A DNA stretch of 64,000 bases from contig OY987247.1 of the NCBI GenBank assembly GCA_963920765.1, positions 20,742,471 through 20,806,470 on the forward strand, given 5' to 3'. Shown here in pieces: positions 1 to 64,000 of this stretch. Origin of the DNA: Ulota crispa. Its lineage: Eukaryota; Streptophyta; Bryopsida; Orthotrichales; Orthotrichaceae. Each line of letters opens with the position of its first letter. Positions within the stretch are counted from its first letter, which is position 1. The notes beneath the pieces are model-generated. The model saw only the letters and a program-made list of their open reading frames with translations, was not told where the DNA came from and did no database searches. Made by a program: the position numbers and the translations under genes.

Positions 1-544
1 TTGCAACAAGCACATACTTGAGTTATTTTAGGGATTTTACATTTCAAATTAATAGCGCCTAGAACACCATGTAGAGGATTCAGCTCACTAAGTAGGTACT
101 AAGTATTTCTAGTAGTTCTATTGAGCTAACAAGTTCTCTGCAAAAGTCAATTCAATAACACCTTTGAGAGATGCAATCATTGATGGAACTACCATGCTTT
201 GGGGAGTGGCAAGACCGCTGCTTTCAAGTGTAGTTGAGATGAAGACGTTGGCGGTGTCCAACACTTCCTTTGCTCTGGCCGCATGTTGCAATATAACCTT
301 TCAATCTGGTTTCCCATCCATGTCCAAGAAAAAGATTGAAGTGACTTAAGCCGAAAAAATGAAAGGATTAGATGTTTGAGGTAATTTGTGAGGCGTGACC
401 ACCGTGAGGAAACCCGTTGCATCTCTCACTTACATAGGATTTCCTTGATTATCTGTTGGTTTTAGCCAATCGCATAATAATATAGATTTTGGCGTCTATA
501 AGGCTTCATAATCTAAATGCAGAATGTCCTTTAGAACTCCAACA
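1..544. other. Anonymous edge region
   Basis: No convincing gene. A minus-strand open stretch at 189-422 lies downstream of the CACTA fragment at 545-789 and could be its decayed continuation, but I see no domain in it. Confidence 0.4.
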
Positions 545-789
545 TTAAGTTACAGAAATATCTCTAGAGTTGTTGGGCGGCAGTCCAAATACGGATGCTA
601 CACTGTTATTGTAACTAACATATGTCCCATAATTTTCATCTTCCACTTTGAAATGAAGGCCAAATGCCTTCATCTGCTTGTAATGCTTAGCACAATGTGC
701 AGGTTTTTTGCTCATCAATAGACGGTCCATGTCATCCGGGTAAGTCATGTCTAGAGCGGTTTCCAAACGTGCTTTTGGACCCACTTGAC
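545..789 (-). pseudogene. CACTA transposon C-terminal gene fragment (DUF4216-upstream type)
   Basis: A minus-strand stretch encodes a peptide with the pattern KAFGLHFKVED, then a variable linker and NSVASVF. The same layout (FGNHIR, then DSGIAATF or ARVAATF, then an SRRDQN-like tail) occurs in the two larger CACTA copies here, near 19740-19830 on the plus strand and 49600-49720 on the minus strand. In CACTA/En-Spm elements this lies between the DUF4218 and DUF4216 parts of the transposase. Both ends are missing, so it is an isolated fragment. The assignment rests on alignment by eye to the two in-window copies and memory of the family. The alternative is an unrelated short ORF. Confidence 0.5.
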
Positions 790-1433
790 CAGATCCGGTA
801 TCATTGGATCTTCATCTCACGTAGTCCTCCATGCCTTATAAGTGTCAAATCTAATTAATTTAGGGAACACATCATGTAGTGATTATACACTCATGGTTTA
901 GGAGATGAGCCATTTCTATACCAAATAGCAAGATTGTGACAAAAGCATATTTGGTGTTAAAAGTCACGTTGTATTGAGGAATTGCAATGTTTTTATATAA
1001 TACACTTACATCCATTATATGACAAAAGTCAATTTGACATCATGTTAATATTTTTTTAGTCAATATTTGGCTATTCAAACATGGGTTTCAAGCATTAAGT
1101 TCTATACAACCGCTCACATGCTAAGGTTGGTAGAGAGCCTGCCCCAACCATATAAACCAACTAAACTCAAGATCTGTAGTTCAAGTAAACACTTACACAT
1201 AATTGTCTTGCATAATGGAGAAGTTACTTAGTACATAATAATGTGCCACGTCAAGTAGCATAGGGCTCAACATGTACGCTATATTGGCGCCACTCATGAC
1301 CTCTTTGGCATCCTTGTACTCTTTATTTGCATCCCAAATGCGTTGATGTGTAATTTCAATATGCTACAAGTACTTGGTAACAAAACCATTGCACTCCTTT
1401 TTTTAGATAACCTTCCGCCATACAACCTTTTGG
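790..1433. other. Anonymous AT-rich DNA
   Basis: No gene, structural RNA or clear repeat was recognised here. Confidence 0.4.
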
Positions 1434-1524
1434 TGTTAGGGACGTTACTTCGAAACGTCTTGTTTTCTTTTACTTTGATTTTAGAATATCTTTTATTTTA
1501 TATTTCTTTCACTTTAGATCAGAG

Positions 1525-1534
1525 TATATATAAA
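1525..1534 (+). promoter_or_regulatory. Probable LTR TATA box
   Basis: TATATATAAA is followed by a GC-richer start-like segment and pyrimidine-rich sequence, about 400 bp before the first gag-like reading frame at 1931. This is the usual spacing for an LTR U3/R boundary. The call depends on the Gag and protease evidence downstream. Confidence 0.45.
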
Positions 1535-1930
1535 GGTAAAGGCTGAGGTATTATTCAAACTTGACAACATGTCTCTTGGAGCCATCGCTCACTTTTTTTG
1601 TTATTTATTCCTCTACTTTGAATTTGGATTCATTTCTAGTTCTTATCAATTTTTTTCATTTTTCTATATCCATGATAGTTTGTCAAGTCTTACTTCATTT
1701 AAGTATTAGGACCCTTGTTAGATGTTGCGGATTATCTCTTCTAATCTAATATTTCATTCATTACAACTGTTGTGTCTTGTTTTTCTTGTGAGAGTTGTAA
1801 ACATTTCTTCTCCTTCAAGGTTTGAAGATTTAAAAATTGCGGTTTACTCCTTCTAAACTAATATTTTATTTTAATTTATATATTTTGTTGTTTTCTGTCT
1901 CTTAGTACGGGTGAATCTTAAAATTATGTC

Positions 1931-3203
1931 ATGCTCAAATTTATTGAGTCTAAATTAAAAACCATTCTCAATGTTATCACCAAGTTGTCAAATCAGACCA
2001 CAACAATTGAAGGAGTCATTGGTGGTCTGCAACAAGGCTAATCTTTTGCCAATTTGGAGAGAGGAGCTTCACTTGTGGTTTGACAAGATCTATTACCACC
2101 ACTACAACCTCGTGTTAGTCTTTTTAAGAAATTCAATGACACACACTCCAAGTTTTGAGGATTTATTAATTAGATTTGATTGATAATTGCCTCACAATTG
2201 AGATGCTATCTAACACAAAAATTACAAGTTGGATTAAACAAGATATATGTTAAATTGGAACAAATTAGTCATTTTGGGACTTCTAAAGGTTTGAAGTGAT
2301 CACACTAAAGCAGGCCTCCAACCGAGCTCCAGTGTTTGGTACACATATCCTCACTTGAAAGGAAGAATTTATGAGGGAAAAAATCTTAGTGGCTTAAGCT
2401 AAATTTGATACTTTTGAATTTGCTTTGAGGTAATTATTTTGGATTGAAGTGGAATAGAAAAGGATACCTTTGTTTTTCTCAATTTAATGAATATCCCGTT
2501 ATTAACTAAAATTTTATTTACATGACAAGTTTTATCAAGGTTTGCTACTTTGTTCAAAAAAGGTTCACTTATATTGAACAACTTTGCTACTTTTTTTAAA
2601 ACCTTTGTGAAAATGTTTGGTAAACATGATAAGTTTTGTTGGGCAACTACAAAAATTTGATTTTTATTACAAGGGACACATTCTGCATCAACTTACGCCT
2701 TGAATTTTAGACAACTTGCATGCAACATTAATTAGGATGAAGCAGTTTTCATGAGCCAATTCTATTGGAGATTGTATGATTTTGTGAAAGATTTATTTTT
2801 ATCACTTCTTGATTTGTAAACGTTGAATGAGACAATTCGTTAAATTGTTAAATGCAACAACCAGCTTTTTCAACACAGTCAAGACCAGATTCCACCAAAA
2901 AAACAAATGACTCTTTCTATCTCATCTTTATCAATAATTAGTCAAATTTTGCATTCAAAGATCACAGATATGCAAATTGACGCAATACGTGTCAAACATC
3001 TCACCCCGCCAGAAAAGAAGTGTCGCATGGAAAAGAGACTATGTTTGTATTGTGACAATGGAGGTCACAAAGTTGCCAACTACCCAAAAAAGCCAAGTCA
3101 ACATATTATGAAGATCAGAGCTGCCATTATCCAAGAAAACAAAAATGTCCAGCCACAACAAGAATTGTGCGACTGGATAATGCAATTTCACAAAAATATT
3201 TAG
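1931..3203 (+). pseudogene. gag: Ty3 gag with CCHC-like zinc knuckle
   Basis: Gag would form the particle and bind the element RNA. The recognisable part is the open stretch 2907-3203, with MQIDAIR, LTPPEKK and LCLYCDNGGHKVANYPKK. This is a CX2CX4HX4C nucleic-acid-binding knuckle in which the last cysteine is tyrosine. The N-terminal part, from about 1931 (a short helical stretch, then a frame at 1971-2183), is interrupted by stops and frameshifts. The knuckle frame closes just before the protease region. The missing zinc ligand and the broken N-terminus indicate an inactive copy. The start is inferred from position after the LTR-like promoter. Confidence 0.65.
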
Positions 3204-3261
3204 GTTTCTTTTTTTTTGCTTAATTTGTTTTTTGTTTCATCATTCCTTTATCCATTGGTCT

Positions 3262-3553
3262 TTTGAAACTTGAAACCACTACTTTATTAGATTCAAAAGC
3301 ATTTATTTGTTTTCTGGATGAATAATTGTCTAAAGTCACAAACTACTTTTAGTTCAAAAATCACAAGTCATCAATGTAGAAGTGATAGATGGACAATCTT
3401 TGTCTTCTCGAAGTGTTAAATACAAAACAATGTCTTTAAAAGTAACACTCAAAAGCCATAATAGCCAAATTATTTTCAATGTCATTGAAACCCTATCAAA
3501 TCCTGTTATTTTTGGTCTTTTGTGATTAAAAGATTACAATCCGTCAATAGATT
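3262..3553 (+). pseudogene. pol: Ty3 aspartic protease, truncated
   Basis: The frame reads TTTLLDSKAFICFLDE, a stop, then SKVTNYF, later VIDGQSLSSRSVKYKT, and ends NVIETLSNPVIFGL followed by KDYNPSID. This is the Ty3 retropepsin layout: active-site DSGA, a VDG strand, and the ILGLPWL-NPSIDW end. The catalytic DSG has become DSK, and stops interrupt the frame, so it is not active. Coding similarity ends exactly at the CACTA terminus at 3554, which replaces the rest of pol. The continuation is not at the other CACTA end (22092). Confidence 0.7.
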
Positions 3554-3575
3554 CACTACTAGGAAAAGGCCTTTT
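3554..3575 (+). repeat. CACTA left terminal inverted repeat
   Basis: It starts CACTACTAGGAAAAGGCC and pairs with the inverted copy at 22074-22091 with one or two small gaps. Plant CACTA ends usually begin CACTAC followed by a purine-rich run, as here. Confidence 0.75.
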
Positions 3576-4560
3576 ATGACTAGGCTTTTGACTCCAAAAA
3601 ATCATTAAAACTAGGAGTTGATTTTACTCTCTACAGTTATATTATAGTCATCCCAGTCCAGTTATATGCACAGATGATTGGCAATCATTTGGGTGGGCCT
3701 ATTATTTCCAATGGGATGTTTCCAATGGAGTTTAGGGACCTCAATGGAGACTTGGCATGGGATTTTCAATCTTGTGACTTTGCGTAGTCATGTTCTCTGA
3801 TTGATATGATTATTTACAATCATAACCTATGACTATACGTAGTCATATCTAGTGGTTTAGGTGATAATTTCACTCTCTTTAGTCATCAATTTCAATGTTT
3901 TTTAGGGTGGATCAATGACTGTGGTAAGTCATTTTGGATTACATGATGACTTGTTCTACTCAAATTTAGAAGAGTTTAGGGGTTTAGTTAATTGTTTAGT
4001 TTAGGAAGTTTTACTCTAGTCAAATTTGTGTTGATTGTGACTAATACTAGTCAGGAGAGCAAAATTTATGACTACATTTGGGTATAGATGTGGTTTAGGG
4101 CCATATGACTATGGATAGTCATTATAAGGTTCTAGTTGAGACTAAGTTTAGTCATTCTCGGCCAAATTATGCATGGGTTGAGGGGGTTTAGTCTTAACAA
4201 CTATGACTACATATAGGCATAGTTGAGTCATGTTATGACTACTAATAGTCATTTAAATAATTTTTGGCAGTGTTTGGGAGTGCATTTTGTTGGTTTTGGG
4301 GTTTAGGTTATGATTAGAGATAGTGAAGTTTAGATCCATAGATTACTACGTGTAGTCATAGGAACTCTTAAAAGGGTTTAGACAATTGCATGGATATTAC
4401 CTAGGTAGTCACATATGAGAAACATGGCAAGGTAGGTTTGCAGTAATGACTACATGTAGCCATATCTTCACACTATAGTGACTGCTTCCTGTCACATAAC
4501 ACTATTTGCATGCATTGAAGTGACTAACACTAGTAAGAAATTTGTACTCAAGGAGAAAAA
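3576..4560. repeat. CACTA subterminal repeats, left arm
   Basis: About 1 kb densely packed with short motifs of the type TGACTA and TAGTCAT in both orientations, often facing each other a few bases apart. In CACTA elements such subterminal motifs are binding sites for the TnpA-type protein. Similar motifs recur at 5480-5790, 13680-13905 and 21840-22070. Confidence 0.7.
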
Positions 4561-4630
4561 GTGGTTAATTCATTATAATAATGAAATAACACAAAATGAG
4601 AGGCCTCCACATACAAGCAAGGCCTAAACC

Positions 4631-6981
4631 CTAAGCTACCTTTTTGGGTGTGGGCGCAGGGTATATGAAGCGGACAGGCCAAATTATAAACTGCCCAATG
4701 GCACCACCTATGGTCTCCACCGGGGGATCATCTAGGATGACATGCTCATACAACTCAAAGCTATCGGCAAAGCTTTCAGTTATGGCCAATGCTACGTGCT
4801 GAAGGGGTACCTTCTTACTATGCAAGAGCTCCTCTTTGTCCTTGTGCATTGTCCCCATAGCAACCATTTTGCCATCCTTGCATACTTTGTAACTTAAGAT
4901 CTCATACATAAATTCAACTATGGGAACTACTATGTGGACAAACTTAGCCTTCCCTAGAACAACTGGTAAATCTGGTGGGATAGCTGAATCTCATAGCCAC
5001 TGGGTGTGTACTTGGGCACCACCTTCTTGGCTACAGTCTGGTCAAGCAAAGGCTCCTTCCCTTTCTTCTTGTTAGCAGCGTCGCCCCGTCTGCCCTTCTT
5101 GCCTTCACCCTTTTGGCTTCTGCCCTTTGCTGCGCCGGTCTTCTGCACTATAACCTTTGGCGCGCCACCGCTGTCCTAGCGGAGTTTCTTGATCTCTGGG
5201 ATGCTGAGCTTCTTTTGCAATGATGCCCTATTGTCGCCACCAATCATGTCCAATTGCTTCCCCCTTGGGGAACCACCCTTGTCACCTTCTCTGCTGAGAT
5301 GGATCTTCTGTATACACCTCTATTCTTCCTGTATTGCCTTCAAAGCAACAACCCTAGTTGGTTCAATCACAACTTCAGCTCTCTATTCAAAACCATCTAA
5401 TGGAGGATTACATGAAACAAAGATCATTAGTACATACCAAACAAGTGTGCATATTGTTGGAATTCACATTTGTCTTATTGAAATGACTTGACTTAGTCAC
5501 ACAATACCAAGAAATGACTATGCCGAGTCATCATTTAGCCCCACCTAAAGACCAATAGTCATGTTATAGAAACATAAAAATGACTACATGTACTCAACCA
5601 TGACTCCTGCCTTTGACTACCTCTAGTCATGTACCTAAACCTATGACTACAAATAGACACAGTAATTACAGATGTGACTACAATTGCAATCACTACCTGT
5701 AGTCATCTTTTGTGGACTATCAATAGTCATACACATCAATCAAATGACTATTCTTAGTCATATGCACTCCATTGTGACTGAGAGGAGACATATGCACATA
5801 GAACCTAATTGCCATTGGCATCTACGTGTAATGCAATAGGTGCAAACTTCTAAACCTTAAGGCAATTCAATGTTGAATGCAAACAAGAAAAAAAAGGTTC
5901 TCCCAAAACCCAATCTCACCTTGGAGATAGGGCCGTCACTAGAGTCAAGGTTCATGGTAGAAGGTGGTTTCTCTAGGTCTTCCTCTTTGTCGCTCCTGCC
6001 TGAACTCCCTACTGCAAACTTTGCAGGTTTGAGGTCCTTTCGACAAAATGAGTTCATCTCCTTCAAGATGTCCTTGATTTCATTCACAAAAGTCTCCACC
6101 CCAGTCAATTGCGCATCCACGTCTTTGTTAGGTGGGTAACTAGACATGAGGCTTGACAATGACATTTTGGCCTGCATGCTAGCACCAGACAACACCTCAA
6201 AAAGCTTTAGGCTTAGGCACACGCCTTGCCTTACCCTTCCCTTCCTGTTGTGCCATTTGAAATTCCACTTCAAGGGGCGTGGGAGGCTTCTCCAAATCTT
6301 TGGCCTACAATGATAAAAACCATGTAATGAGTTTAGGAACTTGGTAGAAAGAGTTCATGCACAACATTCATACAATTTTCAGACCTATAAGCCATACAAG
6401 GCAAGCTCCACAAACAATTTCAAGACCAAGACAATGAAGTGAATAAGGTGCTTACCAAAGTGTCATGCACATCCTCCTTTGTGCGCCCTCTAGTTGAAGG
6501 AGTTTGTACCATGGAGCGGGAAGCTTTTAGCCTATTGGCTTCTTGAATCTTCCTCTCGCTCTCAACAAGGGTGCAAACGTTGGCCCAATGGTCTGCTTGC
6601 ACCAACTCGGGCATCTTGTAACCCGTTAGCATGTGCCTTTTCATCTGATACCAAGGTCTTGAGTTGCTCCTTTAGCTCAATGTTGAAAACGTGGCCTAAC
6701 CCACCTACATAGTCGATGGTGCTATCCACGCGGTCTTTCACTGCCAACAACATGCCCTTGCTATGATGGTCATACTTATTCACACTAAAATCAATATCTT
6801 GGGTATGACCCCTAATACATTGAAGCCACCTATAACAATTGTCACCCTTGAGTATCCCATTCATGTCAACCTCCACTATATTGCGAAGGTCAATGGCAGC
6901 CTCTTGCTGCGCGGCTTGGTCTAATTGAGCCTTCAAGGTCCTACGCCTCTTCCTGCGTTGATCTCTTCCAAGAGGCCGCAT
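4631..6981 (-). pseudogene. CACTA accessory protein, Transposase_24/DUF8039 type
   Basis: This is probably the second (TnpA-like) CACTA gene, whose product would bind the subterminal repeats. Reading leftwards, an N-terminal charged region (6981-6562) is followed by a helical segment at 6644-6420 (PELVQADHWANV, then SERKIQEANRLKASRS, then GRTKEDVHD). That has the Transposase_24 layout: a W-containing helix, a run of charged residues replacing the usual NRANRAK, then a basic tail. A further helical part lies near 6273-5857. The C-terminus (4909-4631) reads VCKDGKMVAMGTM, then LQHVALAI, then ETIGGAIGQFIIWPVRFI, matching DUF8039. A Lys-rich linker at 5148-4954 lies between. Several frames are used, so the gene is spliced or broken; 5480-5790 holds subterminal-type repeats and may be an intron. 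Family assignment is from motif memory. Confidence 0.6.
5480..5800. repeat. TGACTA/TAGTCA motif cluster inside the accessory gene
   Basis: Many TGACTA and TAGTCAT motifs lie between coding segments of the minus-strand accessory gene, in a probable intron. Confidence 0.55.
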
Positions 6982-7344
6982 GCTTCCTCCCCCAAGTGAT
7001 GGAGCCCTTTGCTGCGCTCCACGTTGCTATAGCAATTATTGCTTTTGCAAAATCTCAAATTGCTTTTGCAGCAACCGCATGTCAAAGTCTAGGAAATCCG
7101 GGTCCTGCAGCTCCACCTCCACAAGCTCCTCCTCCAAGAAGGGCTTGTCTTGAAACACCCAATGAGCAATTGCCGGTTGTGCATACCCCATGCCCTCTTA
7201 AACGTAGTCAAACTCCTTGTCCACCTCCTTGTCACCCATCTTCTTCAACGTCCCCTACAGTGTCCCACTTAGAAACTTGGATGACCTCTGCACCCAAGCC
7301 TTTCAAATACAATTCCCTTAATGTGACAAGATATCAAATGGCCT
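6982..7344. other. Proline-codon-rich spacer
   Basis: A GC-richer stretch upstream of the accessory gene. The plus-strand frame 6996-7346 is Pro- and Cys-rich with no recognised domain, and I do not call it a gene. The reverse strand could hold the true N-terminus of the accessory protein. Confidence 0.35.
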
Positions 7345-9720
7345 AGGCTCAAGTCCAACACAATGATTTGACAACAACGCTAGCAAACCAAGGCAAAAAA
7401 CTGGGCATCCATAAAATAAATAAATAAAATGTCGAATGCTCCTTGTAAGCACCTAGGCTCAAAGTGCAACACAATGATTTGAAAACAAGGCTAGCAAGCA
7501 AGCTAGAAATATTGGGCATACATAAAAAAAAAGGGCCAAATGCCCCTTGGTAGCCCTAGGCTCCAGTGCAACATGGTTGACTTGAAAACAAAGCCAGCAC
7601 AATGAAGCCAAAAATATTGGGTATACATGAAAATCTAAAAAAGAAAAGTCAAATGCCCCCTAGTAGCCTCAGGCTCAAAGTGCAACATGGATGGCTTAAA
7701 ATCAAGGCTAGCATGTGAAGCCAGAAATATTGGCATACATAAAAATTAAAAAAAAAGGCCAAGTGCCCCCTGGTAGCCCTAGGCTTGAAGTGCAACATGG
7801 ATGACTTGAAACAAAGATAGCATGCAAAGCCAAATATATTGGCATACATAAAAAAAAAAAAAACCAAATGCCTTTGTTAGCACCAAGGCTCAAGTGCAAC
7901 ATGGATGACTTGAAAACAAGGCTAGCACAAGGACGCTAGAAAAATTGGGCACACATAAAAATTATAAGAAAACCAAAAAAATGCTCCATGTGAGCACCTA
8001 GGCTCAAGTGCAACACCCTAAACCCTCGAATTCCAAAGTCTTTGCTACTCTTTTTCAATTAGCCCCCTATTTCCCCTTAAATATAAATGTGACTCCAAAA
8101 GGGTCACCTTTGAAAAAGTGTCAATTAATTCCACAAAAATTCTCACACAACCAACAGACTACCTTTACTTTGTAGTGCAAGTTTCCCTCCAATCCCAAAC
8201 TTTTAGCTATTCTTTTCAATTAGCCCTCCATTTCCCCCTAGATATAAATGTGACCTCAAAAGGGGTCACCATTGAAAAAGTGTCAATTAATTCCACAAAA
8301 ATTCCCATATGATCATGACCCTACAAGTGCAACACAGTTCACTTGAAAACAAGGCTAGCACAGCAAAGCTAGAAATATTGGGTATACATAAAAATCTCAA
8401 AAAAATTGCCAAATGCTCTGTCTGAGCCCTAGCATGGAGTGCAACACGATGATTTGAAAACAAGGCTAGCAAGCAAGCCAGAAATATTGGGCATATAGAA
8501 AACTTTAAAAAAAAAAAAACTGAATGCCTTTGGTAGCCTTAGGCTTGAAAAGCAACATGGATGGCTTGAAAACAAGGCTAGGAGGCGAAGCCAAAAATAT
8601 TGGGCATACATAAAAATTATTAAAAAAAAAAGACAAATGCTCCATGTGAGCCCTAGGCTCAAAGTGCCTAGGATGATTTGACAACAAGGCTAGCACAGCA
8701 AGCCAAAAATATTGGGCATACACAAAAATCCAAAAAAAAAAGGCCGAATGCCCCTTGGTAGCCCTAGGCTTGAGTGCAACATGGATAACTTGAAAACAAA
8801 GCCAGCATGCAAAGCCAAAAATATTGGCATACATAAAAATCAGAAAAAAAACAGTTCAAAAGCCCCTGTGAGCCCTAGGCTTGAGTGCAACACAATGACT
8901 TGAAAACATGGCCAGCAAGCAAAGCCAGAGAATTAGGCATAATTAAAAATTTAAAAACAAAAGGCTAACTACTACTTGGTAGCCCTAGGCTCGAAGTGCA
9001 ACACAATGATTTGAAAACAAGGCCAGCAAGCAAAGGCAAAAAATTGGGCATATAGAAAAATTAGAAAAAAAGAAAATGCTCCGTGTGAGCCTTAGGCTCA
9101 AAGTGCAATACGATGATTTGACAACAAGGCCAGCAAGCAAGCCAAAAAACTTGGGCATACATAAAAATAAAAAAATAAAAAAAATGCTATTGTGAGCCCT
9201 AGGCTTGAGTGCAGCACGACGACTTGAAAACATGGTTAGCAAGCAAAGCCAGAGAATTAAGCATACTTAAAAAAATTTAAAAAAAAGGCCAAATGCTCTG
9301 TGTGAACACCTAGGCTTGCAGTGCAATATGACAATTTGACATCAAGGGCAATAAGCAAGCCAGAAATATTGGGCATACATAAATACAAGAATAAAAAAGG
9401 CCAAATGCCCCTTGGTAGCCCTAGGCTTGACTGCAACATGGTTGACTTGAAAACAAGGCTAGCAAACAAGCCAAAAGTGTTGGGCATACAAAAAAATAAA
9501 AATAAAAAAGAAACTAAATGCCCTTGTGAGCCATAGGCTTGAGTGCAACATGATGATTTGTAAACAAAGGCAGCAAGCAAAGGCAAAAAAATGGGCATAT
9601 AGAAAAATAAGAAAAAAAGAGAATGCTCTGTGAGAGCCCTAGGCTCAAGTGCAACATGGTGATTTGACAACAAGGCTAGCAAGCAAGCGAGAAAATTGGG
9701 CATACATAAAAATTGAAAAA
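7345..9720. repeat. ~108-bp tandem repeat array
   Basis: About 19 diverged units, each with the elements CCTAGGCT, AGTGCAACA, TTGAAAACAAGG, GCTAGCAAGC, ATTGGGCATACATAAAA, a poly-A run, then AAATGCCCC or AAATGCTCC. Spacing measured at the GGGCATA element is about 102-118 bp. The array is interrupted at about 8015-8330 by unrelated 163-bp satellite-type monomers. Long minus-strand frames across it (such as 8505-8834 and 9257-9703) are repetitive by-products, not genes. Confidence 0.85.
8015..8330. repeat. Two monomers of a ~163-bp satellite-like repeat
   Basis: The motif GTGTCAATTAATTCCACAAA occurs at about 8118 and 8281, each preceded by a GGGTCACC segment, TTTTCAATTAGCCC and ATATAAATGTGAC. 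The same repeat family forms a longer array at 32325-33175. Here it sits inside the 108-bp array. Confidence 0.75.
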
Positions 9721-10739
9721 TTAACTAACCTCAGACCCCCCTTGCCGAGCTTCTGACCAAGATTTTTGAGAATGGGGACTATATTTCAAGCCTTCACGAG
9801 GCAAGTCATTGGAATCAAGTGATAGACGTAGACATACCACTCTTCCTGGTGCAGAAGGGTTTTTGTAGGCGTTCTGTTGTACTTGGAGCTAGATCCTAGA
9901 ACTTTTTTGTGGTGGTGGTCCTCTTTTGACCCTGGACGCTTCAACTACATAGTTAGCTAAAGTCACTCTAGTCTGTTGCAAAATGATTGCAATGATAGGT
10001 GGAAGCAGAGCAATTCTTTGGAAGATTTGCACTATGTCACTATCTTCTAGGTTTGCTATAGTTGTAAATAAGGATTTTAACGGAAAATTCATGGATTGAG
10101 AGACACTGAACCTACACTGTGCAATTGAGAGGACAAAGATGCTTTGAGCATTGAGAGCTCCCCAGATGCTCCCCTAATCTGGGCAACCCTAATTTCGTCA
10201 ACTTCTCCTAGTTACGTTGAATGTTGGCATTGCAAAGTTGCTCATAGATGTAGGTCTCCCCAAGCTCAGCACAATTAGCCAAATTTGCTAGCTTGAAGAT
10301 TGTGTGCCTCTCTACTAATTTGCCTGAGCTAGATATCAAGCTGATCTTGTACTAGTACTGGCTACGAGACCCCTGCCTCACTTGATCCAACTTCTACGCT
10401 CCCTAGCTCAAAGGCTTCGAGACCTGCGTCCTCAGCCTCAAAGTCCAAGTGCTTGCACTACTTCCTTGCCGTGTCCAATTGCCATCCACCTTGCACACAA
10501 ATACAAAATTACAGCACCAAACCCAATGCAAAATGCCGTCTAAATCAGCAAAGAAATAAAGGCCAATCCCAACGGGTAGTAAAAATCAGGGTGGAATCCT
10601 CCATAAACCTATAAATCTTTGCAATGACTCTCAATTCCCTCACCTCTTTCACAAGCCTCCCCGTGCTTGGCGACTTCTTTGCAAAAGTCTAGCTTCCCTC
10701 GAGGGTGCGACTTTGTGTAGCGTGCGGCGGCGCACCATG
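9721..10739. other. Unassigned spacer
   Basis: No recognisable domain. A minus-strand frame at 9889-10092 is open but unlike any family I know. The sequence is more GC-balanced than its surroundings and may be decayed CACTA or gene-capture sequence. Confidence 0.3.
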
Positions 10740-13200
10740 GTTGGAATTGGGAGCTCAGCTCTCGAGGGTGGCGTTCCAAAGACTCACAGCGGCTCAGTGC
10801 TTGCGTGGCCCACCCCCTAGGTGCCTACTATTTTCCCATTGGTAGCATTCCATCTCATTCCTAGCCTTCATTTAGTATGAATGCGTCTTGTCCACATCGG
10901 AATAGCCAACCCTAAAGTCTTTGAATTATGGGGCTTATTAACCCCACATACCTAAAGGTACAAAAAATGCATGTGTACAAAATTTTGGAGTTCAGTTAAA
11001 CATCATCAAATCATAATGTTAATTAGTTCTTAGATTTTAATACACTTTTGCAATGAAGGTTTATTTGAGATTTACTAATTTGAGTTGAAAATGAATATGG
11101 ATTTTTGTTTGTTCAACATTTTGTAGGACAATCTCCACTTAAACCTTGATTTTACCAATGCTGAATGATATTGAAATTGAGCCCTAAATGTAGTATAGCT
11201 TTGATAGATATCTACATTGGAAATTACCTGAAGAAATATATTGTAAAAGATCTTATAAGAACAATAAAATGGGCATTTTATGACTTTGGGTTATGACTAT
11301 CATGTGTCATTTTGAGGTAGAAATGGCTCTCAATAGTCATAACTTAGAGTCATGAAATGCCCATTTAGTTATAGTGAATTAGAAGTCCTAAATTCATTAA
11401 AAGTTAGACATGTTAGAACTCCAGTCATATATTGTTGCTAATGACAAACTTTTGAGATTCGACAAGAGTAGGTGGCGTCAAACACACTTGGGAGCCAAGT
11501 TGGTGCAAGTGGCGTTCCAAGGACTCAGTCGCTGCTTGCTTGCATGGCCCGCCCTCTTAGGTGCCCCTCCTTTTCTTGTTGGTTGCATTCCATGTCATTC
11601 AATGCATCAGAAGAAACATGAGCTTTCTAGAAGGCCGCTAAGAACCCCTCTCAAGGGGTCTCCTTAATTGTTTGAATTTGTACTTTGGAGTAATAAAAAT
11701 TCCTTACACCCTATTATGCCTTTGACTACAACCATGGCTCACATTGGCATGTCCAATTTTCATTGGGGGTCACAATTACATGTACATATTACCACAATCC
11801 CTTTTCTCTATATTAAAATCTTTAACCTAGTACTTGTCACGGTAACATTAGTTATGATTATGTACAATAGTAGGAGAATAATTAAGAAATTGTGACATAG
11901 TACTAAATTGCCATTTTCTATTCATAGTTTTGGTGATGTACAATAGGGTAGTCATAGAAAGTAGAGACACTTCACACACGCTTTTAATGTACCCGTCCTA
12001 GGCTCAATAAATGTTAAGAGTGTCAACTCTTAAAGGCCTTGTGGAGAGTTCATATTTTCTCCAATGCCCTTCATCTAGTTTGAGTGCTTCTTGTCCACAC
12101 GGGAAAAGCTAACTCTGAAGTCTTTGAAGTACGGGCCTCATTAACCCCCAAATGCCCAAAGGTACCTAAGATGCATGTGCACAAAATTTTAAAGTTGAAT
12201 TAAACCTCATCAAATCATAATGTGTAGCTTTGATTTTCTAATAAAAGTTAGCATTGAAGGTTACTTTGAGAATCAAAAATTACAGGTTCAATTAAAGCAA
12301 ATATGGGTTATAATTGCCTGTTAAAATTTTTGTAGAATAGTCTACACTAGAAATTTCAGTTTCTTGATGTTGGAAGATTTTGAAATTGAGCATTAAAGGC
12401 AGTAGATCTTAGATAGAAACCAACATTGTAAAATGTTTGAAATACACATACTATTGGCTTCTAGAAGCCCTAAAATCATTAAAATGAGGTTTGCCATGGC
12501 TATAAACTCGTATTATCGATGGTGACAGACTTTTGAGATTTGGCTGCTACAAGCTATATGGAGGCATGTTGGAGAGCTTAGTTGATGCGAGTGATGTTCC
12601 TCGCCTTTGTCTTCTTGTGCATGCAGCCCCCCTAGGTACAACCTAAATTCAGACTAATTGTATTGTATGCCATATATTCCATGCCTACAATTCTAAGTGC
12701 TTCATGTACACTTGTAAAGATGTGACCCTAAACCCTTTGAATTACAAGTTTGAACATGTAACTGTTGAAAGTCACCCAAAGTGGGTGTTTCTCAAAAATT
12801 AAAGTTTAGTGAACCTTACAAAAGCATAATTTTCAATCTAAATTTTCAAATAGAAGTTTGCATTCAAGGGTATCTTGAAAGCCTAGAATCTAAGTTTGAA
12901 ACTGAACCTTAAACATTCTTTTATTAAAAAAATTAGACCATGGTTTGCATGGCAACTTTATGTTTCCTAATACTAAATGAAATTGAAATTGAGTCTTAAA
13001 TGCAATAGACCTTGGAGAGAAATCCATGTTAGAAATTGGGAAAAAAAAATTATAACAGTACCTTTTGAAAACCATGAATTGATTAAAGTTAGACATGTCG
13101 TGAGCTGGAACCTATGATTTTGCCAATGACAAACTTCCTAGATTTGACATGTGAATTGAGGATTGGAATAGGCGAAGTAACCTTAGCAATTCTAAGAATT
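10740..13200. repeat. Three diverged direct copies of a ~615-bp unit
   Basis: Copies start near 10740, 11465 and 12540. Shared landmarks in order are GGCGTTCCAAAGACTCA, TAGGTGCC, a CTTGTCCACA-type segment, TTTGAATTA, ATGCATGTGTACAAAATTTT, CATCAAATCATAATGT, GATATTGAAATTGAGC, then ATCATTAAAGTTAGACATG and GACAAACTTTTGAGATT. Copy 1 contains the foldback at 11262-11375. Copy 2 carries about 400 bp of extra sequence (about 11610-12040). Confidence 0.75.
11262..11375. mobile_element. Small CACTA-like foldback (MITE-like) insertion
   Basis: Two arms of about 35 bp face each other. The left arm starts CAATAAAATGGGCATTTTATG; the inverted right arm starts CACTATAACTAAATGGGC and continues with CATTTCATGAC. 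Both carry GTTATGACTA inside. Repeat copies 2 and 3 lack the segment, so it is an insertion. GAA flanks both sides (11259-11261 and 11376-11378) if the last G is shared, which fits the 3-bp duplication of CACTA elements. Confidence 0.65.
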
Positions 13201-13679
13201 CTGTGTGAAGGGAGTATTGTGTTTGAAACAACAAGTCATATTGGAGTGCTTTTCTTTTCCATGGAACCTGTAATATGTTAAACTTAAATTTGATAACATG
13301 AACAAAATTTGAAAAAACATGATATTTTTTATGAAACACTTGGCTGTATGATTAGTTTCATGAAAATGCCTATAATTGCTAAGGAAGGCTTTGGGTATTT
13401 AAGAGTTTAACCAAAGTTGTAGGAAAGGGGTCCAATCTAATGAACCTTATTAGCATGGAGTGACTATTGCCTTGAAACAACGTAAGGAATTGAAATCATC
13501 TCACAAAAGGGGGTATCAAACCAATATTTATGTATTATTTGTAAAAGTTTTAAGATAAATTTTAAAGAAACGCTAAAGCTTTCAATACAAATAACAAAGA
13601 AATGAGCCCAACAATATGCCTTGAATATGTATTGAGACCTATGTTTGTGATAACCCTGAAGAGTGTGAAGATACTGTAA
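13201..13679. other. AT-rich spacer
   Basis: No gene or repeat was recognised apart from weak continuation of the third 615-bp copy at the left edge. Confidence 0.35.
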
Positions 13680-13905
13680 TATGACTTTAGCTAGTCATGC
13701 AAAATTGTAAATAGTTAATATGTGCCTATGTATAGTCAAATGGGTGAAAATAGAATAATAGATGATTGCACATGGTCAAGATTGACTGCGTGTAGTCACA
13801 AACTATTATTGCCACTGTCCATTGTGTCTTGTTGTACATACTACAAAGTGACATACAGCCCCTTCATATTAGAATTTACTAGCTATAGTATGTGCCTTAC
13901 TAATA
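13680..13905. repeat. TGACTA/TAGTCA motifs upstream of the transposase
   Basis: Motifs such as TAGCTAGTCATG, TATAGTCAAA and TGACTGCGTGTAGTCAC cluster just before the transposase N-terminus. They are of the CACTA subterminal type and may be the promoter side of the gene. Confidence 0.5.
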
Positions 13906-14285
13906 GTTCCTTTTTTTATAATTGTATGAGAAAGTCTGGGCATCATCAATGGATCATCCCTCCAATGTACTAGAGGACTTGGAGTTATGGAGAACTAAAG
14001 AGGAGCAAGCGGATCGCAAAAACCTCCCAAGATACTCGTGTCCTTGCAAGGGATGCATGGGTGGGATAATCCAAGGGCAAAATACTATATGCAAGCACCT
14101 TCATGACTATCAACGCGACCCGTTGTTTCAAAAATCTGTTTTGGTATGTGCCACTTCCATGCATTGCATTCATTGCTTCTCCATCAGCATTTGTTACCTA
14201 AATCTTTATGTCAACTTTGAGTATTGTAGTCCGGATTTTGTACATTCTCAAAGACATTTGTGTATAGGTAGCAACTGAGGCAGCA

Positions 14286-14840
14286 TTGGATGATTTGCTT
14301 AAAGATTGTACTGTTGGACAATGTTCTATCAACCGCAGCAACTTAACAAGTCTAGAGTTACAATTGGTGAATTGGAAACCTAGCTATCTTGACGGGGAAT
14401 GGGGCCCCTCTTGCATTCCAAGACTAACACCTTTCACATATTTGAACCGGGAGTGGATAGTGAATGTATCTACGTTTCCATTCATGGGGTGGGGTCTCTA
14501 TACCGTGGGTGCTACAAAGGTAGGGGAGGAGTTTTTACCATTTGTGGGGCAATTGTTGATCCAGTCTGAGTTTAGGATCATGAAAGCCTTGGATCCACGA
14601 TTTGTACGCTATGCCATGCAACCTACAGCTAGTGTGTATCAAGACAGGGATGTAGAACATGGTAATGTAGCTAGATTTATCAATAGTTCCATGGGACGTG
14701 GGGACATTAGCAATGTCATTTGGGAGTATGCAAAATTGCCAAGGCCTTGGAACACGTCCGAATGGAGATACACAATGACCGTAGCATCTTGAGACATTGC
14801 TAGCAGGGAGGAGCTATTTGCGCACTACCCTATAAATTGA
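14286..14840 (+). pseudogene. SET-domain-like segment within the CACTA transposase locus
   Basis: The stretch carries the ordered marks of a SET (lysine methyltransferase) fold: FMGWGLYT (usual GxGLFA), VGATKVGEEFLPFVGQL (usual IxKGExIxEYVGEL), GNVARFINSSMGR (usual GNxARFINHSCxPN), NVIWEY, YTMTVAS, then after a TGA stop DIASREELFAHY (usual DIxxGEELTxDY). The NHS of the cofactor/knot motif is NSS, and the EYVG tyrosine is changed to F, so activity is doubtful. It lies between the transposase-associated domain and the acidic linker before the core. A second copy occupies the same place in the minus-strand CACTA at 54783-55080. The SET call is inference from motif order. Confidence 0.7.
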
Positions 14841-15277
14841 TTAGATGTGTAAGGTTTAGGAAATTATTTGTGTTTGGAGTTTTTCCCTCTTTGCATGATA
14901 ATTTGCAAAAGCCCTTGTAAAACATGATTGCAAACAGTCACTGCTTCAATGAAGAAGTGACTCACCGTAGTCACATTTTGAAATTTATGTGACTACACTC
15001 AGTCATATTAAGTGGATAATAGACTCATGTACTAGTCATATTTGCCAAATGACATGACTGACTCTAGTCATAACTATGAGCTTATTTTCACAAAGTTCTT
15101 TAAAATGAAAACTTTATGGGGGAGTTGAGGAGAAAGAATGAATTTTTTTGTTCTCTATGTAGTTTATTAGACTTGCATTGACTATTTGATTAAGCAATGA
15201 TAGATCCAAAATTTCTCAATGACTGTGGTTTCAGTGCAAACTTGCACAGCCTTATTGGTTAGGTAAATGATTATGAC
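14841..15277. other. Probable transposase intron with subterminal-type motifs
   Basis: Non-coding between the SET-like and acidic segments, with TGACTAC...TAGTCAT-type motifs at 14930-15075. Confidence 0.45.
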
Positions 15278-16579
15278 TTGTGGGTAAAACACAAATGTGT
15301 GTGTACTATACAAATATGCAATTGCACCGTATTGTCAATGTTCACAATTTTGATATGTGGAACAATCCTCAACAATGTAATTTTGGATGAACAGGCTAGT
15401 CTGGATGTTGGAAATGACGTTGTCAATGGTGTGACCAGAGAGAGAACTGAGCTACTTGGCAATTTGGATGCGAATGGCGTAGATGAGGTGGACGCAATAC
15501 AAATGATTGCAGAGTGTTTCCAACACTTTGATAATCTTCCACATTGCAAGGATATAATCGACTATAATGATCCAAATGTGCAGTGGAGCTAGAAGATGAG
15601 GTAGTGCAAGAGAGCATGGGTACAAGTGAGGAGGCCAAAGACGCGGAGGATTTATTCAAAGAATCCAGGATTTCCTTATACGCGAGTTCAAAGTCAAATC
15701 ATTTTGTGTCCACATTCTTGCTCTTGAATTGTTTCTTAGTCTTTGGAGTTTCCAATGCATGTGCAAATGAACTGCTAAAACTATTGAAAGAGCTACTTCC
15801 TGAGAACAACACCTTACCTAAATCGCATTATGAAGCAATGCGTTATTTGTCCAAACTAGGACTCTACTATGTCTCCATCCATTCTTGCAAAAATGGTTGT
15901 TGTTTGTTTTGACTGGGGTTGAAGGATGCAGTGGAGTGCTTAGCGTGTGGAGAATCTAGTTACGTTGTAGGCAAGCTCGGACGTCCTAGGAAGATTCTTT
16001 GTCATTTTCCACTCATCCCTTGATTGCAATGCATGTATCACAGCAAGAAATTGTTTGAGTTGTGTACTTGGCATGCGACTTGTACAAAGGAAGGAAGCAA
16101 TGTGGAGTGCGTGCTAGATTCAGAAGCCTAGAGGCACATAGACACCATGTACCCAGAGTTTGCAGCAGAGCCAAGAAACATTAGGCTTGGATTAGCATTG
16201 GACGGTGTGAATCCATTCCTGAACATGTCGCTTAGTCACTCGACTTGGCCGGTCATATTGTTGAACTATAACTTGCCCCCATGGTTAGTGACAAAGAGGT
16301 TTTTCTTGATGTTGTTGCTCATAATCTCAAGGAAGGAAAGTGTTACATCTAGCAACATTGATGTCTATTTGGCGCCACTATTAGAGGAACTAGCGGATCT
16401 ATGGAAGGGCGTTGAGGTGGAAGACACGTCCATTGTTGGTTCAAACAAGGACTTCTCAGTTCAAGCTATACTCATGTGGTGCATCCACAATTTCCCAACT
16501 TATGGGCTAGCATCAGAGCAAGTCACAAAGGGGTACAAAGGCTGCCTAGAGTGCGGGCCTAGCATGAAGAGTTGAAGAT

Positions 16580-17290
16580 CTACCGCCCTTACAAAAAATG
16601 TCTATCTAGGGCATTGTAGGTACCAGTGGAGAGATTACTAGCCCATGTCTTATGGAATACAGTGTTTATGAACTAAAGACCATTAAAGTGAAGGAAGAAA
16701 TTGTTTATGTAATATGTACAATTATTGTAAGATTCATAGAATAACATATATTATAATATATTCAACTCAGAGCATCTAAAAACATTGGTTAGTATGAGTT
16801 AGTTTACCCTAATTAAATAGCCTAGAGAAATAAGAGTTGGGGAGATTCAGAGTCTTGCTTGTTGCTCTTTTATTTAAATTGATTTAAATACATGACCTAT
16901 AATGGGGAGGCATTTGAAATTGGTCCATAACGATTGCTACTAGGACAATGGTCATGTATTTTGTATGCTTATTAATGAGTGTCATGGATCTTAGCATGTA
17001 CATCCATAAACCATAAAATGAGGATTGGTTTTGAAGAATGAACTAAATAGGAATACATTGGCAGAATGTATTTCATCTATAATGTAACTCTGCTTAGAAA
17101 CAAAAAGAGTGAAGTTACAAAAAAGCATATGGTAATGAAAAACTACTTTGCACAGCTGCTTGTATTAGAATACAGTGACATCAAATGTAGTATGTCAAAT
17201 TTGCAACCACAGATGAAATTCTTTATTTACTAAATTGTACACTTTGAGTTTAGAATGAATGATCTTCTTGAGCAGGTACCTTAGAAGAGG
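16580..17290. other. Probable transposase intron
   Basis: AT-rich non-coding interval between the Tnp2 core and the connector at 17306. No inserted element was recognised. Confidence 0.4.
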
Positions 17291-17520
17291 GCATCCGTAC
17301 CAGGTATGAGATTGGATTTTGATGGAACTGTGGAGGCGGAGTTATCCTCAAAGTCCATGACAGGTGCTGACATTAAGAAGTATGCACTGCAGAGGAGCAA
17401 TTGGTTTAGGGCATCAACCCTAAACAAATCAAATGCACCAAGTGACACGGTTCATACCACCGATGTGAAATGGTTGACAGCCTTCTACCGCCTTCCATAT
17501 TGAGAGGTTATTCTTGACCA

Positions 17521-18135
17521 CATTGTTGAAGATGACAATGTATAATAAGTGCACAATACACCTTTCACTTGTACATGTTGTCCTTGGTTAATAATTCATT
17601 TGTGGCACATGGAGAGGAACAGTAACTCTTATGCATCCACATGAGTGTCATCATCAATGAGGAAGTAGAGAACTTGGCTGACTAGTGATAGTCATAAAAT
17701 TATAGACTATGATTGCCACAAGTGCCAACAATATATGCAAGTGACTAGAACTAGTAGCATTGTTGGTGGGAATGATTGGGGGATCACTCAGTGACTTGCC
17801 ATAGTCATATCCCTAAAGATAATGACTACCAAGAGTTGTAGTTTTTGGATACCATGACTACAAGGAGTCAATTGTATGGATGATATGACTACCTAAATAC
17901 ATGTACTCCCATCCAAATGACCATAAACCCTAAACTCATAAGCAATGATAGTGCTCATTGTAAAGGATAATTTACTTCAAAATTGTAAGTTATGTGGATG
18001 ACTGAACGATGTTTATGCATAGGACAATTGTCTAAGGTTCAAATTTAAAAATAGCATCATGTTGGATATGTTGCCTAAACCTTATTGCTTAATGTCTTTG
18101 CGGTTGTACCACGTGGTGGTACTAATGAGTCATAG
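17521..18135. other. Probable transposase intron with TGACTA/TAGTCA motifs
   Basis: Separates FYRLPY from DPMHCKKN, which are adjacent in intact CACTA transposases. Motifs such as TAGTCATA and ATGACTACC cluster at 17685-17930. Confidence 0.5.
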
Positions 18136-19050
18136 TTGCCTCAACAAGGCCTTTTAATTAGATACGTGCTGGACCCCATGCACTGCAAGAAGAACTTGTG
18201 TGAGAATATATTGAAGACCATTTGGAGATCCAAGGACACTTTGAAGGTTTATTTGGACATGCAGGAGGCTGGGATTAGGCTTCATCTTCACCCGGTGCCG
18301 AGGAGGGCACCTGGATCGATGGTGTTACCAATTGCAGTGTACATCCTGACTAGGGCGGAGAAGAATACATTCCTTGGTATCTTGCAAACCTTAAAGACGC
18401 CAGCAAACTACATTGGGCAGTTGGCAAAGAGAGTCACCATGGATGGGGAGTTAAGGGGCTTGATGTCTCATGACCATCACATTCTATTGCAGCAAATATT
18501 GCCACTATGCGTGAGGACGTTGCTGAATGGAGACATCAAATTGGCCATTATGAAAGTGAGCAGCATATTTGTGCAGCTATGTGCAAAATCTGTAGACCCT
18601 TTGTTGATGCTAGCGCTGTTGGAGGAGATCGGTGAAGCGGTGTGCATGCTGGAGAAAGTTTTTCCATCGGCTCTCTTTGACGTCATGATGCACTTACCGA
18701 TCCACTTGGTACAACAATTGGATATATGCGGATTGGTTCACACGAGGTGGATGTACCCTGTGGAACGGTATTTGAAAGTGCTGAAGGGCTATGTGAAACA
18801 ACAAGCCCAATCCAAAGGTTCCATGGCGCATGGGTACACTACGGAAGAGGCATTGGGGTTTTGCACGGAGTACATGCAAAACTGCAGCGCCATAGAACAG
18901 AGAGTTTGGGATGACAAAGAAGAGCTTGCAATGAGTAGCAAGAGGCCGGAAGGAAACGGGCGGCGTATAATCCTGAGCCCATCAATGCGGGATTGGATCC
19001 ATGAGTTTGTGCTGGAGAACGCAAGACCTCTCCAACTGTTTAGGGAGTAA

Positions 19051-19735
19051 GTGATTTCATGCTTGCATGTGTTTACAAACACCAACAATTATATCCAAGT
19101 CTATATTGCACCTTCAAAGTTTTGTAAAATGATGAATCTTTTATACACCTAAACCATGAATTTTTGTATTTGAAGACTTGTAGTAGGGCATTCACTACAT
19201 GTAGTGAAGGATAAACTTAGACTATGACTAGTGATAGTCATACTAGTGCCTGTAGTCATCACCCTAGTCAAAGGGTCTAATTTTTTTACTCATGACTGTT
19301 CCTTTATGACTGCACGCAGTCATATGCCTTGTGACCCCCCCTTCATTTGTTTTCTGCTTCAATGTAAATAACTCCTTTGAAGTCAAATTTGAATGTAATT
19401 GTCATTGTTAGTACTAGGAGTAATCCTTTTCAAAATGTCAATGCAAAACAAACATACTAACAAAAGTTAGTGCGTTGAATGGTAGTGAGTACGTGCAAGA
19501 CATGGCAGCACGAGGAATAGCAAGAGCGCAACAATAGCAAGGGAATCGGCAAAGGGCCATCCCACATCCTGCAAGCATGGAGGAAGTCATGTTTACATCA
19601 TGGCTGGCTCAGGCAGTGGAGTTGAAGACACAAACACAGGAAGAAATGCATGTGGATGTCCGGGCGCTAACGAAGCCATTGTCCATGTATGCAAAGTCAT
19701 AATGCGCTATGTATGCATATAAGAACCACATCTGA
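19051..19735. other. Probable transposase intron with TGACTA/TAGTCA motifs
   Basis: Lies between the DUF4218 and DUF4216 parts. Motifs of the type GACTAGTGATAGTCAT occur at 19195-19325, and some coding remnants are visible at 19480-19700. Confidence 0.45.
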
Positions 19736-20449
19736 ATGCAATTTGCAGAGGCGGATCTAAGTATGTGTGACAGCGGTATAGCAGCCACTTTTTCTCAATT
19801 GTGCCAATCAAGCCGTAGGGACCAGAATATGAGAACTGCAGATTTGGAGTACGTTGGACGGGTAGACCAGATTTTGGGCATTGACTATGGCCATTTTCAA
19901 ATCAATGTGTTGGACTGCTCGTGGGTGAAATCAAACACGCAAGGCCCTAATGCTTACAATGAAGAAGGACGCGTATGGATTTACCATAGTGAGGTTTGAG
20001 CGTCTCATTCCCCGCTTTGCAGATTCATTTGCATTTCCTTGTATGCATGTCAGGTTTTTTTTGGATGACTGGGGCAATGCAGGGTGGAAGGTGGTTTTGC
20101 ATACAAAGCCTAGAGGCGTGAGAATAAGGGCGGCAAGGAATGATAGCCATGAAGTTTGACACTTGAGCACTGGTGATGGCGGTGCTCTTAAAAAAACAAT
20201 GCAAGAGGAATAGATGCATCAACCATGCACTACTGCAAACCCTTTGGCGGAAGGCAGGGTCTTGACAAGCAAGGAAGTGAGAGCAGAGATGGCAACTGCA
20301 GTAGATACTGAAGAAGAAGATGAAGAAGTGGGAGCCAAAGAAGGAGGGGGGATGCAAGCCATTTTGACGAAGGAAGCAACAAAGCGCAAGAAGAGGAAGT
20401 TGACAGCAACTATGAATGAGCCATTCACCAATGACAAGGGATGAAAGCA

Positions 20450-21540
20450 CACTATGATTGTCCAAAATCGTAGTCACGGGAAAATTTCTGTACAGAGCAA
20501 AAGTTTGGAGTCTTTTTTCTTATAGTCTTTTCTACTTTAAAATTAATAATAAATAAAATGGAGTCTTACATCTTGCATACATTGATAATTGCATAACAAA
20601 AAGTGATTTTCATCTATTAATTTAATGTACAAAGTATAAACATTGAAATGTTTGTACTGTCACAAATTCAACTTTAGCATTGTTGTAATTTTTTTGCCTA
20701 GTTTAGGGTTTGATTTTCACAATTCAAAAAGCTAAATCTAATGCTCTTATGTTTAGGTACTTAGACTAGGCATTTAATGAGTGTTTTAGGGTCTACATAA
20801 GGAAATATCCTAGCACGTGTGTGATTTTAGTACAAAGGCCAATTATTGACCTTAAATTGCTTTTTTAAGTTGTTTTTTTGGATCATCTAATAGAAAGCAT
20901 TGTGATTGAGATGGGCCACCATTGCATTTTGGTTAAAATTGACGTTTTGGTTCCATTTCCTATCAAAATATGTAAATTTTGTACCAATTTTCAAACCTTT
21001 AGGGAGGTGACCGTAGTGTGCTTTCACCCCAAGGCACTTCAAGATGATTTACATGGGCTTGCAACCATATTGCCATAGCAAGAACATGGTTACAACCCCA
21101 TGTAACACTTCACATCAAATTAGAAACACACACATATTTAGTTCCTATCAGGTACATCCGGTTTTCTTCCTCCACCGGGTTTCCAAATTTTTCCTCCAAT
21201 AAGGGGTTTTTCACACATGTGTACATTGTATCACTTTCCATTACTAAACCCAACAATTTGAGTTGCACCTAGTTTACTAAATCCAAACCTTCTTTTGCAA
21301 CAAGAGTATAGCACTGAGATGAGCTCCAGTAGATGTATGTAGTGGGCTCTAGAACTTACAGATTTTACATAGCAAACCAACATTGTGAGTAGCAAGAATT
21401 AAATTTATAACAAGTAGAGGGAGAAAATAAAATGTTGTAAATGGAAATCCATCAAATGTCAATATTCCATAGGGTGCAACCCATAGATGACAAGCAAGCA
21501 TTAAGTATAAACTCATGTGAATAACCATACAAAATACTCC
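20450..21540. other. AT-rich 3' region of the CACTA locus
   Basis: No gene seen. The short plus-strand frame at 20878-21078 has no recognisable domain. Confidence 0.4.
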
Positions 21541-21544
21541 ATAA

Positions 21545-21830
21545 AACCTTAAACCCCTAAACCCTAAAAAGATAAGACCCCTAAACCCTGAACTTGATGA
21601 AATCTACAGACACCATACCCTTAAACCCTGAACACTCCAAAACCTCACAAATTTTTGATGTGTACAATACCATATGGCATAAACCAAACATGCACATAAT
21701 GTTGTCCCTAAACCAAATGACCCCTAAACCTCCATCCCCACCTCCTAAACCACCCACTCCAAACCCAATAAATAAATGAAAAGCCATAAATTACAAGGTC
21801 CCTAAACCCAATGTGGCTTGGACCCTCCTT
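21545..21830. repeat. Degenerate telomere-like CCCTAAA run
   Basis: Repeated CCCTAAACC, CCTAAACCC and CCCTGAAC variants, related to the plant telomere unit CCCTAAA but interrupted by other sequence. This resembles interstitial telomere-like or simple-repeat expansion, not a chromosome end. Confidence 0.5.
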
Positions 21831-21839
21831 CATCCAAAA

Positions 21840-22091
21840 AGTTATATGACTAGAGGCAGTCATGTAGTCAAGAAACCTAGTCATAACCACTCACTAAATC
21901 CTAAGAACTTGTTCCCAATGACGTTCCCCTTGAGGTTCACAAAAAATCTCATTCACATTAACAATGTTATGACTAGAGCATGATTATGACTAGGAGCCCA
22001 AAACCACTTGACTAGTGCGTTGCCCATTTCACCCAAATATGACTACATAGTCATAGTGCCCTAGTTATTAAATGGCCTTTTCTATGTAGTG
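21840..22091. repeat. CACTA right subterminal repeats and terminal inverted repeat
   Basis: TGACTA and TAGTCAT motifs at 21845-22060 lead into GGCCTTTTCTATGTAGTG (22074-22091), the inverted partner of the left terminus at 3554. Confidence 0.75.
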
Positions 22092-22921
22092 TAGAACCAT
22101 TGTTTTGTGCGGGTAGCTAGAATCTTGAGTGTGAAGGAAGCAAGGATAGTCCCCAGATCCTGTCTGGTTAGGTTTCTGTAGCACAATTGAGGTGGTTGGA
22201 AAATTGTGTGTATTGGAGGGTTGCTTTTGCTCAGGTTTACAATTTGGATACCTCTGTGGGAAATAGCCACCTTTAAATTAGGTGCAATCTAGATAGCAAT
22301 TCGGAAGTACTCTAGCTGACAGTTGAAGAGGTTCCACTATAATCAGGGGTGATTGTGAACATTCATGTAGGAGTCGTCTAGTTATCCGGTTACTAGTTTA
22401 GCAGCAAGAATTATGTCAGAAAGGGTCTGTCGTTGTAGTAATTGGCGGTTGTAGGGGTTTTCTATGTGACCTGTCAGTCAAGATCTACTTCCGGATTGGC
22501 TGTGAGGACGTAATTGCACCTTGTAATCTTTGTGTTTTTTGTCTTGTTGTTGGATTTGGTGTTATTTCAGACACTTTAAAGTCTTGTAGGGTAGGATTTC
22601 ACGCTGCCTCCCTCAATCTCAAATAGCAAATCCCTTTGATATGGAGGCTAAACTTTTATTATATTGTTAAATGTTCTAACCGAAGCCGGAAATCAATACT
22701 AGATTCAAGATAATTGTCCGGGTAGTTCGGTTGTTCTGTATATATGTTTGCCTTGGTGTGTTGTTGCAAATTCTAAATAGGGTATGAAAGCCTTGTTCTG
22801 GTCATCTTAAGGGTCTACAAACTGAATCTCTGTGGAACAATAAACGAGTCACTTTATTGGCATTTTAACATATTTTAGTGCTAATAAGAAGATAAGTACT
22901 TTCTTATGCTACGAGACCTTT
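22092..22921 (+). repeat. ~830-bp dispersed repeat, copy A
   Basis: It begins TAGAACCATTGTTTTGTGC immediately after the CACTA terminus and ends near AGATAAGTACTTTCTTATGC. Copies B (62836-63657, same strand) and C (45105-45985, inverted) share the same blocks, including TTGAGGTGGTTGG, GGTTTACAATT, GAGGTTCCACTA, TGACCTGTC, GAGGCTAAACTT and TTGTTGCAAATTCTAAA. Copies B and C follow a related ORF, but that ORF is missing here, where CACTA DNA sits instead. It may be an LTR, but I see no primer site or TG...CA ends. Confidence 0.8.
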
Positions 22922-25307
22922 GATAGAAATTGTTATCATTGAGGGCATTTTTCCAATGGAGTTTCAAAATCTCACTCATACAACATAGATATTTGTTCTT
23001 TAAAAATCTGGTAATTCCATTTTGCTTGGATAAAATCTTTCAAATGATTTTATCTTGAGTAATCTAGAAGTGAAAAATAGTAAAAAAAGGCTTCGGCCAA
23101 GGGGTTCAAATTTTGTACCTCACGACCGCAAACCAATGGGCCTAGCCAGCACAAGCAGCTATAATACACAAGCATTGTTTGTGGTTGAAGGGGAATAGAA
23201 CGCTTGTGTATTTATATACTAGCTATTTTGCCACTTCCCTCCAAGATCGCGCGATAGGGCAATAGCAGCCACCGACGGCGATGGACAAAGGCAACAAATG
23301 AAGGGCATTGGCAAGTGACGGCCATGCCTATAGGGAATAAGGAGAATATAATAGGAATGATGGAAAGGGTCAATCCATCTCTAGCAGTAACAAACCACAC
23401 TAGACTTTCACAAGTGTAGTGATTGAAACAAGTACAATATAAATCCTTCAAAAAGTTCTATTAGAAGGCAAGTCTTGCCATTTATGGTGTTTTTAGGTAC
23501 CAACTCTTCTTTATTGTGAAATTAGTTAAGATAGCTCCAAAAGTCTACACAACACTTGTGAGATAAATAAAACTAAAATACAAAATAAATATAAAATAAA
23601 TATAAAATATAAAATAAATATAAAATATAAAATAAAATATATTTAAAAGAAAAGCAAAAGAAAGAGAGTGAGTTTTGATTTGATTTTGATTTATCTTTCC
23701 ATGGAGCCCAGAGATGAAACGTAGATTATGGAGGAGGTGGAGATGGAAGTACGATCTTTCATCTTTGCTTTAAGTTTTCTTTTCTTGTGTTTTGAATTTG
23801 AGTTTTGTTTTCCTCTAAATTGCTAATGGTTAAAATCCTTAAAACTTTTAGAGAATCTTTTAATTGAAGTCAGTTCATTGCAATACTAGAAATCATGTGT
23901 TATTGTGACGACTTGAATGTGACTGTAGTTACTTCTTAACCTTTGGTGTTGCATTTTTGGAAGGAGAAATCTTTAGTCACGTTATTATAACTGCCAATCA
24001 CAAATATGTATGGGATTTTGGTACATACAGTCTAGGATTTAGGAGGAACATTGATTTTTTTGGCAGAGAACTGTTAGGGAACAAGCTCGTTGAAGCTATT
24101 GTCACATTATGAATGGTGTCACTACTGTCAATCACCTTCATCAATTGTGTTTTTAGGCATTTTTTTCTTGGTGGAGCTGTCTGCTTGGAAAAGAGCGGGC
24201 TATCTCAGATTTGATGACTTTGCAATTGTTTTGACATAAGCATTAATGGAGTGCATTTTGAATTCACTAACACTTTTGAATGGTTTAATTGATTCATGGG
24301 TTTAGAATAGTGGCAAATAGGGGTTTTGGAGTGGTTTAGGAGAGGGGATAGGATGCTATTGTAGTGGGTTGTGGAAAAAGGTCACTGGGCTCCAATATAG
24401 GGTGGATTTAGGGTTTAGGTGGCTGCTGATTTGGGTTTCAAGGATTAGTGAAGAATTGTTTACTATTTCATTGAATTATAGAATGACAATTTAGGGATTC
24501 AGGGTGAAATATTCATTATATATTTATCCTTTTACAAAAGCAGTTTTGGGTTCTAGGGGTTTAGGAATTTAGAAAGAGGGTTTAGGGTGATAGGATGGGA
24601 GTGTTTATAAGGATTTAGGGTTTAGGGCAAACAATCCACTTGGATACTACAAGTAGGTTATTCACCCATTGCATAACAAACAAGTGAACATTCACTTCAT
24701 CTAGCTTTCATTCCATTATTAGGTATTTTGATTTAGGCTAAGAAATTTTTGGCACTCCTTACTTTTTAATTTTGTTTTTATGGTTCTAGGATCTTTGAAT
24801 CAAGTTTGCTATTTGTGTTTCCAAACGGTTTTTTTTGTCTTAGAAAAATCCCTTCGCAAAGTGAGAATTGTTAAGCAAATGATGCTCCTGTGTCTTTTTT
24901 GAATGGGGGCCATTACTTAGTTCAAAGCTCTTGTGTGATTTAAACTTGCATGTCTGAAGTGAGAACCAGTACTTTGGTGCATGTATAACAAGATACAATC
25001 ACATAATTTTGGTTACGTATGTTTAGGGACTAGTAGATTTGCTCAATTTCATTGGGATATCTCTTCAAAGGGTTTCATGTGTTCACAGCATCACTAGAAT
25101 AGCATCATGCATACTGATAGGAAATACTACATATATTTGAAGAACACCTCTAGCACCTGTTTGGCAATGAGTCCATCTCTAGGCCCATATTAAAGTTCGG
25201 TTAGGCTATCTAATTTAGGATTGCGCCTTCTCCATTTACAATACCTTGATTCAAGATCCAAAGACCTCAACATTGCTTTGGAGCCGTTTACCCTTCATCC
25301 TTCTATG
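22922..25307. other. Anonymous DNA flanking the giant element
   Basis: No gene recognised. It contains an A/T-only simple repeat at 23575-23650 (AAATATAAAATA type) and GGGTTTAGG-type telomere-like runs at 24300-24620. The short frame at 23212-23451 looks fortuitous. Confidence 0.4.
23575..23650. repeat. AT-only simple repeat
   Basis: Irregular tandem AAATATAAAATA units. Confidence 0.75.
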
Positions 25308-25330
25308 CCATATTTAACTATTTCTAGACT
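25308..25330 (+). repeat. Left terminal inverted repeat of the giant element
   Basis: CCATATTTAACTATTTCTAG plus three further matching bases (ACT). It is identical over 23 bp to the inverse of 43778-43800, after which the two arms diverge. Confidence 0.7.
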
Positions 25331-25463
25331 TTGGCAAGTCCAAAATTCATTAAAATAAAAAATTCCTTGATATAAGGGATCAAAAGAGCTTCATATGACC
25401 AGTGCAAATTGTAATAACCTTCAAGAGTTTGTAGGCAGTGCAAGAGATTTACAAAATTGCATA

Positions 25464-26615
25464 AGGGGATCCTCCAATGTATATTGCATAAACCAAGGTC
25501 AAAAATGAAATCCATGGCCGTGCACATTGTCACTGTCAAAATTATCAAGAGATCCCTTGATGAAAATTGAGGGAAAATCTATCCATGTAACCAAAAAGAT
25601 AATAAGATTTCAAAGGTTGAGTGATGCAGCCACAATTAGGCCATTCCAATTCACATACATGCAGTGGTGACAGTAGATGGCAACGCTCAATATATTAACG
25701 CTTCGTTTTAGTTTGCACTAGCCTCCCATGTAGTAGACAAATGCTATCCTTGATAAAGGTTTTAGGTATACTTAGACAAATAAAAATCTTGTGCATGCAA
25801 TGTTGCTTTTGGGGTTTACTCTTTCAATGACAATCTCAATACAAATCGATACTCATTGTAAACATGCAAAGTGCTGCTATTAAATATGTCAGTATACACA
25901 AAAAATCCAACAATGACAACCATGACCAGATCACCAATTGCTAGTGAAGAGCCATAATAGTCATCAAGAGACAAGTCACCTCTTACTAGCATTCAGCACA
26001 CGTTCTAACACTGATTGATTAATCATATTGATATTCATTTCCATATTTGCTAATATGCAATTAAAACTAAACTAGAAGTTTGAATTGACCTTGATACCAT
26101 TGTAATAAAAAATGGAATAGCTAACATGGATAAGCCAAGACTAAACTGCAATGACAAATACAATGTCTACAAATCTCATACATTTCAGAAACCAAACAAT
26201 CATCATGATTTCACAGAAGAGGCACCACTTCAATTCGAAGATATGACAAAAGTCAAAGTCAGAAATGAAGAAATGGGTCTCATCAATGACAATCAAAACA
26301 ACTACATTTGAATACACATCTCTTCGATGAAATAATCAAGTCCTTACATGATGACAAAGCAAACAAAAATACGACAAATTCTACTGATATATTTGAAACT
26401 GAGTAATAGCAAAAGAATTGTGTGGAAGAGAACTATGATAACATTGGAGGATGCCCGATGAATAAATAGTGACACCACGCATAAGAAGATCGTCCGGGGA
26501 TCCCGTGATGAAAAGTGACCAAAGAACTTGGCAACAAAGGATGCATCTAGGGATCCTTCAATGAAAAGAGATTGAAGAACCTAGGAACTAAGGATGCATC
26601 CAAGGATCCTCCAAC
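25464..26615. repeat. Palindromic repeat cluster, left subterminal
   Basis: Five copies or half-copies of the ATCCGGGGATCCCCGGAT family, with centres near 25470, 25553, 26500, 26553 and 26606. They are more diverged than the internal perfect copies. The surrounding sequence has no convincing gene. Confidence 0.7.
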
Positions 26616-26645
26616 AATTCGCAAACCAAGCAGTCATAATCACAA

Positions 26646-29600
26646 TCACGGGTCAACCTTGTTAGACATCCTCAAATTGACTAATGCAGCTTCCATGCTC
26701 TTCTTCCGAATCTTCTTGGTCCTCGAATCCACAAATTTAGACCAATTGAAGAAAACAACAGAAGCTGCATCAACCCACATTGGGGCCGTATCTTCAACAA
26801 CCCATTTCCCGTACCAGCAGTTAAGATACTTCAATTGAAGATTTGTTTTAGATTTATTTGGTTGCCAATATTGAAGAAGGAACTTCCCGTTATTCTCATC
26901 TCCCTCTTCTCTATGGATAGCAAAGAGCGCTCTTCCTAACCAAACTACACAAACAACCAAATCCTCATGTCTTAGTAAAACCCAAGAGCTAGGTTGTATA
27001 TAGCGCCAAGGATTAAATCTATCTCGCGGTGCCTTGTTAGCAAGGCCACAATAAGGTTCCACCTCTTCCACTTCCGGAATTACATCCATGGGATTAATCA
27101 ATGCCCCCGGACAAGAAGCATCGTCTTGCGCTAGCCTCCAATTGTGTTGAGGCCAGAAGCCTTCTACCAATTCCAAAGGAAAAACAGGTAGTGGCTCTTG
27201 TAGCTCAAAGAGGACTTGACTCCAATAATCAACATAAGGACCAATCGCACTGGCATATCCCGTGCATTTTGACATATCATACTTCCAATAGTCAATGTAT
27301 TTTTGCAGTTCTATTAACATAAAACCCTTATTTAGGGTAGCTTTCCAAGCCGTTTCCTTTGCTTTTTCTTGGTTCCTTGTCGCACACAGAACTTTGCAGT
27401 CCCACATTGGCTTGAAAGGAACCGGCTTTAGACAGCCTGATGGAAGCATTGGCCGGCTGTTGCTGTCTTGCCTCCAAAGGCATGTAGACGATTGATCAGA
27501 GGGTAGCCAATGTGTATCAACAGCTGACTTCTTGTACCTCATAATTGGCACACCATTGTTATCAATGTAGAACCGGAACAAGTGCATCTTGCCCAACCCA
27601 ATCAGCTTAGATGAGCCGTCACATTGATAACATTTTACAAAAGACTTAAAATCAGCAAATTTTTATATAAACTCCGGCATGAATGATAATACTTGCGACT
27701 CCATGAAGGATTGCATCAAATTAGTAACCACAAAAGTGTTATTGCTCTTCAAGGTCTTTGAGAGATGATTGAAGTAAGCGTCAATGTCTTTGTGAGTGTG
27801 ATTGACCACCAAAAATCCTACTTGAATTTCCTTGAAGACACCCCAAGCAATAAGGAGTGACAAGAAGGCCATGAGATACTTGTTCTTGTTGTCCTTTGCG
27901 GAGTTGTCAAGCGGCAAATATAGCCTACGAGGCAATGGAACAAATTCCATGCAGGCACCCAGTTGAGTTAGCTTCAAACTTTCTAGACACCTAGATTTTC
28001 CTCTGAGAAGTGCCTCAAAAATTAGATTTGCCAGTGGATATGGAAAAAGGACACCGGTTCCACGTAATGGGGGACCTTCTAGTCAACAAAATAATCTAGC
28101 CAAAGAAGATATGGTGTAGTTAGAATCTTTCGGCCAACATGATGGCGCATAATGAGCATAGGCATAGTCATAGTGACCATGAGCTACCATTCCGGTCACG
28201 CTCATTGGAAGCTGCCTGAGACCTTGCGTTGCTTTTGTTGTTTTTCACATCATCGGAACAGCTGTTTTGGCTGTATCCATGTTGTTGTGAATGACACATA
28301 GAATTTCTTGCCGATTTCTTTTGGGTTCTTCACGCCAGGAGAAATAAAGCCACCGATAGTAAGATTAGTGATTTAGATGTTCAGTAATCTGCTTCATGAA
28401 CTCTACAAACTGGGGACTCCCCTTTGTCGTCTTTAGAAGGAATTGCTAAAGTTGATTACAAGTAGTATACTTTGCAAACGTGCTTCCAACCGGTTTGGTA
28501 GAAACATTGTTAAAGTGCTCCTTATTGATTCTACTTATAGTAGAGTGGCTAATTGGAGGAAGCCCATAATCCTCATTCAACTACACATTGTAATTGAAAT
28601 AGACTTCAAAAAGCAATACACAATCAACAAAACATTGCAAATCACAGTAGAGATAGCAGTAGTGAAACACAGTGGCTTGAAGATAGTGAACACATGATGA
28701 GAAGTATCTGGGGATCCCCGGATGAGAAGAGCCACAGCATGATTAGGAAAAAGGAAGTACCTCATTGGCATCAGCGCGGATATGTTTCCAATTGTTCCCA
28801 GCCGGAAGAAATTTGAGAGTATCCATTCTATCGTTGCCAATGCAGCGCATTTGATGAGGCATCTGATCGGCATTGTCGTCTATGATTGCTTTCATGGTTC
28901 CAGTGACCTGTACAGTCCAAACCCTAGGACGTTTAATCCCTTTGTTTTTATGAAGCTTGGAAACTATACCTGCCTTGTACTTGTCAATCTAACTGTGGTA
29001 TGTGGACTTTAGAATACCATGAATTTTTTGCCAAGCAGACGTGCACACCTTAGACCCATAGAATGTGATGAACTTGCGGGTCCAAATCCCATCCAGCTAA
29101 TGTATCTGTCCGCTAGTAGCAATCCCATATTCTTAGCAATCCTCAAAAGATTTCAGGTAGAAATTTGGCCTAACTTTTAATGTAAGTTCTTGAGGAAAAT
29201 ACAAGCAACAGCAACAGTCACAGCATTTCCGGGAATTGACATTTTGAATTTGATCCTCTTGTGTCTTAGAAGCGTATTGGAATTCTTTGATACATATACT
29301 AGGTTTATGCACAATGTAACGGTAAGGCATTTTCAGCCTACCACCAAGATAAGTGAGGGGATCTTCGGCAACGAGCAAAACAGCAAAATATTCCAAAGTT
29401 GCAGTCATGGAACAACCATCAAGAAACCAACAAGATATTAATGGCCACCAAGAATGTGTCATAATAAGGTCCTTGTTACCAAAGAAAACATCAAGGATAG
29501 TTACGCCCACGTCTTTGTCACCTAAGGTTCCACCTTGAAAATGGTCGTCTGGCCGACAACAATTAATACGTCCAAAAGATAGAATGTGACCATCATTAGC

Positions 29601-30053
29601 CTTATGATGCACTTCAAGTCCAAGTCAATTGTTAGGATGGATGAATGAAGATGCATTCATAGGGAGATTCCTGGATGACTTCACTACACAAGAGACTCTG
29701 TATAATATTGTTCTGTCAATGACATCCTCAAGAAACCTCAGGTCCCTTTGACTAGGGTCTACAGAAATTGTCCAAGCGCTATCAATAATAGAGAGAGGTC
29801 GAAGAAGAATGAAGATCTTGGGCTCCAACAGGATGATGACACCAAGCCACTAACCTTGAGGACAAGCTTCCACAACAACCCCATCACCAACTTCTTCAAC
29901 TCCCGCAACAAACAGCTTGATAGCATCTCCATTGTGGAGTGATAGCATATTCTCAAATGAGTTCTGAGACTCCCCAAATGAGGGCGGATAACCACCCGTG
30001 CATGGATTAATGTTCACAAAGGACTTGTTTGAAGCATACATTGTGATTGCCAA
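26646..30053 (-). pseudogene. DUF7869 protein, putative transposase of the giant element
   Basis: Read leftwards on the minus strand. An N-terminal region (30053-29640) has no known domain. A Cys-rich part near 29220 (RKCCDCCCC, then FPQELTLKV) precedes VCTSAWQKIHGI (about 29040) and KNKGIKRPRVWTVQ to DDNADQMPHQMR (about 28850), the usual upstream motifs of DUF7869 proteins. The core has SVTGMVAHGHYDYAYAHY (about 28200), then LYLPLDNSAKDNKNKYL, GVFKEIQVGFLVV and HTHKDIDAYFNHLSKTL (27977-27663). The C-terminal part (27596-26646) has the typical YKKSAVDTHWLP, ELVEGFWP and WRYIQPSSWVLLRHED layout. Conserved D and H residues of LDN, HTHxDID and HGH are kept. Several frameshifts and stops; at least one gap (28440-28760) may be an intron. 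The family is DUF7869 by motif memory; a transposase role is inferred. Confidence 0.8.
28705..28725. repeat. Palindrome copy inside the DUF7869 gene
   Basis: TCTGGGGATCCCCGGATGA, one base from perfect, lies in the non-coding gap between the N-terminal and core parts of the DUF7869 gene. Confidence 0.75.
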
Positions 30054-32324
30054 AAGTGAAGACCTTACACCAATTGAACATCAATTGACCAATCCAAAAT
30101 TTCAGTCTGCACAAATACAAACTTTCTTGTATCAGAGCAGCAAAGAGAGGTCATAGAATATCTAATTGATAGTATTGTTGTGAGAAAAGTAGAGGCCTCA
30201 ATTAAAATTATAGATGGAAAGTATCTAAATACCAATTAAGATGGATTTACTAACTATAGCATGGCAGAGTACTATCACTATAGTACTCCGCTATGCCCTC
30301 AAAAAATAACAGCTGCATAAGACATAATCAACTGGGTTATCATGTAGAGTTCTGAGAATAGACAAATTGTTGAACTTCTTAGCAAGTTTTGGGGGATTTG
30401 CAGATGGTAGGTAACAATTGCAGAGAATATCCTGCTCATGGTGGCCCAAAACAAATAATAATGAAGTTCATGGATATATCAAACCGCCTTCGACAAAACA
30501 CACATTGTAGTCACCACCTGAACACAGGCTACCGCAACAAATATCTGAGAATTTCCAATACAAGATAGTACATTGAGAAGAGAACAAGCATTATCTAGGA
30601 ATCCCCCGATAGAGTCACCTCCAAGTTAAGGCGCAATAGTTTATTCATCCGGGGATCCCCGGATGATTTAATCCCCAAGACATTGTGAATTCCAAACTTC
30701 TAAGTGCGGTGCCCGGCACTGGGTGCTGCTAAAGCCTCAATACTTGTGGCCAAATAATTGATGCTGAGATCTACAAATCTACTGGGAGATCCCCAAATGC
30801 AGTAGTTTTGAATCATTTGCAATTCCCGGATACCCCCAAATGAAACTATTGAAGCAAACATCTATCATTTGACCAGAAGTTCTCATATCAACAAACACAG
30901 GTATCTAGGGATCCCCAAATAGATCATGTATCGAAGATAATTATATCAATATAGTCAAATCTGCCTGGACTTGACTATACGGCCACACAAACCATCACAC
31001 TATTCTCAACTTTTGAAAAGCGCGCAAACAACAGAACATTGTACAGACTCATTGAATCCTTGAACATGACTGCAACAAATTCTATCACTCTCCCGTCCGT
31101 ATGATGCATCAAATGATAAAACTAATGTCTATTGCAACTAGATAATCAACTAGAGTTTAACTGATTCCTTAATCGACTTATAACACTATCAAAATTTCCC
31201 CTCAATTACACTTGCAGTTGCTATATTCAAAGTCAAATCAATTGCAATCGCATACTATTGTCACCTAGCACTTAAATAAATGATAGAATCGCAGCAAATG
31301 CTACACAAAAGAACAAAACAAGAGGATAACTTCTCCACTGAGTCCATCACCTTGAGATTGAAATTCAAGAATGACCAAATAAACATAAAATCCGCAAAAT
31401 AATGCATACCTGTAAAGGAATGCCAAAACTTGAAGCCAACCGCAATGCTCCCATCAACGCTAATGTCCACCGCAATTTTGACATTGCTACGCAACAACGC
31501 GTCGCGCCGTGTAGTCCGCATGTGGCTTTACGCACACAACTGTGCTCTGTGTATTCATTTTGGAATCCAAATTCTAGAGCAACAGAGCTACCACAAAAAT
31601 TCTAGACCCTATGCTAAAGAAGGCAGACATTCTGAATGAAGAACTTGGTTGTTAATCAGTCAAATGGCAGCTTAGTAAATTGTCGCGGACTTGCTCTATG
31701 CACAAGTCAGAGAAAAATGATCCATAAAGAATGCATTGTGGGATTTTGCGTATTGCTTGAGGTTGAGGATCATGAATCCCGCCAGAATTAATTTTTAAGC
31801 TTTCTTGAAGTTCAAATTTGGTCCCGCCACTTTACTATAATACTAATATTTGTTGTGATGAAGTCCACGTGTAGGATTGATGATCTAGAGTTGTACATCC
31901 CTAACAATACTATCAAATCCATGAGTGTCTAATCGATCCAATACATTCTCTACAGAAGAGACCTTATAAAAGTATAAGTTTGACCCCACCTTGTTTTTAA
32001 CCTCTGTTATTTTACTAGTACAACAAAACTTTATGCAGACCTAGATTCTAAAATCAGATTAATTTAAGTTTCATCTTTTGATTTTTCTGACAACGTTTCT
32101 AATTTTAGATACTGCCCTCAATTCTACCTGAAATTTCATGTTGAATCATTAAGTGATGACAATTCCATTGAACATATTGCATTTCTTTGAAAAAAACAAT
32201 TGATCTCCCGTCATTCCTGCAAATTAGCGAAGGTAAAATAGTCCAGAAATCATTCTCAACAAACAAAACTGCCTTTGCTATTCAGTAGGTTCCTAAATAA
32301 TTCAATGAACAAGGGGACCTCCTT
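30054..32324. other. AT-rich interior with palindromes
   Basis: No gene. Palindrome copies at 30592-30611, 30645-30666 (perfect over 22 bp), 30784-30799, about 30824-30841 and 30903-30920. None is seen from 30921 to about 35820. Confidence 0.5.
30645..30666. repeat. Perfect copy of the element palindrome
   Basis: Core ATCCGGGGATCCCCGGAT extended by TC on the left and GA on the right, making a perfect 22-bp palindrome. It serves as the consensus for the dispersed family. Confidence 0.85.
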
Positions 32325-33175
32325 TGAGAGTGTGCCAATTGATTCCACAAAAAATCATCATTTCTCCTTATGGTACACTCAGCCCATAGTATAACTTCCA
32401 CCTCATTCCAGCAAATTTAGCTACTCCAATAGGATTACCTCTATAATTCATGTAGTCTGAAGAGGATAGGGTATGAGGGGCCCCAACAATATTATGTCAA
32501 TTAATTCCACAAAAATTCCCCACTGCTCCTTATAATACCCTCAACCCATAACATGAAATTTGTCCCATTCCAACAAAGTTAGCTATTCTTTTAGAACTAA
32601 ATCTTTAATTCATGTAATCTAAAGAAGGTTAGGGTAGTATGGGCCCTTACTGAAAGTATGTCAATTAATTCCACAAAAATTCCCAAATGCTGCTTATGGT
32701 ATCCTCAACACATGGTCCAAGTTTCATTCCATTCCAATAAAGTTAGATATTCCTATAGCATTACCTCATAGTTCATAAAATTTAAAGAAGATTAGGGTAT
32801 GGGGGGCCCCAACAGTATTATGCAAATTAATTCCGCAAAAATTCCTCACTACTCTTTATGGTACCCTCACCACATGGTTTAGATTTCATTTTGTTCCAAC
32901 AAAGTTAGCTATTTCTATAGTATTAATTCAATAGTTCATGTAATATGAAGAGGATTAGGGTATTTTGGGACGCAATTCAAATTATGTCAACTTAATCCAC
33001 AAAAGTTCACCATAGCCCCTTATTCTAGCTTGATTAGGTGGTTCAATTTTCAGCTAATCTAACAATATTTGCTATTGATTTGTAAGTCACCCCTTACTTG
33101 GTCTATGTTGAATATGGTTAGTTGTGTAAATGGGTCCCCTTTGAGATTTTGGGAATTAATTCCACAAAAGATGCC
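32325..33175. repeat. ~163-bp satellite-like tandem array, about 5-6 units
   Basis: The landmark AATTAATTCCACAAAA (or variants) recurs near 32336, 32498, 32662, 32825, 32988 and 33154, a spacing of 162-166 bp. Units also share CCTTATGGTACCCTCA, TTCCAACAAAGTTAGCTAT and AGAGGATTAGGGTAT. Two related monomers lie at 8015-8330. Confidence 0.85.
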
Positions 33176-34042
33176 CAACAAAATTAAAATTTGGGGATTA
33201 ATCGTTTGGTTTTTAGTAGTTTTGAAGGTATTTCTTTGTTTGCCTTTGCACCTTCTCAAATTTGATATGAGGTATTGTAAATCACCTTTCAAAATCACAC
33301 TTTTAAGGAAGAGTCGCATCACTTCAACTATGATTAGAGAACTAACTCAAATTCTCTTCCATTTTTTAGTTGAAGTAGATTTCATGAATGTAGAGTTTGT
33401 AATTAAAATTAGGATTGAAACAATGGTAGAAGTTCCAAAGAAACACTCAAGAGGCTAGCAGTTATGACATAGAATTTACATATATTGGAAATATGCTTAT
33501 CTTGTAGCAGAAGATCTCATTGATACTTTCATATGTTAATTGAATGTGAGGATAAAATTAGTAGATTCCATATCAAAATTTGGGTTTTTGAACTTAGTTC
33601 TCTAGATGTTTTGAGTGTAAAGCAAGTACAAACCAATTCATTCACCTCATTTTCAAGGTAATCATTTAATATGCTGCATGAAGCTCTTTAACAATAACCA
33701 AGTAATTTGGAATGTCATTACTATTTCAATATTTTCATGATTAACGGAAAAGCAAAGAACATATTTAGAAGAAGATTTTACATCATTGATAAGTATAAAA
33801 AATTTGGAGTTTGTTGCATTACTATGTCATTCAAAGTTTCCAACAATGAACATATGAAAATGGATTCTAAACACACTTGAAATGGCAAAACTTAGATCTG
33901 TGATGAAGAGTAGGCATTTCAAAATGAATTATGATTTTTAGGTGTTACCTATTGTGCGGTGCTTGGATTAGTCTCTTATTCCTTAATCATTGTAATGAAC
34001 TCCAAATCCTCATTATGCAATCTTGAGCAATGCGACTCCTTA
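33176..34042. other. AT-rich spacer
   Basis: No gene recognised; the frame 33069-33458 crosses satellite sequence and is not credible as a gene. Confidence 0.4.
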
Positions 34043-34177
34043 CAATACTAGAAAACTGAGTTGAAGTCAACATAAACTACATGATGTTTCCATACTTCTA
34101 ACGCAAAAATTTGCGTTAGAAACATGGAATCATCATGTAGTAGTTTATGTTGACTTCAACACAGTTTTCTACTAGTG
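34043..34177. mobile_element. Foldback MITE, CACTA-like
   Basis: A near-perfect hairpin of about 65-bp arms. The right arm read inversely starts CACTAGTAGAAAACTG and continues TGTTGAAGTCAACATAAACT; the left starts CAATACTAGAAAACTG. The arms meet at ACGCAAAAATTTGCGT. The end sequence and CACTA start suggest a CACTA-derived miniature. The possible 3-bp flanks are TTA and CTA. A partial copy of the hairpin tip (GTTTCCATACCAGGAACGC) lies at 34240. Confidence 0.75.
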
Positions 34178-34470
34178 CTAGAAAGTGAAAGCTTGTGGTA
34201 CAATTATCACTTTTCAGTGGCGGCCAAGTAATGATGGCGTTTCCATACCAGGAACGCAAATAGGATCACGTACTGTGAGGGTCGTCTTCCAACTCCCCTC
34301 CGGATGGTTTGGCCAATGTTAGGTGTTTTGCCCTAGACGCCATTCTCTCTTGTTGCGTTGCCATCTTCTTGACATTGCTTTTGAATTTCAAGCAACGATC
34401 CAATTTCGTTGCCCTAATTCTTCCTCACAAGTTGTGTGTGACGGGGTTTGTTGCGGCGCGGCTATTGCTG

Positions 34471-34690
34471 GTGAGTGCATTGCTACGACACGAGAGTCAT
34501 TGGCAAGAGATCAATGCGCGTTGGTGCGAGAGTTGAAGTTATTGTGGGTGAGTGCACACCTGCAGCGTGAGAGTCATCGGCAAGCGTATAGTGCGCATTG
34601 GTGCGACAATTGAAGTAACTTTTGGTGAGCGCAGTGTTGCGGCGTGGGAATTGTTGGCAAGTGAGCAGTGCGCATTGGTACCAAAGCATC
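34471..34690. repeat. ~77-bp tandem repeat, three units
   Basis: Units start at 34471, 34549 and 34625 with GTGAGTGCA or GTGAGCGCA and share GAGAGTCATTGGCAAG and GTGCGCATTGGT. Frames through it are repeat artefacts. Confidence 0.75.
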
Positions 34691-36348
34691 ATTGACAGCG
34701 GTGTGGATTTTCAGGAAAGTAGTTGAATAGATGTCGCGACCTTTATCGTCTCATGGTACGACAGCTGAAGGATTTGTATTGTGCAACTACATTGTGTGCC
34801 ACAAATTGAAAATTTCTTTCCTAGTTTTATTGGTTCTCATTGATGGAAGTAGCAACTGAGTGTATGCTGTAATGCTGACTTGTAGAACAAGGACTTGTTG
34901 TTTGGGGTTCTTTGTAGCAAAAATATAGACCTTTTGAATGGAATCAGGGATTCAAAACAATAATATAATACTTCAACCAAGCTCAATAAGATTTAAAAAT
35001 GGTAGGGATTGCAAAACACTATCCGATTGGCAGTGGTGAGCAGCAATTTTGCCAGAAACTGTGTGAGGACGACATGGTATCAAACAACAAGGAAGAATCC
35101 AGACTTGTTACTACAGATACATAAATTTGGTACATACTGCTCATTCTATTCTGTGAATGTCCAATATTCTAGGGTTCAGTTTCTTTTGTTATCTAGAATG
35201 TTGTTTAATCCAACCTCTTTTGTAACATGGCAAAACATTGTCTTCATTGACAGCGGGATGCTATGGGCAATTGAGGGCATGCAGATTCAGTCTTTGGCAA
35301 GCGTTGCAATATACATGCTATTGATATACATATGTTGCAAATATTTTAGCGCAGCAGTGTTCATTAGTGGTTTTCAATTTTTGTATGAATGCGAGCTTGT
35401 TTACAGAACCTATTGTTTGACAATTTACTATTGCATGTGCTAGCTTATATTGTCAAATTGATGAATTGCATGCCCTTATAAGTTAATGTTGTTGAACTAA
35501 ACACACAAATCTTATTTTCACCTGGAAACAAGTGATCAGTAGAGTGTATATCAGGTCGTACAACTAACTCATGCATATTTTAATTGATTTGCAGAAATCA
35601 TTGATGCCACACAAGCACGTGTAGGCCTTCCAAAAATTGCATAAAATTGTGTTATAGCTCCTGAGCTCTTTGTTGAACTCAATTGGTAATCGTACAATGG
35701 TAACATCAACTGCCATGGAGGGAAGAAGCCGTCCTGTATGGGACTTCTCGTAAGTGTTCTACGACTATCTTTGTCAATCTGAATGAAATGAGCTGCATGA
35801 ATCATTTCGTCTCAAGATATAGTCCATCCGGGGATCCTTGGATATGATTTTTTAGAACTTATGCCAACCTCTCTATATTTGGGGATCCCTGGATGCCAGA
35901 TGATTGATATTGCCCAAATCATCCAGGGATCCCCTGACATAATTTGCTAGATTTTGTACAGTTGGGTATGAGTATCCGGGGATCTCCAGACGATGGGATC
36001 AACACATCATATTGAGTAGGTACCTAGACGGTAGGATCAACACATCACGTCCAATAGAACCTCGGATTGATGCATCCATATCTCGGTATTTGGAGATCCA
36101 CAAGTGGAGGTCTTGGTAATATGCACAGATAACTGTCTGCTTCTATATTCTGGTGATATCATCTAGGGATCCTCGGATGAGAAGACATTTATCTAGAGTA
36201 GCACTTTATTTGCTATATGTGCAGCGCCGCTGATGGTCAAGATGCCCCAACTAAGCTCCATCCAGTAAGGCTAGCTAGTTTCTAAGACCACTCGGTTCCA
36301 TCAATCTAGTACAAAGGAGGAAGCCCCCCAAATGTAGTTTTTCGTTGC
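34691..36348. other. Interior spacer with palindrome cluster
   Basis: The 435-bp frame at 35009-35443 is hydrophobic but matches nothing I know and is probably fortuitous. Palindrome copies occur at 35823-35843, 35876-35896, 35920-35938, 35972-35993 and 36160-36180. Confidence 0.45.
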
Positions 36349-36678
36349 TTGACGCAAGTGATGGCATGGGGGTTGGAATGGAAGCTCGTCCCTAACTTTG
36401 ATACTATTGTTTACCCTATCTTAGTGAACGGGGCAAGAATTAATAAAAAGGGCGAGCTGAACGTTGTTGAAGTGCAAGGGCTTGACAATACGTCAGTGCT
36501 TGTTGTAGTCACTGAGAAGTGCCCAGCATCAGCTCAAATCATATCATACAGGTTGATTCTGGAATACGACAACTTTGGAAGGATCTTGTTAAGTCCATAC
36601 TTGAGCAAAGACTGTTTTTTAGCAGACATGATTGCCTTTGATTTAGTCAAAAAGGCATGCAAGTTCAATGGGCTATGA
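36349..36678 (+). CDS. Hypothetical protein in the giant element, 109 aa
   Basis: An uninterrupted frame with alternating beta-like strands (KLVPNFDTIVYPILV, then TSVLVVVTEKC, then ISYRLILEYDNFG). It lies 47 bp upstream of the ParB-motif gene on the same strand and may be its first exon or a separate small protein. No domain recognised. The codon pattern and lack of stops over 330 bp, in an AT-rich setting, argue for a real coding segment. The start at 36349 is simply the first ATG; a farther-upstream exon is possible. Confidence 0.45.
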   Translation: MTQVMAWGLEWKLVPNFDTIVYPILVNGARINKKGELNVVEVQGLDNTSVLVVVTEKCPASAQIISYRLILEYDNFGRILLSPYLSKDCFLADMIAFDLVKKACKFNGL

Positions 36679-37526
36679 TTACTGAAGCCCCAGTGGCCAA
36701 AAATCCTTAGGCAAATGAGATAGTCATGAAACCACAACAGCCATCTCCTCAAAAGAAAAGTAAGAAGAGAAAGTCCTTGGTTGATGGGCCCGGCGACTTG
36801 GTCGGACCTTCAGAGACGGCTAAGAAAACGAAACTTGAGCTTGAGCTTCAAATTTGCGTGAAGATGGACGACGCCGCCATGAACAAGCTCACGGCATTAG
36901 AGATGAAAAATGTCAAGGCCCTATACAAAAAGAACTTCGACCCATACTATAGATGGGGAAGGAAGGCATTTAAGAAGGACAATAGAGAGCAGCTGTGCGT
37001 TCCTTACAAGAACCTGTATAAGGCTCCACCCGGTTTACTTGTCTACAAATCGATAATTCAAGAGCAATTGCGCGAGATTAAGAACAACACACATATTGCA
37101 GGTGACTTGCACTCCGAGCAAAGGTGCATTGTGGTGCTCTCCTTGAAATCGGGTCTTTACTCCAATGGATTTGTCTCTTACTATGACCCAGCCCCAAAGA
37201 AATCCAACATCACGGCGACCACTAATTATTACATAATTGGGGGACAACACATCGTTGAGGCCTACAGGCAGATGGTGGAAGACGAAGAATTCAATGACTC
37301 CAAAGACAAGGCCGACGCATTGACATTCAACATTATTCCGGTTTGGGGACCGAAAAAGGAGTTCACCAAATTGATGCATCTATCAAGGGTTCTGAGTCAA
37401 AATATTGCCGGGAATCAGAAAGAGCAAACCTTCACCCAGCAATTACAAACAGCTGAGACAAAGTGGAGACAAATGAGGAGTCCGCAGCCTTTGTTGAACA
37501 AGAGACATCACTCTAAAGAGTATTTG

Positions 37527-37652
37527 GTAAGTATCTAGAACTAAGAACTCTGATATGTGATTCTTCTATCCGGGGATCCCCGGATACCATATTCAATAGT
37601 TTGATCAAATAGTGACTGCCAGATCAACTGACATTGCTTCTATTTTGCAGAG
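37527..37652 (+). other. Intron 1 of the ParB-motif gene, with a perfect palindrome
   Basis: Donor GTAAGT and acceptor TTTTGCAGAG. Using the second AG keeps the frame from HHSKEYL into KFFPSLV. The perfect palindrome TATCCGGGGATCCCCGGATA lies inside at 37567-37586. Confidence 0.65.
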
Positions 37653-39010
37653 AAATTTTTTCCTTCTCTTGTCACTATATTCTTAAGTGCCAAGGGCACC
37701 GACAAGAATAGCAAGCCTAGGATACCTCTAATGTTCCTGGAGAACAATGCGGAAGTGCAGCATTGGATCATGATTGAGGAGCATTACATGAAAGGATATC
37801 TTCCAGACGCATCTCATAAAACGATCGACTCCGGAGAGACAAAACGCAAACCCCTCACTAAATCCAACTTTAAGTTCCTTTATGGACTCCGCCGAGAGGA
37901 CATGTATGTGATTGCTGAACAAGTGGAAGTGAAGGAGGTGTGTATGAAGAGCACAAAGGGGAAGAATGTCACTGATAATGTTCCCATGGGACTGAAAGAT
38001 GCAGCAAAGCATGTGCAACTAACTCGGTTAATGAAAAACAAGCTAATGAACCACTACTGCAAATTTCTTCTTCCGTGCAAAAATCTAGAATATGTTGATT
38101 ACAAGGTTGCGGACTGGGATAAGCTAGCAGCAGATGAAAGATTTTGGAGGACGACATCCTTCTATGGGTCAACAAGGCAATGGAAATCACAGTTGAAAAA
38201 CAGTGGCTAGACAACTGGAATAAGCCTCTGAACAAAACCTATGACCCAGGTGACTGCCCGGTCTTTGTGAAGGACATGTGGAGGATTGCCAAAGATGTCA
38301 TTGGCGTTGGTTGCATTTTGGTGGACATGGCTGTAGAGTACGCGAAACATCACTACTACGTGATGATGGACTCCAGGACCTGGAACCTTAGCGACATTCT
38401 CTCCTCTCCCAACATTGTGTCATGGCGTGGAGCAAATATGCAGCTCATATATTTCTGCTTCATGTTTGATGAGAATAGCGCAAGGAAAGTGCATGCAATG
38501 AAGCTAGAGGAGAGGAGATTGAGAAAACTCTTTGACGTGCTTGAGGTCAAGGTCCCAAACAATCACCAACCGATAATTGCCCGGTCGCCAGCCATAATTC
38601 TAACAGATTTAGATGGAACGGCATTGGTCATTTCTCATTTGAAGACAAGGAGGGCTAAATCTAAGTATAAGGTGTGGCTTCATCACACTGTGATCTACAT
38701 CCCTCTTGCTAGCGACAACTTCCCATGCCCATCGACTGGGACTAGATTCAACTTCAACGTTGTCTTCCTATTTGGCTATGACCCTAATCAGAGCACGCAA
38801 AATAGTTTTGGCATGTACTTCCTCGGAGCAACAAGCCTGAGACCGATTTATACTGCAAAGGACACAGACAATATCCACAACTATTGGAAGAGGCGAGCGC
38901 TTTTAAGGATAAGAGTAAAGACTGTAATTGATATATTCCTTTAGCACATCAATGACAACATGGTTGTTGTGAATGTTAACGGCGGTCCCGAGTTCACTCA
39001 TCTCGGACTG

Positions 39011-39102
39011 GTAAGTGAATGTTTCTGGTCATCATAAAGTTCAAAATTGATCATCCGTTCATTTTTATTCAATTGTAGTAACATGTGATATTGGAATTGC
39101 AG
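39011..39102 (+). other. Intron 2 of the ParB-motif gene
   Basis: GTAAGT donor and GAATTGCAG acceptor, phase 0, joining FTHLGL to QTAHAKV. Confidence 0.6.
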
Positions 39103-39360
39103 CAGACTGCACATGCTAAGGTGTTGGAGCTCACCTTCTCCAAACTCAAGAGGGTGTCGGCAGTTACAATTGGGTGACAAATATGGGATACAATTAGTCT
39201 TGTAGAAATTCCTGATGATGTTCCTGCCGAAGATGTTCAAAACTCGACAGAGAAGGACTCTGAGGAATCATTGGAGAGCTCTTCTAGTGACTCTGACGAC
39301 TCTCGCAACAATGCGCTATAGCAACTTGGCGGCCCCTAGGTTTGAACTCTTTGTTGTTTA

Positions 39361-39772
39361 TCGGGGGATCCCTGGATGAAATCCTTGTACACAATAATAT
39401 GGATCATAGTAGTTCTTGACGTCTAACTTTGTCGGCTCATTTGCAAGAAGAGCCCATCCAATCTCCTCATTCACATAGGAGTCAGAGGAGCCTTAGTTCG
39501 TTGGATCAAGACAAGAGAGACAAGCCCTCCAATAAGCCGCGTAAGCGGAGATCTGCCGGGTCTCCAGAATCTGATATGGACAACCCTCAATTGCCAAAGG
39601 AGGTTCAGGTTCATTCACCTCTCATTTTGTCAGGGGATCCCCAGATGACTCACTCCATACCACAACATTCCACCATTCAGTTCAACGACAAAGTATCTTG
39701 CCTATTTGGGTAACTTGGCTGCCTTCCAATGCCTCAATATCTTATTTAGGGTATCCGGGGGTCCCCCAATAT
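39361..39772. repeat. Three palindrome copies between genes
   Basis: Copies at 39361-39380, 39630-39650 and 39752-39772. The middle one is inside the frame that starts at 39429. Confidence 0.75.
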
Positions 39773-40864
39773 CATTTTCTCTGTCCATAAAAATCAGACC
39801 TACAAATGTATAGTTCATAAATTTCATCTGCGCAGGATGCCCCTCAGGATTTAGCACGGCCATTAAATCTGTCACCATCCAGGAATTGACAATTTGCGGG
39901 GGACAATGCTGGCTGCTTGGGCAAATCCGCGGCCAAGCGGTCAATCAACACCCGTGGCTACAACGGGAGCACAGGGCCCAAGAAGTCCATCCCATCGACG
40001 AGGTTGCGGAAGACAATAAAGAAGACGGTCCGGCAGAAAAAGGATTCGGCGCCATCAACGCAAGGGGCAAAGCCAACTATAAGAAGGAAGCTGCTCAGTA
40101 GCGCAAGAGATTGGGGTAGCGGAAGTGATGAAGGCGCGGAGGACTCCAACTTGTCCTCAAGAATTAAGCGCACACATCGTCGATCACGTGTGACTTGGCA
40201 ACCCCTTCCTCCTCCAAGTAGGTCATTGTCATTGAATCCCACCAATCAAACCACTGACCCTATGTAAGTAGCTACCACAATTCTATGAGGTCTCTCATTT
40301 TTTGAGCAGCCTTTGCTTGGTCAAGCCCAGTCACAGCAAACCCCCACAATTATAGCTGTTCCTCCTGTGATAGCGTCTTCCTCAAGTGTGTCATTGCTTG
40401 AAGGAATCAAAGCGGATATCAATTTATCCGGGGATCCTTCAATGCCAAGAGAACCATTAGCCGATCTCTCAGATTTTCCTTCTATTGAGAACCAATCTTG
40501 TCCCTCAAAACTCATGACTGAGGAAATCTACATGGATACAATAAAGGATTTGCGCCCTATGAGTCCTCCACTTGCAGCTATAGGACAGGATTTGACTGTG
40601 TCTGATGTCAATGTCAATGTCCCGGTGGATGAGCCAACTATGACGGCAATTGACATTCAGCCTAATTCTTCTTCTACTGCGCTTGTGTTTGGAGGTGTGG
40701 ACGTGTCCAACTTTGAAATCGTCACACTAGATGAAGTGCCAAGTGATAAGGTTCATTCCAAAATTGGAGTTTCTAATCTAGTTCCTTTTTTCTCCTTCAT
40801 TTCTCTTCCGACACTACCTTGTATATCGCCTCCTATTTATAAGAAGGCGTCAAAATCCACTTGA
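39429..40864 (+). CDS. Low-complexity Ser/Lys/Arg-rich protein of the giant element, in pieces
   Basis: Frames at 39429-39713, 39917-40267 and 40313-40864 are rich in Ser, Pro, Lys and Arg (DKRDKPSNKPRKRRSAGSP; LRKTIKKTVRQKK; RIKRTHRRSR) and then acidic with IDIQPNSSST. They look like a disordered, probably nuclear protein. A 46-bp GTAAGT...GCAG gap (40264-40309) could be an intron, though it is short. They lie just upstream of the phosphatase region on the same strand and might be its N-terminus. Two palindrome copies fall inside the frames and are translated as LSGDP(S/Q)M. No domain recognised. Confidence 0.45.
40425..40444 (+). repeat. Palindrome copy inside an open reading frame
   Basis: TATCCGGGGATCCTTCAATG is translated in frame as SGDPSM within the low-complexity ORF. 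The left half matches the consensus; the right half has diverged. Confidence 0.7.
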
Positions 40865-40987
40865 GGTTTGATTTCTTCTTTCTCTTGACCTTGTCAATAT
40901 TTTAGGGGGTAGGGTTAGACAGTATGCTTGACGTGGGTGGGGCATCACAGCCGAGAGAGGATAGTGAGGGCCTAAAGGGAAAGGGAG

Positions 40988-41758
40988 TTGCTATTGAGGA
41001 TGTTGCAGGTGCAAAGAATGACATCCTACTTTGAGATCGACATCATCCCTTTGGCTTTGACATTTGGTTTTGCTGACCCTAACTTCTTGGCATTGTTGTA
41101 CTCTGCAAATTTACAAACTGAAAGTCCCTCTCTGCCGTTGCAATTGAATGAGGTACCTTTCCGACGATACATTGTGGTTCTAGACCTCAACAAAGTCCTT
41201 GGAAATAGATATAGGGCTGATGGAAAGTAGCGCTTTGATTGCAGACCAAGCATTAAATGGTTCTTGAATTGGCTGTATTCCAAGCAAACTATTGGATTCT
41301 GGAGTTGCGCTAGTAAGGGAAACATGCGGAAAGCAATTGAGTATCTTCTGTTGGACGTCTCTTTTGGTGAACTTGACGTTGTTACTCTAAATTAGGATGC
41401 ATGCATTCAGTCTTCGTATAGATCTCCTCAAAATCCAAATAAGCCATTATTTCTAAAGGACCTGAAGGCATATATGAGGATGACTGAAATGAACTTAGTA
41501 GACAACATTCTCCTCATTGATGACAGTCCATACAAGAACCTTATGAACGATAGATTCAGCACAATCCACCCTACTCCATGGCATGGAGACAGGAGTAATA
41601 CTTTCCTTCTTGAGAATTTGCTTCCGTGGCTACGCAGTCTCTTCCGTTCAAATAAGCTTGTTGTGAACTATGTCAAGAACAATCCACTTTCCGAATGTCA
41701 ATCTTCAGAAGATGTTGACTTTGAATTAGCGCAGCATGTTCAGAGCGGACTTCCACTT
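40988..41758 (+). pseudogene. FCP1/NLI-interacting-factor-type HAD phosphatase, two stops
   Basis: A Ser/Thr phosphatase-like HAD fold is recognisable. YIVVLDLNKVLGNRY is motif I, with nucleophile Asp and DLN instead of DLD, as in a subset of plant FCP1-like proteins. RPSIKWFLNWLYSKQTIGFWSCASKGNM covers the pre-motif helix and motif II. KPLFLKDL supplies the motif III Lys. NILLIDDSPYKN is the motif IV Asp pair, followed by the usual C-terminal acidic-aromatic part (HPTPWHGDRSNTF, then LLPWLRSLF). Two in-frame stops (41228-41230 and near 41394) break it. Its presence inside a mobile element is unusual; capture from a host gene or an element-own enzyme are both possible. Confidence 0.75.
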
Positions 41759-41785
41759 TAGAAGGAGAATTCATCTTGAGAAAAC

Positions 41786-43660
41786 CATTGGGGGATCCCC
41801 GGATGGGGCTCTCTTTGCCTATGCCTTAAAACATATGGGAACCCATGTATAGGCTATATTGTATACGGGGATTAGATGACTCCCTTTCTATTCAATGTAT
41901 GAGATCTATCTTTCTATCACATCATTTATGTAATTGCAATGGATTGGATTGTCATCCATTGTGGAGATTACCTTCTTGTTTTTTATGCATTCACACTTAT
42001 ACATCACATGTGCCTGTTTGAGTTATTTCCATTGCAATATGATTGCATCAGATTTAGTAGTTTCTGCCCCTACCTATTGAAATGCTTATTATTTCTAGAT
42101 ATCATAGATATTTGAATTTCCGTCATAACCTCAAACATTTACTTAGATCTGACATTCTACAATTTGGAATGGAACTTGATTCTAAATATGTCCTTCTTTG
42201 TTCAAGAGGTCTTGTGATAGTTTGGTATGTTGTTATCTTTTCTGTCTTCCACATAGTAGTTCATATTCACATATTAGAATTTTTGCCCTTTGTAATTGAT
42301 ACTGCGCCAATGTCACTTAGTGTACTTATACTCATTGTGCACCATATATCTGGGGATCCCCCAATGCCACCTTGTTCTGTCTTACCTCAAGCTTAGCTTT
42401 GTTGTGAGGTTGCTTTTTGCAGGAGGCGTTGCTTTTTGTACTACACAGTTGTCTTTGTGTTCAAGGTGGTATCGCGGATCTTCCACAACGTTCTGAGATT
42501 GATCTTGGCTTTGTTTGCCTAATGCAATACGCCATTAACTTTAAGCGTTGTGGATTATGGTTGGCAATGCTTCCTCCAACACTTTTGGAGTTTCTGTGAC
42601 AAATTCTTCCAATGGACATTAACTCAAGTTTTCAATTTTCAGCAGGAACAACAACTTTTTCCAAGAGCAGCCATGAGCCAAGTCCTTTTGAGATTGTGAA
42701 GTTGCTTTTACATAATCCTTGCATGCATAGCCTATTTTTAGATAGCAAATTGATAGTGGTTAAGATAGATCCTCTCAATTATTGTCAGTTAAGTAGACAA
42801 CTTGGATTCATACATGTCACAGATGTATCATGCACTAACTTGTGATAATTTCTTTTTGCAATGTCTTAGTATATCTAATAGGCACGTTTGTGGTTGCTTA
42901 GTCCATATGAATACAATTTCAACAATGTTTCTTTGTTATGTTTGTTTCTGCTCCAAGTTAACCAATGTCTCAATATTCCATTGCCTTCACTCTCCTAATT
43001 GATGTTCTTTTTCTTTGATGGACAATCGTCACTCTGAAGTGTGAATTTGGTTTTCCTCTATTGCTAGTCTCACTCTATTTGGGGATTCCCTATTTGGTGT
43101 TGAATTAGTTTGCCTACTATGTACATTTTTCCCTTGTCTGATGTGCCTCTACAGGTTCATGCGTTGCCCATTACATTATTGTTGTCGGAGGATCCCCCAA
43201 CACGGATTTGATAGTTCTACCGGTCAAACCTGTCAACTGTAAAGGTTTATATTTAGGGCATTCAGTCTGTTACAATTCTCACTGTAGTTTGTCCTTGATG
43301 TCCATTCTACTAGATAAGAGCAGTGCCATAGTGGACATCACCCACTTCACCAGGAGACTAGATGTCCATTTGTTCTTATTTTATGGTTGGTCAGCTCCAT
43401 TTTAGTCGTCGACTCATGTCAAGACTAATTCCAAGTATTGATCGCAAAGTTCAGCCATTCTTGTCTTCGGCAAAGCCTTCCCAATTGAGACATCCTTTCT
43501 CTTCCCATCTATGTATCTTCCGACTATTAATTTCTTGTAACACTTCAAAGTCACCGCATTTGTCTTTTATCACAAAAGTAACAGTTTAACTACATTGAAT
43601 CATACCTATCAAGAAACCTCCTCATGATTGCCTTAACACATTGGAAGATCCCTCAACGAC
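41786..43660. repeat. Palindrome copies, right subterminal
   Basis: Copies near 41786-41805, 42348-42367, 43077-43097, 43184-43202 and 43643-43658. The last two are diverged. The surrounding T-rich sequence has only short frames with no recognised domain. Confidence 0.65.
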
Positions 43661-43777
43661 TTACATTGCTATTCCTCACTTTCCTTGCATGTTTTTCTGC
43701 CTTGCACCTTTTTCTTGCATACTTTAGTGAAGTCCCTTGATGAATACTAACATGGCCTAGTCCTAAATTCTCCGTAT

Positions 43778-43800
43778 AGTCTAGAAATAGTTAAATATGG
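43778..43800 (-). repeat. Right terminal inverted repeat of the giant element
   Basis: Inverse of CCATATTTAACTATTTCTAG plus three bases, identical over 23 bp to 25308-25330. Confidence 0.7.
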
Positions 43801-45104
43801 AATTACTCATTCTCAAACTACTATAATCACTTAATTTGTTTTTTGATTTAAGTGTTTTCCAAACCCCAAAAACCTTACATTTGTGAACCCTCATCTGTGG
43901 ATTTTTTCCTTGGTTTGGTGGGACTTAATTGTTGTTCTTGGTGCTCATGCTTTTATGGTTATTCAATACTTGCCATTCACAAATAACATATTTTCTCTTC
44001 CTTCTAATTTGTCCATTGCAAAAATGACTACAACTTACATTGTCGCCTATTTAGGGCTTCCAATTTCAATTCAAACAACAAACGACTAAGGACATTACTT
44101 AGTGCCAATCATAAAATGGTTACTCTGTCAACTCAGTGCTAGTCATATAATGATTACTCCATGGTAGTTATATTTGGGCTGTTTATAAACATGGCCTCTC
44201 ATGATCTTTGAAATCATCCTCCTCTACTTCGGCATTCATGTTCAACAACAATCACTCTCTAATGCCTCATAATTTTTTAAACCTCCTGATATTCACAACA
44301 ACCATCTCCTAATTCTTGATACCTCCTGTGATAGCATAGGAAAGTAGGGTGAATGCATGGTTGAGTGGCTCAAAAATGTGACAAATTATAAAAAACTGCA
44401 TAGACTCAATTTTTAAATGCCAAAATGGTACATTGGAAATTTTTGAATAAGAAAAAGTCCATTGCAGAGACTGAAACTTTATTGTAACTACAATAATGTT
44501 GTTCAGTTTCTTTTTTGGCATTTTATGGAGGTGTGCAAGACTTTTGAAAAAACGTGAGTGTGACATTTTTGCTGTTTGCAAGATTATCAAGAACTTTTTA
44601 AAGATGGCATAGTTACCTAAGAGAATACAAAGGACTATGATTCCAATGGGTACTAGGGTAAAATTTTAAGAAATTAGAATCTTGTTTTGTAAATATGTAT
44701 AGAATGTTTGCAAAGGACTTTCTAAGGCCTTTTTAAACCTTCAATCTTACGAGTTCTTTTCTCTTTTGTATTTTTTTGTTTTTCCAATTTTTGTTTTTTC
44801 AATTTGAGTAATTTTCTGAGTTCTAGGTGTGCCTCTAGCAATAAGGACTTTTTGAATAACTTTGATTGATTTAAGTCTAAGCCCTAGAACATAGCCTGTA
44901 GTGGATAATTTCAAAAAGAATAGATCTAGAGACATTGGACTGTTGGATTGAGTTTATAAGTCCATTGTAGAATGGAAGAGGCCACTTAGCCGCCAGGACA
45001 CTTGATGCAATTACAAACTAATAATTGAATCAAAATCCTTAAAGCCACTTAAAGGACTTTGAGACTAGGAACTTTTGCCAAAATTGAGCCACCCAACCTT
45101 GCAT
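43801..45104. other. Anonymous DNA with a CACTA-like patch
   Basis: AT-rich with no gene. A CACTA subterminal-like patch (ACTTAGTG, TAGTCATATAATGATTAC) lies at 44026-44170. Short minus-strand frames such as 44309-44590 are not credible as genes. Confidence 0.4.
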
Positions 45105-45985
45105 TGACCCAATACTTATCCGCCAATTGGCATTAAAATAAGCTTAAAATACCAAGTAGATGACTTGTTTTAGTTTGATAGAGATTTAGTTTGATAGAAA
45201 TTTAGTTTGTAATTCCTTAAGGTTGTCTGGAACAAGATGAAGAAATCCTATAGGTAATTTGCAAAAACACCCACAACACACATACACAAAGGAAAGGTAA
45301 CCAAAAGATCACCAATCAATCGACAAGATTTTGAATTATCCTCCCTTCCCTCTCTAACAATCCAAATAATTGGAAGGAGTGGCCTATCCTTGTACCTCTT
45401 CCGGATCCGGTTGCAAAACACACACAAATAATAGAAGTTTAGCCTCTATATCAAAGGATTACGTGATTGGAGATTTACAAAGGCCACGTGAAATCCTACC
45501 CTTCACGACTTTAAAGTGTCTGAAATAGCACTAATCAACACCAAAAGATAAAAACACAAACGCAATAGGGTACAATTATTCCCTCACAGCCAATCTAGAA
45601 GTGATTCCAGACTGACAGGTCACACGGGAAACCCTTACAACCCCAAAATACTATAATGACAAACCCTTCTTGACATAATTCTTGGTGCTAAGATGGTAAC
45701 CAAATAAAGGATCCATGCTCATTTGCTCACAATCACTTGAGGCGGTAATGGAACCTCTCAATTGTTAGCTAGCATGCATTCGGATCACTATCCGGACGCA
45801 CCCAACCTAAGACTGACTATCCTTTACAAGAGTACCCGGATTGTAAACCCAAACAAAACTACCCCTTAGTACACACAATTCTATAACCACCTCCCTACTG
45901 GCTCCAAAAACCAGATCAAACAGGATCCCAAGTCATTTCTCTCTCCTTTTCCTCCAACATTGCCATTCCCATACACAACACCTCA
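45105..45985 (-). repeat. ~830-bp dispersed repeat, copy C (inverted)
   Basis: On the minus strand it carries the same blocks as copies A and B: GATCCTGTTTGATC, GGGTTTACAATCCGGGTA, GAGAGGTTCCATTA, GGGTTGTAAGGGTTTCCC, TGACCTGTCAGTC, TTTCAGACACTTTAAAGTC and GAGGCTAAACTTCTA. It follows the end of the minus-strand ORF family at 46256-48208. Confidence 0.8.
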
Positions 45986-46255
45986 AGTGATCAATTTAAT
46001 GCACTTAGATAAGAATTTTTTATTTATTTAGGAGGATCAAAGATAACAAAATGAACCAAGGCGCTAATCTCAACCATGCATCTAATAACCAATCATGGGG
46101 AAGCAAAAAAATCTCTTCCTAAAAAGTTGCGGTCTAGGGAATGACAAATTTCATTCCCTTTACTAAAAAGTAGTGGTCCCCCTTTAGTCACAAAATCTTG
46201 AAAGAAGTGGATTTGAGATCCTATAATCTTGGATTTGAGTGCTACATGCACTGTA

Positions 46256-48208
46256 CTAGGAAGTAACTATAATTTTACTCCTAGTGCCTGCTCCCTTTAT
46301 TCTATTTATCCTAGTTACTTCAATTGGTGCTACTACTGAATGACTAGGTCTTCTTTTTCTTTCTAGCCATAGACACCACCTTCTGCGCTGGCAGCCTCCA
46401 GCTTCCACTTGCGCCCTTACCCTTGACAAGAACTTTACCTTTCTTCTGCAAGGTACTTTGAGTTGCAAGGCTAATTGCTTTTGGATCAAAGTCATCGGAT
46501 GAATCCAAACCTCCGAATCATCCAATGACTCTAATGTCTCTCCATTACTTGCTGTTTCCTCAACAGGAGAGTCATCTAGAATATCAATCTTGATTGTAGA
46601 AGCTGTGCTCTTGTTTGGAGAAAACTACTCCTTTGCAAGCTTGGCGGTTGTCTTTTGCTTCACCAGACTAGATATACGTTTCAAAGCCTGATCCTCTAGT
46701 GTCATGGGATCTTGGCTTTAATCCTAGGATCCGGATGCTGACTTCTCCTCTTCGGCACCCAAATCAACTTTGCTGGACAGACGACTAGACGTTGGAGTCA
46801 TCACTTCCTCCGTCTCCTTTGGTGTAGTTGGTTTAGGCAATCGCACTATAGGAGACTTTTGGGTGGGTGTAGAATCCTTGTCTTGCCTAGATCCTTCACC
46901 TGCACCCTGGCAGGTTTTAATACTTGCCAAGATGGTCCTCATCTCTAACAACATCACCTGTATTGCTCCTCCGTACTCCACCACTGAAACCACCTTAGCC
47001 CCAGCTTGCAACCTTGCCTTCAAGGCTTTTGTCTCATAGAGCTTTGCTTTAGTCACCATGTCGCCCGGATTCCTGACGAAGTGCATGAACTTAGCAATCT
47101 CCATGTTGGCATTGCAAGCAACCTTATCTCCTTCACTCTTCTCTTTCAACTTGCCCTGCATATTCTTCACATGCCGGGCCAACTTGTCCACCTCCAATTG
47201 CCTTGAGGTTTTGAGTTTAATTAAACTCTTTACCTTGGCAATCATGTCTTTTGGTGTGGCCCCTCCCAAGAGCTTGTGCATGTTCCAATTATGTTTTTGG
47301 TGGAGGAGTATCACCCGCTAGACCTCTCCTAGGTCCTTCACAATTTCGGGGATAAGGTCTGGCTTAAACCTTTCCGGGCCTATCAGTTCGGGCACCCCTG
47401 AAGATTTAGCAATGTCCTTCCCCTTACTACAGACTTCCCTAATCACCTCTAAAACCGATGACCCCTCATCCAAGTATTCCTCACTATATTCCTCTCTTGG
47501 TTCCAGTTCTGGGGTAATGTTGTTGACCCTCATTACCTCTGCCTTCTTCCATTTGAGGCTCTCTTTGTCTCTCAACAAGTTGTGGTAAGAGTAGAAATGG
47601 AAGAGAAAAGAGGAAAGCCCGAAAGGCTTGGTGTTTCCTAATGCCTTGACTAGCTTTTCTATTAGCTTCCTGATCACTAACCCCCAGTTCATCGGCCAAT
47701 CTCCTAACATTGCACCAAAGATGGTGTTGGCAAAGGTGAGTGTAAGATAGGTAGGACGCTTGAGAAGCAGGCTCAGGATCAAGAACTCTAGGACTCTTCT
47801 CTCCCTTTGGAGTTTACAATCCGAGACGGAATGACCATTCTTATTATGAGGTATGTTAAAGAATTTCCCCTCAGCATACTTGTCAGTCTAGGTAGCTAAT
47901 CCGCTCCCCTTTCGGCTAAACCCGTAAACCTCACTCCAATTCTTGGGAGTCCAACTGTCCGGGTTAGCTTTCACGGTATTGAGCCACTCGTTAGAAGGTT
48001 TCTTCAGCAACTCCCTCACAATCTCCTCATCCCTCAGATTCCAGGGTACTTGGATCAACCCCTGGCATCCCATCTTCTTCAAGTCCTCCTCTAAGTTTGC
48101 TTTCTCCGTAGGATCTTGCGGTATGCTTGGACAAACCGGTCTAAGAGCTTTTGTAGTTGGAGCCGTGTCTTGTTTGGTCCTCCCCTTTGTTCCAGACACT
48201 CCCAACAT
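46256..48208 (-). pseudogene. Multicopy retroelement-like ORF of unknown function, copy 1
   Basis: Minus-strand segments at 48208-47888, 47782-47318, 47314-46724 and 46525-46256 form a row broken by stops and frame changes. The N-terminal part has NLEEDLKKMGCQGLIQVPW. The middle reads YLTLTFANTIFGAMLGDWPMNWGLVIRKLI, then SSFLFHFYSYHNLLRDKESLKW. A charged, coiled-coil-like part follows. A homologous ORF on the plus strand at 60555-62455 shares these motifs (LKEDLRQMGCEGFLKVP; ITLTYANTKFGALSSKQAMSWGIVVKDLV), and both precede an ~830-bp repeat. Gag-like or plant transposon-protein-like is a guess; no domain is sure. Confidence 0.6.
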
Positions 48209-49067
48209 GAGAACTATGAGAAACTACAACTTGGATTACCACTAAACCAATCTCACACAAGCTCTCAAGAGGGGAAGGAAGAGAATGAAGCATGAATAGG
48301 ATAGAAGGAAGGGAAGAATAAGAAATGGATGGAGAGGGCTGTTCCTACTTTAACCCCGCCTCTTAGTTACTACCCAGACCAATGACTAGAGCTATTAAGA
48401 GATTGTTGCACTTAATCATTGAATCTTAGGACCGTTTTTAGAATTTGTTTAAGGTTTCAATAAGGTCATTAGTACCCGGAGTACTTCTAATCCTTTTCCG
48501 GTACTGTTCATACTGCCCCTAACCCTTAACTCTAGGTTTTGATCCTAAATTCCTAGATGATAATCAGATCAAGCTAAGAACTAGAAGGTTCCTTCTTAAT
48601 AGTTTTAACTAATCCGAACCAAGTATAATATACTGACCTTATTTATTTATTTAATTTCCTATTTCCAGTTCAAGAAAACAAAAAGATTTAACAAAAGATG
48701 TTAGCTTATATATATAATAAGGGAATAGCTCTTTTTTTCTGACTTATGGGTTGCCACACCTCCTAATGTTCACAAAAACCCATCTCATGACGTATTTGAC
48801 ATTCACACTCTATGTCCAAGGTGACGTGACTCAATACATGGCACTAATACAAAGGGGGCACCACCTTTGCGCAGAACACTGTTACAAGCATGTAATATCC
48901 CACCATGGTTTATGTCTATAGGTACTATGCACACTTCGCCATGTAAAGGGTGCGGGGTAAATTCATCAATGTTAAACAAGTTCTACAATTTTGTTACTAA
49001 GACACATACATAGAACTTTGTTCTATATGGGGAAATCCTAAGCACTTACCCAATACAATACCAGGTT
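48209..49067. other. Anonymous spacer
   Basis: AT-rich sequence between the ORF family and the minus-strand CACTA gene. No CACTA terminus was recognised here, although the 3' end of that element is expected. Confidence 0.4.
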
Positions 49068-51199
49068 ACTTCAATTGTCTTCATAATTGCTATAGTCAAG
49101 GTCGTCTTCATTTGCATTGTCCGCTTGAAAACAATAGAAAGCATTAGCAATAGCGTCTGCATCCACTTCTAGTGTATCATGTACACTACTAGACTCAAGG
49201 GTAATTCCTCAAAGGAGGTAGCAACTTCTAATCCATGGAAATCAATAGTCTTGCCCAGGGAGATGCAATTGACAATAGGTGTTCCATGCTGCTTTGAAAA
49301 TATCTGCACACCCCTAGGTTTATTCCAAAGCACAATTCTCTAGCCCTATTTAGCGATATCCGGCAAGAAAAGAGCTTGCTCCACATGAAGGGGGAAGGCA
49401 AAGGACTGAGCAGACTAAGGAATCAATCTCTTGAAGTTCGCACTTGTGAAACTGTACGGATCATGTGTCATAGTGGTATTTGCGCCTTGTGTATTTGCAA
49501 CCACCCAATTATAGTGCAAGACAACTACTTGGAAATGGCCATAATCCACAGACAAGATATCTTGCACCCATCCAACATACTCCAAGTCCTATGTCTTTTG
49601 ATTTGTATCTTTCACTCCAGAGCGACACAATTGACAAAAAGTAGCTGCCACTCTAGCGTCCATTGTTGTTAGGTGCTCCTTCGCTCTTCAAATCCTAATG
49701 TGGTTACCAAATGCAAACATTGTCTTGTAGAACTTTGCCTGATCAAATGGTGGCATCATCAAAGTATGAACATCCTCATTAATAAGCTCCTCTATTATTT
49801 CTATTGTAGCCACAATTGCCTTTGGAAACCACACGTGGAATCCTTTGTCCCGCAAATCCACTAGGTACACTAGTTTGTTTTTTCGCTTCCAACGCCAGTG
49901 TTCTAGATGTCTCTGCGCACAAGCCGCCATATTGTCCTCATATCTCATGCAAAAATACCAACAATGAAGGTACATCCCCATAATGAACTACACGTACGTT
50001 TGCAAAACACTTAGAACTACATTACAAATACACCAAAGCTATATTTTCCAATCTAGAATTAGTGCATACAACCTGGTATGACTACTCCCAGACACCTAAC
50101 TAATCACACATGACTAATGCTAGTCATATTATTCCAAATACACAACTACACGCGTACATGGTTGCATTTCCTCAAATACTAGTCGGATAGACACATTTAC
50201 ACTGCCCAGTTCTAATTACAATTCTACTATAAAAGATAAATAGTACATCCTATAACAGCCCATACCTCCTCCAATCTTCTAAAAGAGCAGCATTGTTGAG
50301 GACAAACTTGTGTACCCATTCTTGAAAGTCCTAAGGAAGCCAACGTGTTTCACTATTACCTTCCAAGAATTTATTGTTCATGGATGGGTCCTCCTTGTAA
50401 TCCCATATTCTTCTAGCTGTGACCTTGAAGTCTTGCATGTATTTGGTGCAATATCCAAGCGCCTCCACACTACATACCCTTCAGCCATGCTACCCTTTGG
50501 TTGTGCTTGGTTACAAACATATTCTTTCAGGGTCTTAACATACCTCTCTACTAGGTACATCTAGCATGTATGCGCTAGCTTGCAAATTTCTACCTCCTCA
50601 GTGATGTGAAGCACTAGGTGGCTCATGATATCAAAGAACAAGGAGGGGAATGATCTCTCTAGCATGCAAAGGATAATCACCACATCTGTTCTCAAATCCT
50701 CAATGTCAATCGTACATATGATCTTTGAATAGACTCTCCTAAACACATGTGACAATATAATGATTGCAATACAAACATGCTCCTCCATCCTTGTTCGGAT
50801 ATACAAGAGCAACACCTGCTGCATTAGCATGTGATAGTTGTGCAACTTTAGCCCCTTCATTGATCCATCCATGTGCACCCTTTTCTTCAATTGACCAACG
50901 TACTGTGTCGAGGTTCTCAACGACTGGATTTGCTCCACAAATGATTCCCTTTCTGTCTTGGTTAATACATAAGGTGCTTAAGCAAGAACGGCAATTCCAG
51001 CTTTTTGCTTGGCCATTGGCCATAAATGCCTACTCACACCTGCCTCCTTCATGTCCAACTAGGCTCCAAGAGTGTCCTCTCCAAAAAAGGTCTTCATTAT
51101 ATTCTCCAAGATGTTCTTCTTGCAATGCATCACATCTAGTGTGTGCCAAATTAGCAGATCCTATACAAGGACAACAACATGTCAATCTCTAAACTTTCA

Positions 51200-52014
51200 T
51201 TGGCAACAACTTAATAACATTAGTACTTGAGAATCCATTTAAGGTTCTTGTCATCACCCTCACGGGGTAATCACTCTTCCTGCTATTACTTCTCCCTATG
51301 CCATAGCAATTATTGAGAGTCCCCAAAAGATAACCCTGTGTCCAGTCATACAACTAGCACATAGGGGTTATGTCACTCCTTCAGAGATTATACTAAACAT
51401 GACTATTGAAAACTTCAAGTGTAGTATTTTGTAAACCCTAAAAGCAATTGACATTACTTTAACTGAGCCAACGCAATATGACTACTGGACTAAGTAAGTA
51501 GATAGAAAATTATTTACTCGCATCAAAAGTTGAAGGACTTATTTGATTCACGTCAATAAGCACTAGCCAAGTCACATGTGCAATTACATGACAACATATG
51601 GAAATCCGGATATTCCAAAAAATTACTCTAAAGCCACTACCCAAGTATGTACAAATTGTATACACCACATGTGATTATCAAGGAAAATAGAGTTCCGCGA
51701 TTATGACTAGAATCTTCTTGGTACAATGCTGGATTGGTGCTCATGAAATTCAATGCACATAGTTCCAAATCCTATTAGGTCACTCTAGAATCGTTTATCT
51801 TCTTTTTGGTTTCCTTCTAGTAGGGCAAATCATACAAAGTGGTCTTTTGCGTGACTCTGTGGGTGTGAACAAGGTCCGCTGTTCTTCCACCTTTGTTCTC
51901 ACCAAGGCTGCTCTTCCAATCCTCACAATCAATTGCAAAATTCAACTGCTCACGCCCAATCATCCTCCGTGGTGGCAGCCTCAACTCTACCCCTTCATCA
52001 AAACTACCCTTCTG
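51200..52014. other. Probable intron of the minus-strand transposase
   Basis: Non-coding between DUF4218 and the Tnp2 core, with TGACTA-type motifs near 51340-51420. The plus-strand frame 51847-52077 is not credible as a gene. Confidence 0.4.
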
Positions 52015-53591
52015 TCATATCCAATGATGCTCCATTGCAAGGTGACGCCTATGCCCGAGATATACATTCTTCTTTAGAGCCTTCAAGTGTTGGGTAACAA
52101 GGTTCAGGCCGCACACGGGACATGCCTTGTGGCCCTCGGTCACTTGCTCAGAGATTAGACCGTACCCCGGGAAATTGTTCACAGTCCATAGGACAATGCC
52201 ACGTAATGTGAAGGCCTTGTTTGCGTCTCCCCTGCAGGATCCATTGAAACATTGAACACCCTTCCATAACATTTGCAATTCCTCAATCAATGGAGCCATG
52301 TAAACATCAATGTTTTGGTCAATGACACTTTCCTTCCCCGGTATGATAAGTGTTAGCATCATGAAGGAATTTTTTGTCACTAACCACGGTGGGAGATTGT
52401 AATTGAACAATACAATAAGCCAAGTTGAAAGACTCAAGCTATAGTTCCAAAATTTATTGACGCCATCCAAGGCAATGTGTAGCTTGACATTTTGTCCCTC
52501 TTCTGCAAAATCAGGCCACTTGTTGTTGACATGCTTCCAAGCCCTCAAATCCACCACAGTCCTCAGACTCTTGTTTTTGCTTCTTCCATGAACGTGCCAC
52601 TGCAAGAGTTTAGCCAACCTAGTGCAGCTATACATCCTACGCAATTGAGGAATCAGCAAAAAGTGCTTTAACACATTCACAGGTATCTTCTCCAAATTTG
52701 GCACATACCAAGATTTCTTGCATGTTGGACACTCCATAGCATTTTGCAACTTCTTCCAAAACAAGCAACACCTGTCCCGACAAGCGAGAATGGAATCATA
52801 TGACAACTCCAATTGCATCAATATAGATTCACAAGTAAAAAAATGGGTCCTAAATGACTGAGTGACAATGATTGCAATGACTATACAACAACTACAAAAT
52901 GACTATAAAATGACTATACAGTCATGGTTTAGTCATTGTCACTTAGTCATATAGGACGCTATTTTTACCTGTGTTTTGGCTTCATCAAAAGTACTGGGTA
53001 AAGTGTTGTCCTTTGGTAGTAGTGTTCCCTTCAATAATTTGAGCAATTCCTCCACAAAGCTATTTGGCATGCCAAATGTTGTACAAAAAACCAAAAGCAT
53101 TAAAGTAGATGTAAGGCAATTGGATCCACTCGCAGGGAATAGCATTGTAGTAGCTTCTTGCAATAAGTTCTCCATATCTACGCCTCCAAAGTCTTCCCTA
53201 CTCCTCCTGATGCCTGCTCCTCTTTCTTCCTCTACCAATATTGGTTCAAGCCTCCACCGTGCTCCACATCTTCATTGTCAGCTGAATCTTTGGCCCATGC
53301 CTCTTGGTTGTTGTTGTCATTTGCTACATTATTTGTGTTGACATTTTTGTAATGGTTGAAACATTCTATCACCATCTGCAAAACTTCCACCTCACCAATG
53401 GTTTCAGTACTAACTGGGTCTATTCCATTGACCTCTATCACGTTTATTTTAGCCAATCCAAATCGTTGCCTTCTCTACGTAGGAGATTCTAGATCTAGTT
53501 CAGAATGCAGATCCAACAATTGCAGTAGTAAAGTGTTAGAGGTTCAAAGATTAAATCTATTGGAGTGGCGTACAATGGATCATATGACAAT

Positions 53592-53849
53592 GCAGTGGTC
53601 ACCTCTGAAAGCCATGTGACTAAGAATCTATAACCGGAGAAATAAAAGAAAGAAAATACTGAAATTGCATCTACTTTGTATATTTACAAAGTCTAACATT
53701 TGCCACTGTCAAGTGTAATGGCAGTGGTCACCTCTGAAAGCTATGTGACTAAGAATCTCTAACCAGAGAAATAAAAGAAAGAAAATACTAAAATAGCATC
53801 TACTTTGTATATTCACAAAGTTTGACATTTGCCACTCTCAAGTGTAATT
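53592..53849. repeat. 129-bp tandem duplication
   Basis: Units 53592-53720 and 53721-53849 start GCAGTGGTCACCTCTGAAAG and differ at few positions. They lie in the gap between the pre-core and SET-like segments of the minus-strand CACTA gene. Confidence 0.85.
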
Positions 53850-54782
53850 GCACTTCCTTAATACAAAAGAGTTTAAATTTTCAATTATAGTTCTTCAAGG
53901 TATACTTTGTCCCACGGGATTTCTTTTTGCTTCCTTACTACTTGCTCGGGCAAACAAGTTTCAACTCAACTAGCAAAAATAGAAGCAATTTAACATTGTC
54001 TACATGACAATGTTTATTCCTACTTGAATAAATTATGCCTCCTCATACCTACCCCACAAGATTACAATCTTACTTCATTCACCTAAGTGTTTTTGGAAAC
54101 ATATAGAAAGTCTACCAAGATTCTTTTGACAATGTAAATCAATTGAAAGAGACTATTGCTCCAAGAAATGGAATTAAAAACAAGTCGCAAAGGGTGAATT
54201 AAAGGAAGTAGAATACCATAAACCATGTTGTAGTAAATAACTTCCCGGAATAGGAATTGATTCAGAATCCATCTTATCTACTCTGAATCAATGTTTGTGC
54301 TTGGTCTCACCATAACATAGTGAGAGAAGAATTTAAGAACTCATGCATTTGCACCCCAGTGCACTTCATAGTACTTAGTGACACCACCCTCCTGGTTTCC
54401 AAGTTTGAATTCTTGGCAAGTGCATGAACTACAACCGTATATATGTAAACCATAACAATCAATCCACAAATCTATCACTTTCACTACTGGTCAATCAAGT
54501 GCAACAATCACAATGCTGATAAACAAAGTCACATTCTAAGTACTAGCACTACCTATGTGACTACAAAATATGTCAAATTTTGAGCAAAAAGTGGCTTTTT
54601 AGACTCACTGGGTTCATTTCAACAATTGAAAAAGCAAAATTAAAATAAATTTCATCTATTACATAAAGTTAATGTCAATTCACTATATACAAAGCATAAA
54701 GCTTTGCTCTAGTTGTAATGTCCCTAGTCGCTAATGTCATTACATAACTTCACTCCAATAAGTTCCACAATTAGGATAGCAT
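53850..54782. other. Probable transposase intron
   Basis: AT-rich non-coding interval with a few TGACTA-type motifs at 54530-54560. Confidence 0.4.
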
Positions 54783-55080
54783 TCAAAACTCCCAAATGAC
54801 ATTACCTATTTCTTCACGACCAATGGAGCTATTAATAAAACCAGCAACATTTCCGCCTCCAACATTGCCATCTATGTATAATTCCTTGTCAATCTGCATT
54901 GTGTATGATTTCATTTGCAAGTTTTCCTTTTCCAATGTCTTGTATTCCTGCTCTACATATTGTGTTCCAACAAAAGGAAGCAAATCTTCCTACTTTCTAG
55001 TAGATTGTGATGCAAAAAGGCCCCACCCCATGAATGGGTAGTTAGACTCCTTCACTTCCCAGATTCTATTATAATATGAA
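54783..55080 (-). pseudogene. SET-domain-like segment in the second CACTA copy
   Basis: The minus-strand frame reads NYPFMGWGLFASQSTRK, a stop, then EDLLPFVGTQYVEQEY and GGGNVAGFINSSIGREEIGNVIWEF. It matches the plus-strand copy at 14286-14840 motif by motif (FMGWGLY, LPFVG, GNVARFINSS, NVIWEY) and lies in the same place between the transposase-associated domain and the pre-core helices. The coding part after NVIWEF is lost. Confidence 0.65.
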
Positions 55081-55594
55081 AATGTGGTTAGCTTTGGAAT
55101 TGGCCCATTGCACCATTGGCCATTGAAAGCCATAGCCCACTTCTGCCGCTATGCAATTGTTGCCCCAAGATTATAGCTTGAGCTACTAGATGAGTTAGAT
55201 TGACAACTTATGAATGATTTTAGTGACATCCTACATGCTTGCAGGATATATTGCAAAGAAGTCCCTTACAAAATTGACATGTGGTTTAGGATTTGGTTTT
55301 CAAAAGCAATCTAATGAAACCGTGCACACAAAGCCATAGGACACAAGTACTCACCAGCATGGATGATGCAAAGGCAAGGTTGCGTTTTTTGCTGTGTAGA
55401 TGCTTACGGATTGTAGAACAATGGAGGACCTTCCCTCTAGCACACTCCTCACATGGACATGGGAATGTGCATAGTCCTAAAGCATTTGCCTGCCGTTCTT
55501 CTTCTTGCCATAATTGCACGTTGTTCAGCCTCTGCACCTTGTTTGAAGATGCCAATTGTCCCCAAAAAAATTCACCCCATTTGTTAAATTGCAA

Positions 55595-57414
55595 TGAAAC
55601 AAACCAATTCTACAAGGATTTAGAGGGTCAAGGAGCAACAAGTACGGCATACATAAAGTCTGTGAAGTTGAAGTTCTTCGCTGCCATTAACTAGAAGATA
55701 GAGTAGGACACCTCAAGAACTAGTAAGAAATGTACTTATGAATATCGCTTCCTCTTGTAAATGCACCCGACTAACTCTCATAATAAATTATATGGCTCAA
55801 GCCCTTATATAATTCAATTTTGGCCTTCAATCCTTTTGTTAATGTGGAACTTTACCATCTTCAAGATTTGTTACTCTTGTCCCATGGTCCGGACAAAGAC
55901 AACATGAAATGACTTACAAAGAGTTACTTAATCCCTCTTGAAGTGTTTACAGCATCTAAAGTATAGAATGACATTGTAAGCAATGCCTCTACAAAGGACC
56001 TAGACAACTCTAGAAAACACCACAAAAGATATGTTTTGGTTACGATTGACAGAGGCTTTATGATTCTACATTACTAAATGGTGCGTCATGCATTCACTTT
56101 GGTGATAAAAGGGTCATTTCATTCTAGCTATGTCATTGCCAATGCGGATGAGATGGAGGAGCGGTGTTGGACCTTTATTAACAAAACAATGCCGACTTCC
56201 TTAAGGCAAAAACTTAGAAAATGTTCTAGAATTTAAGAACCATAAATTTTGATTGCCATTGATTGTGTGTGAATCACAAAAAAATAATGAGGTCATAAAT
56301 ATGAGTCACGTCACTACTCTTGCAACAATTTTGAATACGGAACATACAAAGTACAAACACTTCAAATACAACAGCATTGTCTCTGGTTTTGATGGAAATG
56401 ATTGCTGGTTTACATTAGAAACTCAAAAAATGAATGAAAGGAATCCAAGAAATCTATACATTCATTTCATTGAATGGAGGGATTGATTGCCACCAACATT
56501 TTACAAAAACTATGGACCATGAGAAGCCTAACATCACAAAATCAAGGGGGATCTCAATTTGAAAGCGTAGAAGTGAATACCGGGGGTGGATTTCCAAATT
56601 AGACTCACGAACATATGCAAACAAAAAATAGTGACATACATTTTCCTTGGTACATTTCCCTAATGAAATTAATGCAACAACAACAAAGGAGAGTTTCAAG
56701 AGAGAAACTTCAAAGCATCTTCAGTTGCATTACTTTAGAGAAACTTCAAAGCATCTTTAGTTGCATTACTTTAGAGAAACTTCAAAGCATCTTTAGTTGC
56801 ATTACCTTAAATTACAAACTGCAAGTTTAGAAAAATAAGAAGCCATCGGCTATGAACATGGTCGTAATGGAAACAAATTCCATTTTTGAATTCCACAACC
56901 CAAACATAAGGAGGTGGCCAAAACTACAAATAATAACACCTACAATAATAATGCAAGGACTGCAGGGTACCTAACACTCAAAACCAAGAACTCAAACATA
57001 ACATATAGAATGGACTACTAAAAATTATTCACTTAATGAATGAGAATACCACATTTCAACACAAATAGCGCGGGGATATATAGTAGACACCAACTACAAT
57101 TGTGATAGCCAATCCTAACCTCGTAACACCTAAACATCAGAAGCAAACTCCATTTACTAATTGAGAGAGGAAGGTAGCGCATCTTTGGTCCTCCTTGCAT
57201 TACTATTCTATTTGAAAAGCTAAGAGTTAGAAATGGATAGCCCTTGCTTACTCTAGCCATTTTTGTCTTTGAAACCATGTGCACATTCCTTGTACTGCAC
57301 TTAGCTTCTCCAAAGCACAAAGAGAGCATCCCCAATGAATACATTTTAGCAAATTAAAATTAGAATTACTCCTTCATCTTCAGTTGCGGAATAACAAACG
57401 ACAAATTAATTTAT
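55595..57414. other. 5' flank of the second CACTA copy
   Basis: No recognised domain. The 234-bp frame at 56253-56486 and the 312-bp minus frame at 57033-57344 are unassigned. A 36-bp triplication lies at 56702-56809. Confidence 0.4.
56702..56809. repeat. 36-bp tandem triplication
   Basis: Three nearly identical units starting GAGAAACTTCAAAGCATCTT at 56702, 56738 and 56774. In one frame they give a 12-residue repeat (EKLQSIFSCITL). Confidence 0.9.
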
Positions 57415-57475
57415 TTGACTTATGTTAGTCATATTAATATTACTTTTATATGACTCATATGTGTCTTGTATTTGT

Positions 57476-60400
57476 AATTGGCTTGCTCAACGCCTCCTTG
57501 CATTGATGGCGGCCTTGAAGTTGCAATCTGATTGGGCATTTGGTATTTGGCGCGACGGTCATGTCAGCATCATTCCGTGTTGTACCTTCTAATCACCTTC
57601 CTTGGCTGCAATTTGCCGCTGCCTACTCCAGGTATCACTCTCACACTCTTGTTGTCTAAACGCTCTTGGTGTGCAGTGAATTGTGCAGTCTTGCATGATT
57701 AGAGCTCCCTATCGTTAGAAAGCAGGGAATGGAGGTGGATAAGAATATGCAAAACGAGGTTGGAACACAGGCAACTACGTCTATAGTACAATTGCAGCAG
57801 AAAGGGTACGCAACTAACCAAAACTCTTCCTACACCTTCCTCTCTTTTGACGTATGTGCAACTTTTGTATGGCATTAGTAGCAAACATTGCATATGCTGC
57901 AGCTTTTATACTTGGTTTTACAAAGTGTGTTATTGGAACGTTGTGCTATACACTGACCTACAGCTTCTCCAAAAATGGTATTGCAATTAGAGCAATTTAG
58001 AAGGAGTATTTTGTATGTCTTATGGGGCAAAAAATTAGAACCAAAACAACCCAATTGAGAAGCAATTTTAAAACTAGAGATTGCCTAAACCACGTCTAAG
58101 CAAATTGTAGTGACATACTGTAGGAACAACTGCTGTCAATAGAACCTCAGGGAACAAAGGCACTGGAATTAAGTCCTTGATGAACGTAAAGTGTATGAAG
58201 ATATGAAGAACTAAGAGTGTTTTAGGAATAGAAGAATGAACCTTCTTTTCTAAGAAACAACATAGCCGCAACTACAACACAACCCCCTCTCCCCCTTCCA
58301 CAGCAAATGGCCTTGTACACCTCCCATCCCTTGTTTGTTGCTGGGTTTGTGCCTAAACCAGCTTGATTTGCAATGACAAATGCAGTTGAAGAGAAATGCA
58401 AATTGTCCTAACAAATGGTCTAAGTTGCCATTGTATTAACCCGCCATTCACTACGGGAAGAACACTGTCCAAAACTATAGAAAGCTCACAGAAACTCTGT
58501 CAATGCCACTGTCAACTAGGACACCTTGATTTGGACATTTAATTGACAAGTATTTGTCAACTTTTTGTTGGTTAGGTTAGTTACTGCTGTCATTGAAAGT
58601 GCAATCACTTTACTCTTAACTTGGCAGGTTTAATTTCACATTACACGTCATATAGTATTCAGCGGCGGTTTTACTTGCTTTACTAAAAAATTTCCCCACT
58701 TCACACTAAATGCTAAAATTATTTGGGCACAGCCTAAAAGACTTCTGCATTTGGAGGCTTTGCAAGTGCAGCTGTATTTCATGTTTTATAATAATGGCTC
58801 ACTAAAAAAAATCAAAGCCGTCCTCAAGTGACTGTAAATTTCATCAGTTTCTCAGTGATTGACATGTAGATATGAATATTCAAATCACCAGCAGCTTTTC
58901 ATCCTAGTCAATGCATCCACTATTGTGATTTTCATGCATTTCATCCAACGTGACAAAAAAAAGTTCCTAGTTCATGATTTTCATCAATTCAAAGTAAAAA
59001 TATCATTTACATAGACATTGGTAGCTATATTGCTAGTACAGTATACAGCCGCTTTCTACTGGAAACTCAAACCCTCTTGCACTTTAGACAAGAACTAAAT
59101 ACAAAAAAGTATAAAATGTGTTACAACTCTCACTCTACAAACAATTATTGACGACAAACAAAAAAATGGATAACAAAATTTGGTAGCGTCATCTAGTCTT
59201 CATATATCCGCTTTGTGCGGTACTAGTATTAAATATTGTGCTATGAGACTTTATCAATATGGTCCCTTTGAGACTCCCACTTTTGATTCATACTCCGTTT
59301 TGAGAACAAGTACTAACTTCTTTTTAGGTGGATAGCGGAATCAGATACAGCTCGGATTCTTTCGTGGCCTTCCTCTATGTCAAACAGCCTTGCTCGCTAC
59401 CTGATCTTTGTCCTCTATTGCAGTCTGAAAAGCAACATCTGCACTTGTCTACTACAATTTACGCAAACAATCCTGAAGATGTAGATTCTAATTCACACTT
59501 CAATGCAATAGATAATTCACGGTAACATAATGACAACAAGATTGAATTACAATAATATAATTTTAGTGGAGGTGACTAGAAAACCTGCATAGCTGGACTT
59601 GTAATATGAGTTGTTACCGCCTCTACTTCAATCTACACATATTCAATAATTACCTATTACCTTCATCATCCAATAGTTCATTATTTTTAAAAAAACAGTT
59701 GAAGCAAGGAGCAAGGGCACTCAAATGGTAAGGACATAATTTCACGGTCCACGTTTTGGGTATTGTAAGTACAACGGCACTTACAATCTGCGCAAACTAG
59801 ATCATGGTTTGCTCAGCCTGCAAAAACAATTAAAACTTCAATAAGTACAAAAACCCTTGCACATGTACATGCACTTCGCAAAATTGCGTTCATTCAATAA
59901 GTCCAAAAGTGAATTTCCTATTGCAATTTTGTAAAGTCCCTTGTATAACTACAATGACAGTTTTAGAGTTTCCCCCCACCCCCTTCACTGGAGTTAGAAT
60001 TATATGTACTACTACTAATGACAATTACATTTGCATTTGTCGCACCCTAAAAGTCAACTTTAGGATTATAGACAATAGAAATATGTAAAATCTTCCTATT
60101 TGAATAAGTTTTTTGTTTTTAAATAGTAAAAGTGAGAAGTTTATCAAAAATTATCCATTAAGGAATTTTGCCATTCTTTAAGTAGTTAATAAGGTTAACA
60201 GGAGATTAACAATTTCATGCCACACCAAAAAAAGTTTCTTGTTCAATCAAAAACATTTGCCCAAAATTATAAACTAAGTTATATAGCGTGCTAGTGGGAC
60301 AAATTCCGGAAACAGTAAACGTGCCGCCCAGTCACCAACGGTCACTAACAATCACTAACAAAAGAATTACAAATAATGGTAACGGTTTATCCCGTAATTA

Positions 60401-60554
60401 TTATTACATGAATGGTTGCAATGGTTCAGTGGGGGAAATCCTGATCATGAGCTTGTGAAAGAGAACTTGAGCTCATTTCTAAAGTTTCATGCATCTTGTT
60501 TCTTGATCCTTGCTTTTTGCGCATTAGTTTTGTGAGAAGAGTGTGGAGGCGCTA
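57476..60554. other. Anonymous AT-rich DNA
   Basis: No gene or repeat family recognised. An isolated CACTACGGGAAGAA occurs at 58449, considered and rejected as a CACTA end. Confidence 0.4.
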
Positions 60555-62455
60555 TGATTGGTACGCTATCCTATGGAGTGAGTTGCTAGTTGCAAGTTTT
60601 CTTCACCCACTTCCAAAACCATTGGTAGGACGGATAAGGGAGAGGAAGCGCCAATTGCGCTTAGGTTGGTAGTTCCAAGAGTTCCCGCAGATCTTGACGC
60701 GAGAAAGATGTTAAAGGAGGATCTGCGCCAAATGGGTTGCGAGGGATTCCTTAAGGTTCCCTAGGGTTTAAAAGACAAGGAGATGATCCAAGAATTGTTA
60801 GGGGATCCAACAAGTCCGTGGGACAACTCTAAATGAGCTCATCTGGATACTTGGTCGAAAGGGGTCTAGACTAGAGTATACTCCTTTGTGAGAGCATGAG
60901 AGGGACTTTGCCCTTGGGGAGAAGAGTACAACAAGGAGAAGTTTGCAACATCAGGCGACTCTAAGAACAGATATTTGATTGCCGATTGTAAGAAAAACTG
61001 GGAGAGGCGAGTTCTAGAATTCCTGGTTCCTATTCTACTTCCTGATAGACCTACCACCATCACCCTTACTTATGCTAACACCAAATTTGGTGCACTATCC
61101 TCAAAGCAAGCGATGAGTTGGGGGATAGTTGTCAAAGATTTAGTGTTGAAATTATTGAACTCAATATGGAACACCAAACTGTCAAGGCTCAGTCCCTTCT
61201 AGTTCCATTTGTATAAACATCTAGAATTATTGAAGGACAAAGAGAGTAGAGCCTATGAAGCTGCCGAGGTGATGATGAGATTTCACATCACCCTGGAACC
61301 GAAATCGGTACAAGAACCAGAGCAGGAAGAAGAACCAAAAGCAAAAGCAAAAGAGCCCTCAAACTGAAGAGAAAGGAGCATGCCGAGGGGAAAGGCAAGG
61401 AACTTGTTGAGGCTTTCGAATCTTTGGCAAAGCCAGTCAGAAAGAACCCACAGAACTACAAGGATAAGGACCTTTTTTTTGACATTATTAGTCAAATTCA
61501 AGGGATTCATGAGGTGGTCATGTTTGATAGAGATGTTCTTACAACTTGCTCATATGAAAGGACATTGTCCATCAAAATGAGCTCTATGAGACGGTGAAGG
61601 ATCCCTATTGGAGCAAGAGAAAGAGCTAGATGGAGGGGCAGAACCTATCCGGATAGGTGACAGCCCTCACCTCACAATTGCAACAGCAAACGGAGGAGGA
61701 CAAGTTAGCCCAACGCCCCTACCAAGATATGGCCTAGCTCCAAAGTATGGTCGCCATTCCGGAAGATGCAGTGGCAAAGGCTAAGCTGTTTGGTGAAGAA
61801 ATGCTGAAGAGGGGATCAGCAATGAGTGCCAAGCTGGTGGGGGTGTGGATGAAATATACAAGAAAGATGGAGGAAACGTTTTAGGAGACGCAAACGATCC
61901 TACATGGTTAGAACAAGATGCCGAAAGAATGAAAAGGATCCGGGAGGAAGGAAGCCAAACTTGCCCGGAAAACTCCATCTCCGCAATCTCCTCGTCCTGC
62001 TATTAAGGAGGGACCGGTGGAAGTGAAGACACCTTGTTCCATGCAGTTGCCCAGCAAGGTTGACTTTGGACCTGGAGAAGGGTCAACACTCGGATCACGT
62101 ACCCGGAGTTAGACCCACATAACTCCTAACGGTGGAGGTGTTACTTGGGTACCAAGTTTTGTCAAGAGGATGATTACCCCAAAATGCTCTAGAGAGTTGA
62201 TGTCTCCAATCTCGACAATCAACTTGGATGACAAATTCTTTGCCTCCAGCATGAGTAGTGAGGAGGAGACCAAGACTGTGATGGAATCTTCCGGGGACAC
62301 GGACCCAAAAGCTGTAAGGCTAACAAAGAGGAAGCGCGCAAAGAGGAAAGGAAAAGCGGCAGGAAGTTCTTGAGCTCCGGCTTGACGACCCCAGACACGT
62401 AAGAGCGCCGCCAAATTGGCCGCAGCTACAGAAGAAGAAGAATAACTAGCTCTCA
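60555..62455 (+). pseudogene. Multicopy retroelement-like ORF of unknown function, copy 2
   Basis: Homologue of the minus-strand family member at 46256-48208. Pieces read LKEDLRQMGCEGFLKVP, a stop, LKDKEMIQELL (about 60700-60815), then PDRPTTITLTYANTKFGAL and SWGIVVKDLVLKLLNSI (60975-61202), then LYKHLELLKDKES and a charged tail rich in Lys and Glu ending near 62455 (KRKRAKRKGKAAGSS at 62325-62373). Many stops and frameshifts. An ~830-bp repeat (copy B) follows after about 380 bp. Function unknown; gag-like is a guess. Confidence 0.6.
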
Positions 62456-62835
62456 CCTAGTATAGATTGCTAGTTTGTAATTTGAAATAAAAGGGAGGCT
62501 TTTACAATAAATTAGGGATGACCTCCTGTCTTGCTACTTTCAGGATCATAGATCCCAGATTTGAGGATCTAGGATCCGCCTTTAGGGGCAGCTTGCAGTG
62601 AGAGTTCAGATCCACCTTTTATGGATTGGAGAATGAAATGTGTCATTCTTTGATCAGTAACTTTACCTTCAAGAAGCTTTTCAATGATTCTTAGGGATTA
62701 GTTATTAGGGGCAATTGTACCATTATTGCCGTGGGCATTATTATATTTTTGATATTTTTTGTGCACAACAAGATTTGGATTTCCACTTCAAAGTCTTGAA
62801 TTGATGATTTGGTGCTATATTGGTATGCTAGCAGT
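62456..62835. other. Spacer between ORF copy 2 and repeat B
   Basis: GGATC/GATCC-containing AT-rich DNA with no recognised feature. Confidence 0.4.
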
Positions 62836-63657
62836 GCTAGAACCATTGTTTTGTGCAGGTAGCCAAACATTGAGTGTGAAAGAGAAAAAGGTAGTCCTCA
62901 GATCCTGTTTGATCAGTTTTCTGTAGCGTTATTGAGGTGGTTGGAAAATTGGGTGTTTTAAGGGGCAATTCCTGTTTGGGTTTACAATTCGGGTATTATT
63001 GTGAAGGATAGCTAGTCTTAGATTAGATACAATTTGAATCGCTATCTCAAGGCATGCTAGTTGACGGTTGAGAGGTTCCACTATTTCTAGGAGTGATTGT
63101 GAGCAAAGGAATAGGAATCCTTTAGGTATCTGATTACCATTTTAGCATTAGGAATCAAGTTAGGAAGGGTCCATCATTGTAGTAATTTGGGGTTGTAAGG
63201 GTTTCCCGCATGACCTGTCCGTTTGGAATCATTTCCAAATTGGCTATGAGGAAGTAATTGCATCATGTTGTCCTTGTGTTCAATGTTGTTGTTTTGTTTA
63301 GTGATATTTCATTCACTATAAACTGTGGAAGGGTAGGAACTCACGTTGCCTTCTTAATTGAATAGCGAAACCTTCTACTATAGAGGCTAAACTTATCTTG
63401 TCATAATTAAATGTCCTAATTGGAACTGAATTTAATAGCAAACGTCCGGAGAAGCATCCGGAAATTCCGGTTATTCTGTGTGCGTGTTTGTATTGGTGTA
63501 TTGTTGCAAATTCTAAACAAGGTTTTACTATATTGTTCTAGTCATCTTAAGGATCTACAAACTAAATCTTTGTGGGAACAATAAACAAGTCACCATATTG
63601 GCATTTTCACACTTTTAATGGTAATTAGAAGATAAGTACTTTGTTGTGCTACGACGG
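62836..63657 (+). repeat. ~830-bp dispersed repeat, copy B
   Basis: Begins TAGAACCATTGTTTTGTGC and shares all major blocks with copy A over its length, ending AGATAAGTACTTTGTTGTGC. Confidence 0.85.
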
Positions 63658-64000
63658 CATTCATTGGTGATCTACTTTATTTGTACACATTTACACAATT
63701 AAACAATGTTGCTCAAACCCACAACTACAAGAACATAGTGGTACACACAATATTGAGTTCTTACTAATTCAAGGTTACAGAATACTTGGCGGTCAATGGG
63801 ATCTGCCTCGGATGTATTATGCAGCACGATTTTTTGAATCATATAGCCCACACCCATACTAATTGGTTGCTCTACTTGTCCTGACGATTGTTCTTCCACT
63901 TCATTTGATCTTATACCCTCCTCTTCAAGCCCTTGTGGAGTTCCCAATAACACAGCATCCTCTATTGGTTTGGACTTGTACTGGCAATCGGAAACAGAAT
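63658..64000. other. Window edge
   Basis: A minus-strand frame at 63699-63953 is acidic at its N-terminus and has no domain I recognise. It may be part of a gene beyond the window. Confidence 0.3.

Follow-up and report, generated by a model that had tools for sequence, protein, structure and literature searches.

A decayed member of a giant DNA transposon family in Ulota crispa, with a DUF7869 gene, a ParB-like motif gene and a family-specific palindrome array

The window analysed here, a stretch of 64,000 nucleotides of Ulota crispa DNA (C6:20742471-20806470), contains an element of 18,499 bp at positions 25305-43803 that is bounded by a 23-bp inverted repeat and reads ATGCC at its left end and GGCAT at its right end. 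The two arms of the terminal inverted repeat (TIR) are 26 nt each and 96% complementary, and their 23-bp core is the same at both ends. Inside the element lie a gene with the DUF7869 domain and, on the other strand, a gene with a ParB-like motif (gene B hereafter), ORFs that we judged by eye to be probably disordered, a segment resembling NIF/FCP1 phosphatases and a further coding-like segment by the right end. Tandem repeats and 17 dispersed palindromic sites complete the inventory (Table 1).

Table 1. Positions of the features of the element in the window
Feature	Position	Strand	Remark
Left copy of the 4-bp target duplication, TTCT	25301..25304		One mismatch relative to the right copy, TACT
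Left terminal inverted repeat	25305..25330	+	
DUF7869 gene, 3' part	26646..28082	-	Two ORFs in one frame, split by one TAA
Region upstream of the DUF7869 ORFs	28083..29989	-	Partly conserved as protein in other elements
Palindrome example, ATCCGGGGATCCCCGGAT	30647..30664		
Tandem repeats, unit about 163 bp	32313..33178		Mid-element
Gene B, start	36310..36678	+	Conserved ORF
Gene B, ORF with ParB-like motif	36711..37538	+	IIGGQHIVEAYRQM in the window copy
Gene B, later ORFs	37632..38944	+	
Probably disordered ORFs	39890..40864	+	Judged by eye
NIF/FCP1-like segment	40976..41761	+	Motif LDLNKVL; broken by stops in the window copy
Conserved coding-like segment by the right end	42408..42842	+	
Right terminal inverted repeat	43778..43803	-	
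Right copy of the 4-bp target duplication, TACT	43804..43807		
GGGGATCCCC site starts, 1st-9th	25465, 26496, 28710, 30651, 30785, 30907, 35881, 35925, 35978		
GGGGATCCCC site starts, 10th-17th	37572, 39364, 39633, 39757, 41791, 42352, 43081, 43188		

The ends of the element recur in the genome. When 275 Mb were searched for the TIR with up to three mismatches, 137 matches were obtained, compared with 3 for a reversed-pattern control. Among the 100 TIRs listed of these 137, 12 inward-facing pairs lay no more than 70 kb apart, with spans of 16.5 to 58.6 kb, whereas random placement of the TIRs gave a mean of 0.65 inward pairs and a maximum of 3 in 200 draws. Seven other elements were read whole, one (C8) at its ends only, and the short ends of eight more were read; with the window element, this gives a whole-read set of eight, which does not include C8, and a set of 17 with both ends. 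The eight copies read whole measure 16.5-23.1 kb and share a common layout, in which the DUF7869 gene points to the left end and a divergent gene set points to the right. All seven of the other whole-read elements contain the DUF7869 ORFs, the gene B ORFs and the NIF segment; six of them show DLNxVL within the NIF region, and the second disordered ORF was matched in five by ORF comparison. DNA similarity to the ~163-bp tandem repeats was found in six of the seven (it is absent from C9), three times in the same and three times in the opposite orientation. Alignable DNA among the elements differs by about 25-36%, and each of the eight whole-read copies carries stops in at least one gene.

The flanks of the elements carry a short target duplication. 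Among the 17 elements with both ends, the 4-bp duplication is perfect in 10, has one mismatch in 4, the window element (TTCT/TACT) among them, and has two or more mismatches in 3; when the flanks of different elements were compared as a control, the 4 bases agreed in only 2 of 272 cases. When lengths from 1 to 10 were tried, the share of matching bases was highest at length 4 (0.81), versus 0.26-0.41 at the others, and in element C2b a 7-bp repeat fits better than a 4-bp one. Empty sites were sought by searching the joined flanks against the genome, with 40 of 10,738 candidates scored and 44 rows obtained. For the C9 element, 39 of the 44 rows showed an uninterrupted repeat across the junction, all of them whole matches at 92-94% identity; the C11 element yielded 2 rows at 92-93% identity, and C2a a single weak row that was only 79% identical. 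At the base level, three C9 sites contained a single copy of the 4 bases and no element sequence, and two C11 sites carried the same 4 bases in one case and a version with one base different in the other. The sequence-only reading had proposed a giant transposon between perfect 23-bp inverted repeats around 18.5 kb, and this is borne out by the recurring ends in both orientations, the 4-bp duplications, the empty sites (clean for C9 and C11, weak for C2a) and the common gene set. The window copy is a decayed member of a family of giant cut-and-paste DNA transposons.

A further, imperfect inverted repeat lies outside the element at 22382-22691 and 45399-45707 (310 bp, 75-78% complementary). This outer pair was considered as the true element end and rejected, since it is an instance of a dispersed repeat, for which at least 40 matches were obtained (40 scored of 194 candidates); for the same reason the 23-bp repeat is a separate feature and not part of it. 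Also in the surroundings, pieces of Transposase_21 (CACTA-type) and DUF4218 flank the element in opposite orientation, at 16132-19050 on the forward strand and 50561-52902 on the reverse strand. Several words with CCCCTAAACC or CCCTAAACC, which we take to resemble plant-type telomere repeats, occur at 21543-21808.

Among the divergent genes, gene B has a motif, reading GGQHRVEAHKIL in one copy, that we take to resemble the ParB box. The earlier designation of a ParB-motif gene holds as far as this motif, and no ParB model in Pfam or NCBIfam matched gene B. The best lead was DUF6551, a family presumably linked to ParB, at an E value of 0.19, which is below the cut-off; other Pfam matches in the scans of gene B and the NIF segments, for example DUF5737 (E 0.0026, below its cut-off), were at chance level. 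The FCP1-type domain is real, with a weak match: NIF (PF03031) in the window scores 23.1 bits against a cut-off of 21.8, and the matching segment from the relative C1a, scanned alone, gave no NIF match. The disordered ORF of the sequence-only reading agrees with our own judgement. As for "cargo", the recurrence of the ParB-motif and NIF segments in the seven other whole-read elements gives them the appearance of conserved components of the transposon. Across the genome, 53 gene B matches were merged by hand to 38 places, 25 of which lie no more than 27 kb from a DUF7869 match in divergent orientation; the 53 match rows contain 89 TAG, 42 TGA and 16 TAA stops, TAG being the commonest. Median dN/dS values were 0.23, 0.26 and 0.28 for the gene B ORFs, 0.34 for the NIF segment, and 0.20 and 0.25 for the two DUF7869 ORFs (28/28 pairs), with a maximum of 0.55 over the element genes; many synonymous sites are near saturation, and 19 to 28 of 28 pairs per gene were used once saturated pairs were left out. 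Values this far below 1 indicate that the genes of the element evolved under constraint, though the copies now carry stops.

These features were compared with those of known transposons. EnSpm elements end in CACTA, KDZ elements duplicate 8 bp of their target, and Sola1 elements duplicate 4 bp. The features of EnSpm/CACTA membership, namely CACTA ends and a tnp2 transposase, are absent here, as the ends read ATGCC and no Transposase_21 was found among the 10 ORFs inside, and the 4-bp duplication sets the element apart from KDZ. Like the giant EnSpm and KDZ elements of a recent report, it is large and carries accessory genes (PMC12477816). The likeness to the Sola superfamily, membership of which is decided by the transposase, lies in the 4-bp target duplications and short TIRs, both described for Sola2 (PMC3627910). 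A Sola1 from Physcomitrella is named in a review table (PMC9033089, table entry). In Ectocarpus, Sola1-1_Ec32 is a 21.5-kb Sola1 that encodes a ParB-like protein on the strand opposite to its transposase; this protein combines the ParB-like domain with a DNA methyltransferase domain, and the authors suggest that such proteins may act on the transposon that encodes them, by binding and modifying it (PMC12477816). The element described here is alike in being a giant DNA transposon with a candidate ParB-like gene, recognised by its motif, on the strand opposite the putative transposase. It is unlike Sola1-1_Ec32 in that no DNA methyltransferase domain was matched in gene B by single-sequence Pfam scans, which can miss diverged or broken domains. 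The passages on Sola1-1_Ec32 also mention neither a dispersed palindrome nor an FCP1 domain, and no comparable element with either was found in the literature covered, most subscription papers lying outside it.

On the basis of the ParB-like gene layout, the 4-bp duplications and the Physcomitrella Sola1, a relation to Sola1 is to be expected, and the element family is probably related to it. The description of the element as "undescribed" therefore survives only in part and was too strong, because the relevant passages of PMC12477816 already present a giant Sola1 with a ParB-like gene opposite its transposase. A plainer account, which overlaps with our best explanation, would make the element an ordinary Sola1 member: DUF7869 would be the Sola1 transposase and the ParB-motif gene a known accessory, so that only the host and the palindrome would be new. 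We give this account slightly better than even odds. The same three resemblances speak for it, and it is weakened by gene B, in which no methyltransferase domain was detected, unlike the Ectocarpus protein.

The sequence-only reading had reported a dispersed palindrome confined to nearly the interval of the element, and it is indeed limited to it: with up to one mismatch, all 17 window sites of GGGGATCCCC lie inside the element and 0 in the 45.5 kb of flanks. Each of the eight whole-read elements contains 17-29 such sites, versus 0.05-0.5 in first-order Markov sequence, and the half-site ATNNGGGGA, read towards the axis, occurs in all eight; the base before it is mostly C in six elements and T in two, the window element being one of the latter. 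The strict 20-bp form CATNNGGGGATCCCCNNATG has 26 sites in 275 Mb, compared with 0 for the control, a tally that understates all sites because the loose form is the commoner of the two. Each of the 26 has a gene B match or a left-end match no more than 25 kb away; this zone amounts to at most 1.35% of the genome, and its limit barely includes the farthest site, at 24.4 kb. The palindrome is thus a signature that marks the element family, and the family-specific array is its most striking and least explained feature.

As for what the palindromes are, we rejected a hairpin or covariation reading. In all eight elements, the arms of one site match no better than the arms of different sites, and 70 to 474 of 500 shuffles of the arms reach the observed value; arms that pair no better than shuffled partners give the palindromes the look of a symmetric protein (dimer) site, not of a hairpin. 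None of the 17 window sites falls in what was treated as coding sequence (33% of the element, with approximate exon borders), and a looser copy at 40426-40450 lies inside an ORF. The sites might instead be by-products, for example small-repeat remnants spread by gene conversion or slippage, and some of them do cluster at near-regular steps in several elements, as from tandem duplication. We consider this origin doubtful, however, given that the half-site is nearly identical in all eight elements despite their DNA divergence and that the presumed coding segments are free of the 17 window sites. Bacterial ParB-parS systems consist of a ParB protein with a palindromic site on its own DNA. The element is similar in that one of its genes has a ParB-like motif and that the palindrome is confined to the DNA bearing this gene, and different in that no ParB model matched, no ParA family was found among the ORFs scanned and binding is putative. 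From the co-occurrence and shared location of gene and sites, we infer that the gene B product may bind the palindrome.

The DUF7869 match in the window is real (27663-28082, E 1.7e-28), and the D/H motifs are kept as previously claimed, with LPLDN...VVNHTHKDID readable in a gene that has one in-frame TAA. To our knowledge, Pfam lists DUF7869 without a function, and a literature search by that name found no paper. In the numbering of L015, the conserved residues are D132 (17/18), H163 (18/20), D180 (18/21), D194 (19/21), D211 of the LDN motif (21/25), H247 and H249 (24/25) and D253 (23/25); D132, D211 and D253 are candidates for the active site, D180 and D194 being the alternatives. AlphaFold models reached a mean pLDDT of 45.9 for the 525-aa L028 with 25 alignment rows and 50.5 for the 411-aa L015 with 31; both models are too poor to lean on, and the order of strands and helices in the L015 model would, with low confidence, suit an RNase H fold. 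A PDB sequence search with DUF7869 gave no match, and an IMG/VR scan with its alignment returned 88 pattern matches and no relative. With regard to location, a DUF7869 match lies 1.9-6.8 kb inside, in opposite orientation, at 26 of 36 left-end matches, where about 0.2% would be expected (142 DUF7869 places were used), so that second loci with matching ends and this gene do exist. It is missing from the expected place at the other 10, some of which are right ends caught through the common TIR (C6:245354 and C2:1447606, low-coordinate ends of inward pairs).

A transposase role of DUF7869 is supported by this location, by its conservation and by the finding of no other transposase-like ORF among the ten scanned with Pfam inside the element, and it is unproven; the position stands behind the earlier proposal, and structure or chemistry gives it no backing. 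DUF7869 could instead be a passenger or regulator, with the transposase supplied by another gene or by a helper elsewhere. Catalysis by DUF7869 is putative, and the stops in at least one gene of every whole copy make mobilisation in trans possible. Such a role nevertheless appears unlikely for a gene that is constrained and holds a fixed place by one end of an element in which no other transposase-like ORF was seen among the ten. Still less credible, to the point of being very improbable, is an integrated DNA virus or Polinton-like element: the large size, the several genes and a single match, at chance level, to a prohead protease family of phages (Peptidase_S77, E 0.16) are set against capsid, polymerase and packaging families that did not exceed the cut-off in the 10 ORFs inside and the IMG/VR scan without a relative.

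DUF7869 itself is more widespread, with at least 157 matches in the genome (150 of 246 candidates scored). Only 5 of 30 examined loci have DNA like the left 5 kb of the window element, which indicates that DUF7869 in this genome is broader than the family of that element; judging by this comparison, much of the genomic DUF7869 is part of something different or of diverged types. No TIR was seen at the 30 loci within 1.5-kb flanks, which do not extend as far as the usual end. A second type of DUF7869 (L009-L021) aligns uninterrupted over almost the full Pfam domain, and no ends were found for it. Contig C11 (6.3 Mb) has a DUF7869 density of 4.9 per Mb, versus 0.2-0.8 on ten other large contigs (142 places); one guess is that it is a small TE-rich or sex chromosome. 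Two further DUF7869 loci, L036 (C10:627202-630624) and L037 (C10:831956-835378), lie 205 kb apart in inverted orientation and are identical over 3,423 bases, either by duplication or as an assembly effect.

Our preferred reading, to which we assign a probability of roughly 75%, is that of a decayed giant cut-and-paste transposon with a DUF7869 transposase, a palindrome-binding gene B product, an FCP1-like regulator and probable kinship with Sola1. In such an element, DUF7869 would be a transposase of the RNase H-fold DDD/E type that binds the element ends and makes a staggered 4-bp cut. The gene B product would bind the dispersed palindromes as a dimer, and this binding would mark, fold or regulate the element's own DNA, like ParB on parS, while transcription would be the target of the FCP1-like domain. 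We read the element as a giant transposon similar to Sola1 that carries an array of parS-like sites; Sola1 membership, the ParB assignment and the transposase chemistry are unproven. A more specific proposal, which we put forward as a tentative possibility that we would not expect to prevail, is that the transposon has its own ParB-parS-like system, in which a ParB-like protein would load on element-specific palindromes and spread or bridge.

These results tie DUF7869 to mobile elements with defined ends, and a transposase role thereby becomes directly testable. The palindrome is a candidate target for binding by the ParB-like proteins of transposons, and the results also bear on how DNA transposons of 20 kb still bring their ends together. 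If the ParB-parS-like proposal is true, ParB-like loading would gather 20 kb of DNA so that distant ends pair, or would set a chromatin state, and such a system would let a cut-and-paste element reach giant size.
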